Source: a virus. Taken from it: DNA of 47,190 nucleotides. Shown piece after piece: positions 1-47,190 of the stretch. The stretch's first letter is position 1, and each line of letters opens with the position of its first letter. Both the position numbers and the translations under genes were made by a program. Location: IMG/VR virus record IMGVR_UViG_3300046656_000662, positions 1 through 47,190 of that record; one strand, 5' to 3'. The notes beneath the pieces were generated by a model that saw nothing but the letters and a program-made list of their open reading frames with translations, ran no database searches and was not told where the DNA came from.

Positions 1-127
1 CCGCGTTTGGGCTGACCCCGAGACGGGTGGTTCAGAACCTGATTCCGATGGCAAAGGCGAGTGCGGCGGTGAATGGTCGGGCTCAGGTGGAGGCGGAGGA
101 TGTTGTGGAAGCGGCGGGGTATGTCGC
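1..127. repeat. Left copy of the 127-bp terminal direct overlap
   Basis: These bases are identical to 47064-47190, checked block by block. The shared stretch lies inside the MoxR-like ATPase gene, and the reading frame continues correctly when the two copies are merged. This makes the contig circular with 47,063 unique bases. A length of exactly 127 is a common largest assembler k-mer, so it is probably an assembly overlap of a circular or circularly permuted genome. Confidence 0.97.
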
Positions 128-467
128 GACTGCAGAATCCACTCCACTGGTGAGCGGGGCTGTTAAGGATGTGATGGAGAGGGCGGCGAAGGCTGCGGCT
201 GAGAAGACTGCGAATGGGAGATTTAAGAGGCTGAATGGGGAGTATCGGATGCTCCAGGCCAAGTTCGGTTCCACGCGCAGTTTCAAGGCGAAGGTCAGGA
301 TCACGAATCAGGCCCTGGCGCTGCTGGCCCAGATGGCGGAGGTGAGTGGGAAGAACCACGACTCTGCGCTGAAGGACTGGCAGGACACGCAGGATGGGCT
401 GATTCGGGATTTCATGAACCGCACTCTCGCGGAAGCAGTGACGAAGGAGGAGGACGGTGCGGAGTGA
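1..467 (+). CDS. MoxR-like AAA+ ATPase, C-terminal part (continues from 46376)
   Basis: This is the 3' part of the gene that begins at 46376 and crosses the contig junction. The first full codon here is at base 3. Joined over the 127-bp overlap, the product is 384 residues. This part is mostly helical: it includes the end of the AAA+ lid and a C-terminal extension rich in Ala, Lys and Glu, with no recognised domain. It ends with TGA at 465-467, overlapping the GTG start of the VWA gene at 457. The Shine-Dalgarno of that next gene (AAGGAGG, about 443-450) lies inside this coding region, so the two are probably translationally coupled. The ATPase motifs are described in the 46376 entry. Confidence 0.9.
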   Translation, partial: AFGLTPRRVVQNLIPMAKASAAVNGRAQVEAEDVVEAAGYVATAESTPLVSGAVKDVMERAAKAAAEKTANGRFKRLNGEYRMLQAKFGSTRSFKAKVRITNQALALLAQMAEVSGKNHDSALKDWQDTQDGLIRDFMNRTLAEAVTKEEDGAE

Positions 468-1617
468 CTTTCAATCGAAAGTCTACCCCGAATCGACCCA
501 GAGTAGGAGTGTTGGAGAACGGCTCCAGCTGAGTCCAGTGGACTGGGGGCAGTGGATTAAGGGGAGTGTCGCGGATGCGCGGCCTCTCCTCCAACGCCCG
601 AATCCCTGGAGTCAGTACCGAAGGGGAAAGACTGCGCAGAGCCTGCGCATGGCCCGGAGGTTTAAGCGGAGTAAGTTCTACAAACGCCTGATGGAAATGC
701 CAGACGAGGAAACTCGCGAGGAATTTCTTCACCACGTCCTCAAAGCGACGGGGACGGGGAGTGCTTCGGGGTACGATGCGGAGGAAGACATCGATTGGAA
801 TTGGTTGAACGAGCAGCTCACGGATGAGGATTTGCATGGGCCGGTGGGGACTGCGGGTGGTGGGCCGAATTGGGATTACATCACCCAAGTTGCGATGGTC
901 GCAGGGCTGTTGCACAAGGTCCCGAAGGAACTGATTCTGCTCGCGAAAAGTACCAAACATTTCCGCCTGGTCCCGGTCGATGAGCCTGCGGATGAGTGGG
1001 ATTGGAGAAAGGCGACACCAGCAGAGGCTAGTGATGACCTTTGGCTCCCTCCGACTCTCTATTTGGAGCGGGCTGCAAGGATGGATCTCCGCAAGAAGCG
1101 CTGGGAACGGCGAGAGATTGTGGAGGATCCGAAGAAGAAGATCGGGATCGTGGTGGATAGTTCTGGGAGCATGCATGGGAAGCCACATGCGTTTGCCACC
1201 GCAACAGCGATTCGGATGAGTGAAGAGGCTGGGGACGGTGGGCATGAGGTGATGGTGTGGTTTTACGGGATGCGGATCTCGAACCCCATCAAGCCGATGG
1301 ATGTTCTTAGAAACCTGGGGAAGTTGGGAAACCTCAATGCGGGGGACGACTTCACTGGGGCTGCGATGGCGAAGGTTGAGCAGGATTTCCATCCTGATGA
1401 TCTAGTGGTGGTGAGTGATTTCCAGACCCACCAGGAGGTTCAACTGTCCCATGCGTTTGGGATGGGGATGGGACCGGAGGTGGTGACCCAGTGTTACCAG
1501 GTGCAGGCGGATCTGCATATGGTGGTGATTGGGGGGTATGGGTTGGAGAGAGTGCCGGGGTTGAAGGCCCAGGCGAAGGAGATCATTCGGGTTGGAAAAG
1601 CCGATAAGGAGGGGTGA
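457..1617 (+). CDS. VWA-domain protein, partner of the MoxR-like ATPase
   Basis: 386 residues from GTG 457, which has AAGGAGGAGG just upstream and overlaps the end of the ATPase gene by 11 bases. The C-terminal half is a von Willebrand factor A domain with a complete metal-ion-dependent adhesion site: DSSGS at residues 234-238, Thr 300 in GDDFTG and Asp 321 in VVSDF. The N-terminal 220 residues are basic and helical, without a recognised domain. AAA+ ATPases of the MoxR/CobS class commonly work with a VWA protein that binds the client in a Mg-dependent way, as in RavA-ViaA and CobS-CobT. N4-like podoviruses carry a comparable ATPase/VWA pair. The client here is unknown; protein remodelling in virion assembly or host takeover is inference. 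Confidence 0.9.
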   Translation: MRSDFQSKVYPESTQSRSVGERLQLSPVDWGQWIKGSVADARPLLQRPNPWSQYRRGKTAQSLRMARRFKRSKFYKRLMEMPDEETREEFLHHVLKATGTGSASGYDAEEDIDWNWLNEQLTDEDLHGPVGTAGGGPNWDYITQVAMVAGLLHKVPKELILLAKSTKHFRLVPVDEPADEWDWRKATPAEASDDLWLPPTLYLERAARMDLRKKRWERREIVEDPKKKIGIVVDSSGSMHGKPHAFATATAIRMSEEAGDGGHEVMVWFYGMRISNPIKPMDVLRNLGKLGNLNAGDDFTGAAMAKVEQDFHPDDLVVVSDFQTHQEVQLSHAFGMGMGPEVVTQCYQVQADLHMVVIGGYGLERVPGLKAQAKEIIRVGKADKEG

Positions 1618-1949
1618 TGGAGTTTAAGTGCCTTCTGTGCGGGGAACTCGGGATGCCGAGGGAGATGCATGGGAGGATGGTTACGTTGTGTAACCAGTGC
1701 GCTGGGACCTTGGATGGGCCCGGGGAAACCTTCACCCATTCTCAGGCGGGATTGAAGCGGAAAGTGAAAACCCTAATGGCGCGGAGGAAGCTTTATCGGC
1801 TGATCCATGCGCCGTTGGGGGAGCGGTTGAAGATGCGGGCGAAGTGGCAGGTTGCGAGGTTTGAACTTTCAAACCTTCAGCATGAGGAGGATCGGAAAGT
1901 CACGGAACGGTTTTTGAAACAGTTCGGGGAGGTGAGACAGGATGAGTGA
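1617..1949 (+). CDS. Small zinc-ribbon protein
   Basis: About 110 residues. ATG 1617 shares its A with the TGA stop of the VWA gene (1615-1617), behind a strong AAGGAGG at about 1606-1612; the GTG one codon earlier is less likely. The first 30 residues hold two Cys-x2-Cys pairs (CLLC at 5-8 and CNQC at 25-28), the pattern of a treble-clef or zinc ribbon. The rest is basic and helical, with GERLKMRAKWQ and a Glu/Lys-rich tail. Tight coupling to the ATPase/VWA pair suggests co-expression and perhaps an adaptor role, but no family was recognised. The Cys pattern is direct; zinc binding is inferred. Confidence 0.8.
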   Translation: MEFKCLLCGELGMPREMHGRMVTLCNQCAGTLDGPGETFTHSQAGLKRKVKTLMARRKLYRLIHAPLGERLKMRAKWQVARFELSNLQHEEDRKVTERFLKQFGEVRQDE

Positions 1950-2538
1950 GGTGTGCGGGTTGTGTAAGGGGAGGGGGACGCTGGGATTTGGGGCGGTTAA
2001 GTGCCCGAAGTGTTCCTCTTCGACTCCATCGACTCCATCGGATGATGTGGAGAGCGCGTTTGGGCCGAGTGGGGAGAAACACTCGATGTTCGATGACCAA
2101 ACGCCGGGGGAGAAGTGTGAGAAGTGCGGGGAGGTTCATGTCAGTTCGGAGGATATGGACCGGGTGAGGGAGTTGATTGAGGGGCATAAGGAGGAGGTGA
2201 AGGAGTTTCAGGACGAGGCGAAGCGGATGCTGAAGGCCCCGGAGAAGCTGGGGGTGGAGGAGTTTTTCCGCATCGTTGGGTATTTGGCGGGGAAGACTGC
2301 GGCCCTCGCGGACACCGCGATTTTGGGTGCGGACCCCTCGAAGCCAAGGATGGCTGGGACGGATGGGATTAGGCAGTTTGCGTTTGCGTGCTCGAGTCAG
2401 GGGTGCGCGGAGATGGTGGCGCTGGTGAGGGACCCGGAGAGCTGTGAACCGGAGCTGGTTGGGGTGGTTGCAGTTCTGCTAGGAGCAAATCCCTTGCATC
2501 GGAAGGGAGAGAAGAAACCAGGGCTAGGACGCGGTTGA
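1942..2538 (+). CDS. Zinc-finger protein with DnaJ-like CxxCxGxG start
   Basis: 198 residues. ATG 1942 overlaps the previous stop by 8 bases and is preceded by GGAGGTGAGACAGG. The N-terminus CGLCKGRG followed by CPKC resembles one DnaJ-type zinc module, and a further CEKC pair is near residue 60. The middle is charged and helical. The C-terminal 50 residues are coded over the 3' end of the minus-strand HTH gene (2369-2926), a 170-bp convergent overlap. One of the two C-termini may be incidental reading-frame extension. No function is assigned; chaperone-like or nucleic-acid-binding adaptor roles are possible. Confidence 0.72.
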   Translation: MSEVCGLCKGRGTLGFGAVKCPKCSSSTPSTPSDDVESAFGPSGEKHSMFDDQTPGEKCEKCGEVHVSSEDMDRVRELIEGHKEEVKEFQDEAKRMLKAPEKLGVEEFFRIVGYLAGKTAALADTAILGADPSKPRMAGTDGIRQFAFACSSQGCAEMVALVRDPESCEPELVGVVAVLLGANPLHRKGEKKPGLGRG

Positions 2539-2926
2539 CCAGGGCTTCGATGGAGAGCGGGGCAGGGAGGAATGGGTCGGCTGAGCCCCAGCTTTCTGAC
2601 GCCTGGAGCTTTTCGAACGCCGCGACGCGGGCAGAGGCTGGAGCGCCCCGGTCGTGGAGCATGGTCCAGAGCTGTTCACGAGCTTGGTCAGGGCGGGATT
2701 GGGACCCTTCAACCGACGCCTCTACCACAGGGGTTGGGGGAGGGGACCAGTCTCCGCCACGGTCGAAGTGGGTTTTTTTCCACCGACGAATCGCAGCGGG
2801 GGTTACACCAACCCGACGCGCGATGACCTTGATGGGCTCGTTGGATGTGAGGCCCGCGGCGATGATGGATTGCGTTTCTGGGGATCGGGTGATGGACCAG
2901 GATCCCCGGCCTTTGGGTTCGGTCAT
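2369..2926 (-). CDS. Helix-turn-helix protein, candidate terminase small subunit
   Basis: 185 residues from the ATG at 2926; an ORF extension to 2962 exists. Residues 20-50 form a clear HTH: an Ala-Gly-Leu-rich helix, then IKVIARRVGVTPAAIRRWKK. The centre is helical (REQLWTMLHDRGAPASARVAAFEKL), and the tail is rich in Pro and Ser. An N-terminal HTH with a helical oligomerisation region fits many phage terminase small subunits, and no other candidate for that role was seen in this genome, but a transcription regulator is equally allowed. It is odd that the gene lies alone on the minus strand inside the plus block, far from the large subunit at 38844-40550. No good Shine-Dalgarno precedes it. 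Confidence 0.68.
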   Translation of the reverse strand: MTEPKGRGSWSITRSPETQSIIAAGLTSNEPIKVIARRVGVTPAAIRRWKKTHFDRGGDWSPPPTPVVEASVEGSQSRPDQAREQLWTMLHDRGAPASARVAAFEKLQASESWGSADPFLPAPLSIEALVNRVLALVSSLPSDARDLLLAELQPPQPAPVHSSPGPSPAPPSPRTPDSSTQTQTA

Positions 2927-2951
2927 GGGGAGTAGGATGGAGGTGAAGGAG

Positions 2952-3332
2952 ATGGAGGGCAAGGAGAAAGTTTGGATCTGGGCGCCGAGGTGTCAGTGGG
3001 ATAAAGGGAAGCCGCGGCCGACGCTTGGGGAGAGGGCGTGGAAGTTTGAGGTTGGTGGGATTGGGGTGAGGTTGGTGATTCAGGGGTTTAGGAGCGCCGC
3101 GGACCCGAAGGTTGTGGAGTCGAAGGTGAATGTTTGTGTGGGGGATGGGAAGGAATGTATACACTTCTTCCTCCCGAGACCTGGGGCGCTGATCCATGTG
3201 ACTTGGAAGCTGTGGGTTGAGGTGCAGCAAACCTTACCGAGGTTGAGGGTGAGGCAGGGGCAGGATGGGGCGAAGTGGGAGGAGATTTGGCTGCCGGAGG
3301 AAGTTTGGATGACGATTACGGAGAATAGGTGA
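2952..3332 (+). CDS. Hypothetical beta-rich protein
   Basis: 126 residues. An open frame extends upstream to 2535, but that part is antisense to the HTH gene and reads as a shadow. I place the start at ATG 2952, about 8 bases after GGAGG (2939-2943); ATG 2937 is an alternative. The product is Trp-, Val- and Arg-rich with alternating hydrophobic residues (for example VRLVIQGFR and HVTWKLWVEV), so mainly beta-sheet. No family was recognised. It lies 25 bases from the divergent HTH gene, so the two 5' ends share a very short intergenic space. Confidence 0.65.
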   Translation: MEGKEKVWIWAPRCQWDKGKPRPTLGERAWKFEVGGIGVRLVIQGFRSAADPKVVESKVNVCVGDGKECIHFFLPRPGALIHVTWKLWVEVQQTLPRLRVRQGQDGAKWEEIWLPEEVWMTITENR

Positions 3333-3338
3333 TGGGGG

Positions 3339-3383
3339 TGTTTTCCCACCAAAGTGTCTAACTGTTAAAATCGGGGGAAAACA
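3339..3383. promoter_or_regulatory. Inverted repeat with a -10-like box ahead of the 3416 gene
   Basis: TGTTTTCCC (3339-3347) and GGGAAAACA (3375-3383) form a perfect 9-base inverted repeat around 27 bases. TAAAAT at 3366-3371 matches 5 of 6 bases of a sigma70 -10 box, but no good -35 sits at the right distance. It may be an operator over a promoter for the 3416 gene or a weak hairpin terminator of the 2952 gene. Confidence 0.35.
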
Positions 3384-3415
3384 ACTCCCACTAAACAGAT
3401 GGGGAGGTGAGGAAG

Positions 3416-3751
3416 ATGGTGAAGGTGGAGCTGAGGTGGATTGAGCTGTTGAGCCTGATCGCGGCGGCGAAGAACTTGGTGGTGATGCATCCGGGAAGGA
3501 AGGATCACCCGCTCGAGGAGGCCATTAGAAAGCTGGAGAAGGCGAGGGCGGAGCAGATCTCGACCAACCCACCGGGGGTTGAGGAGGTTACGGAGATGCT
3601 GGAGGTGCTGACGGAGGATGTGAAGGAGATTCGCACCGGCCTCGACAGCGCACTAGGAGACCTTCAGGCGAGGACGATAGAGTCCACGAGCCCGGAGGAA
3701 GAGGGGTGGAGCATCGAGCGCACCGACAATCCTGGGACAACCAAGCACTGA
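3416..3751 (+). CDS. Hypothetical helical protein
   Basis: 111 residues from ATG 3416, about 8 bases after GGGGAGG; GTG 3407 is in frame but worse placed. It is helical throughout: a hydrophobic first helix (WIELLSLIAAAKNLVVM), then charged heptad-like segments (AIRKLEKARAEQ, VTEMLEVLTEDVKEIRTGL) that could form a coiled coil. The last 55 residues overlap the minus-strand Cys-rich ORF (3588-3977). No family was recognised. Such short helical proteins are typical phage early genes acting on host factors, but nothing here shows a target. Confidence 0.62.
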   Translation: MVKVELRWIELLSLIAAAKNLVVMHPGRKDHPLEEAIRKLEKARAEQISTNPPGVEEVTEMLEVLTEDVKEIRTGLDSALGDLQARTIESTSPEEEGWSIERTDNPGTTKH

Positions 3752-3977
3752 TCGCTTTTTTGCTGACGCGGTGCTTCCCAGCGGAGGGGGATGGGTGGAG
3801 AAGGCGGTAGTGGGAGTTGTAGTCGCTGCGACAACGGGCGCAGAGGCGTTGGGCCCCGGTTGGGGGGTTGGTGCGGCATGTTGAGCAGAGTTTCAGAAAA
3901 TACTCTCTCTTCAGGTCTCTATATATAGAGATCTGAGAATATAATGTGAGGGGGGTTTGGGGGGAAAACAAACCCAC
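3588..3977 (-). CDS. Cys-rich zinc-binding protein, possible degenerate endonuclease VII-like
   Basis: The minus frame codes about 129 residues. It carries CSTC, CARC and CRCARC pairs, then a late RCRGRC. The pattern CSTCRTNPPTGAQRLCARC is a convincing zinc ribbon, and the later QDCRCARC...SPEGLLVRCRGRC recalls endonuclease VII/HNH folds, but the catalytic Asp-His is missing. The start is uncertain: GTG 3977 gives the full length but is poorly spaced from AAGG, and the N-terminal 30 residues run through the 3911-3936 palindrome. The frame overlaps the end of the 3416 gene by 164 bases on the opposite strand. Gene reality is moderately supported; function is unassigned. Confidence 0.5.
   Translation of the reverse strand: MGLFSPQTPLTLYSQISIYRDLKREYFLKLCSTCRTNPPTGAQRLCARCRSDYNSHYRLLHPSPSAGKHRVSKKAISAWLSQDCRCARCSTPLPPGSWTLSSSPEGLLVRCRGRCESPSHPPSAPPASP
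3911..3936. promoter_or_regulatory. 26-bp near-perfect palindrome, operator candidate
   Basis: The core TCTCTATATATAGAGA at 3916-3931 is a perfect 16-base palindrome. The flanks TCAG (3911-3914) and CTGA (3933-3936) extend the symmetry to 26 bases with one G:T mismatch. The AT-rich stretch stands out in a GC-rich genome. It lies near TATAAT (3940-3945, plus strand) and near the 5' end of the minus Cys-rich gene. A dimeric repressor site, perhaps autoregulatory, is a reasonable inference. Confidence 0.5.
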
Positions 3978-3997
3978 CTTTTTGGACAGGTTGGGTG

Positions 3998-4026
3998 TTG
4001 ACTTCCCAGCGGACCCTCACTACAGT
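3998..4026 (+). promoter_or_regulatory. Candidate sigma70-type promoter
   Basis: TTGACT at 3998-4003 and TACAGT at 4021-4026 are separated by exactly 17 bases. This is the best -35/-10 pair seen in the plus block, and transcription would start near 4033. It would drive the run of coupled small genes from about 4070 onward and is placed directly after the minus-strand Cys-rich gene. The same TACAGT -10 appears in the candidate late promoter at 43490-43519. Confidence 0.5.
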
Positions 4027-4069
4027 GGAGAAGGTAAGGGATGGAGATGGGGGAGGTCAAGAGGAAGCC

Positions 4070-4219
4070 ATGACGACCGTGCGGAGAGAGCCGAGGGGTG
4101 GGAGCGACATGATGGCCTGGCCCGGCCGAACCACACAGGAAGGGGGAGAAGGTGGGACTGCTGGAAGCCATCGTACTTGGCTGGTGGCTGACACTGATCT
4201 ACGACGTATTCAAGTGTGA
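4070..4219 (+). CDS. Possible small ORF after the 3998 promoter
   Basis: 49 residues from ATG 4070, after GAGGAA at 4061-4066. The product is polar, rich in Gly, Arg and Thr, with no recognisable motif. It overlaps the better supported 4152 gene in another frame by 68 bases. The only support is position, a fair ribosome site and the lack of another occupant of 4033-4151. The region could equally be an untranslated leader. Confidence 0.25.
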   Translation: MTTVRREPRGGSDMMAWPGRTTQEGGEGGTAGSHRTWLVADTDLRRIQV

Positions 4220-4271
4220 CTGCAAGGACGATCGCGTCGAGAAGCTGGAGCGGGAGAGGCGGGAGCAATGA
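4152..4271 (+). CDS. Small single-pass membrane protein
   Basis: 39 residues from GTG 4152, behind AGGAAGGGGGAGAAG. The first 20 residues form one hydrophobic segment (LLEAIVLGWWLTLIYDVF), then Cys-x-Cys (KCDCKDD) and a charged Glu/Arg tail. The TGA stop (4269-4271) overlaps the ATG of the next gene (4268) as ATGA. That coupling plus the strong ribosome site makes this a real gene despite its size. It probably sits in the inner membrane with a cytoplasmic tail; its role is unknown. Confidence 0.65.
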   Translation: MGLLEAIVLGWWLTLIYDVFKCDCKDDRVEKLERERREQ

Positions 4272-4498
4272 CCGACACGACGAGTCCGAAGGGGAGTGAC
4301 TGCGGGTCGGTGTGGCATGAGCCGTACCTGTGTCACAAGTGCAAGCGGGTTGACGACTTCAATGATGAACTGAAGCGGTTGCGGGCCAAGCTGGACGCGC
4401 TGGTGAACGCAGCCGAAATCTACATCCGCACACCCTTGAACATTGACTTGGCAAGGGACCTGGTCACCGCGATCACGGAGGCGAGGGAAGGGACGTGA
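4268..4498 (+). CDS. Small protein with Cys-x2-Cys knuckle
   Basis: 76 residues, ATG 4268 coupled to the upstream membrane protein by ATGA. The N-terminal third contains Cys 12, a His and CHKC near residues 22-25, a probable zinc site. The C-terminal two-thirds is an amphipathic helix pair (DDFNDELKRLRAKLDALVNAAE). It resembles small phage proteins in which a zinc knuckle is attached to a coiled coil. It ends at TGA 4496-4498 with GTG 4495 starting the next small ORF. No family name was recognised. Confidence 0.7.
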   Translation: MTDTTSPKGSDCGSVWHEPYLCHKCKRVDDFNDELKRLRAKLDALVNAAEIYIRTPLNIDLARDLVTAITEAREGT

Positions 4499-4611
4499 GG
4501 AATCTACTGGCACGTATTGTTCATGCTTGGGTGCATCGTCACTGTGAGTCGTGGCCGTGTCGCCCGTGTGGTGGACCACAGCAGCAACAGCCTGGAGGGC
4601 GATGGCCATGA
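4495..4611 (+). CDS. Small Cys-rich ORF between coupled genes
   Basis: 38 residues from GTG 4495 (GTGA overlap with the previous stop), after GAGGGAAGGGAC. It ends at TGA 4609-4611, which overlaps ATG 4608 of the next gene as ATGA. The N-terminus is hydrophobic and basic (LLARIVHAWVHRHC), followed by CESWPCRPCGG and a Gln/Gly/Pro tail. Both boundaries show translational coupling, which is the main evidence that it is expressed. The Cys spacing suggests a metal site. Confidence 0.5.
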   Translation: MRNLLARIVHAWVHRHCESWPCRPCGGPQQQQPGGRWP

Positions 4612-4868
4612 GCGAACCGACCGAGCGGGATGAGAAGCTAGCGGCCGAAGCACTTGGCGAGGTGATTCAGGATGCGCTGCGCGGTGGCGATGCACACTCG
4701 CAGGAGGACATCATCGCAGCGAGACTTGCCACCGCCCGCGCCGAAGGGAAGGCGGAGGCTGTGCGGAGGGTGAGGGAGTGGACTGCTGACCCTTGGAACT
4801 TTGCGGAATGGCCCGATGGGGTTCGTGCGTTGGTCAAGATCCTGGACGAGATCGAGGGGAAGAAGTGA
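4608..4868 (+). CDS. Hypothetical helical protein
   Basis: 86 residues from ATG 4608, about 9 bases after GGAGGG (4594-4599); ATG 4602 is two codons earlier. Composition is Ala, Glu and Arg, all helix (AAEALGEVIQDALRGGD, AARLATARAEGKAEAVRRVREW), ending in a Trp/Asp-rich patch (ADPWNFAEWPDGV) and a second helix. It looks like a small soluble helical bundle. It overlaps the next gene (GTG 4865) by four bases. No family was recognised. Confidence 0.65.
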   Translation: MSEPTERDEKLAAEALGEVIQDALRGGDAHSQEDIIAARLATARAEGKAEAVRRVREWTADPWNFAEWPDGVRALVKILDEIEGKK

Positions 4869-5185
4869 AGAAGCAGAAGGACGTTCATCTAATCCTCCCC
4901 GTGGAGCTTGCGATGTTTGGCCGGGTTCTCGCAGCGGCAGAGGGGATTAGTTTTCCCGAGTGGATCCGGAGGGCGATGTGGAATGCGGCGGAGCAAGAAA
5001 CGCGGGAGAGGAACAGAACGAAGTTGGTTGAACACCCAGGACCTGGGGCCGGAGGTGGTGGAGAGGATTTGGCTCATAGCGAAGATGCGGGGGATGACCA
5101 ACGCGGGGAAGGCGTTCGGGATCTCGAAGGTGGCCCTGATCCGGATGTTCAGGGCGGCGGGCCTACTCCATCACCAGGAACCTAG
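4865..5185 (+). CDS. Ribbon-helix-helix-like small protein
   Basis: The frame opens at GTG 4865 (GTGA with the previous stop), after GAGGGGAAGAA, and codes 106 residues. The first 50 have an Arc/MetJ-like layout: a short beta strand (DVHLILPVELAM), then helices AMFGRVLAAAEG and SFPEWIRRAMWNAAEQ. This is a typical DNA-binding ribbon-helix-helix. The remaining half is Gly/Asp/Pro-rich and is read over the start of the HTH gene in another frame (200-bp overlap). A biological end near residue 50 would need a frameshift, so the long overlap may be real or the tail may be disordered. Confidence 0.6.
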   Translation: MKKQKDVHLILPVELAMFGRVLAAAEGISFPEWIRRAMWNAAEQETRERNRTKLVEHPGPGAGGGGEDLAHSEDAGDDQRGEGVRDLEGGPDPDVQGGGPTPSPGT

Positions 5186-5597
5186 GTGGGATGGGCTTCG
5201 GCTACAAGCGGCGGTGAAGAAGAGTGGGTTGGGGTTGGGGGAAGTGGTGTGTTTGATGGCACGGATCTTGCGAACGTTCCCACCAGAGGAAATGCACCGG
5301 CTCGCGAAGGAAGAGTTTGACTCGCTCCAGGGGAGCGATAAGATTAGGTGGGTGAGGGAGATTGCGAGGGCGCAGAGGGAACAGGCTAGGTATTGGAGGG
5401 GGAGGTGTTGGAGATGCGGAGAGTTAATGTCTCAGAAGTCCTCGATTTCATCGACTGCGAGCAGCTCCACCAGTACCACTGGCGGGATGGAAGAGGACAT
5501 TCTGGATCAGGCCCGCAGAGAATCGGAACGCTGGCGCACGAAGCCCTTGCGAAAGCAATGGTTGGGGAAAGCCCAGGACTGGTTGCGGACGGAGTAG
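4983..5597 (+). CDS. Helix-turn-helix DNA-binding protein
   Basis: 204 residues from ATG 4983, 9 bases after GGAGGG. The frame is open from 4908, but that part is shadowed by the upstream gene. After a basic N-terminus there is a clear HTH: LGPEVVERIWLIAKMRG, then NAGKAFGISKVALIRMFRAAGL. The middle is helical with a possible second DNA-contacting region. Near residue 140 there is CWRC, followed by a Ser/Thr-rich linker and a basic helix. The last 60 residues overlap the nuclease gene (start 5414) out of frame by 184 bases. It probably regulates transcription or assists the neighbouring recombination genes. Confidence 0.65.
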   Translation: MRRSKKRGRGTERSWLNTQDLGPEVVERIWLIAKMRGMTNAGKAFGISKVALIRMFRAAGLLHHQEPRWDGLRLQAAVKKSGLGLGEVVCLMARILRTFPPEEMHRLAKEEFDSLQGSDKIRWVREIARAQREQARYWRGRCWRCGELMSQKSSISSTASSSTSTTGGMEEDILDQARRESERWRTKPLRKQWLGKAQDWLRTE

Positions 5598-6244
5598 ATT
5601 CGACCGACGCAAAGCTTTATGAACAAGCGCAGGTTCTGGATCTTGCGATTGCGCAGTGGGTGAGGAATCCGAAGCCGTGGGATAGGGTTGAGATGGTGGA
5701 GACGGAGATTAGTAAAAAGCTTGCGCCTGGGTTGGAGGTGTTTGGGAGGCCCGATGCGGTGGTGATGTGGAAGGGTGCGTGGTGGCATGTGCAGCATAAG
5801 ACGGTGGCTGCGGGGGTGCCGGTTGGGGTGTTTGCGGCGGGGGTGAGGGTCTCGCTGCATGAGTCCATCTATGCGGGGCTGCTGCGCACGAAGTATCCGC
5901 AGGTGCGGGGGACGATGCTGAATGTGGTGCGGAAGATCAGCCGGAAGCGGGTGGTCGAGGATCCGAACAGCGCACTTCATATTGAGTTCATCTCGATCCC
6001 GGAGCGCATGACGGAGATGGCGGAGAGGGATTTGTTGAGTGTGGTGGCGCGGATGGACAGCGGCAACCCGCCGACGAGGGCGGATAGGAAGAGGTGTGTG
6101 GGGGTTTATGGTAACAGTCTATGTGAGGCGTACGGAGTTTGTTGGGGAGGTGAAGGGATTGAATCTCTCCCACAAATCAACCCGCTTGAAGGTTACGCGG
6201 CAGCCGTTGGAGCAGGAGACGGCGAAGTTGGTGGCGGAAGTTAG
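5414..6244 (+). CDS. PD-(D/E)XK nuclease, Cas4/RecB-like
   Basis: 276 residues from ATG 5414, 8 bases after GGGGGAGG. The order of motifs matches Cas4/AddB-type nucleases: Cys 15 near the N-terminus, His 42 in GTLAHEAL, Glu 97, Asp 114 in FGRPDAVV, Lys 129 in VQHKT, then a helix with ESIYAGLL. Cys 228, 237 and 243 at the C-terminus could, with Cys 15, hold an iron-sulphur cluster. In the core motif the usual acidic residue two before the Lys is Gln 127, a departure that may lower or alter activity. These enzymes resect DNA ends 5'-3' or 3'-5'. It lies five genes... two short genes upstream of a Sak4-like ATPase, a typical phage recombination module. Confidence 0.85.
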   Translation: MRRVNVSEVLDFIDCEQLHQYHWRDGRGHSGSGPQRIGTLAHEALAKAMVGESPGLVADGVDSTDAKLYEQAQVLDLAIAQWVRNPKPWDRVEMVETEISKKLAPGLEVFGRPDAVVMWKGAWWHVQHKTVAAGVPVGVFAAGVRVSLHESIYAGLLRTKYPQVRGTMLNVVRKISRKRVVEDPNSALHIEFISIPERMTEMAERDLLSVVARMDSGNPPTRADRKRCVGVYGNSLCEAYGVCWGGEGIESLPQINPLEGYAAAVGAGDGEVGGGS

Positions 6245-6425
6245 ACGGCTACAGACCAGACTCGAGATGGATCCACATGGCGGGTGGAGGATTGAGGCGA
6301 GGAGTGCGGCGGAGGATCCCCAGTGTGGGGAGTTGGATCTCGCGGCGAGCAGGGTGGAACTGGCGCTGAAGGAAGTTAGGCTCAGACGCAGGTTGGAGAA
6401 GACGGATGATGGGAATCCTGTTTAA
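6108..6425 (+). CDS. Coiled-coil hypothetical protein
   Basis: 105 residues from ATG 6108. The open frame reaches 6039, but the upstream part is inside the nuclease gene, which it already overlaps by 137 bases. The N-terminal 30 residues are beta-like and basic (VTVYVRRTEFVGEVKGL). The rest is helix with heptads (ETAKLVAEVRRLQTRLEM, ASRVELALKEVRLRRRLEK) separated by a Gly/Trp turn. It may be a small accessory factor of the nuclease. No family was recognised, and the start lacks an ideal ribosome site (AGGAAGAGG lies about 14 bases upstream). Confidence 0.6.
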   Translation: MVTVYVRRTEFVGEVKGLNLSHKSTRLKVTRQPLEQETAKLVAEVRRLQTRLEMDPHGGWRIEARSAAEDPQCGELDLAASRVELALKEVRLRRRLEKTDDGNPV

Positions 6426-6615
6426 GGTACTCGCCACCCTAATGCTGGGGTTAGGATTGGGAGCGCTGATACTGATGTTGGTTGATGTGTGGGGCCAACA
6501 GAAGGATGGGTTCGGGGATTGGGTAGCCACGCTATGGCTGACTGCAATGGCGCTGCTGGTGATCGGGTTGATGGCCCTTGGTGTTCATCTCCTTTGGACG
6601 GCGGGGATAAAATGA
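6406..6615 (+). CDS. Two-segment membrane protein
   Basis: 69 residues from ATG 6406 (ATGATG; either codon possible), after GGAGAAG. It has two hydrophobic segments: residues 4-28 (LFKVLATLMLGLGLGALILMLV) and about 43-65 (LWLTAMALLVIGLMALGV), with a short polar loop QQKDGFGDW between. It is a predicted inner-membrane hairpin. Size and topology would also allow a class II holin or antiholin, but it sits among replication genes far from the lysis end of the genome. It ends at TGA 6613-6615, overlapping the ATG of the next gene. Confidence 0.7.
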   Translation: MMGILFKVLATLMLGLGLGALILMLVDVWGQQKDGFGDWVATLWLTAMALLVIGLMALGVHLLWTAGIK

Positions 6616-7418
6616 GGATCGTAGAAAAGTTGGAGAGTCAGCCTGAGAGGGTTGCGATTTACGGCCCGAGTAAGACGGGGAAAACGCAGCTCGCCACCGC
6701 ACTGCCGTGGGGAGAGAAGTGGGGGGAAGAGGCGGTTTATGTGCCGTATGACCCATCTGGGGAGGCGCTGAGGAGTGTGCTGAATCCGAACCGGGACCGG
6801 ATGCGGATGGTGGTGCCGGAGGGGAAGCCGAACTGGTTGGAGGAGAGCGTGGAGATCGTGACCACGAACTGGCGGGAGCGGTGGCCCAAGGCGAAGACGA
6901 TTATCATCGATACGATGACGGTGTTTTCCTTCAAGCTTCTGCGTCAGTACGCGAACTCGGGGGTTTTCAGCGAGAAGCATGCGGTGCAGCTGGGGGTGAA
7001 GGGGACGAAGAGCTGGCACACGAGCCCGATGGAAGGGGATTATGGTGCGGCGCAGGGATCTATTTCGTATGTGCTGGATCTGCTGATGGAGACGCAGAAA
7101 GATATGAATGTGATCGTGGTTTTTCACGATGACTTCCTCGAGCCGAAGGGCGGGAACCCAGATGGGCTTATTGGTGGCCCGGGGTTGGTGGGGAAGAAGG
7201 CGGTTAAGTGGATTCCTGGGCGGTTTGACGCGGTTTTTAGGATGGAGAGGACGAGTGGGTTGAGTGGGAGTAAGTGGGTTGTTCATACTGCGCAGAAGGG
7301 GATTTGGACAGCGGGGTTTCGGAACGGCAGTCCAAAAACTGCGATGCCCCCGCTAGTTGAGATTAGTGCGGGGGAGCAGAGAAAGTTCTGGGAGAGCTAT
7401 GACTCTGTCGGAGCCTGA
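6612..7418 (+). CDS. RecA-fold ATPase, Sak4-like recombinase
   Basis: 268 residues from ATG 6612, which overlaps the previous TGA (ATGA). Walker A is GPSKTGKT at residues 18-25, and the hydrophobic strand IIID ends in Asp 100 (Walker B). Downstream, MNVIVVFHDDF and WVVHTAQKG fit later RecA-core strands. The size and single RecA domain match phage Sak4/AAA_24 proteins, which anneal or exchange single strands with help from an SSB. The Cas4-like nuclease upstream and the DUF669-like protein downstream support a recombination/replication module. It has no N- or C-terminal DNA-binding domain of bacterial RecA. Confidence 0.85.
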   Translation: MRIVEKLESQPERVAIYGPSKTGKTQLATALPWGEKWGEEAVYVPYDPSGEALRSVLNPNRDRMRMVVPEGKPNWLEESVEIVTTNWRERWPKAKTIIIDTMTVFSFKLLRQYANSGVFSEKHAVQLGVKGTKSWHTSPMEGDYGAAQGSISYVLDLLMETQKDMNVIVVFHDDFLEPKGGNPDGLIGGPGLVGKKAVKWIPGRFDAVFRMERTSGLSGSKWVVHTAQKGIWTAGFRNGSPKTAMPPLVEISAGEQRKFWESYDSVGA

Positions 7419-7605
7419 TGCACTTCAGCTGATGGGAATGGTTTTGGCCCTGGTGGAGAAGTTGGGTGGGGAGACCACGCTCAATGCGAGTGAGGTGTTG
7501 AGGGGGATGGAAGCGGTGGAGGAGGGAAGGTTGGAGTATGAAAGGACAGGGTGGGTTGGGGAGATGAAGATCACGGTGAAGAAGAAGGAGGTAGAGAAGG
7601 TATGA
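7399..7605 (+). CDS. Small helical hypothetical protein
   Basis: 68 residues from ATG 7399, which overlaps the end of the Sak4-like gene by 20 bases and follows GGGAGAG. Two helices (ALQLMGMVLALVEKLGG and ASEVLRGMEAVEEG) are followed by a beta strand and a Lys-rich end (MKITVKKKEVEKV). Similar short proteins with a helix-turn then beta ending are common next to phage recombinases, but no family was recognised. Its TGA (7603-7605) overlaps the ATG of the next gene. Confidence 0.65.
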   Translation: MTLSEPDALQLMGMVLALVEKLGGETTLNASEVLRGMEAVEEGRLEYERTGWVGEMKITVKKKEVEKV

Positions 7606-7880
7606 AGATGACGATTCCGATGACGATTGTGATTGAGGTGCCGGATCCTCCGACGCCTAGACGCAAGCCGCCATCGACACCGAGGAAGCAGGCGTACTGG
7701 ATTCGGCAGAGTAAGCTGAATAAGGCGCAGGTCAGGGAGATTCGGAGGCATCTGAGAGTTTCTGGTTGGCAGCCGAAGACCAGGACTGGTATCCTGAGCC
7801 TCCTGGCCAGGCAGTACGAGGTCAGCCCGAGCGTGGTGGGCAGCATCGCGAACGGGAAGAGCTGGCCGGGCGTTCGTTAA
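7602..7880 (+). CDS. HTH DNA-binding protein with Trp-terminated recognition motif
   Basis: 92 residues from ATG 7602, coupled to the previous gene by ATGA. The N-terminus is a Pro-rich arm (PDPPTPRRKPPSTPRK). The C-terminal half reads LNKAQVREIRRHLR, then LLARQYEVSPSVVGSIANGKSW. This is the common phage HTH unit (helix, then IARxYxVSxSxVxxIxxGxxW) also found attached to HNH enzymes. No HNH motif is present. It probably binds DNA as a small regulator or as an accessory to recombination. Confidence 0.7.
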   Translation: MKMTIPMTIVIEVPDPPTPRRKPPSTPRKQAYWIRQSKLNKAQVREIRRHLRVSGWQPKTRTGILSLLARQYEVSPSVVGSIANGKSWPGVR

Positions 7881-7898
7881 TCACAAACACAGAAAGAA

Positions 7899-8381
7899 GT
7901 GATCGTGGATTACTACAGGATCAGCCCCGCACTCGGGGCGAAGCTCTCGAGCCGCCATCTGACGCCCCCTTCGGACGCCATCGTGTTGAAGAACGGGATG
8001 AAGCGGTGGACGGAGGAGATCACGGTGGATGATGTGGAGTTTACGAAGGACGAGGGGGAGGGGAAGGAGAACCTGCGGGTTGGGTTCAGGGTGAAGGCTG
8101 GGAGTGGTGGATTGAATGATGGGCGGCAGTTCTCGGAGTTTTTCAACTTCTACTGGAACGCAGTGGAGACTGGAAAGCCGGAGAACCGGGCGCAGCAAAC
8201 CACCATCAGTTACCAGAGTTTCAGCGCCATGTGTAAGGCGTTTGGGATGGATGGGTACCCGAGCCCGGGGGAGCTGCGGAGTGTGGATGTGCAGGGGCTG
8301 AGCGTGGTTGTGGATGTGAATGTGGGCCCGGATAAGGATGGCACCCCCCGCCAGCGCCTGTCTAACTGGAGGGCGAGTTAA
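7899..8381 (+). CDS. DUF669-like protein, candidate ssDNA-binding protein
   Basis: 160 residues from GTG 7899; GTG 7905 two codons later is possible. The middle and C-terminus show the DUF669 layout: a Glu/Lys beta strand (NLRVGFRVKAG), Gly-rich turn GLNDGRQFSEFFNF, a helix SFSAMCKAFGM and a final beta strand LSVVVDVNVGPDKDG with an Asn/Trp end. Members of this group in other phages sit beside Sak4-like or Erf-like recombinases and are thought to act like OB-fold SSBs. Its place three genes after the Sak4-like ATPase agrees. The assignment rests on layout, not on an invariant motif. Confidence 0.6.
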   Translation: MIVDYYRISPALGAKLSSRHLTPPSDAIVLKNGMKRWTEEITVDDVEFTKDEGEGKENLRVGFRVKAGSGGLNDGRQFSEFFNFYWNAVETGKPENRAQQTTISYQSFSAMCKAFGMDGYPSPGELRSVDVQGLSVVVDVNVGPDKDGTPRQRLSNWRAS

Positions 8382-8387
8382 TCACCC

Positions 8388-8486
8388 ATGATCAAGCAGA
8401 TGGTGCGGGGAGCCTTGGGGTTCCTCGCGATGGTCGCCCTGATGGCGCTGGTGGCAGTGGTGTCGTGGGTGATCTGGAGACCTTGA
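8388..8486 (+). CDS. Tiny single-pass membrane peptide
   Basis: 32 residues from ATG 8388. After a short basic start (MIKQMVRGA) nearly the whole chain is hydrophobic (LGFLAMVALMALVAVVSWVIW), ending Arg-Pro. GGAGGG lies about 14 bases upstream, which is long. The TGA (8484-8486) overlaps a TTG start of the next small ORF as TTGA. One-segment peptides like this can modulate membrane complexes or holins; nothing here shows a partner. Confidence 0.5.
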   Translation: MIKQMVRGALGFLAMVALMALVAVVSWVIWRP

Positions 8487-8599
8487 CGTGTAGGTGGTGT
8501 GGGGATGGAACGGCAGAGGGGTGGAGGTGTCGGTTGTGCGACACCTCTCCCCTTTGTCGGAGTTGCTGGGAGGAGCATAATGGATTCGATTCGGCTTAA
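8483..8599 (+). CDS. Tiny double zinc-ribbon protein
   Basis: 38 residues from TTG 8483, overlapping the stop of the membrane peptide. It holds six Cys in three Cys-x2-Cys pairs (CRWC, CRLC, CRSC) plus a C-terminal His, enough for two zinc sites. The pair spacing with Gly/Trp between looks like a B-box or double zinc ribbon. A 9-bp hairpin (8524-8547) lies within it, and its last 20 bases overlap the next gene (ATG 8580). The coding pattern is convincing, but the TTG start and small size leave doubt. Confidence 0.5.
   Translation: MTCRWCGDGTAEGWRCRLCDTSPLCRSCWEEHNGFDSA
8524..8547 (+). promoter_or_regulatory. Stable hairpin ahead of the Nmad1 gene
   Basis: GAGGTGTCG (8524-8532) pairs perfectly with CGACACCTC (8539-8547) around a 6-base loop. 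It ends 33 bases before ATG 8580 of the Nmad1-like gene. No T-run follows, so it is not a standard terminator. It could limit or stage translation of the next gene, or be a by-product of the Cys codons of the tiny zinc protein. Confidence 0.45.
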
Positions 8600-8945
8600 T
8601 GGGGATCACTGGATGGTGGAGTTTCCAGCTTTTCAATCTGGGGATTCTGATTTGGAACTGGCCCTGTTGACGCTGTATCAGGAGAAGTTTGAGATCATGG
8701 TTCAGCGCCATAGGAAGTATGGGCCGAACAACATCGCGGAGAGTGGACGGGTTGGGATTCTCACGCGGTTGCGGGATAAGATCGCGAGGTTCTTGAACCA
8801 GAAGGACGACGCGAAGGATGAGACGATGAATGACACGCTCATTGATCTCGCGAATTATGGAGACATCTTGGCGCTGTGGGAGTGGGGGAAGTGGCCGAGG
8901 AAGCCGCATACTGAGGCGTGCGGGGAATGCGGGAGGGATCTTTGA
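8580..8945 (+). CDS. Nucleotide-modification-associated protein, Nmad1/DUF1599 type
   Basis: 121 residues from ATG 8580, after GGGAGGAGC. The central helix pair carries the DUF1599 signature: KYG (46-48), then GRVGILTRLRDKIARFLN (56-73) and DTLIDLANYGDI (85-96). The C-terminus adds a CGEC pair. The family is named nucleotide modification associated domain 1 because of its genomic links to base-modifying and nucleotide-metabolism genes in phages; its chemistry is not well established. Together with the UDG-fused polymerase at 12293 it raises the possibility of modified DNA. The stop overlaps the TTG of the next gene. Confidence 0.85.
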   Translation: MDSIRLNGDHWMVEFPAFQSGDSDLELALLTLYQEKFEIMVQRHRKYGPNNIAESGRVGILTRLRDKIARFLNQKDDAKDETMNDTLIDLANYGDILALWEWGKWPRKPHTEACGECGRDL

Positions 8946-9205
8946 TCCCATATGGGCAGTGTCTGGTTTGCGGGGATTGGGGGCATGGAATTGAAGCGCA
9001 TCACAAACCACCAAAGATGGAGGACAGGATGATCACGCAGGGGAATAACGGGGAGAAGAAGGTTTATGAGGTAGCGATGATTTTGGAGAGCGAGAAGGTG
9101 AAGGTCGTGGTGCTGGTGGCGGACACTGGGCAGGACGCGGTGGTGATTGCGGTCCAGGGAGCTGGAGAAAAGGTGGTCCGCGCGTTGGTGCGGCCGTTTT
9201 GTTAA
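8942..9205 (+). CDS. Small protein with truncated HNH-like zinc knuckle
   Basis: 87 residues from TTG 8942 (TTGA with the previous stop), after GGGAGGGA; a shorter product from ATG 9030 has a strong GGAGGACAGG site. The first 30 residues read CLVCGDWGHGIEAHHKPP, which resembles the first half of an HNH domain, but no second half follows. From residue 30 on there are alternating beta strands (VYEVAMILES, VKVVVLVADTG, AVVIAVQG). Two overlapping products, or two genes merged in frame, are possible. Nuclease activity is unlikely without the rest of the fold. Confidence 0.55.
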   Translation: MIPYGQCLVCGDWGHGIEAHHKPPKMEDRMITQGNNGEKKVYEVAMILESEKVKVVVLVADTGQDAVVIAVQGAGEKVVRALVRPFC

Positions 9206-9215
9206 GGAGCGTCCG

Positions 9216-9575
9216 GTGCGGACGGATTGGGTTGGGAAGATGAGTCCTGGGGAAGCGGTGGAGCTGGGGATTATTACCCAGGATGAGTTGTGGAGATGGG
9301 AAAGGGAACGGCCCGGTAGCTCAGAGGGATTAGAGCAGGGGTTTCCTAAACCTCAGGTCGCCAGTTCGAATCTGGCCTGGGCCACCATCCAACCACAGTT
9401 GGGGTGTGGGATGCAGCATGTTTGCTTTTGGTGTGGGGAGGTGGAGGAGTGTGGGTTTGCGCACACCGATCATCCTCCCACAGACCCAACAGACACCACG
9501 GAGTATGCTGGGGATCAGTATATGTGCGCTGCATGTAGGGAAGGAGGAGATGAGGATGACGAGGCTGGTGATTAA
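9216..9575 (+). CDS. Open frame spanning the tRNA, ending in a zinc ribbon
   Basis: The frame from GTG 9216 (AAGGAG at 9204-9209) to 9575 codes 119 residues and reads straight through the tRNA at 9310-9387. The first 30 residues (VGKMSPGEAVELGIITQDELWRW, split by me for the motif) look like a genuine helical protein. After the tRNA, ATG 9411 begins a 54-residue segment with CFWC, CGFAHTDH and CAAC, a zinc ribbon. Either two short genes flank a tRNA, or the tRNA has landed inside one gene without breaking its frame. The second zinc segment is the best supported part. Confidence 0.5.
   Translation: MRTDWVGKMSPGEAVELGIITQDELWRWERERPGSSEGLEQGFPKPQVASSNLAWATIQPQLGCGMQHVCFWCGEVEECGFAHTDHPPTDPTDTTEYAGDQYMCAACREGGDEDDEAGD
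9310..9387 (+). tRNA. tRNA-Arg (anticodon CCU)
   Basis: A full cloverleaf can be drawn: acceptor GGCCCGG (9310-9316) with CTGGGCC (9377-9383), D-arm GCTC/GAGC, anticodon stem GGGGT/ACCTC with loop TTCCTAA (9343-9349), a 5-base variable loop, and T-arm GCCAG-TTCGAAT-CTGGC. The anticodon at 9345-9347 is CCT, so it reads AGG (Arg). The CCA end is encoded (9385-9387). AGG is frequent in the plus-strand genes of this phage, so the tRNA probably supplements a rare host species. Confidence 0.95.
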
Positions 9576-10026
9576 CCGGGGGATCAGCACAAAGGGTGGG
9601 ACTCCCGGGGAGATTGGGATTGGGGATAGTGGGGGGAAGATGAGTCGCAGACTCGCGTGGACCCTCGAGGACCCCTCTAACCCGCTGCATGTGCGGGCGG
9701 GGGAGAAGGGGGCGATTCCTCCGGGGCTGTATGAACTCGCGCTGACTTGGAGTAATCGGTTTGAGCGTCCACTTCCACTCATCATGGATGTGCCGGGGTT
9801 TATTGGGATCCGGATCCACGCTGGGAACACAGAGGCGGATACGAAGGGGTGTGTGTTGGTGGGGATGCAGGTGCCGCTGATGCAGCTGGATGGGAAGTTG
9901 TTTCTGCGGAACTCGAAAACCGCGGAGAAAGAGATCACCGCGAGGGTGAAGAGTTGGGTTAGGATGGGGAAGGTTTGGGTGCTGGTTCATGGGAATGGGA
10001 CTGAAGACATGACGGAGGCGATTTAG
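9556..10026 (+). CDS. DUF5675 family protein, possible cell-wall enzyme
   Basis: 156 residues from ATG 9556, 8 bases after AAGGAGG; ATG 9550 is in frame. The sequence follows DUF5675: an N-terminal strand with Arg, WTLEDP (36-41), IPPGLYEL (54-61), DVPGFIGIRIHAGN (78-91) and GCVLVG (98-103). The HxGN followed by GC resembles the His/Cys arrangement of L,D-transpeptidase-type folds, so a peptidoglycan role is possible but unproved. It is the only candidate for a lysis enzyme I can point to in the plus block, where no endolysin is otherwise seen. Confidence 0.8.
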   Translation: MTRLVINRGISTKGGTPGEIGIGDSGGKMSRRLAWTLEDPSNPLHVRAGEKGAIPPGLYELALTWSNRFERPLPLIMDVPGFIGIRIHAGNTEADTKGCVLVGMQVPLMQLDGKLFLRNSKTAEKEITARVKSWVRMGKVWVLVHGNGTEDMTEAI

Positions 10027-10251
10027 ATGAAGGAGTTTAGGAACCTCTCAACGTGGATGGTTGAGGTTACCGCGCCGGATGGGAGCGTGGGGCATGGGAC
10101 GGTGCAGGTGATCGCGGAGACGGAGGAAGATGCGGTGGCGCGGGTAAGGGAGTATTTGCCTGCGGGGAGTGGGGTTGGTGCGGTGAGTAAGGGGCAGTTG
10201 GTGTTAGCGGAGACGAAGCACACTTTCGACACGATTCTTGTGGTGAAGTAG
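10027..10251 (+). CDS. Small hypothetical protein
   Basis: 74 residues starting at ATG 10027, directly after the TAG of the DUF5675 gene. A beta-alpha-beta pattern is visible: strand TWMVEVTAPDG, strand GTVQVIAE, helix TEEDAVARVREYL, final strand TFDTILVV. This is the layout of a small ferredoxin-like or double-psi fold seen in many phage accessory proteins. No family was recognised. The immediate apposition to the DUF5675 gene suggests translational coupling. Confidence 0.65.
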   Translation: MKEFRNLSTWMVEVTAPDGSVGHGTVQVIAETEEDAVARVREYLPAGSGVGAVSKGQLVLAETKHTFDTILVVK

Positions 10252-10259
10252 GAGATGAG

Positions 10260-11075
10260 ATGACGACAAGGCAGAAGGTTGGGACTGGGGTTTTGGTTGC
10301 GGTGGTGGTGCTGGTGCTGTCGTGGGTGATGGGGTTGAAGGCGGCGTTTGCGCAGGTCCCAACGAGCGACCCGGGCTACACCGAGAGCACCGGCTGCCAG
10401 CTTCAGAATGAGGCTCGAACGTGCGGCGAGTCGAGGATCGTGGATGGGGATCAGGTCTGGTTCGCACCGCACAGCGGGGTGGAGTGGAACCATCAGACGA
10501 TCTGTTGTGCGGAGGATCTGGCCGATCACAACCCGGAGGCGTATGCGAAGGAGAGCTTCCAGGGGGCGCGGCCACAGGATGTTGAGATCAGCGTTCGACT
10601 CACGATCAAGCCGGGAGTCACGGTCAGCACGCCCTACGAGCAGTACGTGGTCAAGCCGACTGGCTTCGACTGGGCAGGGAGCCCCGAGTTGTTCAATTGT
10701 GGGGATGGGTCGTATCTCGTGGCCTACTACTTCTACGGTGTGACGAGTGCGGCATCGAACTGGCTCGCTGCGTTCGGGCAGGCCATGAACGACTGGCATG
10801 ACACCCAGACGAATCACTTCGTCTTTGGGATGCAGTTCGATAAGAACACGTTTACCCAGTTGCATGAGCTATGCGGCGGGCAGTACTCGTGGGTCGTGTA
10901 TCACTGGAACCATCCGGGTGGACCAGGAGGCACGCCGTTTCGCTGTACTGGGAAGGGCACGGGTATCACTCAGGGGAATCACGGTGATGATGATGGGGAT
11001 TTGGGGAAGAGCGCTGCAGACAGCGTTGGTGTGAAGCCGATGAGTTGGACGGGTGTGAAGGTACTGATGAAGTGA
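10260..11075 (+). CDS. Secreted Cys-rich protein
   Basis: 271 residues from ATG 10260, after AGGAGATG. Residues 1-31 are a textbook signal peptide: basic start (TTRQK), hydrophobic core (VLVAVVVLVLSWVMG), cleavage motif AAFA before Gln. The mature part has eight or more Cys, many Trp/Tyr and patches such as WFAPHSGVEWNHQTICC and DWHDTQTNHFVFGMQ. It is likely exported and disulphide-bonded. Base use is more balanced than in the G-rich neighbours, which suggests transfer from a bacterial source. Export from the infected cell fits an exclusion or envelope-modifying role, but I recognise no family. Confidence 0.7.
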   Translation: MTTRQKVGTGVLVAVVVLVLSWVMGLKAAFAQVPTSDPGYTESTGCQLQNEARTCGESRIVDGDQVWFAPHSGVEWNHQTICCAEDLADHNPEAYAKESFQGARPQDVEISVRLTIKPGVTVSTPYEQYVVKPTGFDWAGSPELFNCGDGSYLVAYYFYGVTSAASNWLAAFGQAMNDWHDTQTNHFVFGMQFDKNTFTQLHELCGGQYSWVVYHWNHPGGPGGTPFRCTGKGTGITQGNHGDDDGDLGKSAADSVGVKPMSWTGVKVLMK

Positions 11076-11150
11076 GGGTTGGGAGGGGGGTTGGTGGCCT
11101 ACGATGCAAGGTTTCGCTGGCCTCCCTCCTTTTTCTACGGGGAGAATGGG

Positions 11151-11531
11151 ATGATCAAGGAACTCAAGTTCGAAGCGGCGCAGTGTGAGTGTGGGGATTT
11201 GATGTGTAAGAATGGCCCGTATGGGGCGGCGGTTGCGAGTGGGATTGAGGCGGTGGATGGGTTTGTCATTGGGACAGAGCTCTCGAAGATGCTGGGGTTG
11301 GGGAAGATTCGAGGGACGGCTGGGTACTTTGGGACGCTGAAGATCAGCAACACCCCGAAGCGGGGATGGAAGAAGCTGGTGTTTAAGGTGGTTGATGGGG
11401 ATGCGGACCTTCAGGTCTCGAAGAATTATACTGAGAGATTCTGTGTTGATGGGCTGAAGGCGATTGGGATCATCGCGAAGGATGGCGGGAAGCTGTGGGT
11501 GAAGGGGTCAAGCGGAAAAGAAAAAACGTAA
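11151..11531 (+). CDS. Hypothetical protein with N-terminal Cys cluster
   Basis: 126 residues from ATG 11151; the frame opens at 11079 but GGGGAGAATGGG points to this start. Residues 12-19 contain CECGDLMC, then a Gly-rich beta-sheet region (GTAGYFGTLKISN, WKKLVFKVVDGDADL). The Cys are few and clustered, so a zinc site is plausible. It overlaps the next gene's start (GTG 11495) by 37 bases. No family was recognised. Confidence 0.6.
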   Translation: MIKELKFEAAQCECGDLMCKNGPYGAAVASGIEAVDGFVIGTELSKMLGLGKIRGTAGYFGTLKISNTPKRGWKKLVFKVVDGDADLQVSKNYTERFCVDGLKAIGIIAKDGGKLWVKGSSGKEKT

Positions 11532-11746
11532 GGGCGGACTCTGCGGCACAGAGATTGCGGCGCGCTGACAAGCGGATGCGGGGGGAGTGCAGGGACTGTA
11601 CACTCCCGGCGCTCAGAAACCGCTCACAGTGCATGCGGCATGGGATCAGGGCCAGGGCAGCGAATCGGAGGTCCTGGCAGGGCAAGCATCCTTCGTTTGC
11701 TCCGGAGAAGATCCAGGAGCTGTGGAGGATTGAGGAGGAAGCATGA
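11495..11746 (+). CDS. Small basic zinc-finger protein
   Basis: 83 residues from GTG 11495, read over the end of the previous gene. It is very basic at the N-terminus (KRKRKNVRAD and RLRRADKRMRG). The centre is CRDCTLPALRNRSQCMRHGIRARAANRR, given here as the Cys-x2-Cys...Cys-x2-His motif at about residues 32-49. This is the widespread phage zinc unit C-x2-C-x10-C-x2-H followed by an Arg-rich helix, probably nucleic-acid binding. It ends at TGA 11744-11746, overlapping ATG 11743. Confidence 0.65.
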   Translation: MGEGVKRKRKNVRADSAAQRLRRADKRMRGECRDCTLPALRNRSQCMRHGIRARAANRRSWQGKHPSFAPEKIQELWRIEEEA

Positions 11747-12117
11747 ATCTGGACATGAGTTTTGATATGGATCTGGACGCGGATGAGATGATGGGGGAGG
11801 TGGATGTGCCGACTCCGGATTTGGAGCTGGTGCAGAAGGACGCGATGGGCTTTGCTGCGATGGTCGCGAGCATTAGTCCTTGGTCCACTCCGTTTATGTC
11901 TACCGGGACGGCCACAATGGCCACCACCACCATTTCAACCGGTGTCCTCGGGGGTCTAACCCTTCGCACCGCTTCCCCTTATACAGGGAGCGCGTTGCCG
12001 ATGAGTTGGATTCAACAGCCCACCGAAGCGAGGGGGTTCTTTGCGAAGGTGAAGACCAGCGCTGCGGAGAAGGCGGCGCGGATTCAGCGGGTTTTGCAAA
12101 CCTACCGTGGTGTGTGA
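11743..12117 (+). CDS. Hypothetical protein with acidic start and Ser/Thr-rich centre
   Basis: 124 residues from ATG 11743 (ATGA overlap). The first 30 residues are acidic, rich in Met/Asp. Residues 45-90 are Ser/Thr/Gly/Pro-rich and nearly free of charge. The end (KVKTSAAEKAARIQRVLQTYRG) is a basic helix. The middle third (about 11880-12000) is C-rich on the plus strand, unlike its G-rich neighbours, and a second frame there also stays open, so a foreign insert or local frameshift is possible. No family was recognised. Confidence 0.5.
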   Translation: MNLDMSFDMDLDADEMMGEVDVPTPDLELVQKDAMGFAAMVASISPWSTPFMSTGTATMATTTISTGVLGGLTLRTASPYTGSALPMSWIQQPTEARGFFAKVKTSAAEKAARIQRVLQTYRGV

Positions 12118-12371
12118 TGGAGTGGATCCCGACGAAGAGTAAGTGGGGTGGGTTCGTTCCTTGGGTTCAGGTTGAACGCGAGCTGGGCAAGCAGTTCCGG
12201 ACGTTCATCCGGTGGCTGGGGGACGAGCCAACTCCATCTGATGCGAGAGGCAGCCTTGGGCCAACCGTGGCGCAGTTGGAAAGGTGGCGGGAATGCTGTG
12301 TGACGGATGCCCGAGGAAAGCGGAAGGGATCTGGAGCGGGGAGAGTGGGAACCCGAAAGCGCGGATCCTGA
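12117..12371 (+). CDS. Hypothetical protein upstream of the polymerase
   Basis: 84 residues from ATG 12117, which shares its A with the TGA of the previous gene (12115-12117). The first 50 residues are amphipathic with many Trp (EWIPTKSKWGGFVPWVQ, RTFIRWLGD), followed by a Cys pair ECC and a basic Gly/Arg tail. The last 79 bases overlap the polymerase start out of frame. The open frame continues upstream to 11880, but the coupled ATG is the most likely start. Confidence 0.55.
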   Translation: MEWIPTKSKWGGFVPWVQVERELGKQFRTFIRWLGDEPTPSDARGSLGPTVAQLERWRECCVTDARGKRKGSGAGRVGTRKRGS

Positions 12372-14554
12372 TCGTTGGGATGAGCCCGGGGGTTACGGAG
12401 CTGCTCCAAGGGGTGCCGTTCGTTGGGGCCTCTGGGAGGGTGCTCGCTGCGGCGTTGGGTGAGGCTGGGATTAACCTGCGGGAGTGTAGGTTGGTGAACA
12501 CCATCAACTGTCTCCCTGCGGGTGGGCTGAAGAAGATGGTGGTGGTGAGCGGGCAGAAGGTGCCGAACGGCACCAGCATTTCGAAGGAGCAGAAGACTGC
12601 GTGTGGGCCGAGGTTCAAGGCGGAGATGGAGAAGAGTGGGGCCGAGGTCGTTTTACTCCTGGGCGGCCAGGCCCTCGAGGCGGTAGGGGTGAAGGGGGAT
12701 ATTACTGAGTGGGCTGGGCACCTCATTGCGGGTGGGGAGGTCCCGGGCCCAATTCCTCCAAGGACTCGGTGGATCATCCCTTCACTCCACCCCTCGTATG
12801 TTATTCGGATGGGTGGGCTGAAGCTTTTTCCCATCCTCAAATCGCACTCAGATAGGCTCGCGCGGGCGCTGAACGGAAAGTTGGAGGTTGTCGATGGGAT
12901 CGGATCATCTCAACCAGCCACTGGTTGGGATTCTGGACCCATCGCACCTTCAACCCCTATCGCGTTTGACATTGAAACAGATAGGGAGATGAGGATTGAG
13001 AGGATTGGGATCTCCACCCCATTCGCGACGGGGAGCTGGGGATGGACCCCTTCGACGCAGGCTCTCGCGAAACGGATACTAGAGGGTCCGGGGGTTAAGA
13101 TTGCGCACAACGCAGCTTTTGACATCCCGATTTTGGAGCGCCATGGGGTGATGGTGAGTTGGCCCTGGTGGGACACCATGTGGGCTGCGCAACTTCTCCA
13201 CCCAGACCTCCCGAAGAGCCTCACTGCGGTGAGTGGACTCGTTCTTGATACCCCACCATGGAAGCATCTTAATACCAAGAGTCCTGAGTATTACAACATG
13301 ATGGATGCCCTGGTGACGCGGCGGTTGTATACTCCGCTGCGTGACGCCCTCGCGCGGGATGGGCTACTCCCGCTATTTGAGGGGAGTGTGATGGTGGCGC
13401 TGCGGACCCTGATGGAGATGACGAAGGTTGGGATCAGGGTGGATTTGGAGAAGCAGAGGGATTGGGCGGGGAACCTGAAGCGCAGGTTTGCTGCGGCGCA
13501 GGTGGAACTGAATGAGAGGGCGGGGAGGGAGATTAATATCAACTCCCCGAAGCAGCTTCAGACCCTTTTGTTTACCGACTTTGACCTCCCTACCCAGCGG
13601 AATGCTGCGGGCGGGGTGACGACAGATGCCGGGGCGCTGGAGCGGCTTTCACGCCGGGTCGCAGGGCCGCAACTCGAGGTGATCAGGCTGCTCCAGACGC
13701 TCCGGCAAACTTCGAAACTGATAGGCACCTACCTCCAACGATCTCCCACAGTTCATCCATCTTACTTCCCAGTGGGGAAGGACGACTCGCATTACGGCGC
13801 AGCGACGGGGAGGTTGAGTTCACAGAATCCTAACATTCAGAACCAGCCGAAGGAAGCGAGGATCATCTTCACCCCTCATGATCTGGCGAACCTGTTGGTG
13901 GAGGGGGATTATGGGAGCGCGGAGCTGTGGGCAGCGGCAGCTCTCTCACACGACGCCAAGTTGCTTGGGGTGTTGGAGAGCGGGGAAGATCTCCATGCGG
14001 TGAACTCGGAGCTGTTTGGGTGTGATAGGACCCGGGCGAAGAATCTGATGTATGGGACCCTTTATGGAGCTGGGCCGAAGAAGCTGATGGAGACGCTGCA
14101 GGCGAAGGGGATCTCCACCACGATGAAGGAGTGTAAGGAGCTGCAGGAGCGCCTCGCAGCCACTTACCCAGATCTTTGGGCGTGGAGGCTGAGGGTGGTG
14201 AGGGAGGTTGAGGAGACGGGGTTTGCGCAGAATCCGTTTGGCAGGCGCAGATACTTTGTGGATGTGCACAACTCGAAGCCCGAGATCATCAACTTCTTCC
14301 CGCAGAGCACAGTCGCGGATGTGGTGCTGAGGGTGGTGCCGAAGATTGCGGTTAGCGTGAGGGCGTATCGGGGGGAGATTCTTACTACGGTTCATGATTC
14401 CATCCTGACTGAGGTTCACAAATCGCAGTGGGAGATCTGGGCCCATAGGATGAAGGTTATTATGGAGGAGAAGATCCCGGAGTTGGGGATCAGTATTCCC
14501 GCAAGTGTGAAGATCGGGCTGCGCTGGGGCAGAATGCATGAGGTGAGGGTGTGA
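12293..14554 (+). CDS. DNA polymerase I with N-terminal uracil-DNA-glycosylase domain
   Basis: 753 residues from ATG 12293; GTG 12284 is in frame. Residues 1-195 match family 4-like UDG: Cys 3, 6, 73 and 104 for an iron-sulphur cluster, PFVGASGR, NTINCLP and HPS at 166-168. The motif usually written GEAPG is GMSPG (29-33), losing the acidic residue. Next is a 3'-5' exonuclease: Asp 226/Glu 228, HNAAFD, and YYNMMD (Asp 338). The family A polymerase follows: motif A EGDY with Asp 539, motif B R579-K583-Y587-G-Y591, motif C HDS at 701-703, where HDE is usual. Tyr 587 occupies the position of Phe 762 in E. coli Pol I, as in T7 polymerase. SPO1 polymerase has a comparable UDG-like domain. Confidence 0.93.
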   Translation: MLCDGCPRKAEGIWSGESGNPKARILIVGMSPGVTELLQGVPFVGASGRVLAAALGEAGINLRECRLVNTINCLPAGGLKKMVVVSGQKVPNGTSISKEQKTACGPRFKAEMEKSGAEVVLLLGGQALEAVGVKGDITEWAGHLIAGGEVPGPIPPRTRWIIPSLHPSYVIRMGGLKLFPILKSHSDRLARALNGKLEVVDGIGSSQPATGWDSGPIAPSTPIAFDIETDREMRIERIGISTPFATGSWGWTPSTQALAKRILEGPGVKIAHNAAFDIPILERHGVMVSWPWWDTMWAAQLLHPDLPKSLTAVSGLVLDTPPWKHLNTKSPEYYNMMDALVTRRLYTPLRDALARDGLLPLFEGSVMVALRTLMEMTKVGIRVDLEKQRDWAGNLKRRFAAAQVELNERAGREININSPKQLQTLLFTDFDLPTQRNAAGGVTTDAGALERLSRRVAGPQLEVIRLLQTLRQTSKLIGTYLQRSPTVHPSYFPVGKDDSHYGAATGRLSSQNPNIQNQPKEARIIFTPHDLANLLVEGDYGSAELWAAAALSHDAKLLGVLESGEDLHAVNSELFGCDRTRAKNLMYGTLYGAGPKKLMETLQAKGISTTMKECKELQERLAATYPDLWAWRLRVVREVEETGFAQNPFGRRRYFVDVHNSKPEIINFFPQSTVADVVLRVVPKIAVSVRAYRGEILTTVHDSILTEVHKSQWEIWAHRMKVIMEEKIPELGISIPASVKIGLRWGRMHEVRV

Positions 14555-15768
14555 GAGAGAGGACCACTGATCTGACTGCGGTGGGGAAGTTTGCCCTGGG
14601 GTGGTTGGGAAGGTATGTGGATGGGGTGGGGAGGAATAGGATTCCGAACTCGTTTCATCTGCTCTCCGGGATGCTAACCCTAGGGGCAGTGGTGGGCCGG
14701 AAGGCGCGGATCGCACGCTCGACCTACGAGATGTGGCCCGCGGTTTCCATCCTGCTCCTGGGGAGTTCTGGGGTGGGGAAGAGTCAGAGTCTGGGGTTGG
14801 CGAGGAGGGTGATGAAGGCGGCGACGAAGACGCAGCTGGGGATGGAGCCGAGGTTGGGGTGGTTCGATGGAACCGGCGCCTTCACTTCGAGAGGGATGAT
14901 GCAGCAGTGGGCGGAGATACAGAAGAGTGAGGGGACGGAGTGGATTGAGGGGATGCATGTGGAGGGGGAGATCGCGAACATCGTGACGCAGCGGAAGGGG
15001 AATGAGCTGATTTCCACCTGGTTGATCCAGGCGCTCGAGCACCAGGACATGGTGGATTACACGGGGCTTTATGGGAAGATGGAGGTTAAGGGGCTGACGG
15101 TGGGGTTTGGGCTCGGGAGCACGGTGGAGTATTTGCGCCGGGCCCTGAGTCCAGATGAGTTTGCGGGTGGGTTTATGCACCGGTTTCTCATTGCGTATGA
15201 GTTGAACCCGGATCGGACCCATGAGGAGAGGACCGTAGATTCTTCAGTTATAGAACGGCTTGCGCAGGAGCTTCGGGAGATTAGGGAGTGGGCGCCCGCA
15301 GATATTGCGGTGACCGACGCCGCCACCCGCAGATTGTCCCTTCTGCACAAGCAGGAGAAGTTTTACTCCAACCACCGGTTGGCGGGGTTTTGGAACCGGT
15401 ATGACTCGCTCACGTTGAGGATCGCTCAGGTGCTGGTGATCGCGCAGATGAAGGACACGGTGGGGGTGGAGGAGCTGGAGCTCGCGGATGAGCTGCTGCG
15501 CAACCACCTTTATCCACCGTTGGAGTGGATTCTGGAACAGGTGAGCGCGAACTGGCAGAAGAAGGAACTGCTGGATGTGGCGGATTCGCTGAGAAGCGCT
15601 GGGCCGAAGGGGTGGACGATGCAGCAGCTTCTACGCAAACTGGGAAAAGGGGCGAACGGGAGTATGGACGCCATCGTTGCGATGGAAGAGCAGGGACTCC
15701 TCCACCGCAACGGATCGCGCGTGTTTAGGTTTAAGGCTTGGTCGAACCCGGAGGAAGACCCTGAATAA
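14551..15768 (+). CDS. DUF3987-like ATPase, candidate replicative helicase/primase-helicase
   Basis: 405 residues from GTG 14551 (GTGA with the polymerase stop). The N-terminal 60 residues are helical (FHLLSGMLTLGAVVGRK); the core has Walker A LLLGSSGVGKSQ at about residues 67-78, then an acidic strand and a helical middle. A C-terminal winged-helix-like stretch (GWTMQQLLRKLGKGANGSMDAIVAMEEQG, cited here only by position, about residues 350-380) may bind DNA. The order resembles DUF3987 proteins, which replace DnaB-type helicases or helicase-primases in many phages. It is the last gene of the plus block and ends 38 bases inside the convergent holin-like gene. Confidence 0.75.
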   Translation: MRERTTDLTAVGKFALGWLGRYVDGVGRNRIPNSFHLLSGMLTLGAVVGRKARIARSTYEMWPAVSILLLGSSGVGKSQSLGLARRVMKAATKTQLGMEPRLGWFDGTGAFTSRGMMQQWAEIQKSEGTEWIEGMHVEGEIANIVTQRKGNELISTWLIQALEHQDMVDYTGLYGKMEVKGLTVGFGLGSTVEYLRRALSPDEFAGGFMHRFLIAYELNPDRTHEERTVDSSVIERLAQELREIREWAPADIAVTDAATRRLSLLHKQEKFYSNHRLAGFWNRYDSLTLRIAQVLVIAQMKDTVGVEELELADELLRNHLYPPLEWILEQVSANWQKKELLDVADSLRSAGPKGWTMQQLLRKLGKGANGSMDAIVAMEEQGLLHRNGSRVFRFKAWSNPEEDPE

Positions 15769-16075
15769 CCTTCAACTTTCGCAGCCTCAGCCCTTCTGCG
15801 ATATTCTTCGGGGCAGACTGCGCGCCAGTGGCGATGAGGGCATCGATCACAGCGCGAAGGATGAGGAACAGGGTGCCGAGGTTGAACCCAGCGACAGCCA
15901 CTGCGCCTTCAGCGGGGGTCACGCCAAGGCCACTCGCGAATCGAAGGATGATAGCGAGGGCGAAGGACGCGATGGGGATGAACTTTGTTGGATACCAGGA
16001 TGCGCGTTTCAGCGCGAACCCCACCAGCACGGCAAGGGTTGGGACAAGGACGTTTAGGATCTGAGAGTGGTCCAT
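15731..16075 (-). CDS. Holin-like membrane protein
   Basis: 114 residues from ATG 16075, after GTGAGGT on the minus strand. Three hydrophobic segments are visible: LNVLVPTLAVLVGFAL near the N-terminus, FIPIASFALAIILRF, and VAGFNLGTLFLILRAVIDALI, with a short basic C-terminal tail. The size and topology are those of class I holins, and it is the last gene of the late operon, next to the spanin-like gene. Its end overlaps the DUF3987 gene by 38 bases on the opposite strand. No terminator is visible at the convergence. Confidence 0.65.
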   Translation of the reverse strand: MDHSQILNVLVPTLAVLVGFALKRASWYPTKFIPIASFALAIILRFASGLGVTPAEGAVAVAGFNLGTLFLILRAVIDALIATGAQSAPKNIAEGLRLRKLKVIQGLPPGSTKP

Positions 16076-16077
16076 TT

Positions 16078-16317
16078 TTACCTCACATCGTATTCAGATT
16101 GAAGTCGCCGGAATTCATCCAGCAACACTGCAGTTCGGCCCTCGTGTTCGTAGCGCCACTGTTCCAACATACTCACCTTGATCGCGAGCTCTTGCTGGAG
16201 GTCCTGGACCTTTTGGATCACAGCGACCTGACGCCCGAGGGAGATGGTTTCTTTTAGATTCCACCCGGCCAACGCTACACAGATGCTGAGCAGGATGTTG
16301 GTAGCCTTGGTGTTCAC
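16078..16317 (-). CDS. Anchored coiled-coil protein, i-spanin-like
   Basis: 79 residues from GTG 16317, after AAGGAGATCAG. Residues 5-22 are one membrane segment (ATNILLSICVALAGWNL), followed by a continuous charged helix with heptads (VIQKVQDLQQELAIKVSMLEQWR). This is the layout of an inner-membrane spanin or of holin-associated proteins. No lipoprotein partner (o-spanin) was found beside it. Position between the ejection proteins and the holin-like gene supports a lysis role. Confidence 0.55.
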   Translation of the reverse strand: MNTKATNILLSICVALAGWNLKETISLGRQVAVIQKVQDLQQELAIKVSMLEQWRYEHEGRTAVLLDEFRRLQSEYDVR

Positions 16318-16365
16318 CTGATCTCCTTCCGACCCTCCAATTCTACCCAGGGTGGGTTGGGTGGG

Positions 16366-19300
16366 TCAATACCCGGTTCGGACACCCCTACGCGCCTTCA
16401 TGGCCTCGATTTTTTCGTGGTCATCGTTGTACATGAACTTGATCCAACCGGGGTAGTTGAGCCACCGGAGCTCATCAGCGGAGAGCTCCTGGCGCTTTAC
16501 CGCGTTGCGCATCCGGTCCGCGATCATGTCCTTGGTGATGGGGATCTGCTGGCCGTTTACCATCACGGGCTCGTTCAGGCGGGCGTCAGCGTCGAGGACA
16601 GCGTCGGAGTTGGGGTCCATTTTGGTCGTCCGGCGCCAATGCTCGATTCGGATGTCCAGCTCATGGGCCACGATTTCTTGCGCAGCTTGGGACTTCAGCG
16701 CGAAGTGGCGCTGCTCGGCGTCCAGAGTGGATTGGGGGAAGAAGAGCCGGGCTGCGGCTTCGGCTTTGGAGGATTGGATGGCCCCGCCGTTGGAGGTGGG
16801 GCGGGAGGAGTCGCGCCATTCGTCCCACGCCCCGACGTAATCGCGGATGGCGTGGGTGGGGATGCCAGCAGCGAGGCCAGGGAGGTCCTGCATCACGCGC
16901 TCGAGCGGGCCTTGGGCCCCTTTGTAGTCCCCGTCCCCTGCCATCCCGAGGCCAGTGAGGAGATCTAGAGCCATTGAGGCTTCGGGGCTCGCGACGATGG
17001 GGATCCCGCCGAGGTTCTTGGTCATGGGGAGGAAGCCCAGGCCAACCCAGGAGCTCGCGTCGGCCCCGAACCAGTTGTCCATCCGGTTCACGATGACGGA
17101 GCTGAGCGCCCAAAACCGCAACAGCCCAGAGGGGTCCTCGTGGAGGACGCGGTTTAGAACACCCACCTGCTTCGGAGCGAAGGAGAGGAGGGTGGTGAAG
17201 GGGCGGATGAAGGGGTTGTTGGTGAGGGGTGGGCGACCCAAGGACCCGTAGAGGTGGGTCTCGTAGATGGCTTCCATTCGGGAGTAGTGGAGGAGGGAAG
17301 TTTTTTCCTTCGGGGTGGCGTGGATGAGGAAGTCACCTAGGCTCCTCGCGCCAGAGTCCCGGGCGAACTTCTCCGCCGCGGTGTTGAACGCCACCGCCTT
17401 GCCCCAGTATTCGCCCATGTTGAACGCGGTGAAGAGGCCGTTGTCGAGGTGTTCGTAGATTCCTTTGTGGAGCAGCCCCTCTTCGAACACTCCCTTCCAC
17501 GCCCGCATCAACCCAGATTCCTTGATGAGGTTCTGGTGGAGTGGGTTGAAGACGGAGAGCGCGCCACGGACGGTGTCGGGGAGACCCTTGCGCATCACGG
17601 TGTTGACGGTGATGAAGGTGTTGGCGATGGCAGCGTCCAACCGACCACCGAGAGTCGCGCGGATCATGTGGTGCTGGACGGCGAAGGCGTATTTTTGGAC
17701 CGCGTTGACTTCGGGGAACGGGCGGCGGCCTTCGATGAAGGCCCCGAAGCCGGGGTGGACTTTGTTTAGGATGTTCGCGGTCCGCGCAAACAGCCCCTTG
17801 TCGAGGTTCTCGTTCATCATGTGGCCGACGTATCCGAAGGTGTAGTCCAGGGCCCGGTGGATCTGGCCAGGCTTCGCGGCTTGGCCGGTGATTTGATCCA
17901 CCAACCGCCCAACCATCACCCGCTGCGATGGGGGGAGCCCGGTGAGGAGGGTGTTGCCTTCGGCCCATCGGCGTGCCGCTCCTACTCCCTGGCGGATGGG
18001 CTTGGAGGTGTAGCGCTGGACGAATGGGTCCATGGCTTCCTTCCTGCGCGCGAGCCACGCGAAGTCCTGGATTAGGTCGATAGCGGAACCCTGAGCCCCA
18101 CCGATTGGGCGCTTGCCCTTCGGGAGTTTGATGTCCCGGATGGTGCGGTTGGACACATTCGCCACTACGTCAGCAGGGACAAACTTCCCATCCCCCATCA
18201 TCCCACCCATGTCCTTCATCAACCCGCTGCGGGAGAGGCCAACGGACTGACGCAGATCCCCCACAATGAGACCAAGGTTCTTGAGCCACGCCTGCTCCCC
18301 CGGGGTGAAGGCTTTGAGGGATCGTTGGCCGGTGAGCCATTCGTAGACGTGTTGGTCCATGATAGAGCCGTGGGATAGTGCAGCAACTGGGGCGGTGATT
18401 TTGGAAAGTTTGTTAGTGGTCTTCCCCACCATCCCACTCGCCTTGCCCCAGGCTTGGTTCACCTCGCGCAGGGAGTATTTCCCTTGGCGCATGATCCAGG
18501 AGTTGATGTCAGCCTCGGGCCATCCCATTGCTTGGCGCAGTTTGATCATCCGCGCGAGGGAGGGGGATTCGGAGAAAATCGCGTCGAATTCCCCCGCAAG
18601 CTTCGCCACTGGCGCACCCTTTTGGACCACGAACCTTCTCCCACCCGCGACGAAGTCTTCCATGATCCCGGGGATCTTGGTCCGCGCACCAACCTCCCCA
18701 ACCATGTGGCGCCCGAGGTTCACGAAGTTGAGGGTGGCGTTGATGTTGGCGGGGATAGCGCCGTTTGCGGCGGAGTGCGCAAGGTCTTTTCCGGTGCGGT
18801 AGGTGTTGGGGAAGGTTTGCTGGGCCACTGGCGCAGACCCACTGGTTCCCTTGATCCAACTCTTCAACCGCGGGACATCGTTGTCCACCAGTTTGGTTTC
18901 TGCGTCGAGCATCCGGTTTACTGCCTCTTCACCAATCCCGGTTCCGCGAAGCGCGTTTAGGGGTTCGATGAAGAGCCCGTTCACCTGGCCCATCAGGCGG
19001 GAGTGGCCGATGGCTTTGAAGGGTTTGCCGAGGGCTTGGGCAGTGCGGGTGCCTGCGATGAGTTTGGTGTACTTCAGCCCCGTGGCCTCAGGGATCCCGG
19101 GGATGAGGAGGGTTGGGTCGATGATGTTGTCGTAGAGCACGTCCATCATGTCCCCAACGGTCAGTTGGCGTTCGGGGAGGTCCATCAACCGCCGCACCCT
19201 CTTGTCGAGAGCTGCGATGGGGGAGATGAGATCGCCCATCGGACCAGCGCCGTAGAGGGGGATGGAGTGGAGGGTTTCACTGAGCGCGTGGCCGTAGTAG

Positions 19301-19767
19301 AGCTCGGTTTGGTCGTGGCCGGTGATCTCGATCTTTCCCTTCATCGCGTCGAGGACCGCGTGGGCCCAGGTGTCGAGGGAAGGGACCACGGATTCGCCAG
19401 AAGCGAGCCGGTTGCGTCCAAGCATCGCAGCAACCGCAGGGACCACGAGGGCTTGGCCAGTTTCGACCGTGCGGTTGAGGGCTTCCATGGGCTTGGAGAA
19501 CCAGGGCTTTGAGGCGAAGAATAGGTTCGACCTCATGCCCATGGTGATGAGCTTGTCGCCCCAGTCCCGGGAGTTTTCCTTCATCCGGGTGATGAGATTG
19601 GTTTGGTGCTGGGCAGCGTCTTCGTCGCTCACCACCCCAACCGCTGCGGCGTCGGTTAGGAGCTGGGAGGTGGCGTCGTCAACGCTTGGTGCCGAACTCG
19701 AGCTCTGACTTGGCATTTTGGCCAGCGCCTGGTCCGTTAGGGCTCGGAGTTCCTGATCCGTTGGCAT
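16366..19767 (-). CDS. Large internal virion/ejection protein
   Basis: 1133 residues from ATG 19767, after GGAGGTGTGA. It is long, mostly helical, Ala/Gly/Leu-rich, and without a signal peptide. No lytic transglycosylase motif was recognised. The position as the third of three consecutive genes after the tailspike, each larger than the last, parallels the T7 gp14-gp15-gp16 internal core set whose proteins are ejected with the DNA. Its first 89 bases overlap the end of the upstream gene. Assignment is by size, composition and position rather than by a defined domain. Confidence 0.65.
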   Translation of the reverse strand: MPTDQELRALTDQALAKMPSQSSSSAPSVDDATSQLLTDAAAVGVVSDEDAAQHQTNLITRMKENSRDWGDKLITMGMRSNLFFASKPWFSKPMEALNRTVETGQALVVPAVAAMLGRNRLASGESVVPSLDTWAHAVLDAMKGKIEITGHDQTELYYGHALSETLHSIPLYGAGPMGDLISPIAALDKRVRRLMDLPERQLTVGDMMDVLYDNIIDPTLLIPGIPEATGLKYTKLIAGTRTAQALGKPFKAIGHSRLMGQVNGLFIEPLNALRGTGIGEEAVNRMLDAETKLVDNDVPRLKSWIKGTSGSAPVAQQTFPNTYRTGKDLAHSAANGAIPANINATLNFVNLGRHMVGEVGARTKIPGIMEDFVAGGRRFVVQKGAPVAKLAGEFDAIFSESPSLARMIKLRQAMGWPEADINSWIMRQGKYSLREVNQAWGKASGMVGKTTNKLSKITAPVAALSHGSIMDQHVYEWLTGQRSLKAFTPGEQAWLKNLGLIVGDLRQSVGLSRSGLMKDMGGMMGDGKFVPADVVANVSNRTIRDIKLPKGKRPIGGAQGSAIDLIQDFAWLARRKEAMDPFVQRYTSKPIRQGVGAARRWAEGNTLLTGLPPSQRVMVGRLVDQITGQAAKPGQIHRALDYTFGYVGHMMNENLDKGLFARTANILNKVHPGFGAFIEGRRPFPEVNAVQKYAFAVQHHMIRATLGGRLDAAIANTFITVNTVMRKGLPDTVRGALSVFNPLHQNLIKESGLMRAWKGVFEEGLLHKGIYEHLDNGLFTAFNMGEYWGKAVAFNTAAEKFARDSGARSLGDFLIHATPKEKTSLLHYSRMEAIYETHLYGSLGRPPLTNNPFIRPFTTLLSFAPKQVGVLNRVLHEDPSGLLRFWALSSVIVNRMDNWFGADASSWVGLGFLPMTKNLGGIPIVASPEASMALDLLTGLGMAGDGDYKGAQGPLERVMQDLPGLAAGIPTHAIRDYVGAWDEWRDSSRPTSNGGAIQSSKAEAAARLFFPQSTLDAEQRHFALKSQAAQEIVAHELDIRIEHWRRTTKMDPNSDAVLDADARLNEPVMVNGQQIPITKDMIADRMRNAVKRQELSADELRWLNYPGWIKFMYNDDHEKIEAMKARRGVRTGY

Positions 19768-20953
19768 TCACACCTCCAGCGGCAGCGGCGTTTGCGCGGA
19801 GGAGGTTTTGGATCTTGAGGCCGGTGGTGGATTCAGCCTTTCGCGCGATGGCCACGATGTGGTCGGTCCACTGTTGGGAGCGAGAAGCCTCGTCGCCGGA
19901 GAGCTTGAGGGTGCCGTTGTTCCGGTCCTCAATCGCGATTGAGTAGATCATGTCACTAACCAAGGTTGGGTTGGTGTTGATCAGGGTTTCAAACGCGGTC
20001 CGCAGCTCAGCCTGCTCGGTGGCGGAGATAGTGCCGGTGAGCATTTTAGGTGCGGTGTGTTTGAGGACCCGCAGGACCCGCATCTTCGCAGCTACCGCAC
20101 GCCCGGTGATGTCAGACGGTTGGCCAGTCATGCTCTGGCTCACCCAGCTCTTCATCCAATCCGGCGCATTGAAGTAGTCTGCGGTGTCGAGGGCGCTTTG
20201 GGCCACTTCGACGGGTGTGTTGAACTGGAGGTTGTCGGAGTTGGCGTAGATCTTGACCATGTCATCGAGGTTCCCCACTGCCCCACCAACCGTCCCACCC
20301 CCCGCAGCCTTCGCCTTCGCAAGGTCCCGCTCAGCTTGGATCTTTTCAGTCTGGGCCTTGGTCTGCTCGAGCTCGAGAGCAGCGGTTTCCTTCGCCATCG
20401 CAGGATCTTTTGAGATCTCCGCATAGCGGGCGTTGATCTCTGCGAGGTGGGTGTCGGCGGAGTCCTTGCGCTTCTGCAGCGCCTCGAGCTCTGGAGCCGC
20501 TTGGGCCTGACGCTGCGCCTCACTCAGCGCGAGTTCCTCACCCTTCAGCTTCACATCCGCGGACTTCGCCGCAGTCTCAGCCGCAGCCTTCCTCCCCGCC
20601 ACAGCCTCTGGCGTCACAGCTTCATCGCTCAGGGTCGCCTGGTTCTGGGAGGTTTTTGTCTCCGCGACCCCCTGGGGGGTTTCGGTTTGCTTCGCCTTCT
20701 CCCCCGCCACTGCGAGGTCCTGGTGGTACTTCGCCAGGTTTACGGAGTTCTCGAAATCCTCCTTCCGCTGGTTCGCCGCGTCCACTGCGGCGCGCTGTTG
20801 GGCGAGGTTGGTGAGGACCAGCTCCATGGTCTTTGGGTCGTTGGAGGCATTCGCGAGGGCAAAGGCGAATAGGTTAGATAGGCTCTGTTGGGGAGCTTGG
20901 GTGGGGACTTTGGTCGCGGACTTCGGCCCTTTTACTTCATCAATCGCACCCAT
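19679..20953 (-). CDS. Internal virion protein, coiled-coil middle
   Basis: 424 residues from ATG 20953, which shares a base with the previous stop (TGATG) behind AAGGAGGGG. The centre (residues 80-215) is a long Ala/Glu/Lys/Gln coiled coil (AETAAKSADVKLKGEELALSEAQ cited by position, near 125-147). The C-terminal third is globular with GNLDDMVKIYANSD and a Gly/Pro/Ser tail. It is the second of the three probable ejection proteins. Long helical proteins of this kind form tubes during podovirus DNA ejection; this role is inferred from position. Confidence 0.6.
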   Translation of the reverse strand: MGAIDEVKGPKSATKVPTQAPQQSLSNLFAFALANASNDPKTMELVLTNLAQQRAAVDAANQRKEDFENSVNLAKYHQDLAVAGEKAKQTETPQGVAETKTSQNQATLSDEAVTPEAVAGRKAAAETAAKSADVKLKGEELALSEAQRQAQAAPELEALQKRKDSADTHLAEINARYAEISKDPAMAKETAALELEQTKAQTEKIQAERDLAKAKAAGGGTVGGAVGNLDDMVKIYANSDNLQFNTPVEVAQSALDTADYFNAPDWMKSWVSQSMTGQPSDITGRAVAAKMRVLRVLKHTAPKMLTGTISATEQAELRTAFETLINTNPTLVSDMIYSIAIEDRNNGTLKLSGDEASRSQQWTDHIVAIARKAESTTGLKIQNLLRANAAAAGGVNANGSGTPSPNGPGAGQNAKSELEFGTKR

Positions 20954-21444
20954 CACCCCTCCTTCGCGGGAGTCACCGGCTTGGGAGAGAACACCCGAGA
21001 GAGGATGTCCCCGAAGTCGGGGGAGGCCATCACCCCAGCGACGCCCCCCGCGATGCGATTAAACACCCCGGGCTGGTAGGCGTAGGGGGATTGGGACGCA
21101 GCGCCGGTGAGGCCGGAGGCGAGTTGGGTGACCATTTTCCTCAGCTCGAACTCACTCCGGGCGGTTGAGGTGCCGAGGTAGGACTGCCCCACAGCGCCTG
21201 CAGCTTGGCCAGCGCCGGTGCCAAACGCGCCGGTCCGGCCAAAGTTGGCGGAAAGGCTCTGGGCCATCTGGGCCGCTTGGCCTTGGTAGGCTTGGGAGAG
21301 CCCCTGGGCCGCGGGGCGGAAGTAGGCTTCGTTCTGTGCCAGGAACCCTTGGTAGAGCTGGTTCAGGTTGGGCTTGCCGTTGACCAGCCCAGACAGACCC
21401 CCAGCCCCGACCCCGAGAAGCAGTTGTGCGATAGCGGGCAGCAT
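20953..21444 (-). CDS. Internal virion protein, small Ala/Gly-rich
   Basis: 163 residues from ATG 21444, after GCAGGAGGTGTCTG. The N-terminus is hydrophobic (MLPAIAQLLLGVGAGGLSGLV), the middle Gln/Ala/Gly-rich (QAYQGQAAQMAQSLSANFGR). This matches the style of small podovirus internal virion protein B, which helps form the trans-envelope channel. It is the first of the three probable ejection proteins. No strict motif exists for the family, so the name rests on composition and gene order. Confidence 0.6.
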   Translation of the reverse strand: MLPAIAQLLLGVGAGGLSGLVNGKPNLNQLYQGFLAQNEAYFRPAAQGLSQAYQGQAAQMAQSLSANFGRTGAFGTGAGQAAGAVGQSYLGTSTARSEFELRKMVTQLASGLTGAASQSPYAYQPGVFNRIAGGVAGVMASPDFGDILSRVFSPKPVTPAKEG

Positions 21445-21499
21445 CAGACACCTCCTGCAAGAATCATACCAAACAACCCAGCCTCAGGCATAGGAGCCA

Positions 21500-24400
21500 T
21501 TACAGCACGTCCCAGACGCCCGCCGCGCCGCAGAACAGGTGGGCTTTTTGGAATGCCGTGTTGAACACAAGCGTCGTGGCAGTGTCGATGGTGTCGGCGC
21601 CGGCCCGCGTCCAGGTGATCGTGTTGATGACGCTGCACGCGCCAGAGGCGTCCTTGAGCCAGAGGTGCTTCCCGAGCACGGCAGCGGGGAGAGTCGGAGC
21701 CCTTGCGGCGGAGATGTTGGTGTAGCGTGCGATGGTCGTCGTGGCGGCTACGGCGGGCGCGGCATCGTTGATGTTCTCGATGCCGGTGGTTTTGAAGGAC
21801 TCCCCAATGGAGAATCCCTTGTCCACGATCAGGGACCTGTCGGTGCCGCTGGACGGGATGTAGAGGCGGTTTTTCTCGGTTGCCCCCGCGTCGTACCAGA
21901 CCATTACGCCGTACTGCCCGGAGGGGGAGGTTGGGTTCGCGAACATCGCGAAGACCGGCGCGTCGCCTGCGGTGTAGATACCGAAGGATCGCTTGGTGCT
22001 GTCAGAGTTCCGCGCGGCGAGGACCGGGATGTCGGACCCCGCGTTGCCGACCGCAAGCAGTCGCCCACCGGGGAACGGGAACATGAAGAGGTCGCCGCCG
22101 CTCGGGTAGAACTGGCCGACGCCACCGACGCGGAGTCCCTGGTTGACGAGGATGTCCCAGACGCCGTTTTGGGTTGCGGTCGCCAGTGAGAGGTAGTTCC
22201 GCTCGGTGGTGGAGTTGTCGTAGAAGCCGTAGTACCCATGCTCACCAGCGGGACCTGCCGCGCGGGTGAGCATCGTGCGCTCGGCCGAACCCGTCACGCG
22301 CTTCGTTTCGATGAGGTCGGTAACGTCGGTGCCGCCGTACATTTGCACCAGGGACTCGTTGTTGCCGCCTGCCCAGATAGAACCCCAGCCGGTGAAGAAC
22401 TGATTCTTGTTGTTGATCGTGCTCGTGCCGATGAACTCAATGCGTGCGTTGTCGATGATGTGGTTGAGTTCGTCGCCGTGGAAGAAGACGTTGCGCGTCA
22501 TGTTGGAAGTGGAGGTCGCGGCCTTGCCGATGGTGATGTCGATGCCGTCCGCACCTGGGTCGGCAGTTACGACGTTGTGGCCCTCCCAGCGGCAGGAGTA
22601 GAAGTAGTTCTCCAGGCCCTCCACGCGGACCTTGCGATGCGCGGGGGATACAGACGTCGTCTCCCAGTTGCAGCCCCAGAAGCGGTTGTTGTTCGGGGCG
22701 TGCGCGACTGCTGCCCAGAGGATGCGACAGATTTCGACGCCGTAGGTTGCGTCAACAACCTCGGCTGCTGGGAAGGCCGATTCGTGCTGGTGCTCGCAGT
22801 TGTAGAAGTCGTTCTCGTTGACGAAGGCGTCGGCGCCAGCCTGCTCCAGCGTGAAGGAATAGCGGTTGTTGAGCGCACGGCAGGCGTGGAAGACGTTCTC
22901 GGAGAAGCCGTTGCCGGTTGCGCCATTGCGCCCGATCATGTAGTAACCGCGGCTGAAGCCCTCCACTTGGAGATCGCGGAACTCGCATCGGTTCGTCGCG
23001 ATGATCGTGAGCCCATCGTAGGCGACACCAGTACCAGGGCCAGAGAACGCGGTGTCGTAGTGGAACGTGTAGGTCCTCTTGATGGTCAGGCCCATGATGA
23101 TGGACTGGCGGACCTGCGTCCCACCCAGCGCCCCAACGGTGACAGCGGAGGTCCCGGTGAGATTTGCGGTGCCGAAGTCGAACACCGCCCCATAGGCCCA
23201 GATAACCTGGTTGCTGTTCAGAAATGAGATCGGGGTGCCGCAGACGTAGGTCCCTGGTTCGAACCAATTCGCGCCGAGGTCGATGGCGGTTTGGATCTCC
23301 ACCGACATATCCACGCCGGTGTTTGGGACAACTGCGAACTCACGCGCGTTCACCATGCCGATGAAGTGGTTGTTCGTCCCGAGGTCTGCAATCGGGCCAG
23401 AGCCATTGCCGGAATAGATGTTCCCGCGCATCGCGTTGTCGGCGGTGGTCGCGACCATGTTGAGGCCGTAGGTCGAGTTGTCCTCCAGCTTGCAGAACTC
23501 AACCAGGCCCTCTTGGGACTGGAGGTTGATCCCGGCGCCGATGTTACTCACGCACTTAGCGTGGGAGATCGTGAGGCGCTGCACGGGCTCTTCGGCGGCG
23601 ATCCCGGGGCCACCGTTGTTGTAGGAGTGGACGTTAGTGAGAGTGCAGTTCGCGACGGTGGAGGTGGAGGCGTCCTTCCCGACGCGCACCCCATCTTGAG
23701 CGTTGTTGTAACAGTAGACGTTGGTGAGCTTCACGCGTTCGACAGCGTGAGCCCCACCCCCGGTTACGATGGGGTAGATCCAGATGCCGATGCCGAGCGG
23801 GGTCCCGGCGCCGTTCGTGTTGTGGTGGCTGTGAACGTTGGAGATCTCGCCATCCGAGATGCCCCACCGGATGCCTGCCTGGTAACAGTGGTGGACGTTG
23901 ACGTTGTCCACGCGGTAGCCGGTCCAGAAGGTCCCCGCGGCGTTCTGCTCTGTGACGGTGATACCGGCCTGGTCAGAGCGATTCGCAAGGTTGCAGTAGG
24001 AGATGTCGAGACCGGTGAGGGTGACGTTCTCCGTGTGCTCGGTGTCGATTAGGATCCCGGAGCGCATGCAGTTCTTGATGATGCCGGGGCCGATGGTGAT
24101 GCTGTTGCTGTACTTGTCGATGTTGATACCGTTAGCGATGGTCGTCCCGGCGCCAACCGCATGGTCCCAGTCATCCGCCACCCCTGCGCCGATGTCGTTC
24201 TGCGAGTGGCACCCGTCGATATTGAAGTTGCAGTAGGTGATCTGCTTCACGTTCGAGTGCGTGTTGAGGCCGGTGGTGGACGAGCCCCAGATCTGCTGGC
24301 CGTCGCCCACGCACTTGCCGCTGAACACCGAGAAGTCAACCCCGTGGCGCAGGCGCTCCCACGTCCCACCAAACACCAACCCATCCCAGCAAGAATAGGT

Positions 24401-25354
24401 GGTGACCCCGTAACCACGAGAGTCAAGGCGCGAGGCGTCCCGGCCATTGGCGCCGACCACAAAAAACCCCTCACATCGGGAGAGCTGGAAGCAGGAATTG
24501 AAACAGGCGACGCCAGTGAGGCCAGAGATGTGGGGGTGGATAGCGGCGTAGGCGTAGATGCCGTGGGCAGTTCCATCACCAGACGGCGCGAAGTCGTTCG
24601 TGATGTAGGCGCCCTCGCCCTTGATCCACACGTTCTCAACTGGCGTCGCGAGGTAGACCTTCGCCGTCGCGGCCGTCGTATAGGCATCGTGGATTGGGTA
24701 GTAGAGGTTGAGCACCCCTACGGCCGTTGATTTGACCCGATTCCATTCCCCGTGAACACACTCAGCCGGGACCGCCACCGCCGCCGCCATGGTGTCTTCG
24801 ATCCAAATCCACGAGCCCGCTGGGAAGAACGCCTCGTCGCCCCCAGCAACCGCAATGTCCACATCGTCCCCATCGATGTTGGCGGTGGCGTTTTTAGTGG
24901 TCGCGGTGATGGTTCCTTGGATTTGAATCACACCACGCTGGGCGCTGGTGGTGGCGTTTGCGATCTTTGCGAGCGTGACCCCCGCGTCGATCTCCACCCT
25001 CACATTCGACTTGTCGATGATCCAGTCACTCACGAAGTTGTAGGGCATCCCATTGTCGGGCCAGGGGACGTAGATCGTTCCGCCGCTTGCGGGGAGGGCG
25101 CGAACGGCGGCGTTGAAGGCGCCTGCGTTGTCGAACGTGGTTCCAGCAACCGCCCCAAACGCAGGATCAGTCACGTTAAGCCTTGGGCCCCCAGACGAAG
25201 ATGTGACTTGGGTCTGGGTCACTGCGTTTAGGTCGAGGGAGGTGGTGGAGCGTTTACCACCGGAGGTATGGAGATACTGCTGGATGTACTCCAGCAAATC
25301 CCTCTCCCGCTTCTCCATGTTCGGTGGAACTGGGAGTCCGTGGAATGCTTTCAT
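21500..25354 (-). CDS. Tailspike with two parallel beta-helix domains
   Basis: 1284 residues from ATG 25354 (ATGA overlap with the upstream gene). The N-terminal 50 residues form a short helical anchor (EKRERDLLEYIQQYLH). A pectate-lyase-type beta-helix starts near residue 70 (FDNAGAFNAAVRALPASGG and TIYVPW) and continues with right-handed turns rich in Asn and Val. A second beta-helix begins near residue 695 (MSVEIQTAIDLGANWFEPG). The C-terminus is a Trp/Ala-rich end domain. Such spikes bind and often cleave host polysaccharide. The base composition of about 21.5-24.3 kb differs from the rest of the operon, which suggests that most of the spike was acquired by recombination. Confidence 0.88.
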   Translation of the reverse strand: MKAFHGLPVPPNMEKRERDLLEYIQQYLHTSGGKRSTTSLDLNAVTQTQVTSSSGGPRLNVTDPAFGAVAGTTFDNAGAFNAAVRALPASGGTIYVPWPDNGMPYNFVSDWIIDKSNVRVEIDAGVTLAKIANATTSAQRGVIQIQGTITATTKNATANIDGDDVDIAVAGGDEAFFPAGSWIWIEDTMAAAVAVPAECVHGEWNRVKSTAVGVLNLYYPIHDAYTTAATAKVYLATPVENVWIKGEGAYITNDFAPSGDGTAHGIYAYAAIHPHISGLTGVACFNSCFQLSRCEGFFVVGANGRDASRLDSRGYGVTTYSCWDGLVFGGTWERLRHGVDFSVFSGKCVGDGQQIWGSSTTGLNTHSNVKQITYCNFNIDGCHSQNDIGAGVADDWDHAVGAGTTIANGINIDKYSNSITIGPGIIKNCMRSGILIDTEHTENVTLTGLDISYCNLANRSDQAGITVTEQNAAGTFWTGYRVDNVNVHHCYQAGIRWGISDGEISNVHSHHNTNGAGTPLGIGIWIYPIVTGGGAHAVERVKLTNVYCYNNAQDGVRVGKDASTSTVANCTLTNVHSYNNGGPGIAAEEPVQRLTISHAKCVSNIGAGINLQSQEGLVEFCKLEDNSTYGLNMVATTADNAMRGNIYSGNGSGPIADLGTNNHFIGMVNAREFAVVPNTGVDMSVEIQTAIDLGANWFEPGTYVCGTPISFLNSNQVIWAYGAVFDFGTANLTGTSAVTVGALGGTQVRQSIIMGLTIKRTYTFHYDTAFSGPGTGVAYDGLTIIATNRCEFRDLQVEGFSRGYYMIGRNGATGNGFSENVFHACRALNNRYSFTLEQAGADAFVNENDFYNCEHQHESAFPAAEVVDATYGVEICRILWAAVAHAPNNNRFWGCNWETTSVSPAHRKVRVEGLENYFYSCRWEGHNVVTADPGADGIDITIGKAATSTSNMTRNVFFHGDELNHIIDNARIEFIGTSTINNKNQFFTGWGSIWAGGNNESLVQMYGGTDVTDLIETKRVTGSAERTMLTRAAGPAGEHGYYGFYDNSTTERNYLSLATATQNGVWDILVNQGLRVGGVGQFYPSGGDLFMFPFPGGRLLAVGNAGSDIPVLAARNSDSTKRSFGIYTAGDAPVFAMFANPTSPSGQYGVMVWYDAGATEKNRLYIPSSGTDRSLIVDKGFSIGESFKTTGIENINDAAPAVAATTTIARYTNISAARAPTLPAAVLGKHLWLKDASGACSVINTITWTRAGADTIDTATTLVFNTAFQKAHLFCGAAGVWDVL

Positions 25355-27465
25355 CGCTGCGTCGGCCCCCGGAGGTTCCAGTCATAACCAAAGGCGTTGA
25401 GGGCCATCGGGAGTCCGCTCCCCGCGAACACCAACTTCACCGTCTCACACCCATGAACCCCACAAATGATCCGCAGCTCCCGCTGACCAGAGGTCAGGAT
25501 CTCGGTGATGGGTGGGAGGCTGGGGCCGGGGTAGATGAGGGCTGCGTAGTTTGTGGTGATGAATGGGGCGGGCTTCATGTGGAGATAAGAGTCCTCGAGG
25601 GTCCCCTCCATCCCCATCCCACCGGGATAGATTTCCCTCGTCTCCAGGATCATGTTCAGCGCGAGCCCACTCAAGCTCTCATCCACCGCAGTCCCACCCT
25701 CGAGGAAGAAACTCCCAAACCGGTCGGTGGTGATGACCCCTTCGATCCCATTCACGTCCCGAGTGGTGCAGGAGGTGAACACATTTCCCGGGCGGTCGAT
25801 AGGCCCGGTGACTGCCATTACCCCATCACGCACGTGGGAGGGGTGGTAGTGGATGTAGTAACCCTTCTGCCCACACCACAGCTCGAGGCGCCAGGAATTC
25901 TTGTTGTTCACCAAGGTGGTGATGTTTGGCGCGATTCCCATCGCAGCCCAGTCGAGGTGCGCAGTGAGGTGTTGGGTTTGGTAGAGGTCGGTCGCGAATA
26001 CCCCCACATCACTCACCCACGCGAGTTTGCTCCCTGCGGAGTCGGTGAATTCACACACACTCTGGGGCCAAAAGGTCCCTCGGGTGCAGACCAACTCACT
26101 CACCGTCCCACGCTCAAAGCTCACATCAGCTTCGGTCGGGAGCCAGTTCACCCTCCACAGCCCAGTCTTTGTGAACACCCCCAGGGACTTCCCCAAAGCA
26201 CGAACCGCGCTGACCTGATCATTGTCCTTCGAGTTGAAGGTGATGTAGAAGAGGGCTGGCCAGGCGTCGATGTCGTTGGGGTAGGAGAAGACGATTTTCC
26301 TCGGGTTGTCCAAGTCGTTCAGCACCAGGGACCCTTGGAAGAAAGCCCCCGTGCTCACCCGGGTTGGGGGGAGCAGGTACTTCTCCTGCGGCACCACGGT
26401 GTCCGCGACACTGATCACCACCACATCGAAGTCCCGATTTAGATCCACCCACGTGTCCCCATCGGGGTCGTGGAACAACAGTGCGCGGTAGTCCGACACG
26501 ATGTTCGGGGGGTCGGTGAAGGTAATCGTGAGGGGTTGGAAGGCGTTGTCCACCGGGGTTTGGAAGTCGATCTGAATCCGCCCAATCATCACCCCAGTGG
26601 GAAACGCCGGAGCCCCTTTGATCACTGTGTTGTTGATGTCGGTGAGTAGGGGGGTGCCATCGCGGTTACGGTAAACCTCGATGAAGGAGTTGTCGGGAGC
26701 GAAATAGAAGGGGTGGCGGGACATGAAGTCCGCGGTGAAGGAGATGGTGATGGTGCGGTAAAGGCGGGGGCCGAAGTCCGCTGCCACATCAAACACCGGG
26801 TAAACGTAGGCGGGGCCGCGGAAGATCTCATCGGTGTAGGGGTCGATGGTGCAGAAGCAGAACCAGTAATCCCACCCCGCGGGGGTGGTGAAGGTGTTCC
26901 CGGAGCTGGTGGTGGTTTTGGTGATACTCACGATCCCATCACCTAGAAACGCCGGGACCCCAATATTCCGCATCGCCAAGGTCGTGGCGTCGGTCGGAAG
27001 CCCTTTGTAATCGGGCTCGATGAGATTTGGGGTTCCACCGGTGAGGAGCGCGAATCTGTTATCCACCGCCACAGGGTCTACAGGAAACGGCCCGGATTCG
27101 TAAATCTCGAGCCCATGGTCGGTGTTGATTCGGAGGGTGCGATTCTGGGAGAAGGACTCAGGGGACAGCGAAACCCCCGCCACCCACTCATATCCAAAGC
27201 TGCTCGCCGCCCGAGGGCGATTCCACAGAATGGTGGGGTAGTTTGGGGGATCGAGGTTGAGGGAGCAGATTTGACTAATCGCGGTCGTTGACCATTCTCC
27301 ACTTGCCCCCGATCCCCCAGCGAACCGCCTTCGCCCTTCCGCTTGGAAGATCGCGATGTCGCCGGGGTGGAAGACGCAGTTCTGCGCCTGGACCAGCGCA
27401 CCTTCTGGAAGGAACGCAGGGTCCACCGCAGTCCACAGCCCCCGCGAGAATCCTTCGAACTGCAT
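25351..27465 (-). CDS. Tail nozzle-like protein (tail tubular protein B type)
   Basis: 704 residues from ATG 27465, which overlaps the upstream stop. The N-terminus FSRGLWTAVDPAFLPEGALVQAQNC (about residues 5-29) is the kind of start seen in podovirus nozzle proteins, followed by repeated beta-strand units with Trp/Tyr/Asp that could form a beta-propeller. It lies between two beta-helix tail proteins and follows the adaptor at 29447-30178 by one gene. In T7-like virions this protein forms the distal tail tube through which DNA leaves. No exact family motif was seen. Confidence 0.65.
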   Translation of the reverse strand: MQFEGFSRGLWTAVDPAFLPEGALVQAQNCVFHPGDIAIFQAEGRRRFAGGSGASGEWSTTAISQICSLNLDPPNYPTILWNRPRAASSFGYEWVAGVSLSPESFSQNRTLRINTDHGLEIYESGPFPVDPVAVDNRFALLTGGTPNLIEPDYKGLPTDATTLAMRNIGVPAFLGDGIVSITKTTTSSGNTFTTPAGWDYWFCFCTIDPYTDEIFRGPAYVYPVFDVAADFGPRLYRTITISFTADFMSRHPFYFAPDNSFIEVYRNRDGTPLLTDINNTVIKGAPAFPTGVMIGRIQIDFQTPVDNAFQPLTITFTDPPNIVSDYRALLFHDPDGDTWVDLNRDFDVVVISVADTVVPQEKYLLPPTRVSTGAFFQGSLVLNDLDNPRKIVFSYPNDIDAWPALFYITFNSKDNDQVSAVRALGKSLGVFTKTGLWRVNWLPTEADVSFERGTVSELVCTRGTFWPQSVCEFTDSAGSKLAWVSDVGVFATDLYQTQHLTAHLDWAAMGIAPNITTLVNNKNSWRLELWCGQKGYYIHYHPSHVRDGVMAVTGPIDRPGNVFTSCTTRDVNGIEGVITTDRFGSFFLEGGTAVDESLSGLALNMILETREIYPGGMGMEGTLEDSYLHMKPAPFITTNYAALIYPGPSLPPITEILTSGQRELRIICGVHGCETVKLVFAGSGLPMALNAFGYDWNLRGPTQR

Positions 27466-29447
27466 TACGTACCATCCACCACAATCTGTTCCCAGTTCCG
27501 GGTGCTCTTCGCGGACTTGAAGAAGCAGAAGGTCTTATCCACCGCGAGGCTCACATTCGCCCCGGTGGAGGTTTGGATCTTACTCACCGCGTCTGCGATG
27601 GTGATAGCGTTGGCGCCGGTGTTCGTCACGAACAGCAACTGCCCACTGCTGCCGTTACTGAAATCGGTGATGGTGATTCCAGCGCCGTATTGGAGACTGA
27701 GGTAATTCGCCCCGTCCACATTCGGGGTGGTCTCGTCGCCAGTAAACCCTCGAGCAGCGAATGCAAACCCCGCGTGCCTGGGGGTGGTACTCGCAACGGA
27801 ACTGAGCCCGAGGCTGTCACTCACATAAACCTCGTTCCGGGAGTTCGCCTTGGAGTTGAGCACCAGCAGCGTCCCCGCGAGGTCGGTGCGGATTCCAGTC
27901 ACACGTCCCACCGTGATCTTAACCCCAGCCCCATCAGCCACCAGCACCCCGTAAAACGCCTGAGCCCCAGTGCCTGCGGACCAGTTCCCCACTCGCAGCC
28001 CAAAGATGTCCACGTTACTCACCCCGCCCCCAATCTCCACGTGGGAGCTAGCCCCAGCTGCCTGGTTCGCGTCAGAGGAGGAGCAGGTTTCCATGGTGTA
28101 CGGACCCGCGCCGGTGGGGATGTAGAAGCCCTGGGTTTGGGACCTAATCGCCTTACACCCAGTCATCGTCACGTCGGTTCCCGCGGAGATCACAAACCCA
28201 GCGTAGGAGTCGGAGCACACCACGTTGGACATGGTGATGGTGTTGCCTGCGGCGATGAGGATGCCGTAGAGGGCGGAACCGCCAGAGAACCGGGAGTTGG
28301 AGATGCGGAGGTTCGACACCCCCGAGCCCACGGAGTAAAGTCCAACCCCAGAGCCAGAGCTGTGGGTAAAGTCACAGGAGTCCACCGACGCCCCAACGGT
28401 GTTCCCATCCACCGCCACCGCGGTGGTGTAGTTACCGAGATTCGACCGAACCTTTGAGATCTGCGGCCGGGTGGCGTTGTTGAGGCGGATCAGGTTCCCG
28501 TTCCAGTTCCCGGTGAACTTCACCTGGTTCACAGTGGAATCGGTTCCCGCAAGTTGAATCCCATACCCGCCCTCCACAAACCGCACCCGGTTGAGGGTCA
28601 GGTTGGTGGAGTCGGCGTCATCGAAGAGATAAGTCGCCCTCGCGGCCCCACTAGTCCCTTCAATCACCATATCCTCGAAGGTGATGTCGGAGCACGCAGA
28701 GGTTAGATACACCGCCTTCTTCGAGGTGTCGGTGATTTTCCACGTAGTCAGCCCCGGCCCCGCGCCTCGGATCTTTAGCCCCGCGATTGCGTCGAGCTGG
28801 ATCACATCATCAATCAGCGCGGTTCCAGGAGAGCAAACGATCTCCTGCTTCCCGATCCTCTTCGCCCGATCAATCGCTTTCTTGATCGAGCTGGTGTCGG
28901 TGGTGGAGCCGTCAAACTTCGCCCCGATGTTGAAGGGGTAGATAGTGGCGCCGAGGCCATTACCATATTGGTCCGAGAGAACCGAAGTCGTGATCCCAGT
29001 TCCACTAACCACCCAGTCCAACACCGATTCGTAGGCATAGAAGTCCACCCCACCAGTTGCGCCAGTGATCACCGGGGAAAGGACCTGCGAACCCTGATCA
29101 TCGCGGTAGAGGGTGGGGGCTGCAGTCACAATCACCCGGTCATTCGCGGCGAAGGTGAGGGCTCCGGTGGTGGAGCTGGTGACGATGGTGGTTGCGGTGA
29201 TGGACCCCACAGTCCCGGTGGCGCCAGCAGCATTGATCTGAACCGTGTCCCCGATCCCAATGGACCCCGGGTCGTAAACTGGGATAGTCACCGCCCCACT
29301 CCCACCACTCCCAGTGGCGGAACTAACCCGAGCCCCCTGGCGGTAGATGGTGATGGTCACCGAATCCGCGGGTTGCTGAAGACTCCCACCTGATTGGTTT
29401 TTGAAAAACGAAGGGGAGTAGCGGTAGATGCGGTAGGAAATCGCCAT
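27465..29447 (-). CDS. Beta-helix tail protein
   Basis: 660 residues from ATG 29447; the frame opens at 29510 but that part overlaps the previous gene and lacks a ribosome site. The N-terminal 170 residues contain small beta domains (VTITIYRQGARVSS, GDTVQINAAG). From about residue 180 a right-handed beta-helix is clear: IYPFNIGAKFDGSTTDTSSI, then repeated strands ending in Asn/Val (LTLNRVRFVEGG, LRISNSRFSGG). The C-terminus resembles the end domain of the 1284-residue tailspike (both end with Phe, Lys/Ala and Trp close to the last residue). It is probably a second receptor-binding protein. Confidence 0.8.
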   Translation of the reverse strand: MAISYRIYRYSPSFFKNQSGGSLQQPADSVTITIYRQGARVSSATGSGGSGAVTIPVYDPGSIGIGDTVQINAAGATGTVGSITATTIVTSSTTGALTFAANDRVIVTAAPTLYRDDQGSQVLSPVITGATGGVDFYAYESVLDWVVSGTGITTSVLSDQYGNGLGATIYPFNIGAKFDGSTTDTSSIKKAIDRAKRIGKQEIVCSPGTALIDDVIQLDAIAGLKIRGAGPGLTTWKITDTSKKAVYLTSACSDITFEDMVIEGTSGAARATYLFDDADSTNLTLNRVRFVEGGYGIQLAGTDSTVNQVKFTGNWNGNLIRLNNATRPQISKVRSNLGNYTTAVAVDGNTVGASVDSCDFTHSSGSGVGLYSVGSGVSNLRISNSRFSGGSALYGILIAAGNTITMSNVVCSDSYAGFVISAGTDVTMTGCKAIRSQTQGFYIPTGAGPYTMETCSSSDANQAAGASSHVEIGGGVSNVDIFGLRVGNWSAGTGAQAFYGVLVADGAGVKITVGRVTGIRTDLAGTLLVLNSKANSRNEVYVSDSLGLSSVASTTPRHAGFAFAARGFTGDETTPNVDGANYLSLQYGAGITITDFSNGSSGQLLFVTNTGANAITIADAVSKIQTSTGANVSLAVDKTFCFFKSAKSTRNWEQIVVDGT

Positions 29448-30178
29448 CAGTCCCACCCTCCGTCGATGTAGTTGTAGGCGTGGTCCACGGGGTAGTTGGT
29501 GGTCCGCCACTCAACCCCAGCTTGGAACCTTGGGTCTTCAGTGGGCGGGTTGCGATCTGCGCTAATCGCGCCCTGAAGGGCGGAGGTCGATTGGGCCATG
29601 AGGATCTGCATCTGAGCCCCATCCAACCCCCCTCTCCACGTCGCCACCAGCAGCTGCGCTTTGAGAATCACTGCGCGCAACATCCACGGCATCACGTCGA
29701 GGGTGTCGGTGAGGGAGCTGGGGGTGGTGATTGGGCGGTAATAGGAGAAGGTCACGGTGTCCGCCGCGACTGGGGTGGGAATGATGGTCAGCTTTCCTGT
29801 CGGGATCGCACTCCACATCGAATACGCCACCGGGGTTCCCCCAGCTCTCTGGTCCCAAACCTGATTGTCGTAGTCCTGCTTCCGCACAAACTTCAGCGGC
29901 CGCGGGTTCCCTACCAACCGGAGGGAACTCTCCGCCTTGAATGGAGTCGGGAGGTTGTAGGTTGCCGTCCCAGCCACCAACGTGATGTCGGGGCCATTCA
30001 CAGTGTGGGACTCCCAGTTGTATTCATTCAACTCATCAATCGTGAGCTCCACCGCCTCTCCCGCTCCCACGGCATCGGGGGTCGATGCGCACCCCACAAC
30101 TCGCGCAACAATCCCCTTCACCCACCCAAGGGTGCGGGGGGAGTACAGGCCCCCGGTGGAAACGAGAGAGATCGGCAT
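29447..30178 (-). CDS. Tail tube/adaptor protein (tail tubular protein A type)
   Basis: 243 residues from ATG 30178, after GGAGGCGTA. The sequence has the features of podovirus adaptor proteins: a short beta start, a helix ELTIDELNEYNWES, a beta core (LVAGTATYNLP, LRLVGNPRPLKFV, TGKLTIIPTPVAADTVTFSYY) and a C-terminal helix pair with a Tyr/Trp tail. Such proteins connect the portal to the nozzle. The place directly before the tail genes agrees. The assignment is by layout. Confidence 0.7.
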   Translation of the reverse strand: MPISLVSTGGLYSPRTLGWVKGIVARVVGCASTPDAVGAGEAVELTIDELNEYNWESHTVNGPDITLVAGTATYNLPTPFKAESSLRLVGNPRPLKFVRKQDYDNQVWDQRAGGTPVAYSMWSAIPTGKLTIIPTPVAADTVTFSYYRPITTPSSLTDTLDVMPWMLRAVILKAQLLVATWRGGLDGAQMQILMAQSTSALQGAISADRNPPTEDPRFQAGVEWRTTNYPVDHAYNYIDGGWD

Positions 30179-30888
30179 TACGCCTCCAGCACCGCGAGGG
30201 CCTTGGTGATCGACTCGTCAACCACCACAACCTCTCGCATCTCAGGCAGCTCCGCGGTCTTCGCGAAGGTGGTTATCGGAGCCCCAGGGCCATCATGCTC
30301 CACCAACGCCCTGATGAACCTCAGATCACTCGGCATCTCAATCGAGAACCGATATGGAGTCGGGGCGGCGCGGAACCTCATGGTCCTAATCCCACTGGGC
30401 GGAGGGCTCGCCATCTTCCCCGGATCCCGGAGAAGCTCCCAAACCCGCTTTATCCCTTGACCCAGTGTGAACTTCGACATGACGGTGATTCTGCACCCCT
30501 CTGGTTTCTCACCCACCACAACATGGGCCGAGGACTCACGGTAGGTCTGTACGAGGCGGTCCACAACCGCTGGATCGATGAGCGGTTGATTCCCAGCCAC
30601 ATGTACGACGACACCAAACTCTCCCTCCTCGGCAGCGGATAGAATCCGATCCGCCACGGCTTCTTCAGGAACCGATCTATCCTCGAACCCCACAGCCCCA
30701 TATTGGCTCGCGGCTTCTGCGATGATGGCATCAGGCGTCGCCACCACTATCGTCTCCACCGACTTCACCGCCCCCAGGCGCTCGATCATCAGCGCTAGGA
30801 CCGTTGTGTCCCGATTCAGGGGCGCCAGCACCTTCCCCGGAAACGTCCTGCTGTTCATCCTGGCCGTGATCACGATTCCCGTCTTCAT
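30178..30888 (-). CDS. SpsF-like cytidylyltransferase
   Basis: 236 residues from ATG 30888, after GGAGGTGGCTG. The N-terminus IVITARMNSRTFPGKVLAPL is the nucleotide-binding signature of CMP-sugar synthetases of the KdsB/SpsF/NeuA type. It is followed by IVVATPD (57-63 region), the Arg/Val-rich DRSVPEEAVADRIL and VVHVAGNQPLIDPAVVDRLV (by position, residues 95-114), which hold sugar and metal contacts. The enzyme would activate an acidic sugar with CTP. It lies next to a glycosyltransferase within the virion operon, overlapping it by 158 bases. A role in glycosylating virion or host surface sugars is inferred. Confidence 0.85.
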   Translation of the reverse strand: MKTGIVITARMNSRTFPGKVLAPLNRDTTVLALMIERLGAVKSVETIVVATPDAIIAEAASQYGAVGFEDRSVPEEAVADRILSAAEEGEFGVVVHVAGNQPLIDPAVVDRLVQTYRESSAHVVVGEKPEGCRITVMSKFTLGQGIKRVWELLRDPGKMASPPPSGIRTMRFRAAPTPYRFSIEMPSDLRFIRALVEHDGPGAPITTFAKTAELPEMREVVVVDESITKALAVLEA

Positions 30889-32218
30889 CAGCCACCTCCG
30901 CGGGGAGCTTACCACTGAACTGCTTCTTTGTCGCCTCCCGGGTTTCCACCAACCACTGATAGTACAAGGGGGTTACCTTCATGGCGTCGCGGTTCTCATG
31001 GAGCCAAGCCTGGGCGTTCTGGGCGAGGCGGGTTCGAAGGTCCGGGTTCTCCACCAGCATCCCGAACTTCTCCACAAACTCCCTCGGGGAGGAGTAGAGC
31101 AGCCCAGTCTCCCCGTCGATGATCTCATCGGAGTAGGGCGGGACGCGGGCTGCGAGGGTGGGTTTGGGGATGGGGAGTGCGGCCGCCTCATACATCTTAA
31201 TCGCACTCTTCCCCTCGTTGAAGATGTTGTCGTTCAAGGGAGCCACCACGAAGTCGAAGTCCAGCACCCCCAGGATCATTTTGTAGGCGGAGTAATCCAC
31301 CCAGGGGATGTATTCGTAGTTGGACCTCGGGATGGTGTCGTGGACCGATTTGAACTCACTTCCCCAAATGGTCCAGAACACATTGGGATGGTTCTTCACC
31401 ACCGTACGCAGGGGCCCAGAGATAGAGTGCCAGTCTTCATAATGCGAGGCCCCTCCCTGCCACATCACCTTCACCTGCTTTGGATCCTTCCGCACCATGC
31501 GGTAGTTGCGGAAGATGTCGTAGTGGGGGAAGTAGATGCAGTTGGGATAAACGTAGGTGTTTGGGTACCCAATTTCATCTCGGTAGAAGTTCTCCAACTT
31601 CGGGGTCGTGAGGCTCACTCCACCCACCGACTTCAGCGCCTGGTCCATCAGAGCGATCCTGGCCCGGTTCGCCTCTACGCTGAATTCATTCCCGTTGTAA
31701 GTCTGCCCATCCTTCCAAACCGTCACCTTATGCTTCCCCACCATAATATCCACACTGTCCCCCGCAATCAGCGGGGTCCCATCACTCAACCTCGTTCCGT
31801 GGTAGAGGAAGGCGTTGTTGAGGGGGGAGACGTAGTGGTAGTTGTCGTCCAGGGACCAGATGATGGTTGGGGGGTAGGTGACCTCATTGTACGGTCCCGA
31901 CCGCCCAGGTTTCATCTTCCTCAGCCCCTTCACCCGCGCGAGGAGAGAAGGGTCTGGGTTGCCGTAGTAGAGATGGATGTCCTGCCGACACATTACTTCG
32001 ATGTAATGCTGGATCGAGTCCTCATCGTTCATGAACGAACGCTGCTCGACCTCGAGCTTCGCCAGCCCGAGCTCCTGCATCACAATGGCTGGGAGCTTGA
32101 TGCGGTAGTAGTAGTTCGCCCCGGTGCCGGAGAGGTAATTGATCGCGTAGAGCTTTAGCGGTCGCGGCGGCCGCTTGATGCCTGGGGCACGCAGTATTGG
32201 GGATTTGCCCGGAGCCAC
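30731..32218 (-). CDS. Glycosyltransferase, GT-B fold
   Basis: 495 residues from GTG 32218, after GAGGAGCTGCGGAA; the open frame goes back to 32383 but the upstream part is the end of the previous gene. N-terminal Rossmann-like features include LYAINYLSGTGANYYYRIKLP. The C-terminal domain shows the usual GT4-type layout: VSLTTPKLENF, PNCIYF, VMWQGGASHYEDW, FVVAPL, NEGKSAIKMYEAAALPIP and DGETGLLYSSPREF. The Glu-x7-Glu-like pair around KMYEAA is the nucleotide-sugar site. The last 52 residues are Gly/Asp/Glu-rich and overlap the SpsF-like gene. It is expected to transfer an activated sugar, perhaps one prepared with the neighbouring cytidylyltransferase. Confidence 0.85.
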   Translation of the reverse strand: MAPGKSPILRAPGIKRPPRPLKLYAINYLSGTGANYYYRIKLPAIVMQELGLAKLEVEQRSFMNDEDSIQHYIEVMCRQDIHLYYGNPDPSLLARVKGLRKMKPGRSGPYNEVTYPPTIIWSLDDNYHYVSPLNNAFLYHGTRLSDGTPLIAGDSVDIMVGKHKVTVWKDGQTYNGNEFSVEANRARIALMDQALKSVGGVSLTTPKLENFYRDEIGYPNTYVYPNCIYFPHYDIFRNYRMVRKDPKQVKVMWQGGASHYEDWHSISGPLRTVVKNHPNVFWTIWGSEFKSVHDTIPRSNYEYIPWVDYSAYKMILGVLDFDFVVAPLNDNIFNEGKSAIKMYEAAALPIPKPTLAARVPPYSDEIIDGETGLLYSSPREFVEKFGMLVENPDLRTRLAQNAQAWLHENRDAMKVTPLYYQWLVETREATKKQFSGKLPAEVADEDGNRDHGQDEQQDVSGEGAGAPESGHNGPSADDRAPGGGEVGGDDSGGDA

Positions 32219-32475
32219 TTCCGCAGCTCCTCGGGGTTCTGCATGATGTTGGGATGGATGTCGAGGAGCAGTGACCAAATTGACATCGGTACGGACGCCA
32301 TCCATCGGAACGACCCCTCTCCCAGAGTGCTTTGTGCCTTGGTGAAGGTTTCCTGATCCATGTAGTTCAGGCCCTTCCACCACTTCATCATCTTCAGATG
32401 CGCCTCGGCCTCGGGGGCCATGTTGCTCCCCGCGAGATCGAAGTGGATCTCTCCCATCTTTCGCCAGTCAAACAT
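32155..32475 (-). CDS. Hypothetical late protein
   Basis: 106 residues from ATG 32475, which overlaps the stop of the previous gene as TGATG. It is helical with many Met and Trp (HLKMMKWWKGLNYMDQE, VPMSIWSLLLDIHP, PEELRKWLRANPQY). A short structural or assembly role is possible, since it sits in the head-gene cluster. No family was recognised. The last 64 bases are shared out of frame with the start of the glycosyltransferase. Confidence 0.6.
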   Translation of the reverse strand: MFDWRKMGEIHFDLAGSNMAPEAEAHLKMMKWWKGLNYMDQETFTKAQSTLGEGSFRWMASVPMSIWSLLLDIHPNIMQNPEELRKWLRANPQYCVPQASSGRRDR

Positions 32476-32714
32476 CACTTTTTCCTGGCTTTGCGCTGCT
32501 GCCGCCGTGCGTCCTCCGTGACCAACTTAACCATTCCGAGCTGAACCTTTGCCGTATCCCGGACGATGGTGGGATCAGTTTTTGCCATGTTATGCATCTC
32601 GTTGAAGATGGCGCCCAACAGCGAAGATGGTTTGACTTTACTGACATCCACCTCCGCCTCAGGCTCAGGGAACTGAAGGTTCTTACTCCGAGGGTATCCC
32701 TTCGGCGTCTTCAT
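32475..32714 (-). CDS. Hypothetical late protein
   Basis: 79 residues from ATG 32714. The N-terminus is Pro/Lys-rich, followed by a helix (LGAIFNEMHNMAKTDPTIVRDTAK) and a basic Arg/Gln/Lys tail (EDARRQQRKARKK). Its four-base overlap with the previous gene fits the tight late operon. A small head or packaging accessory would be expected in this position, but no family was recognised. Confidence 0.6.
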   Translation of the reverse strand: MKTPKGYPRSKNLQFPEPEAEVDVSKVKPSSLLGAIFNEMHNMAKTDPTIVRDTAKVQLGMVKLVTEDARRQQRKARKK

Positions 32715-32947
32715 CCGATATTCCCATCATCCTGCGGCCACACCATCGGGTTCGCCGCAGCCACCGCTTCGTGGGTCATATCCAGCCCAAGGCCGTAGTC
32801 CCAGGGGCTCCCCACAAACGCCACCCCACCCAGGTCGGGGTTCGACGGCGGAACCACATCTTCATACTCCGCAACCCGCGTCGCCGCGATCCCCGCGTTC
32901 GTCATCGAGTCGCTTTGCTGTCCCCGCAGTCTCTTGTCCATGTTCAT
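32711..32947 (-). CDS. Hypothetical late protein
   Basis: 78 residues from ATG 32947, which overlaps the stop of the upstream gene (TGATG). It is rich in Gly/Pro/Asp with short hydrophobic stretches (LGGVAFVGSPWDYGLGLDM) and no clear helix pattern; probably an extended or flexible virion accessory. No family was recognised. Confidence 0.55.
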   Translation of the reverse strand: MNMDKRLRGQQSDSMTNAGIAATRVAEYEDVVPPSNPDLGGVAFVGSPWDYGLGLDMTHEAVAAANPMVWPQDDGNIG

Positions 32948-33732
32948 CAGCTCCAGCTCTTCAGCACATCAGCGGTGTCCACGTCACTCCGCGTCCCAAT
33001 CACATTCTGTTCCTTCGGGTGCGCCCGCGAAACCTCACGGTACTGGTTCGCCCAGACATTATAAGTGATCGTCCCAATAGCCGCGCCACCCGACGTTGGA
33101 ACAATCCTCAGCGCGACCCACACCTTCGATACTCCCCCAACCTGCAAAAGCCCACCAGTATGGCGCCCAGCTGAATCAATGTTCAGCGACGGATTCCCTA
33201 CCCACACCTGGAAATGAACCTCATCATTCACAGCATTCACTGTGCCGTCTGGCACAAAGAAGAAGCTCCCAATTCCCCCCGGCACCGCCGCGGGGAGCGT
33301 CGTGATCGCAGCCGACGCCTCCGTAACCCCACTCACCAACAACCCAGCCCCACCACTTGCTGCGGCGATAAGAGTATTCGTAGTGCCCCCCGCGTTCGCC
33401 AACCGCACCGCAGGCGGTGTAGACCCAAGTGACAGCGCGAGGGAATTAAGGTAACTCTGTGGCCCAGTCCCCCATGCCTGAACCGAAATCACTGAGGCTG
33501 AGATGGTGTTCGCGGTGCTCGCAGTGATGATTTTCGACGCACCACAAATCTGAAGGAAATCACAATCTGTGGTGTCGATAAATCCATGAATCGAGTTCGC
33601 AGGAGCATCCGCCCCACTCACCGAAATAGTCCCATCGTTCTTCAACCAATACAGCCCACCACTAACCATGGAGTACGCCGCCGCTGCCGCCGCAGTGATC
33701 GCAGTTTGCCGCACCAGATACATCGACGCCAT
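32947..33732 (-). CDS. Head-associated protein, possible decoration protein
   Basis: 261 residues from ATG 33732, 6 bases after GGAGG. It is Ala/Ser/Thr/Gly-rich and mostly beta-structured (SMVSGGLYWLKNDGTISV, GSFFFVPDGTVNAV, DEVHFQVWVG, VWVALRIVPTS). Small beta-rich proteins directly downstream of the capsid gene often decorate the head or join the connector. It is separated from the capsid gene by a hairpin at 33750-33767. The role is inferred from position and composition. Confidence 0.55.
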   Translation of the reverse strand: MASMYLVRQTAITAAAAAAYSMVSGGLYWLKNDGTISVSGADAPANSIHGFIDTTDCDFLQICGASKIITASTANTISASVISVQAWGTGPQSYLNSLALSLGSTPPAVRLANAGGTTNTLIAAASGGAGLLVSGVTEASAAITTLPAAVPGGIGSFFFVPDGTVNAVNDEVHFQVWVGNPSLNIDSAGRHTGGLLQVGGVSKVWVALRIVPTSGGAAIGTITYNVWANQYREVSRAHPKEQNVIGTRSDVDTADVLKSWS

Positions 33733-33749
33733 TTGATTCCTCCGGCGAA

Positions 33750-33767
33750 GGGGGCCCGAAGGCCCCC
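33750..33767 (-). promoter_or_regulatory. UUCG-loop hairpin after the capsid gene
   Basis: On the minus strand this reads GGGGGCC-TTCG-GGCCCCC: a perfect 7-bp GC stem with the very stable UUCG loop. It starts 6 bases after the capsid stop and is followed by the next gene's ribosome site. No T-run follows, so it may be a partial terminator or a 3' stabiliser that raises capsid mRNA relative to downstream genes. Confidence 0.65.
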
Positions 33768-33773
33768 ATCCCC

Positions 33774-34856
33774 TTACTGGTCGCGGTTGTTCACTGCCTT
33801 GATGACCCCGGAGCCCTTCTCCGCTAGGACCTCAAGCGTGCATTCACCCACCACAAACCCGCGCGTGTTGTCTCCACCCGGAGGCAGAGGAACATGGCGG
33901 ATCGGCCGTAGGAACGCGAGACGGTTACGGGTGCGCTCGAGGAAGAACATCCTCCCGCGCGTATCCGTCCCGCTCGAACCAGTGTTCGTTGCCTGTGGGA
34001 TCCACCTATCCAGCACGATCTGCACCGGGCCGAAGTCGGTTTCATAGATGTTGACCGCTCGAACGATCCGCCTCTCAGCAGCGTCAATCACGCGCCTGAG
34101 CTCCGGAGTCGCGTTCGTCCCAGTCACACCCATATTCCCACCATACTTCGAGATCTGCCTCTTCACCGAGGGGCTTACGAACACGGCATCTGGCGATCCG
34201 CCCTGCTCGTAAATCACCTGCATCATGGTGTTGAACTCATTCTCGAAGACGGGCCAGGCAGTGCTCGAGTCATTCGACGCCGAGTTGCCCAGCTTGGTTC
34301 CATGCATCCACGCCGAGTTGGTCGTGAGGAAATCCTCGAAAACCTTCATCAGTCTCGCAGCAGTCAGAGCCGCACCGGTGGCCGAACCACCGCTCGCCCT
34401 GAACACCGAAACCTCGAGGTATCTTGCGATTTCCTTACTGGCCTTCATGATCTGATACGCGTACTCATCCCGCACACCAATCGGGCTAACAGCCCTCTGG
34501 GTGTTGGACACCTTGATGTCCCTACGGAAGATCTGCGTCCAGTTCTGAACCCTAGTACGGTCACTCACGTTCTCAGCGTTGAAGTCCGCACCTTCGGGCC
34601 ATGCCGCACCCGGCACGCCACCCCCTGTCACAGCGCCGGTCGCGGTAGCACCAAGCGTATCCTGCATCCACTCGTGGACAACATGGTTACAGGTCGTCTT
34701 TGGCGCCATCGTGACCCACGGAGTGTCAAAGGGGTCGATGTTGATCACGAGATCGAGCACATCTTCCCGGTTTCCACCCTGATTCCCCGTACCGGTATAC
34801 CCGGCCGAGGCGGTGGGGCCGATCAGATAAGTCGAGCCCAGTGCACTAGTCGCCAC
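33774..34856 (-). CDS. Major capsid protein, DUF5309-like (HK97 fold expected)
   Basis: 360 residues from GTG 34856, after AGGAGACTCAG. The N-terminus is Gly/Thr-rich (STYLIGPTASAGYTGTGN), followed by DVLDLVINIDPFDTPWVTM and a Thr/Val beta region. The middle helix EYAYQIMKASKEIARYLEVSVFRA (about residues 130-153) and the C-terminal RTRNRLAFLRPIRHVPLPPGGD strand pattern match DUF5309/SU10-type coat proteins. It sits after the scaffold gene and before head accessory genes, the standard order. A scaffold is coded upstream, so there is no fused delta domain. Confidence 0.88.
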   Translation of the reverse strand: MATSALGSTYLIGPTASAGYTGTGNQGGNREDVLDLVINIDPFDTPWVTMAPKTTCNHVVHEWMQDTLGATATGAVTGGGVPGAAWPEGADFNAENVSDRTRVQNWTQIFRRDIKVSNTQRAVSPIGVRDEYAYQIMKASKEIARYLEVSVFRASGGSATGAALTAARLMKVFEDFLTTNSAWMHGTKLGNSASNDSSTAWPVFENEFNTMMQVIYEQGGSPDAVFVSPSVKRQISKYGGNMGVTGTNATPELRRVIDAAERRIVRAVNIYETDFGPVQIVLDRWIPQATNTGSSGTDTRGRMFFLERTRNRLAFLRPIRHVPLPPGGDNTRGFVVGECTLEVLAEKGSGVIKAVNNRDQ

Positions 34857-34891
34857 CTGAGTCTCCTAAGCCATCTGGCTTGAGTTAACCC

Positions 34892-35599
34892 TCACCAACC
34901 GAGCCCGCCGCCGAGTCCATCGAGGCTGGTGCCCTTGAACCGCTCCTGCAGGAACTGGGAGTAATCTCCCGTCGCCACAGCATTGTCCAACAGGGTCCGA
35001 TACCTCTCTTCACTCAGCGCCGCAGCTGCATCCCCAGGCCCCGACTGCCCAACCGGCATCCCAGCGTTCACGGTTTCAGCCGCGGACGCAGGGTTGGAAT
35101 TTCGCCGTGTGGCCCTCAAAGTCTGGTACCCCATCGCATAAGCCGCTTTGGGGTTGGTGGTGAGGAGTTCGTTATACGACTCCGATACGACAGCATCTTT
35201 GGAGACAGCGCGCTGGATCTGATTGAGATCGAAGTCCGGATACAATTCGGACATGTCTTGCTGAGCGCGCTGGGCCTGCGCGACAGGTTGAAGAGCCTGT
35301 TCCATAATTGAATGGATCCTCGTCTCAATTCTACGATCCAGGGCTTCCATCGGAACTCCCACGTTTTCCTCGAACTTCTCACTGAGCGGGTCGTTAGCGG
35401 GAGTCCGAGAAGCCAGCTCGTTTCTCAGCCGAGCCATCTCCTGATCCCGATCCCTATCCCGCTCTCGGAGACGTTGGAACTCCCTGGTTGAGTTCACGTA
35501 TCCCTGCTCCAGTTCCTCTGCCGTTCGGTATTTACCTGCGAAGAGCTTGTCGGGTTTGGACTCAGAGTTGGTCTGATCCGCCGATTTCTGCTCGTCCAT
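34892..35599 (-). CDS. Scaffolding protein
   Basis: 235 residues from ATG 35599, 6 bases after GAGAGG; the frame is open to 35710. It is highly charged and helical: EELEQGYVNSTREFQRLRERDRD is a long coiled-coil-like segment at residues 25-65, then Glu/Gln/Ala helices and a Gly-rich end (GLGGGLGW). Charged helical proteins between portal and capsid genes are the standard phage scaffold. No protease domain was seen. Confidence 0.78.
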   Translation of the reverse strand: MDEQKSADQTNSESKPDKLFAGKYRTAEELEQGYVNSTREFQRLRERDRDRDQEMARLRNELASRTPANDPLSEKFEENVGVPMEALDRRIETRIHSIMEQALQPVAQAQRAQQDMSELYPDFDLNQIQRAVSKDAVVSESYNELLTTNPKAAYAMGYQTLRATRRNSNPASAAETVNAGMPVGQSGPGDAAAALSEERYRTLLDNAVATGDYSQFLQERFKGTSLDGLGGGLGW

Positions 35600-35930
35600 T
35601 TTCATCCTCTCGTGGTGTAGCGGAAGCGCGCCTTGGTGCTCCCGGTGGAGCTTCGGGGTTGTCCCGCCGCTCCAACTCCATGGTGGCAGCATACTGCGCC
35701 AACCACCCATTTGGCAATGCCATCAACCAATTTATGGCACGAATCTTGCCCCTGATAAAATCATCTGGCGCCGCCTTGGTCGCCCCCTTCGCCACAATCC
35801 TCATCCCCTCAGGGATGGACAGCTGCTGAACCAGATCCCTCATCTCCTCCGCCATCTGCCCCTGGAGCCACGCCCAGAACCCACTATCAACCCCCCACGC
35901 TAGCTCCGCCGCCACCTGCTTGTCCTCCAC
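35562..35930 (-). CDS. Small protein between portal and scaffold
   Basis: 122 residues from GTG 35930, after GGAGGACTAG. Two helices (AEEMRDLVQQLSIPEG and RGKIRAINWLMALPNG) are followed by a Pro/Arg-rich tail. It overlaps the portal end by 44 bases and the scaffold start by 38. Genes at this place often code small helical assembly factors. No family was recognised. Confidence 0.65.
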   Translation of the reverse strand: MEDKQVAAELAWGVDSGFWAWLQGQMAEEMRDLVQQLSIPEGMRIVAKGATKAAPDDFIRGKIRAINWLMALPNGWLAQYAATMELERRDNPEAPPGAPRRASATPREDENGRAEIGGSDQL

Positions 35931-37809
35931 CTAGTCCTCCAATCATGGTCGCAATCATCTGGGGATCGATCCCCGTCTCCTCGCCCCCCTCGGGGCCGGA
36001 CTTCGGCTGGCCCGAACCACTAGGACCACCTCCGCCAGCCAAAACCATTTGAGCCTGCATCAGCGCCTGCCACTGAACCGCCTCGGACCTCAACAGCTGA
36101 TCCATATTCGGGATCTCATGGGCCTTGTAGAGCTGGCGGAAGAACGCCACCCAGTCGGTGATCGCGAGTCCCACCGGGTTCGACTGGACCTGTTGCTGCA
36201 GCATCCCCATCGACTGCTGCCTGGCCATGATCCCCATCTGCCTCGTCGCCCCAATCGCGGTGTAGTCGTAGTCCGGGATCAGATCATTCACCCCGAGGGT
36301 GAGGTCCTCAGGGGGGATGGGTTGGAGGGTGATGGGATCGATCAGCCCCGCAGCCCCAATCATCCGAATGGTCTGGGGCATAGAGAGGAACTTCCGGTCC
36401 AACTCAAGGAACCTCCGCGCCAGCGGCTCCAACCACTGCTTCTCCGCCAACCTACACCCAAGCAGAATCCGATTACTCACCGCCTCCTGCCGACCCCTGA
36501 ACTCGCTCGCAGTAACCCTGTCCCCCGCGCTGAACCCCTGGACCGTGTCCTCCGTAATCCCCGCGCCCTGCTGCATCCACTTACTCTGCTGCTCGAGCTC
36601 CAAATACGCGCCCTGGAGCCCCCGCAGATCCGGGCTTAGAACCCTAATCATCTCCTCAGTAGGAGGCCCATCGACCCCTATTGCCCCCAGCGGCCGCATA
36701 CGCAGCTGACGTGGGTCGAATCCCGAGCGCCTGTTGTACAGGAACATCGGGTCAATGGTGAGGTCGAGGGCATCCATTTTCTGATTCGCGATTCGATTAC
36801 TCGCGACCTGCAGCTTCGCGTTGATCTCCACCATTCCAGGCCCGTAGAAGTAATGCGGGTCCGGCATCGGGGTGTGGGCGCCAAAGGGAATAACCTCTCC
36901 CGGATACGGGTTCGCCACATCCCGCATCAGAAACTTCCGGTTCGCAACCGCCCAGCACCGGCTCAATTTCCCATCGGTTGAAAGGTTCCTCGGGACCTTC
37001 CCCCAAAACTCCAAGATCTCCACCGGCTTGGAGAACTTGTCCATCTCCTTCTTCGGGCTGGCCAACCCCATTACACGCCGCATCGCGAGATCCTGAATAA
37101 TCGCCGGGCTCGGCCCAGCCCCATCCCTCAACGCCTGGACCTGAGCTTTATCAAAAAACCCAGCTTCCCCCCTTACAATCACTTCCTCAATATCCAACCA
37201 ATACCGGTGAATCACCCCAGGCATATCGCGAATCCGTGAGAACCCTGGCGGCGGGAAGAAGTCCAGCAGATCCACAACCCCCCACTGCGGCCCCGAGAAC
37301 TTCGTCACCGGGGTTTGGATCAGCTCCTCCCCACCACCAATATCCACCCGGATCTCCGCAGTCCCCGTCCTCTCCTCCCACCACCACCGATACACCTGGG
37401 TCCCATACAGATCCGAGCCAATGAGAAAATCCACCGACTTCTCAAACGTCTCCGCGTCCTCGAGCTGAACCTGGAGCAGGGCCTCCTGCTTATGCGCCTT
37501 CGCCGCATCCTCTGGCCCACCCCCAACCACCGCGATATACGGTGTCCCCCCAAGCAGCGTACTCGCCTTCCTCGCCGCGTCTGACTGAACCATGGAAAAC
37601 AGCAGCGGGATGGTGATGTTATTGCGGAAGGGATGGAACCTACGCTGATAGGTCCCTCGGTAGAGGTCGTAGTATTGGCGGAACCGCTCGTGATCCTGGT
37701 GAATCGCGTCGGCGGAGCGCTCAAACTTCTCATTCACGAACGAGATCCGCTGGAGCCGAAACGCCTCAGCCCCCCGCTCCCGCTCTACCTCACCAAACCC
37801 ATCAACCAC
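35887..37809 (-). CDS. Portal protein
   Basis: 640 residues from GTG 37809. The N-terminus has the Tyr/Arg-rich YYDLYRGTYQRRFHPFRNN (about residues 46-64) and NITIPLLFSMVQSDAARK. The core shows the portal clip/wing style: FYGPGMVEINAKLQVASNRI and a long helix GAYLELEQQSKWMQQGAGITED (about residues 405-426) before QGFSAGDRVTASEFRGRQEAVSNR. The C-terminus is a Gly/Pro/Gln barrel-like tail. Size, position after the terminase and before the scaffold, and the motif order all support the portal. Confidence 0.88.
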   Translation of the reverse strand: MVDGFGEVERERGAEAFRLQRISFVNEKFERSADAIHQDHERFRQYYDLYRGTYQRRFHPFRNNITIPLLFSMVQSDAARKASTLLGGTPYIAVVGGGPEDAAKAHKQEALLQVQLEDAETFEKSVDFLIGSDLYGTQVYRWWWEERTGTAEIRVDIGGGEELIQTPVTKFSGPQWGVVDLLDFFPPPGFSRIRDMPGVIHRYWLDIEEVIVRGEAGFFDKAQVQALRDGAGPSPAIIQDLAMRRVMGLASPKKEMDKFSKPVEILEFWGKVPRNLSTDGKLSRCWAVANRKFLMRDVANPYPGEVIPFGAHTPMPDPHYFYGPGMVEINAKLQVASNRIANQKMDALDLTIDPMFLYNRRSGFDPRQLRMRPLGAIGVDGPPTEEMIRVLSPDLRGLQGAYLELEQQSKWMQQGAGITEDTVQGFSAGDRVTASEFRGRQEAVSNRILLGCRLAEKQWLEPLARRFLELDRKFLSMPQTIRMIGAAGLIDPITLQPIPPEDLTLGVNDLIPDYDYTAIGATRQMGIMARQQSMGMLQQQVQSNPVGLAITDWVAFFRQLYKAHEIPNMDQLLRSEAVQWQALMQAQMVLAGGGGPSGSGQPKSGPEGGEETGIDPQMIATMIGGLGGGQAGGGGASVGG

Positions 37810-38311
37810 CAGTGTCCACCTCTGGCTTCCTCATCTTCGCCACCGTCCAAATCACCCCAACGTCATCCGCGATAGTATCAGAAATGCTGAACTCATTCCC
37901 ATCCAACGCAAACTCCGGGTAATCCCCCCTATACGCCTTCCCCATATACCCCGAGATGAAGTACAAAAAGGTGTTCCGGTTCCAGTAGGTCACATGGGTC
38001 GGGTCCTGAAACGCCCCGGGGCCATCGGTGGACGGCACGATAATCTCCGCCACTCCCCCCGGCTTCAAAATCCGATGGATCTCCGCCAGCACCACCACGA
38101 TATTCCTCTGCCCCGCGGTGATCCCCAGCGGAAACAGATGCTCCAACCCATCCTGCACAAAAACCTCATCCACCGAATCATCGTTCCACGGCCAGGGAAC
38201 CTTATTCAAATCCACCACCCGATCCACTGTATCAGCGTCGGGGAACTTCTCCCGATCAATCCCCTCAAACCCCACGATCCTTTTCCGCCCACAACACAGA
38301 TTCAGCTTCAC
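37802..38311 (-). CDS. Class I SAM-dependent methyltransferase
   Basis: 169 residues from GTG 38311, coupled to the exonuclease stop (GTGA) and after AGGTGG. Motif I KLNLCCGRKR (residues 2-11) is the SAM-binding loop. The acidic end of the next strand is FEGIDR, then VDLNKVPWPWNDDSVDEV and VQDGLEHL, and EIHRILKPGG before the beta strand GVAEIIVPS. This is the Methyltransf_11-like order seen in small-molecule and sugar methylases. No DNA-methylase NPPY/DPPY motif is present, so the substrate is more likely a sugar or protein. Its position between exonuclease and portal is unusual. Confidence 0.82.
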   Translation of the reverse strand: MKLNLCCGRKRIVGFEGIDREKFPDADTVDRVVDLNKVPWPWNDDSVDEVFVQDGLEHLFPLGITAGQRNIVVVLAEIHRILKPGGVAEIIVPSTDGPGAFQDPTHVTYWNRNTFLYFISGYMGKAYRGDYPEFALDGNEFSISDTIADDVGVIWTVAKMRKPEVDTGG

Positions 38312-38850
38312 TGGCCCACCTGTCTCTTTCTCCCATCCGGATCCACCACGTACCCAAATTCCCGAACGAACCGCCAAAGGTCCCTGGTCAACTTCACATC
38401 GTTCACGCAATAACTCGTAACCTTCGCCCAGTCCCCCTGTGCCAGCTGGCTGGGCGCGCTGACCCCCGTCCCAGTCTTCCCCCTCCCGATAGTTCTTTGG
38501 CAAACCTCGCTCAGGGTCCATGACCCCTTCGGCCACTTCTCCGGGCCAAGCATCTCTTTGATCGCGATCCACAGATCCGTCTCCTTCTGAATCCAAACCC
38601 TTCTCCCCACCGCCTGATCTACCACCACATGATCAAACCCAACCCCGTTGTAGCTCACTACCTCCTCCGCGCCCTCCAACCTCTTAACCAGTTCCACCAA
38701 ATCCCGATGCCCATACACCTCCCAGATGTCAAAATCCTCGTCATAAATCACCGCGACCCCAACCCCCGCGCGGGCCTTGTAGTTCTCCCAACTCTCATCC
38801 TCCTCCTTACTCTCTTTCGACTCCAAGTCCCACACAATCCGGCTCACCAC
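38308..38850 (-). CDS. DEDD-type 3'-5' exonuclease
   Basis: 180 residues from GTG 38850. The RNase H-like fold is shown by Asp 8/Glu 10 in WDLES (Exo I), VVSYNGVGFDH (Exo II, Asp 73) and VTSYCVNDVKL with Tyr 147/Asp 151 (Exo III). A Trp/Asp-rich helix lies between. The second strand is GVAVIYDEDF. This is a stand-alone proofreading-type exonuclease like YprB relatives. The polymerase at 12293 already has its own exonuclease, so this enzyme may act in packaging, DNA repair or nucleotide recycling. It overlaps the terminase gene by 7 bases. Confidence 0.85.
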   Translation of the reverse strand: MVSRIVWDLESKESKEEDESWENYKARAGVGVAVIYDEDFDIWEVYGHRDLVELVKRLEGAEEVVSYNGVGFDHVVVDQAVGRRVWIQKETDLWIAIKEMLGPEKWPKGSWTLSEVCQRTIGRGKTGTGVSAPSQLAQGDWAKVTSYCVNDVKLTRDLWRFVREFGYVVDPDGRKRQVGQ

Positions 38851-40550
38851 CCACTCCTCTCGAGGATGTCCAACTGCGTGAGCTCCTTATCAACCTGATT
38901 ATCATACGCCTCTCTCACATCCTCATCTCCCCACAGCTGCATCGGGATCTGCAGATACTCATCCCCCGGCCTCCGCGGAACCATCGCCTGATGATCCCTG
39001 CCCAACACCCGCTCCGGGACATAAACCTCTGGATTAAAAACATCCGCCGCAGCATCAGCCATATCATCAAACCGACTCACCCCAACCTTCAGCATCTCCT
39101 TCACCAGATGCTCAATCTCCGGCGCATGCCTAACCAACCTCACCTTCCCATCCGCCCAATACCCCGCAGCCTCCCTGATCCTCATCTCCTTCTTCTTCCC
39201 CTGCCGATTGATCAGCACCAGGGGTGGCGCATACAACCCCGCCCCCGCACACCAAGTCTCCACCAGAAGCTCAAACCCTCCCTGCTTCCCGCCCAAGCTC
39301 TGCTCATCCGTGATCACAAACGGATACCTCTTCTCCCGCCTGAGCCGTTGGAGAATCCCCACCAACCGATCCCCAAACTCCTCCGCCCTCCAAAGGTTCG
39401 ATCTATGCCCCTCGAGGAAGTAAACCTCCCCGCTCCCATCACGCGAATGGCCCCAAACCTGGATGACGTTATAATCCCCCCGCCCAATCTTCTCCCGATC
39501 CTTCCACGCGGTATCACAATGAACCGAGATCCTCAGGTTCCCCGGCACATCCTTCATATTCACCCACATGAACTCAATCTGCTCCCGGGTAAGGGGCATA
39601 TGCTCCCCAGTCCCCGGCTCGTTCATCATCTGCGCGGCGAAATCCATCGGGTTCTTCTTCTCATACTCATCCAACCACTGCGGCGAATGGATCTCGGGCA
39701 GAACCGGAACCCCAAACTGATCCCGCGCCTGGAGGAAATAAAGAATCCACTGCCCATCCGGATGCTCCTCCACATCCTTCGGCTCCATTCCCCAAATCTC
39801 CTTCACCCTCTCCGTCTCGATATATCTCGCCAACCAATCATCATCCCCATACCTTGTCGCACTAGCGACCAACATCCCCCACGGCTGGAGCGCCGGGATC
39901 ACCGCGTCGCAGTGCTCATGCGTTTTCTGATGCCAGTTCCCCCCCTCAACCAACTTCTCCTGCACCACCGGGTCGTCAATGAAAAGGACATCCGGATGCT
40001 TTCCCGTGATCCCCCTCTCCACACTCGTGGTCTCCATACTCGCTTCCGACTTAGCCATAGTGTTTCTTTTCGCATGGATCAAATACCCATTCTTCCACGG
40101 CCGGTCCTTGTCGTACCAATTCCCATACAACCTGGTGAACCAGGCATTCCCGTCCGCACCACTCATAACCTCCTTCAACGTTCGAAGGAAATCCCAGCTC
40201 TTCGCCGTGGTCACAGAGTCTGTGGTTGAAGAGAGATCCGGGTCGAGAACATGGAGCCAAAGCTGAAACGCCTTGGTCACGATGGTGGTTTTCCCGCACC
40301 CCCGGGGCCAAACCACCATGATCTTCATGGGCGTTTTCCTAGTGGCCCTCGTGGCCATCCACTCCTTCCCCTTCTTATCCAAGAAGTCCGCGAGGGGTTT
40401 GTGAATCCGCGTGGTGAGCCATTGGTTCTGCGGATTCGCGTCCATGAAGTTCTTCACCCCGAACGCGTAAAGTAGGAAATGCCAGAAGCTGCGTTTGCAC
40501 GCATCCGCCATCAACTCACATTCCAGCTTCCGGTCATAGTTCGTGATCAC
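38844..40550 (-). CDS. Terminase large subunit
   Basis: 568 residues from GTG 40550 (GTGA with the previous stop). Walker A is VWPRGCGKTT around residues 80-89, Walker B VLFIDDP near 188-194, and the coupling motif is VASATRYGDD. The RNase H-like nuclease domain follows: HCDTAWKD, ITDEQSLGG and RFDDMADAAAD, giving three acidic sites. This is a standard headful or site-specific packaging motor. The product is longer than T7 gp19 and resembles the large family of TerL with an N-terminal helical cap. The small subunit is not beside it; a candidate lies at 2369-2926. Confidence 0.95.
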   Translation of the reverse strand: MITNYDRKLECELMADACKRSFWHFLLYAFGVKNFMDANPQNQWLTTRIHKPLADFLDKKGKEWMATRATRKTPMKIMVVWPRGCGKTTIVTKAFQLWLHVLDPDLSSTTDSVTTAKSWDFLRTLKEVMSGADGNAWFTRLYGNWYDKDRPWKNGYLIHAKRNTMAKSEASMETTSVERGITGKHPDVLFIDDPVVQEKLVEGGNWHQKTHEHCDAVIPALQPWGMLVASATRYGDDDWLARYIETERVKEIWGMEPKDVEEHPDGQWILYFLQARDQFGVPVLPEIHSPQWLDEYEKKNPMDFAAQMMNEPGTGEHMPLTREQIEFMWVNMKDVPGNLRISVHCDTAWKDREKIGRGDYNVIQVWGHSRDGSGEVYFLEGHRSNLWRAEEFGDRLVGILQRLRREKRYPFVITDEQSLGGKQGGFELLVETWCAGAGLYAPPLVLINRQGKKKEMRIREAAGYWADGKVRLVRHAPEIEHLVKEMLKVGVSRFDDMADAAADVFNPEVYVPERVLGRDHQAMVPRRPGDEYLQIPMQLWGDEDVREAYDNQVDKELTQLDILERSGW

Positions 40551-41887
40551 TCCGGCCTCCGCATCCCCGGCTGCCAGAACAAATACCCATCGGTGCTGCC
40601 GCTCCCACCCGCCGCAAACATCCCAACATGAACCCGATTCGCCATGTTGTTCTGCCGCACATACTCCACAATCTGCGCGAACTCCGGATTCCCCGCCGTC
40701 TCCACATACTCGTCATTAGTTGCCGAAGGGCTGATCCCCTTGCGATACGAAATGGTCACCCACTGGTTCTGCGCCTTAACCTTATCCAACCCCGCCCGCA
40801 CGTTCGTCAGGCTGATCGCGCGACTCGCCCCCATGAAGCTGTGCTCCCAGTACTGCCCAAACGGTCCGGTGTTCACATAATCCACCGCCCTAGATGGATC
40901 CCCCACATTCCCCCACACCACCGGGGTCGGGTACCCGAGTGGTTGGAAGGTGAGTTGCATGGCCTGGATCCACCGATCAATCCCCGCTCCCCACGCCGCA
41001 TCCGTCACCCCAGCCGGGGTGTTCGTCGCATCCCCGTCAATGAACTGCTTCAGCAAATTATCGCTGGTCCAACTATCCGGCTTCCGCACCCCAAGTGACC
41101 AATAGGTATTGTGCTGCGACAACTGCGCAGCCGCATACGCTGCCGCATACCCCGCGCTTCGAAAATCCGTGATCCAACTATGCCCACTCACATCACTAAC
41201 AAACCCATCTCCCAAATACGTAGATTCGTTCGCCAGACACCTCACAACGCCATCCGGATTCCACGTATCCGGCTCTTCGTCATCCACAATAGTCGTCCCA
41301 TTACAAACCCCAACAATCACCCTCGGACTCCCTACCATAAGGTAATCGCGCGCGGCGATGCGTAGTGGGTTCTGCCACAGCGAATAAGTCTCCCCAGTGT
41401 TAATATGATTCGAGTGAAACCAGAACCCAATCCTGGTATTCACCCGACTCACATCCTTAATCGCCTTGATGTAAAGTGGTGGGAATCCATGGACTATATC
41501 CGTCTGATCGAAGAACGAGATGAAGTGTTTCACACTCGCCCCATGAATCGTCACCGCCGTCTTCCCCGGAAACGCCTCGCCCCCCGTCATCACATGCTCA
41601 ACCCAGTCCGTCCCAACATTCATCCCCCGCGCTGCAAGCGCATTCTTATAAACATCCGCGTTCGCGCCCTTGATAAAGTAACTGGTAGAGCAGTCCGCAT
41701 CCACCCAAGTATCCGTAACCGGATTCACCGGACCCCGGGTGGTTCCAGTAACCGCAGTGCGCAAATAAAGCCCCAGCTCCTGATCCGCGTTGGTCCCCCC
41801 ATGCCCACTCCCCCGATGCAACCCAATGGTCGAAAGCTTCGGCGCACCTGGCGGATTCCCCGGATACGGCGAGTACGGATGGCTCAT
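40547..41887 (-). CDS. Unrecognised 446-residue protein upstream of terminase
   Basis: Start ATG 41887, after GGGGAGGAACCGCC. The N-terminal 35 residues are Pro/Gly/Ser-rich, then alternating beta and helix units with many Trp, His and Asp (GFWFHSNHINTGETYSLWQ, DFRSAGYAAAYAAAQLSQH, TPVVWGNVG, YVRQNNMANRVHVGMF). The pattern could be a TIM barrel such as a glycoside hydrolase, but no catalytic signature was identified and no signal peptide is present. It is odd for such a protein to precede terminase. It may be a virion-associated enzyme. Confidence 0.6.
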   Translation of the reverse strand: MSHPYSPYPGNPPGAPKLSTIGLHRGSGHGGTNADQELGLYLRTAVTGTTRGPVNPVTDTWVDADCSTSYFIKGANADVYKNALAARGMNVGTDWVEHVMTGGEAFPGKTAVTIHGASVKHFISFFDQTDIVHGFPPLYIKAIKDVSRVNTRIGFWFHSNHINTGETYSLWQNPLRIAARDYLMVGSPRVIVGVCNGTTIVDDEEPDTWNPDGVVRCLANESTYLGDGFVSDVSGHSWITDFRSAGYAAAYAAAQLSQHNTYWSLGVRKPDSWTSDNLLKQFIDGDATNTPAGVTDAAWGAGIDRWIQAMQLTFQPLGYPTPVVWGNVGDPSRAVDYVNTGPFGQYWEHSFMGASRAISLTNVRAGLDKVKAQNQWVTISYRKGISPSATNDEYVETAGNPEFAQIVEYVRQNNMANRVHVGMFAAGGSGSTDGYLFWQPGMRRPE

Positions 41888-42321
41888 TGGCGGTTCCTCC
41901 CCTTATCCAACATGCGCTGGATCCCCTTCAGATCAACGAAATTCAGCAACATACTCTTCGGATCCGTGGGGCCCAACTTCTTCTCGAGCTCCTTCCCAGT
42001 CCCCCGCAGCCGCTCCACCTCCCGCTGCTGGTCAAACAGTTCCTCCCGCAACTCCGCCCGTCCCTTATTAAAATCGTTCGAGATCTTCCACATCTTATCC
42101 CTCGCCCCCTCCAACGCCTTCTTCACATTCCCGATATTCCCCTTCAACCCCCGCGGCACCGGTCCTGACCTCTTCCCATAAGTCTCAAACGGCTTGGATT
42201 CATCTGGCGCATTCAGCTTTTGCTTCATCGCCTTGAGCCGTTCCTGCAGCGCATCCGCCCGGCTCTTCGGGTTCCCCGGTTCCGAAAATCCCCCAGTAGG
42301 CTCTTCCAAATCCCAGCTCAT
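41884..42321 (-). CDS. Coiled-coil protein of the late operon
   Basis: 145 residues from ATG 42321, after GGAGGGGCGG. A Gly/Pro-rich start is followed by two long charged helices (SRADALQERLKAMKQKLN and ELREELFDQQREVERLRGTG) with a Lys/Gly linker between. The end is LLNFVDLKGIQRML and a basic tail. It overlaps the next gene by 4 bases. No family was recognised; assembly chaperone or terminase accessory are possible. Confidence 0.62.
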   Translation of the reverse strand: MSWDLEEPTGGFSEPGNPKSRADALQERLKAMKQKLNAPDESKPFETYGKRSGPVPRGLKGNIGNVKKALEGARDKMWKISNDFNKGRAELREELFDQQREVERLRGTGKELEKKLGPTDPKSMLLNFVDLKGIQRMLDKGRNRQ

Positions 42322-42743
42322 CCGCCCCTCCTCGCTCCCCGTACCTTCCCCTTCCTCGCGACCATCTCAGGGAAGTGTTCCTTAAACTCCTCCGCCCCAG
42401 CCTTCGCAGCATAGGTCCCCATCAACATCGTCTCTCCCGCACCCTCAACCAACTGCGCTCCAACCTTCCGAATCCCTCCAACCACCTTCGCCATCCTGGC
42501 CGTGCTGATCGCCTTGTCCGAAATCTTCAGCGCAAGGTTCGGGTTGTCGTAGATATGCTTTAGCGAAATCGACTCCAGCACCCCAGCCTTCGCACGCAGC
42601 GAAAACTCCGTGTCATAAAGGCCCACATCAGCAAAATGCCCCAGATGCCTACTCGCACCCAGGGCCAACCCCCCTGCATTCTCCTTCACCGCACCAACAA
42701 CCCCACTCACCATGGTCCCGAGGTTCTTTTCCTTCTTCGCCAT
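42318..42743 (-). CDS. Hypothetical Ala/Gly-rich late protein
   Basis: 141 residues from ATG 42743; ATG 42749 is adjacent to the ribosome site and too close. GGAGG precedes at 6 bases. A basic start (AKKEKN) leads into small-residue helices (MVSGVVGAVKENAGGLALGA, AKVVGGIRKVGAQLVEGAGE). The end is basic (RKGKVRGARR). It may associate with membranes or DNA. No family was recognised. Confidence 0.6.
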   Translation of the reverse strand: MAKKEKNLGTMVSGVVGAVKENAGGLALGASRHLGHFADVGLYDTEFSLRAKAGVLESISLKHIYDNPNLALKISDKAISTARMAKVVGGIRKVGAQLVEGAGETMLMGTYAAKAGAEEFKEHFPEMVARKGKVRGARRGG

Positions 42744-42765
42744 GTTCATCCTCCTGCGGGTAGGA

Positions 42766-42845
42766 AAGGCCCGGCGCGTCGGGGTGGGCGAGGGAGGAAG
42801 CCCACCTTCCCAGCTCTGGCGACCTGGTTAGCGCTGCCGGGCCTT
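42766..42845 (-). ncRNA. Structured intergenic element near the start of the late operon
   Basis: The ends AAGGCCCGGC (42766-42775) and GCCGGGCCTT (42836-42845) pair perfectly over 10 bases. Inside, GGTGGGC (42783-42789) pairs with GCCCACC (42800-42806) around a 10-base loop, and a third Gly/CCAG-CTGG-type arm can form at about 42809-42830. The whole is a three-way-junction-like fold in an untranslated gap, followed on the minus strand by a short CTTTCC. It could be an RNA leader, a put-like antitermination site or a terminator. Transcription of this 27-kb operon would benefit from the former. Confidence 0.5.
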
Positions 42846-42849
42846 CACC

Positions 42850-43254
42850 TCAAGCTCTCTTCTTCATTTCCCTGAGCTGCCAGTACGTCTCTTCGATCTG
42901 GCACGCTTCTTGCGCGGAGTATGCCACCCCCGGCTTCCTGCCGTCCAGCAAATCCAACAACCTCAGCACCTCCCTCGCCTCCGGCTGCTTCACCACCAAC
43001 TCCCCCACCACCATCTCCAGCACCCTCCTAACCTCTCCCTTCCCCGCAACCATCCACTGCCAGGTTGGCTTCCCAATCCTATCCACACTCGTAATCCGCC
43101 CACCCAATACCTCTCTCAACCGCTCAATCCCATTGATACTCGTCATCTTCACCCTCACTTGAGGCTTTGGTCCACCTGCCCCTTTCCTCGTCGTGATGCA
43201 CCCTTCCCCATCAATGAGTCCAGCGGCCCAAGCGACACCACAGTCTTGATCCAT
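42850..43254 (-). CDS. LAGLIDADG homing endonuclease
   Basis: 134 residues from ATG 43254. The motif WAAGLIDGEGCI (residues 9-20) is a clear LAGLIDADG helix with its acidic end. It is followed by the strand ITTRKGAGG, PQVRVKMTSINGIERLREVLGG and the beta core RITSVDRIGKPTWQWMV. A single motif copy means it probably works as a homodimer. It overlaps the upstream gene by 100 bases and lacks a good ribosome site, both typical of a mobile gene that has landed at a gene end. No intron is seen around it. Confidence 0.85.
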   Translation of the reverse strand: MDQDCGVAWAAGLIDGEGCITTRKGAGGPKPQVRVKMTSINGIERLREVLGGRITSVDRIGKPTWQWMVAGKGEVRRVLEMVVGELVVKQPEAREVLRLLDLLDGRKPGVAYSAQEACQIEETYWQLREMKKRA

Positions 43255-43469
43255 TTCTTTGGGATCCGCAGAATCCCTGAGAACAACCCGCCCTCTTCCA
43301 CCCAGTCAGTGGAAAGGACCAACATATTCCTACTCTCCTTCACCAACCACCCAACCGTAATCGTCGTTTGCGAGGGAACCTGGATCGGAATATCCTTCCT
43401 CTCCCCCTCCTCACTGACATCAATCATCGCATCCACCCACACCACCCTAAGGCACTTCGGCTGTTCCAC
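43155..43469 (-). CDS. First gene of the late operon, hypothetical
   Basis: 104 residues from GTG 43469, after AGGAGGTGAGG. The N-terminal half has beta strands (KCLRVVWVDAMIDV, TTITVGWLVKES, MLVLSTDWVEE). It then reads FSGILRIPKKWIKTVVSLG and a basic Gly/Ser tail. The C-terminal 33 residues are shared out of frame with the homing endonuclease gene. It is the promoter-proximal late gene, transcribed from about 43483 if the candidate promoter is correct. No family was recognised. Confidence 0.65.
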   Translation of the reverse strand: MEQPKCLRVVWVDAMIDVSEEGERKDIPIQVPSQTTITVGWLVKESRNMLVLSTDWVEEGGLFSGILRIPKKWIKTVVSLGPLDSLMGKGASRRGKGQVDQSLK

Positions 43470-43489
43470 AGATCCTCACCTCCTACCCC

Positions 43490-43519
43490 ACTGTACCCCT
43501 CTGGGGGCCTCCGGGGCAA
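43490..43519 (-). promoter_or_regulatory. Candidate late promoter
   Basis: On the minus strand TTGCCC (43519-43514) is followed 18 bases later by TACAGT (43495-43490). Transcription would start near 43483, about 14 bases before GTG 43469, with AGGAGGTGAGG between. The -10 is identical to that of the plus-strand candidate at 4021-4026. A GC hairpin partly overlaps the spacer (CCTCTGGGGG... region), so structure may influence initiation. Confidence 0.45.
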
Positions 43520-43628
43520 TATGCACCACCGCAATTTTCGTGCCAAACTTTTGGGGGAGGGCTGGCATGGTTCTTGCTCCCCTGCAACCTTCATGCCGGG
43601 GTCGGCATTTTTCTTCCGCCCCTCCCCC

Positions 43629-43649
43629 TGCAAGTGACGTGCCAACCAC
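43629..43649 (+). repeat. Control-region repeat, copy 1
   Basis: The 21 bases from TGCAAGTGACGTGCCAAC to the CAC at 43649 match 43715-43736 with few differences (one insertion, changes near the centre). Both hold CGTGCC followed by an AACCAC-type end; a third CGTGCCAAAC is at 43539-43548. Repeated sites in a divergent control region usually bind a regulator or replication initiator. The roughly 86-base spacing is about eight helical turns. Confidence 0.55.
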
Positions 43650-43714
43650 GCGCTACGCAGAATCTGCGGAGGTCTGCAAGAAGTGCCTGCAAGGGTTGCA
43701 CACTTTTTAGGACA

Positions 43715-43736
43715 TGCAAGCAACGTGCCGAACCAC
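43715..43736 (+). repeat. Control-region repeat, copy 2
   Basis: The 22 bases starting TGCAAGCAACGTGCCG and ending AACCAC correspond to the copy at 43629-43649. The shared parts are TGCAAG, ACGTGCC and AACCAC. Confidence 0.55.
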
Positions 43737-43961
43737 CAATCCGGCCAAGTCGTTGAAAACAAACAACTTATATCGATTCCAATCCTTGGTCTGGCCCTTG
43801 CTTTAGTATGGTTCAGACGACCGAGAGACGCGGGCACGCCGCCCGAGATCGGTCCAGACGACTCAAACCAGGAGGATGCAGAAATTGCGCGCAAAAAAGC
43901 GCGCCACGGCGAATCAGAGTTTCCGACGCAAGGTCGGACGCCACCATGCGGCGCAGGCTAG
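43725..43961 (+). CDS. Possible small membrane ORF in the control region
   Basis: A frame from GTG 43725 codes 78 residues. It has a polar start, one hydrophobic segment (LISIPILGLALALVWF) and then a charged, Pro-containing tail. No convincing ribosome site precedes it, and its second half is read over the start of the 43876 gene in another frame. The hydrophobic stretch is striking enough to report, but this may be chance. Confidence 0.25.
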   Translation: MPNHQSGQVVENKQLISIPILGLALALVWFRRPRDAGTPPEIGPDDSNQEDAEIARKKARHGESEFPTQGRTPPCGAG

Positions 43962-44400
43962 GGCAAAGGCTCAAAGCGCGATCCCGCACTACAAACTTGA
44001 CGTGGCGTCAAGTCCCGCGCCAGGACTGCATCCCCGGTTTGTCCGGGATCAGCAGGAACGGCAGGACATGATTTTGCTGAGGCTAATCGCACATCTCGAT
44101 CCGGGCGCAATCTCGGAGTGGGACGTGGAAACTCTGGCCAAGGTGGCGCTAACAGCGAATTCCATCGAAGTACGCGGACTTCCGCCCAAAACTCCGAGTC
44201 AGGGACCGGAACCTAGCGTCAGACGATGGAGTGAAGCGTATTCGGGGAAAACGGCGAAAAATCGCACGCTCCTAAACACGCGGTCCGCGCGGAACCGAAG
44301 GGCTGCTGCACGGAATGCCCGACGCGGGAAGCCCAAGGTGGCGCAGGAAGCCATGCGGGTTTTGCGCATCACGCACGCGGTGCCGGACTATCTCACATGA
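43876..44400 (+). CDS. Basic hypothetical protein, first gene of the plus block
   Basis: 174 residues from ATG 43876, after CAGGAGG. It is strongly basic (RAKKRATANQSFRRKVGRHH and RSARNRRAAARNARRGK), with a helical centre (RQDMILLRLIAHLDPGAISEWDVETLAKVALTANS, by position about residues 64-96). The many Arg/Lys suggest nucleic-acid binding. Base composition is balanced, unlike later plus genes. A GCGCGC-A6-GCGCGC hairpin lies right after the start codon region. It ends next to a hairpin at 44404-44431. No family was recognised. Confidence 0.65.
   Translation: MQKLRAKKRATANQSFRRKVGRHHAAQARAKAQSAIPHYKLDVASSPAPGLHPRFVRDQQERQDMILLRLIAHLDPGAISEWDVETLAKVALTANSIEVRGLPPKTPSQGPEPSVRRWSEAYSGKTAKNRTLLNTRSARNRRAAARNARRGKPKVAQEAMRVLRITHAVPDYLT
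43887..43904 (+). promoter_or_regulatory. GC hairpin with A6 loop just after a start codon
   Basis: GCGCGC (43887-43892), AAAAAA (43893-43898) and GCGCGC (43899-43904) form a perfect 6-bp stem. It begins 11 bases after ATG 43876. Such a stem at the start of a reading frame can slow ribosomes; alternatively it is a protein-binding site in the control region. It codes for Arg/Ala/Lys residues, so chance is possible. Confidence 0.35.
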
Positions 44401-44403
44401 TCG

Positions 44404-44431
44404 GAAAATCCCTCCACTCGGGGGGATTTTC
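44404..44431 (+). terminator. Hairpin after the 43876 gene
   Basis: GAAAATCCC (44404-44412) pairs perfectly with GGGATTTTC (44423-44431) around a 10-base loop, starting 4 bases after the TGA (44398-44400). The T-rich 3' arm makes it a plausible terminator, possibly bidirectional, although no free U-run follows. Confidence 0.5.
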
Positions 44432-44477
44432 TCATCGGCAAAGTGCTGGTGAGACAGTCTGAGGAGAGGAAACCCAG

Positions 44478-44729
44478 ATGGCAGTCCGTGTTGTTTGCCG
44501 CGAACATGGCGGCGAAGTGGACTTGGAAACGCTGGATGAATTCGAATTGGAATCAACCATTCGGGGCATCGTCCAGCAGATCCGAGACTACTGCGCCGAG
44601 GGGAACACGGGAAGAATGCTGATCGTCGCGGACACCTGTACCAAGAAGCCGGCGACGAAACCCACCATTAATGTGGTGGAGAACATGCTGAAGCGGTTGG
44701 GATTCAAGACTTCGGATGATTTGAACTGA
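44478..44729 (+). CDS. Hypothetical small protein
   Basis: 83 residues from ATG 44478, after GAGGAGAGGAAACCC. An N-terminal beta/Cys-His segment (RVVCREHGGEVD), two helices (TIRGIVQQIRDYCAEG, INVVENMLKRLGF) and a Gly/Thr turn between (LIVADTCTKKPATKP) suggest a small alpha/beta fold. No family was recognised. It has its own leader, with the hairpin of the previous gene on one side and a candidate promoter inside its 3' end on the other. Confidence 0.65.
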   Translation: MAVRVVCREHGGEVDLETLDEFELESTIRGIVQQIRDYCAEGNTGRMLIVADTCTKKPATKPTINVVENMLKRLGFKTSDDLN

Positions 44730-44749
44730 TCGAGTGGGTGAGATGAAAT
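44721..44749 (+). promoter_or_regulatory. Candidate promoter
   Basis: TTGAAC (44721-44726) and TGAAAT (44744-44749) are 17 bases apart. A start near 44756 would place the 44751-44790 inverted repeat in the 5' leader of the 44834 gene. The match is moderate (5/6 and 4/6 if read as TTGACA/TATAAT-like). Confidence 0.35.
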
Positions 44750-44750
44750 T

Positions 44751-44790
44751 ACGGGGCACTCACTATCACGGACTGCCATAAACGCCCCGT
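44751..44790 (+). terminator. Inverted repeat of cassette A
   Basis: ACGGGGC (44751-44757) pairs with GCCCCGT (44784-44790) around 26 bases. The right arm is followed by TTCC, an ACACAC-type stretch and TAACGCAGATTGGG. The same order is seen after the hairpin at 45563-45626, so the two gaps look like copies of one regulatory unit. Terminator or leader structure are both possible. Confidence 0.45.
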
Positions 44791-44810
44791 TCCAACACAC
44801 TCTAACGCTC

Positions 44811-44830
44811 TAACGCAGATTGGGGGTGAG
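44811..44830 (+). repeat. Leader repeat, copy A
   Basis: TAACGCAGATTGGGGGTGAG, three bases before ATG 44834. Copies B (45643-45660) and C (46016-46029) share TAACGCAGAGTGGG or TGACGCAGAGTGGG. The last GGTGAG part is the ribosome site; the AACGCAGA part is not explained by translation and may bind a regulator. Confidence 0.6.
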
Positions 44831-44833
44831 GAA

Positions 44834-45019
44834 ATGCCTTATCGCACACCAGCCGAGGAACTCGCGGACAAGAAGTCCAAGGAACGGGACCCAGGGCTGA
44901 AAGCGGCCAAGGGGAGGATCAGTGAGCGGTGGTATGCGCGCGGGTTGGTGAAGAAGCCCAAGCTGAATCGTGGGCCCGCCGCGCTGCCGAATTCGCAACT
45001 GGACAAAGCGAAGTTCTAA
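44834..45019 (+). CDS. Small basic hypothetical protein
   Basis: 61 residues from ATG 44834, after GGGGGTGAG within the leader repeat. It is hydrophilic and basic (EELADKKSKERDPGLKAAKGR, WYARGLVKKPKLNRG), probably largely unfolded or RNA-binding. No family was recognised. The strong leader argues for expression. Confidence 0.55.
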   Translation: MPYRTPAEELADKKSKERDPGLKAAKGRISERWYARGLVKKPKLNRGPAALPNSQLDKAKF

Positions 45020-45022
45020 CCC

Positions 45023-45196
45023 ATGACCTTCGGCATCCCAACGTTTCCTGTGCTGTACAGGGTGAGCCTGAGGCACAGCGTGATGGGGGTGGTTTTGGAA
45101 GTGCAGTATGGGGAGGGGATTTACTCCCAGGCCCACACTGTCCGAACCCCAGAAACGTGGTTAGGTCTCACTCAAAACGTAGATGTTTGGGGGTGA
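45023..45196 (+). CDS. Small beta-rich hypothetical protein
   Basis: 57 residues from ATG 45023, three bases after the previous stop. It alternates hydrophobic residues (TFPVLYRVSLRHSVMGVVLEVQYG) and ends in Trp (NVDVWG). No good ribosome site is visible, so coupling to the previous gene would be needed. It is the only frame that fills this gap in the same direction with a plausible composition. The last 20 bases include a weak variant of the leader repeat ahead of ATG 45200. Confidence 0.45.
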   Translation: MTFGIPTFPVLYRVSLRHSVMGVVLEVQYGEGIYSQAHTVRTPETWLGLTQNVDVWG

Positions 45197-45199
45197 AAC

Positions 45200-45556
45200 A
45201 TGGCGAACGATTACAACAAAGCGAAGCTCCTGCTGGGACTCAAATCCAGCCTCGCAGCCGCGACGGCAGCGGCGGAGAAGTTCGAAAAGGAGCAGCACGC
45301 ACTCACCGCTTCCCGGTTGAAGCGGATGATTGTGGAGGACAAGCGGGATTTGAAGGATAAGGAAGGGTGGGCGGAGAGTACGAGGCGGCGCCTCGCAGCC
45401 CACGAAAAGGAACTGGCGGAGTTCGATCCCACCAAGGTTAAGAAACTGGACCGTATAAGGGTGGAGCGGATCGAATCTGCGATCCAACAGGTTGAGATGT
45501 TGGATGGGGAAGTTGTGAGGATCACGAAAGAAACGCAGTTCATGGATCTGCTGTGA
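45200..45556 (+). CDS. Coiled-coil hypothetical protein
   Basis: 118 residues from ATG 45200, after TTTGGGGGTGAAAC. It is almost one continuous helix: KLLLGLKSSLAAATAAAEKFEKEQ, LKRMIVEDKRDLKDKEGW, RLAAHEKELAEFD, RIRVERIESAIQQVEML (each cited as a short piece). Heptad spacing points to a dimeric or trimeric coiled coil. It might bind host factors or form a scaffold for early functions. No family was recognised. Confidence 0.65.
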   Translation: MANDYNKAKLLLGLKSSLAAATAAAEKFEKEQHALTASRLKRMIVEDKRDLKDKEGWAESTRRRLAAHEKELAEFDPTKVKKLDRIRVERIESAIQQVEMLDGEVVRITKETQFMDLL

Positions 45557-45562
45557 GCTTCG

Positions 45563-45626
45563 CCGGGACGGGGAGGAGCGCGATCCTTCGCGCCAGCGGA
45601 ATTCCTCTCTCCGAGCCCCGTCCCGG
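45563..45626 (+). ncRNA. Branched hairpin element of cassette B
   Basis: CCGGGACGGGG (45563-45573) pairs perfectly with CCCCGTCCCGG (45616-45626), 11 bases. Within it, GCGCGA (45578-45583) and TCGCGC (45588-45593) form a tight hairpin with a TCCT loop, and GAGGA/TCCTC can extend the inner stem. The element starts just after the 45556 stop and ends 16 bases before the leader repeat of the next gene. It is more elaborate than a normal terminator and has no T-run. Confidence 0.55.
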
Positions 45627-45642
45627 TTCCCATCACACAAAC

Positions 45643-45660
45643 TAACGCAGAGTGGGTGAG
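45643..45660 (+). repeat. Leader repeat, copy B
   Basis: TAACGCAGAGTGGGTGAG, four bases before ATG 45665. It shares the AACGCAGA block with copies A and C and, like copy A, follows an ACGGGG/CCCCGT hairpin and a CACACA-type spacer. Confidence 0.6.
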
Positions 45661-45664
45661 AAGA

Positions 45665-46012
45665 ATGACAAAGATCAGAGTTCAGGGCACACTCCATCCG
45701 AGTGGTGGGATGACGTTTGGGGACTTGCTGCTGTGCAGTGGGTGGACCAGCGCCCGCACCACCCGGAGAGATGCCACGATGCTGGAGATTTCGGATGAAA
45801 AAGGGTCGGAGACCCACGCGTTCACGATCTTGATCTACAAGGTTCAGAATGAACCCATCGTGGCGTTGGTGGAGGGAGAATCCGCCAGCCGGATCACGAT
45901 CAGCGCAAGTGCGGTGAGAAGTTTGGGGATCAGGCCCCCAGGAGATGGGGAGGTCCGGAAGTTCTGGGTTCAGTGGGTCAGGGACGCCGGTAAGGTGGTG
46001 ACCCTGCTTTAA
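45665..46012 (+). CDS. Hypothetical beta-rich protein
   Basis: 115 residues from ATG 45665; GTG 45656 is in frame but inside the leader repeat. Beta strands alternate with turns (KIRVQGTLHPSGG, AFTILIYKVQNEPIVALVEG, RITISASAVRSLG, KFWVQWVRDAG). Thr/Arg runs suggest nucleic-acid contact, but no family was recognised. The strong leader suggests good expression. Confidence 0.62.
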   Translation: MTKIRVQGTLHPSGGMTFGDLLLCSGWTSARTTRRDATMLEISDEKGSETHAFTILIYKVQNEPIVALVEGESASRITISASAVRSLGIRPPGDGEVRKFWVQWVRDAGKVVTLL

Positions 46013-46015
46013 CAC

Positions 46016-46029
46016 TGACGCAGAGTGGG
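46016..46029 (+). repeat. Leader repeat, copy C
   Basis: TGACGCAGAGTGGG, starting 4 bases after the previous stop. Here the ribosome site is separate (GGAGGGAGGTGAG at 46037-46049), so the repeat is conserved apart from its Shine-Dalgarno portion. Confidence 0.55.
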
Positions 46030-46053
46030 AACCCCTGGAGGGAGGTGAGAGAA

Positions 46054-46308
46054 ATGAAGCGCAGAATCAGGAAGAGTGGGGCCATCCTGGCCATCGTCCC
46101 TGGAATTCTCACGGGGCTTTATCAGGTTAGTGCGAGAACCAGCCATCTGAGTCCGTGGGCGTTTGGGGCCATCGTGGGATTCACGATGGTCATCATGTGG
46201 TGGATCTCGTACCAGCTTTGGGACATTGGGAGACTGAACGGGGCATGTGAGGAGATCGAGCGGAAAATCGAGGCCGCGGAAACGCGGATCAAGGGAATGG
46301 GATTCTGA
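46054..46308 (+). CDS. Two-segment membrane protein with coiled-coil tail
   Basis: 84 residues from ATG 46054, after GGAGGGAGGTGAG; GTG 46045 is in frame. Basic start (KRRIRKSG), then hydrophobic segments AILAIVPGILTGLYQV and FGAIVGFTMVIMWWISYQLW, then a charged helix (EEIERKIEAAETRIKGMGF). It should be a small inner-membrane protein with a cytoplasmic coiled coil. It directly precedes the MoxR-like ATPase gene, whose partner proteins are sometimes membrane-bound. No family was recognised. Confidence 0.65.
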   Translation: MKRRIRKSGAILAIVPGILTGLYQVSARTSHLSPWAFGAIVGFTMVIMWWISYQLWDIGRLNGACEEIERKIEAAETRIKGMGF

Positions 46309-46318
46309 TCCCCGGTGT

Positions 46319-46340
46319 GGTGGCAGCCACAATTGCCACC
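46319..46340 (+). terminator. Hairpin between the membrane protein and the ATPase
   Basis: GGTGGCA (46319-46325) pairs with TGCCACC (46334-46340) around 8 bases. It starts 10 bases after the TGA of the previous gene and lies 35 bases before ATG 46376. Without a T-run it may be a weak terminator or an mRNA 3' stabiliser. Confidence 0.4.
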
Positions 46341-46375
46341 GCCAGCCCAACTAGGGCAAGTGAGGAGGTGAGGGA

Positions 46376-47190
46376 ATGGAAAACACGACAAACGCACTCG
46401 CTGCGTTTGGTTCTCTCATCGAGACCAAGTTTCTTGGAATGGAGAGGGTGAGTAGGGGGATTGGCCTTGGGATGGTCGCGAATCAGCATATTCTGCTGGT
46501 TGGTGGGCCGGGAGAGGCGAAGACTCATCTCGCTCTTGAGCTTCTGGGGAAGTTGGACCCTTCTGGCTCCGACACCTTTGTAGGTGCGGGGTATAGAGGG
46601 GCGGGAGAGGAACAGCTCACGGGTTTTTTGAACGCGGGGAAGCTTCAGCAGGGGATTTATGAATACCTGGATGGAGCGAGCCTGTTGAACAGAAAGTTCG
46701 TGCTGTTCGATGAGATCGACAAGGTCACCGCAACCACCATGCATGTGCTGCTGATGCCCATGCAGAATCGGAGGTTTGCGAGGGCCGGGATTGATCGAAA
46801 ACTCCCTCTCGATACCATCGTTGCTTGTGGGAATGATGTTCCCATAGAGCGGCCGGTGAGAGATCGGTTTGGGGTTCAGATCCCTGTTGAAATGGCCGGG
46901 GAGCATCAGATTGAGCTGGTGACCAAGGCGTTTAATGGGGAGTTTGGACAGCACCAGGTGAAGGGTCAGCATGTGGTGTGGGAGACGATTGTGCTCCTGC
47001 GCACCATCGCAGAGCAGCTTCTGCCGACAGAAGAGGCGATTGCGGTGACCACGGCCATCATGGCCGCGTTTGGGCTGACCCCGAGACGGGTGGTTCAGAA
47101 CCTGATTCCGATGGCAAAGGCGAGTGCGGCGGTGAATGGTCGGGCTCAGGTGGAGGCGGAGGATGTTGTGGAAGCGGCGGGGTATGTCGC
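46376..47190 (+). CDS. MoxR-like AAA+ ATPase, N-terminal part (continues at 1-467)
   Basis: Start ATG 46376, after GTGAGGAGGTGAGGGA. The frame continues over the contig junction to 467, giving 384 residues. Walker A is GGPGEAKT (43-50), Walker B is FVLFDEID (108-115), a sensor 1 Asn is near 153 (CGND) and ERPVRDRF (158-165) provides arginine-finger residues. FLNAGKLQQGIYEYLDG is the helix 2-like insert typical of MoxR/RavA/CobS ATPases. Such ATPases are hexameric and remodel clients bound by a VWA protein, here coded directly downstream. Its target is unknown. A small membrane protein is directly upstream. Confidence 0.92.
   Translation, partial: MENTTNALAAFGSLIETKFLGMERVSRGIGLGMVANQHILLVGGPGEAKTHLALELLGKLDPSGSDTFVGAGYRGAGEEQLTGFLNAGKLQQGIYEYLDGASLLNRKFVLFDEIDKVTATTMHVLLMPMQNRRFARAGIDRKLPLDTIVACGNDVPIERPVRDRFGVQIPVEMAGEHQIELVTKAFNGEFGQHQVKGQHVVWETIVLLRTIAEQLLPTEEAIAVTTAIMAAFGLTPRRVVQNLIPMAKASAAVNGRAQVEAEDVVEAAGYV
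47064..47190. repeat. Right copy of the 127-bp terminal direct overlap
   Basis: Identical to bases 1-127. Removing one copy closes the genome and joins both parts of the MoxR-like gene in frame. Confidence 0.97.

Follow-up and report, generated by a model that had tools for sequence, protein, structure and literature searches.

Eleven uncultured phages have lost the catalytic glutamate of a uracil-DNA glycosylase (UDG) domain that accompanies a family A DNA polymerase, and four of them have lost the whole active site whilst keeping the fold, which points to a role for the domain in copying DNA rather than in repair. The phage that led to this group is represented by a 47,190-base record, here called the window. 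The domain architecture of its polymerase was already known; what appears from the sequences to be new is a clade with the motif A sequence GM(A/S)PG, together with a sister group without a uracil pocket, and as far as could be shown neither is described in the literature and collections searched. The clade constitutes a natural series, from a near-complete to a lost pocket on related polymerases, and because it spans this range, a few purified proteins could suffice to distinguish repair from uracil sensing and both from a simple hold on DNA. If the interpretation is true, it would add to poxvirus D4 another, independent example of a UDG retained for the sake of replication and not for cutting.

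The fusion gene and its domains

The fusion protein, P0001, comprises 753 amino acids and combines a UDG, a 3'-5' exonuclease and a family A DNA polymerase. Its gene occupies positions 12293–14554 on the plus strand, as do all the features of it listed below. The frame begins with ATG at 12293, with GTG at 12284 as the alternative, and is open to 14554 with no internal stops, ruling out a broken frame; GC content by codon position is coding-like over both halves. The earlier note had proposed a UDG-like domain in one frame with a family A polymerase, and Pfam bears this out, placing UDG (PF03167) at residues 19–174 (E 2.4e-19; 70.2 bits against a cut-off of 24.3), DNA_pol_A_exo1 (PF01612) at residues 221–307 (E 1.3e-5) and DNA_pol_A (PF00476) at residues 393–746 (E 4.1e-59). 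An AlphaFold model of the whole protein, built with 24 aligned sequences, has a mean pLDDT of 90.6 and a pTM of 0.87. Its best match in BFVD extends over 863 aligned columns with a TM-score of 0.83, and the Foldseek matches shown against the PDB are headed by the polymerase part.

Profile and sequence tests agree in placing the first 195 or so residues inside the UDG superfamily, as had been supposed, with family 4 and UdgX as the nearest relatives of the N-terminal domain (residues 1–197, 12293–12883); the modelled fold of the related L152 domain points the same way. Searches with phmmer returned UdgX at 3e-13, TmUDG at 7.5e-12 and TthUDGa at 2.5e-8. The PDB matches are led by UdgX and family 4 and include no SMUG1 entry; the uracil-DNA glycosylase 2d3y, which we take to be a UDGb, is found among them at E 0.007. 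Against the curated family 4 profile TIGR00758 the window scores 43.8 bits, far under the cut-off of 125.3.

The UDG residues were assigned by alignment to the Thermus enzyme TthUDGa, the sequence of which was verified as identical to PDB 1UI0, and to about 97 UDG-PolA proteins. Motif A is GMSPG (residues 29–33, 12377–12391), in which Met30 replaces Glu41 of TthUDGa, the usual acidic residue, and Ser31 replaces Gly42; in addition Lys83 has become Asn72. The column of Asn89, the water-coordinating residue of TthUDGa, contains Gly in all seven proteins of the GM type, represented in the window by Gly78 or Gly93 according to the alignment, and Asn92 adjoins Gly93. Retained are Glu36 (Glu47 of TthUDGa), Phe43 in the segment PFVGASGR (residues 42–49, 12416–12439) as the equivalent of the stacking Phe54, Asn69 (12497–12499) as that of the uracil-contacting Asn80, His166 (His155) in motif B, HPSYVIR (residues 166–172, 12788–12808), and Arg172 (Arg161), the roles of Phe54 and Asn80 being taken from PMC5387724. 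Four cysteines, Cys3 and Cys6 (12299–12310), Cys73 (12509–12511) and Cys104 (12602–12604), align with the family 4 Fe-S ligands Cys13, Cys16, Cys84 and Cys100; the 4Fe-4S cluster itself is predicted. The earlier note had picked out these cysteines, Met30, PFVGASGR and HPS (residues 166–168), as well as Tyr587 and HDS in the polymerase, and each was recovered in its place.

The exonuclease domain (12953–13321) has all of D226, E228, D277, Y334 and D338. In the polymerase domain (13469–14530) the family A catalytic residues D539, R579, K583, Y591 and D702 are present, along with H701 and Tyr587 (14051–14053), the latter at the position of Klenow Phe762; motif C is HDS (residues 701–703, 14393–14401). 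The view that key polymerase residues are meaningfully altered does not hold up against column counts in 90 distinct UDG-PolA sequences. HDS is the commonest form of motif C there (50 sequences, against 21 with HDA and nine with HDE), and in the Phe762 column 40 sequences have His, 33 have Phe and 13 have Tyr. A Tyr is found there in T7 polymerase too. By its residues, the polymerase of P0001 is ordinary for the UDG-PolA group.

Distribution of UDG-PolA fusions

UDG-PolA fusions are widespread in phages, and hundreds of IMG/VR contigs carry one. At least 80% of the P0001 query is covered by 55 of 50,697 public phage records, and a search with the UDG domain alone yielded 45 records, many of them annotated as DNA polymerase. 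Patterns built on the UDG motifs matched 397 IMG/VR stretches, 345 of which encode a relative; 80 relatives were kept, with a single open frame of at least 735 amino acids in 78 and a split one in two. A single-protein scan of viral contigs with P0001 found no relative. Phage PaBG and further 'Lupandier' phages are already on record as carriers of the fusion (PMC7412058), and PDB 9QHS, residues 34–1175 of a protein of Thermus phage phiLo, has the same architecture. A likeness to the SPO1 polymerase with its UDG-like domain had also been suggested and is supported by hhalign (SPO1 gp31, 97.7%, E 1.5e-12). The window shares the order UDG, 3'-5' exonuclease, family A polymerase with SPO1 gp31, PaBG, phiLo (9QHS), Rhizobium RHph, Microcystis Mel-JY34 and Pseudomonas PMBT14, albeit at an identity of only about 25–30%; most known fusions retain an acidic motif A residue, Glu or Asp, in contrast to the GM(A/S)PG of the window group. 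The literature searches found no paper that tests the role of the UDG domain in these phage fusions.

Motif A in known UDG families

With the family 4 enzymes TthUDGa (1UI0) and TmUDG (1VK2) the window shares the superfamily domain, the four cysteines and the equivalents of F54, E47, N80 and H155. It differs in being fused to a polymerase and in having GMSPG where family 4 has GE(A/G)PG, besides the substitutions at K83 and N89. UdgX, the source of the best single PDB matches, carries GEQPG and a KRRIH loop with a cross-linking His, whereas the stretch of the window aligned to this loop is GQKVPNG; with the loop missing, cross-linking of the UdgX type was ruled out. Family 5 UDGb and SMUG1 resemble the window in that the corresponding place in motif A is taken by Met or another hydrophobic residue (GMAPG, GLAPA, GMNPG), but the rest of the window domain aligns better with family 4 and UdgX.

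Met30 alone is no proof of lost activity, since Met is normal at this place in SMUG1 (GMNPG) and in some UDGb. More broadly, Met or Leu/Ile is the normal second residue of motif A in SMUG1, TDG and UDGb (PMC10359453). A scan of genome contigs for relatives of the Met type, limited by the pattern used, returned free-standing UDGb-like proteins at only 25–36% identity and no fused relative. These proteins (L228–L256) come mostly from Alphaproteobacteria and have the motif GMAPG, which shows no more than that UDG families of other kinds can accommodate Met.

A clade without the motif A glutamate

The family 4 motif A glutamate is kept in none of the eleven uncultured phages, that is, the window and ten relatives. 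Seven have the motif [GP]M[A/S]PG and retain the uracil-contacting Asn and His, whilst four (L151–L154) have lost motif A, Asn80 and His155 altogether. The relatives beyond L021 were reached by two routes. A scan with an alignment of the window and L021 UDG domains added L101, L102, L103 and L105, all with GMAPG, and a further scan, whose patterns covered the polymerase alone and took no account of the UDG motif, brought in L150–L154, the nearest five by polymerase. L150 has PMAPG, and Leu in place of Phe54. Nearly all other aligned UDG-PolA proteins have Glu or Asp at E41, in a sample that gives no free count, having been gathered with patterns restricted to E or M at this site; the exceptions are L021 (GMSPG), L044 and L047 (GMAPG) and a few degenerate public phages. 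A sequencing error at Met30 is unlikely because independent contigs carry Met there: L021 with the identical GMSPG, and L101, L102, L103, L105 and L150. The change in the window UDG is real, heritable and old.

In a tree built from polymerase columns, without those of the UDG, the window, L021, L101, L102, L103 and L150–L154 form one group (SH-aLRT 100, and 99 in a smaller set), with L151–L154 together inside it and the GEAPG-bearing sequences outside. These are quick trees without bootstrap, in which branching within the clade is only partly resolved, and L105, known by its UDG part alone, is absent. M30, E36, N69, H166 and R172 are invariant in the window and its six pocket-bearing relatives. 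The window, L021 and L101 have the full set of Fe-S cysteines, which L102, L103 and L150 lack. L044 and L047, which keep K83, N89, the four cysteines and an otherwise canonical pocket, fall elsewhere in the tree, and since they are placed apart from the clade, Met has probably replaced Glu on two or more separate occasions.

Two members differ in gene structure. In L021 (3326–7133) the UDG (286 amino acids) and the polymerase (587 amino acids) are encoded apart, and a gene for a C5-cytosine methyltransferase (4346–5398; PF00145, 2.1e-18) lies between them; this represents either a fusion gene split by insertion or the unfused state. In L101 (6729–7457) an intein-like insert of 243 amino acids lies within polymerase motif B, right after AKNFYYG; its first residue is Cys and its last Asn, followed by Thr.

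The N-terminal domains of L151–L154 gave no PF03167 match in a genome-wide profile search. Profile-profile comparison nevertheless relates them to the GM group (hhalign, 99.8%, E 4.7e-30). When the L152 domain was modelled with AlphaFold from four sequences (pLDDT 80), the PDB folds nearest to it were those of TthUDGa (1UI0) and UdgX (E about 1e-4), with low TM-scores of about 0.5. Identity among the four is 35% in the N-terminal domain and 52% in the polymerase. On alignment and model, the uracil pocket is gone in these phages, yet the domain persists, and we infer that only a DNA-binding or structural role can remain.

Possible functions of the domain

The explanation that ranks first, held tentatively and at a little less than an even chance, is that the domain is a uracil-binding module which cuts weakly or not at all and is tethered to the replicative polymerase. 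It would grip DNA and flip uracil into its pocket beside the replicating polymerase, hydrolysing it slowly or not at all, and would act not as an efficient glycosylase but as a uracil sensor and/or DNA grip that pauses or locates the polymerase. Binding is favoured over fast hydrolysis because the recognition set is kept whilst E41 and a conserved N89 are lacking; the absence of Glu41 from the five members found by polymerase patterns alone lends support. In family 4, His155 serves the leaving group and Asn80 holds the uracil, and in TthUDGa k2/Km falls about 900-fold in E41Q and about 7-fold in N89A (PMC5387724). Likewise, the UdgX double mutant E52A-H109A is inactive (PMC10776899). The sensor reading does not follow automatically, because TthUDGa E41Q also lost detectable uracil-DNA binding. 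The earlier suggestion that the domain may bind uracil-type bases instead of cutting them is plausible, because Glu41 and Asn89 are missing throughout the clade and the domain is retained in a pocketless sister group, but Met30 does not establish it.

Vaccinia D4 provides an analogue. Like the window domain it is a UDG that works with the replicase of a virus and has an altered motif, its motif 1 being GIDPYP in place of GQDPYH (PMC1936997); it is still described as uracil-specific. It serves the polymerase independently of catalysis (PMC1936997; PMC4450493). Unlike the window domain, it is of another UDG type, that of the GQDPYH-type motif, and is a separate protein, bound via A20 to the polymerase E9.

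Against a weakly or non-cutting module it can be said that cutting may persist, Met, Leu and Ile being normal there in SMUG1, TDG and UDGb; that Asn92 of the window, next to the G93 column, could substitute for Asn89; and that the fold match of the decayed domain comes with low TM-scores. A bolder proposal, which we regard as doubtful, is that one lineage has been converting a replicase-fused glycosylase into a non-cutting reader of DNA or uracil. The catalytic residues would have been lost first (window, L021, L101), in some members the Fe-S cysteines as well (L102, L103, L150) and in others the whole pocket (L151–L154), whilst the domain stayed on the polymerase. The window would then possess a sensor for uracil in the template, comparable in its effect to the pocket with which archaeal family B polymerases read ahead for uracil.

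Second in rank, and improbable though by no means negligible, is an active UDG with retuned catalysis, in which GM(A/S)PG works like the GMNPG of SMUG1 or the GLAPA/GMAPG of UDGb and uracil is removed in step with replication by virtue of the fusion, for genome fidelity, as suggested for PaBG. Met at the site in SMUG1 (PMC10359453) and in free-standing bacterial UDGb-like proteins would fit, as would the separate change in L044 and L047 with their K83, N89 and cysteines intact. Mean identity among five GM members is 46% in the UDG domain and 35% in the polymerase, a comparison partly biased by the finding of these loci through the UDG domain; in pairs with L150, found through its polymerase, the two are about equally conserved, so conservation of the UDG domain seems at least comparable. 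Set against this, no conserved water-coordinating residue is present, the third residue of motif A being Ser or Ala and not Asn or Asp, the N89 column is Gly in the GM group, and substitutions of E41 cripple TthUDGa (PMC5387724).

An unlikely third is that the domain is only a structural element or a DNA grip for processivity, with uracil recognition incidental, by analogy with the replication role of D4. The retention of the domain in L151–L154 after the loss of motif A, Asn80 and His155 would accord with this, as would the missing Fe-S cysteines of L102, L103 and L150 and the binding of undamaged DNA by D4, whose service to the polymerase needs no catalysis (PMC1936997; PMC4450493). The invariance of E36, N69, H166 and R172 in the window and six relatives goes beyond the needs of a passive grip.

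Finally, it is most improbable that the domain reads a modified pyrimidine, such as hydroxymethyluracil (hmU), in the DNA of the phage itself, for although SPO1, with hmU DNA, has the same architecture and the public UDG-PolA loci lacking Asn80 have a TS-like gene nearby, the window retains E36 at the C5-blocking position and lacks the relevant genes. Families of TS, dUTPase, dCMP deaminase and C5-MTase were not found in the 47,190-base window, nor were TS and dUTPase in the ten relatives, some of them fragments. With TS, dUTPase and dCMP deaminase absent, nothing in the window supports hmU DNA, and the link to it drawn in the earlier note is not supported for this phage.

Amongst the public loci, a TS-like gene lies nearby in all six without Asn80 and in six of 85 with a full pocket. 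The six loci are L008, L013, L014, L015, L019 and L020, and the phages, in an order not paired with these, are SPO1, LysYB1, PMBT14, P744, Tlacuache and KimJongPhill. This association is a lead only, from related loci in a biased sample, and is not applicable to the window.

Genome setting

A 127-base direct repeat is common to both ends of the window record, as would be expected if the genome is circular and complete; it encodes terminase, portal and capsid families. Upstream of the polymerase is a gene for a Sak4/RecA-like AAA protein (6489–7418, plus strand; phrog_124, 3.1e-12), homologues of which lie close to the polymerase in nine related loci. Directly downstream is a DUF3987 primase/helicase-like gene (14551–15768, plus strand; PF13148, 1.1e-7; phrog_14296), with a homologue in L101. 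The terminase (38844–40550, minus strand) has one weak match in the 50,697 public phage records and homologues of 31–48% identity in four related records; the window and its relatives represent an uncultured phage lineage.

Several other genes may be mentioned. A methyltransferase-like gene (37802–38596, minus strand; Methyltransf_11, phrog_6636) lies between portal and terminase, and a glycosyltransferase-like gene (30731–32383, minus strand; phrog_7162, 5e-23) amid the structural genes. Two very long frames of 1133 and 1284 amino acids at 16366–25354 (minus strand) are without any PHROG match, and 1942–2538 (plus strand) has a weak MqsA-antitoxin-like match under the Pfam cut-off. A tRNA-Arg (CCT) gene is located at 9310–9387 (plus strand), within the block of rightward genes that lies upstream of the polymerase.
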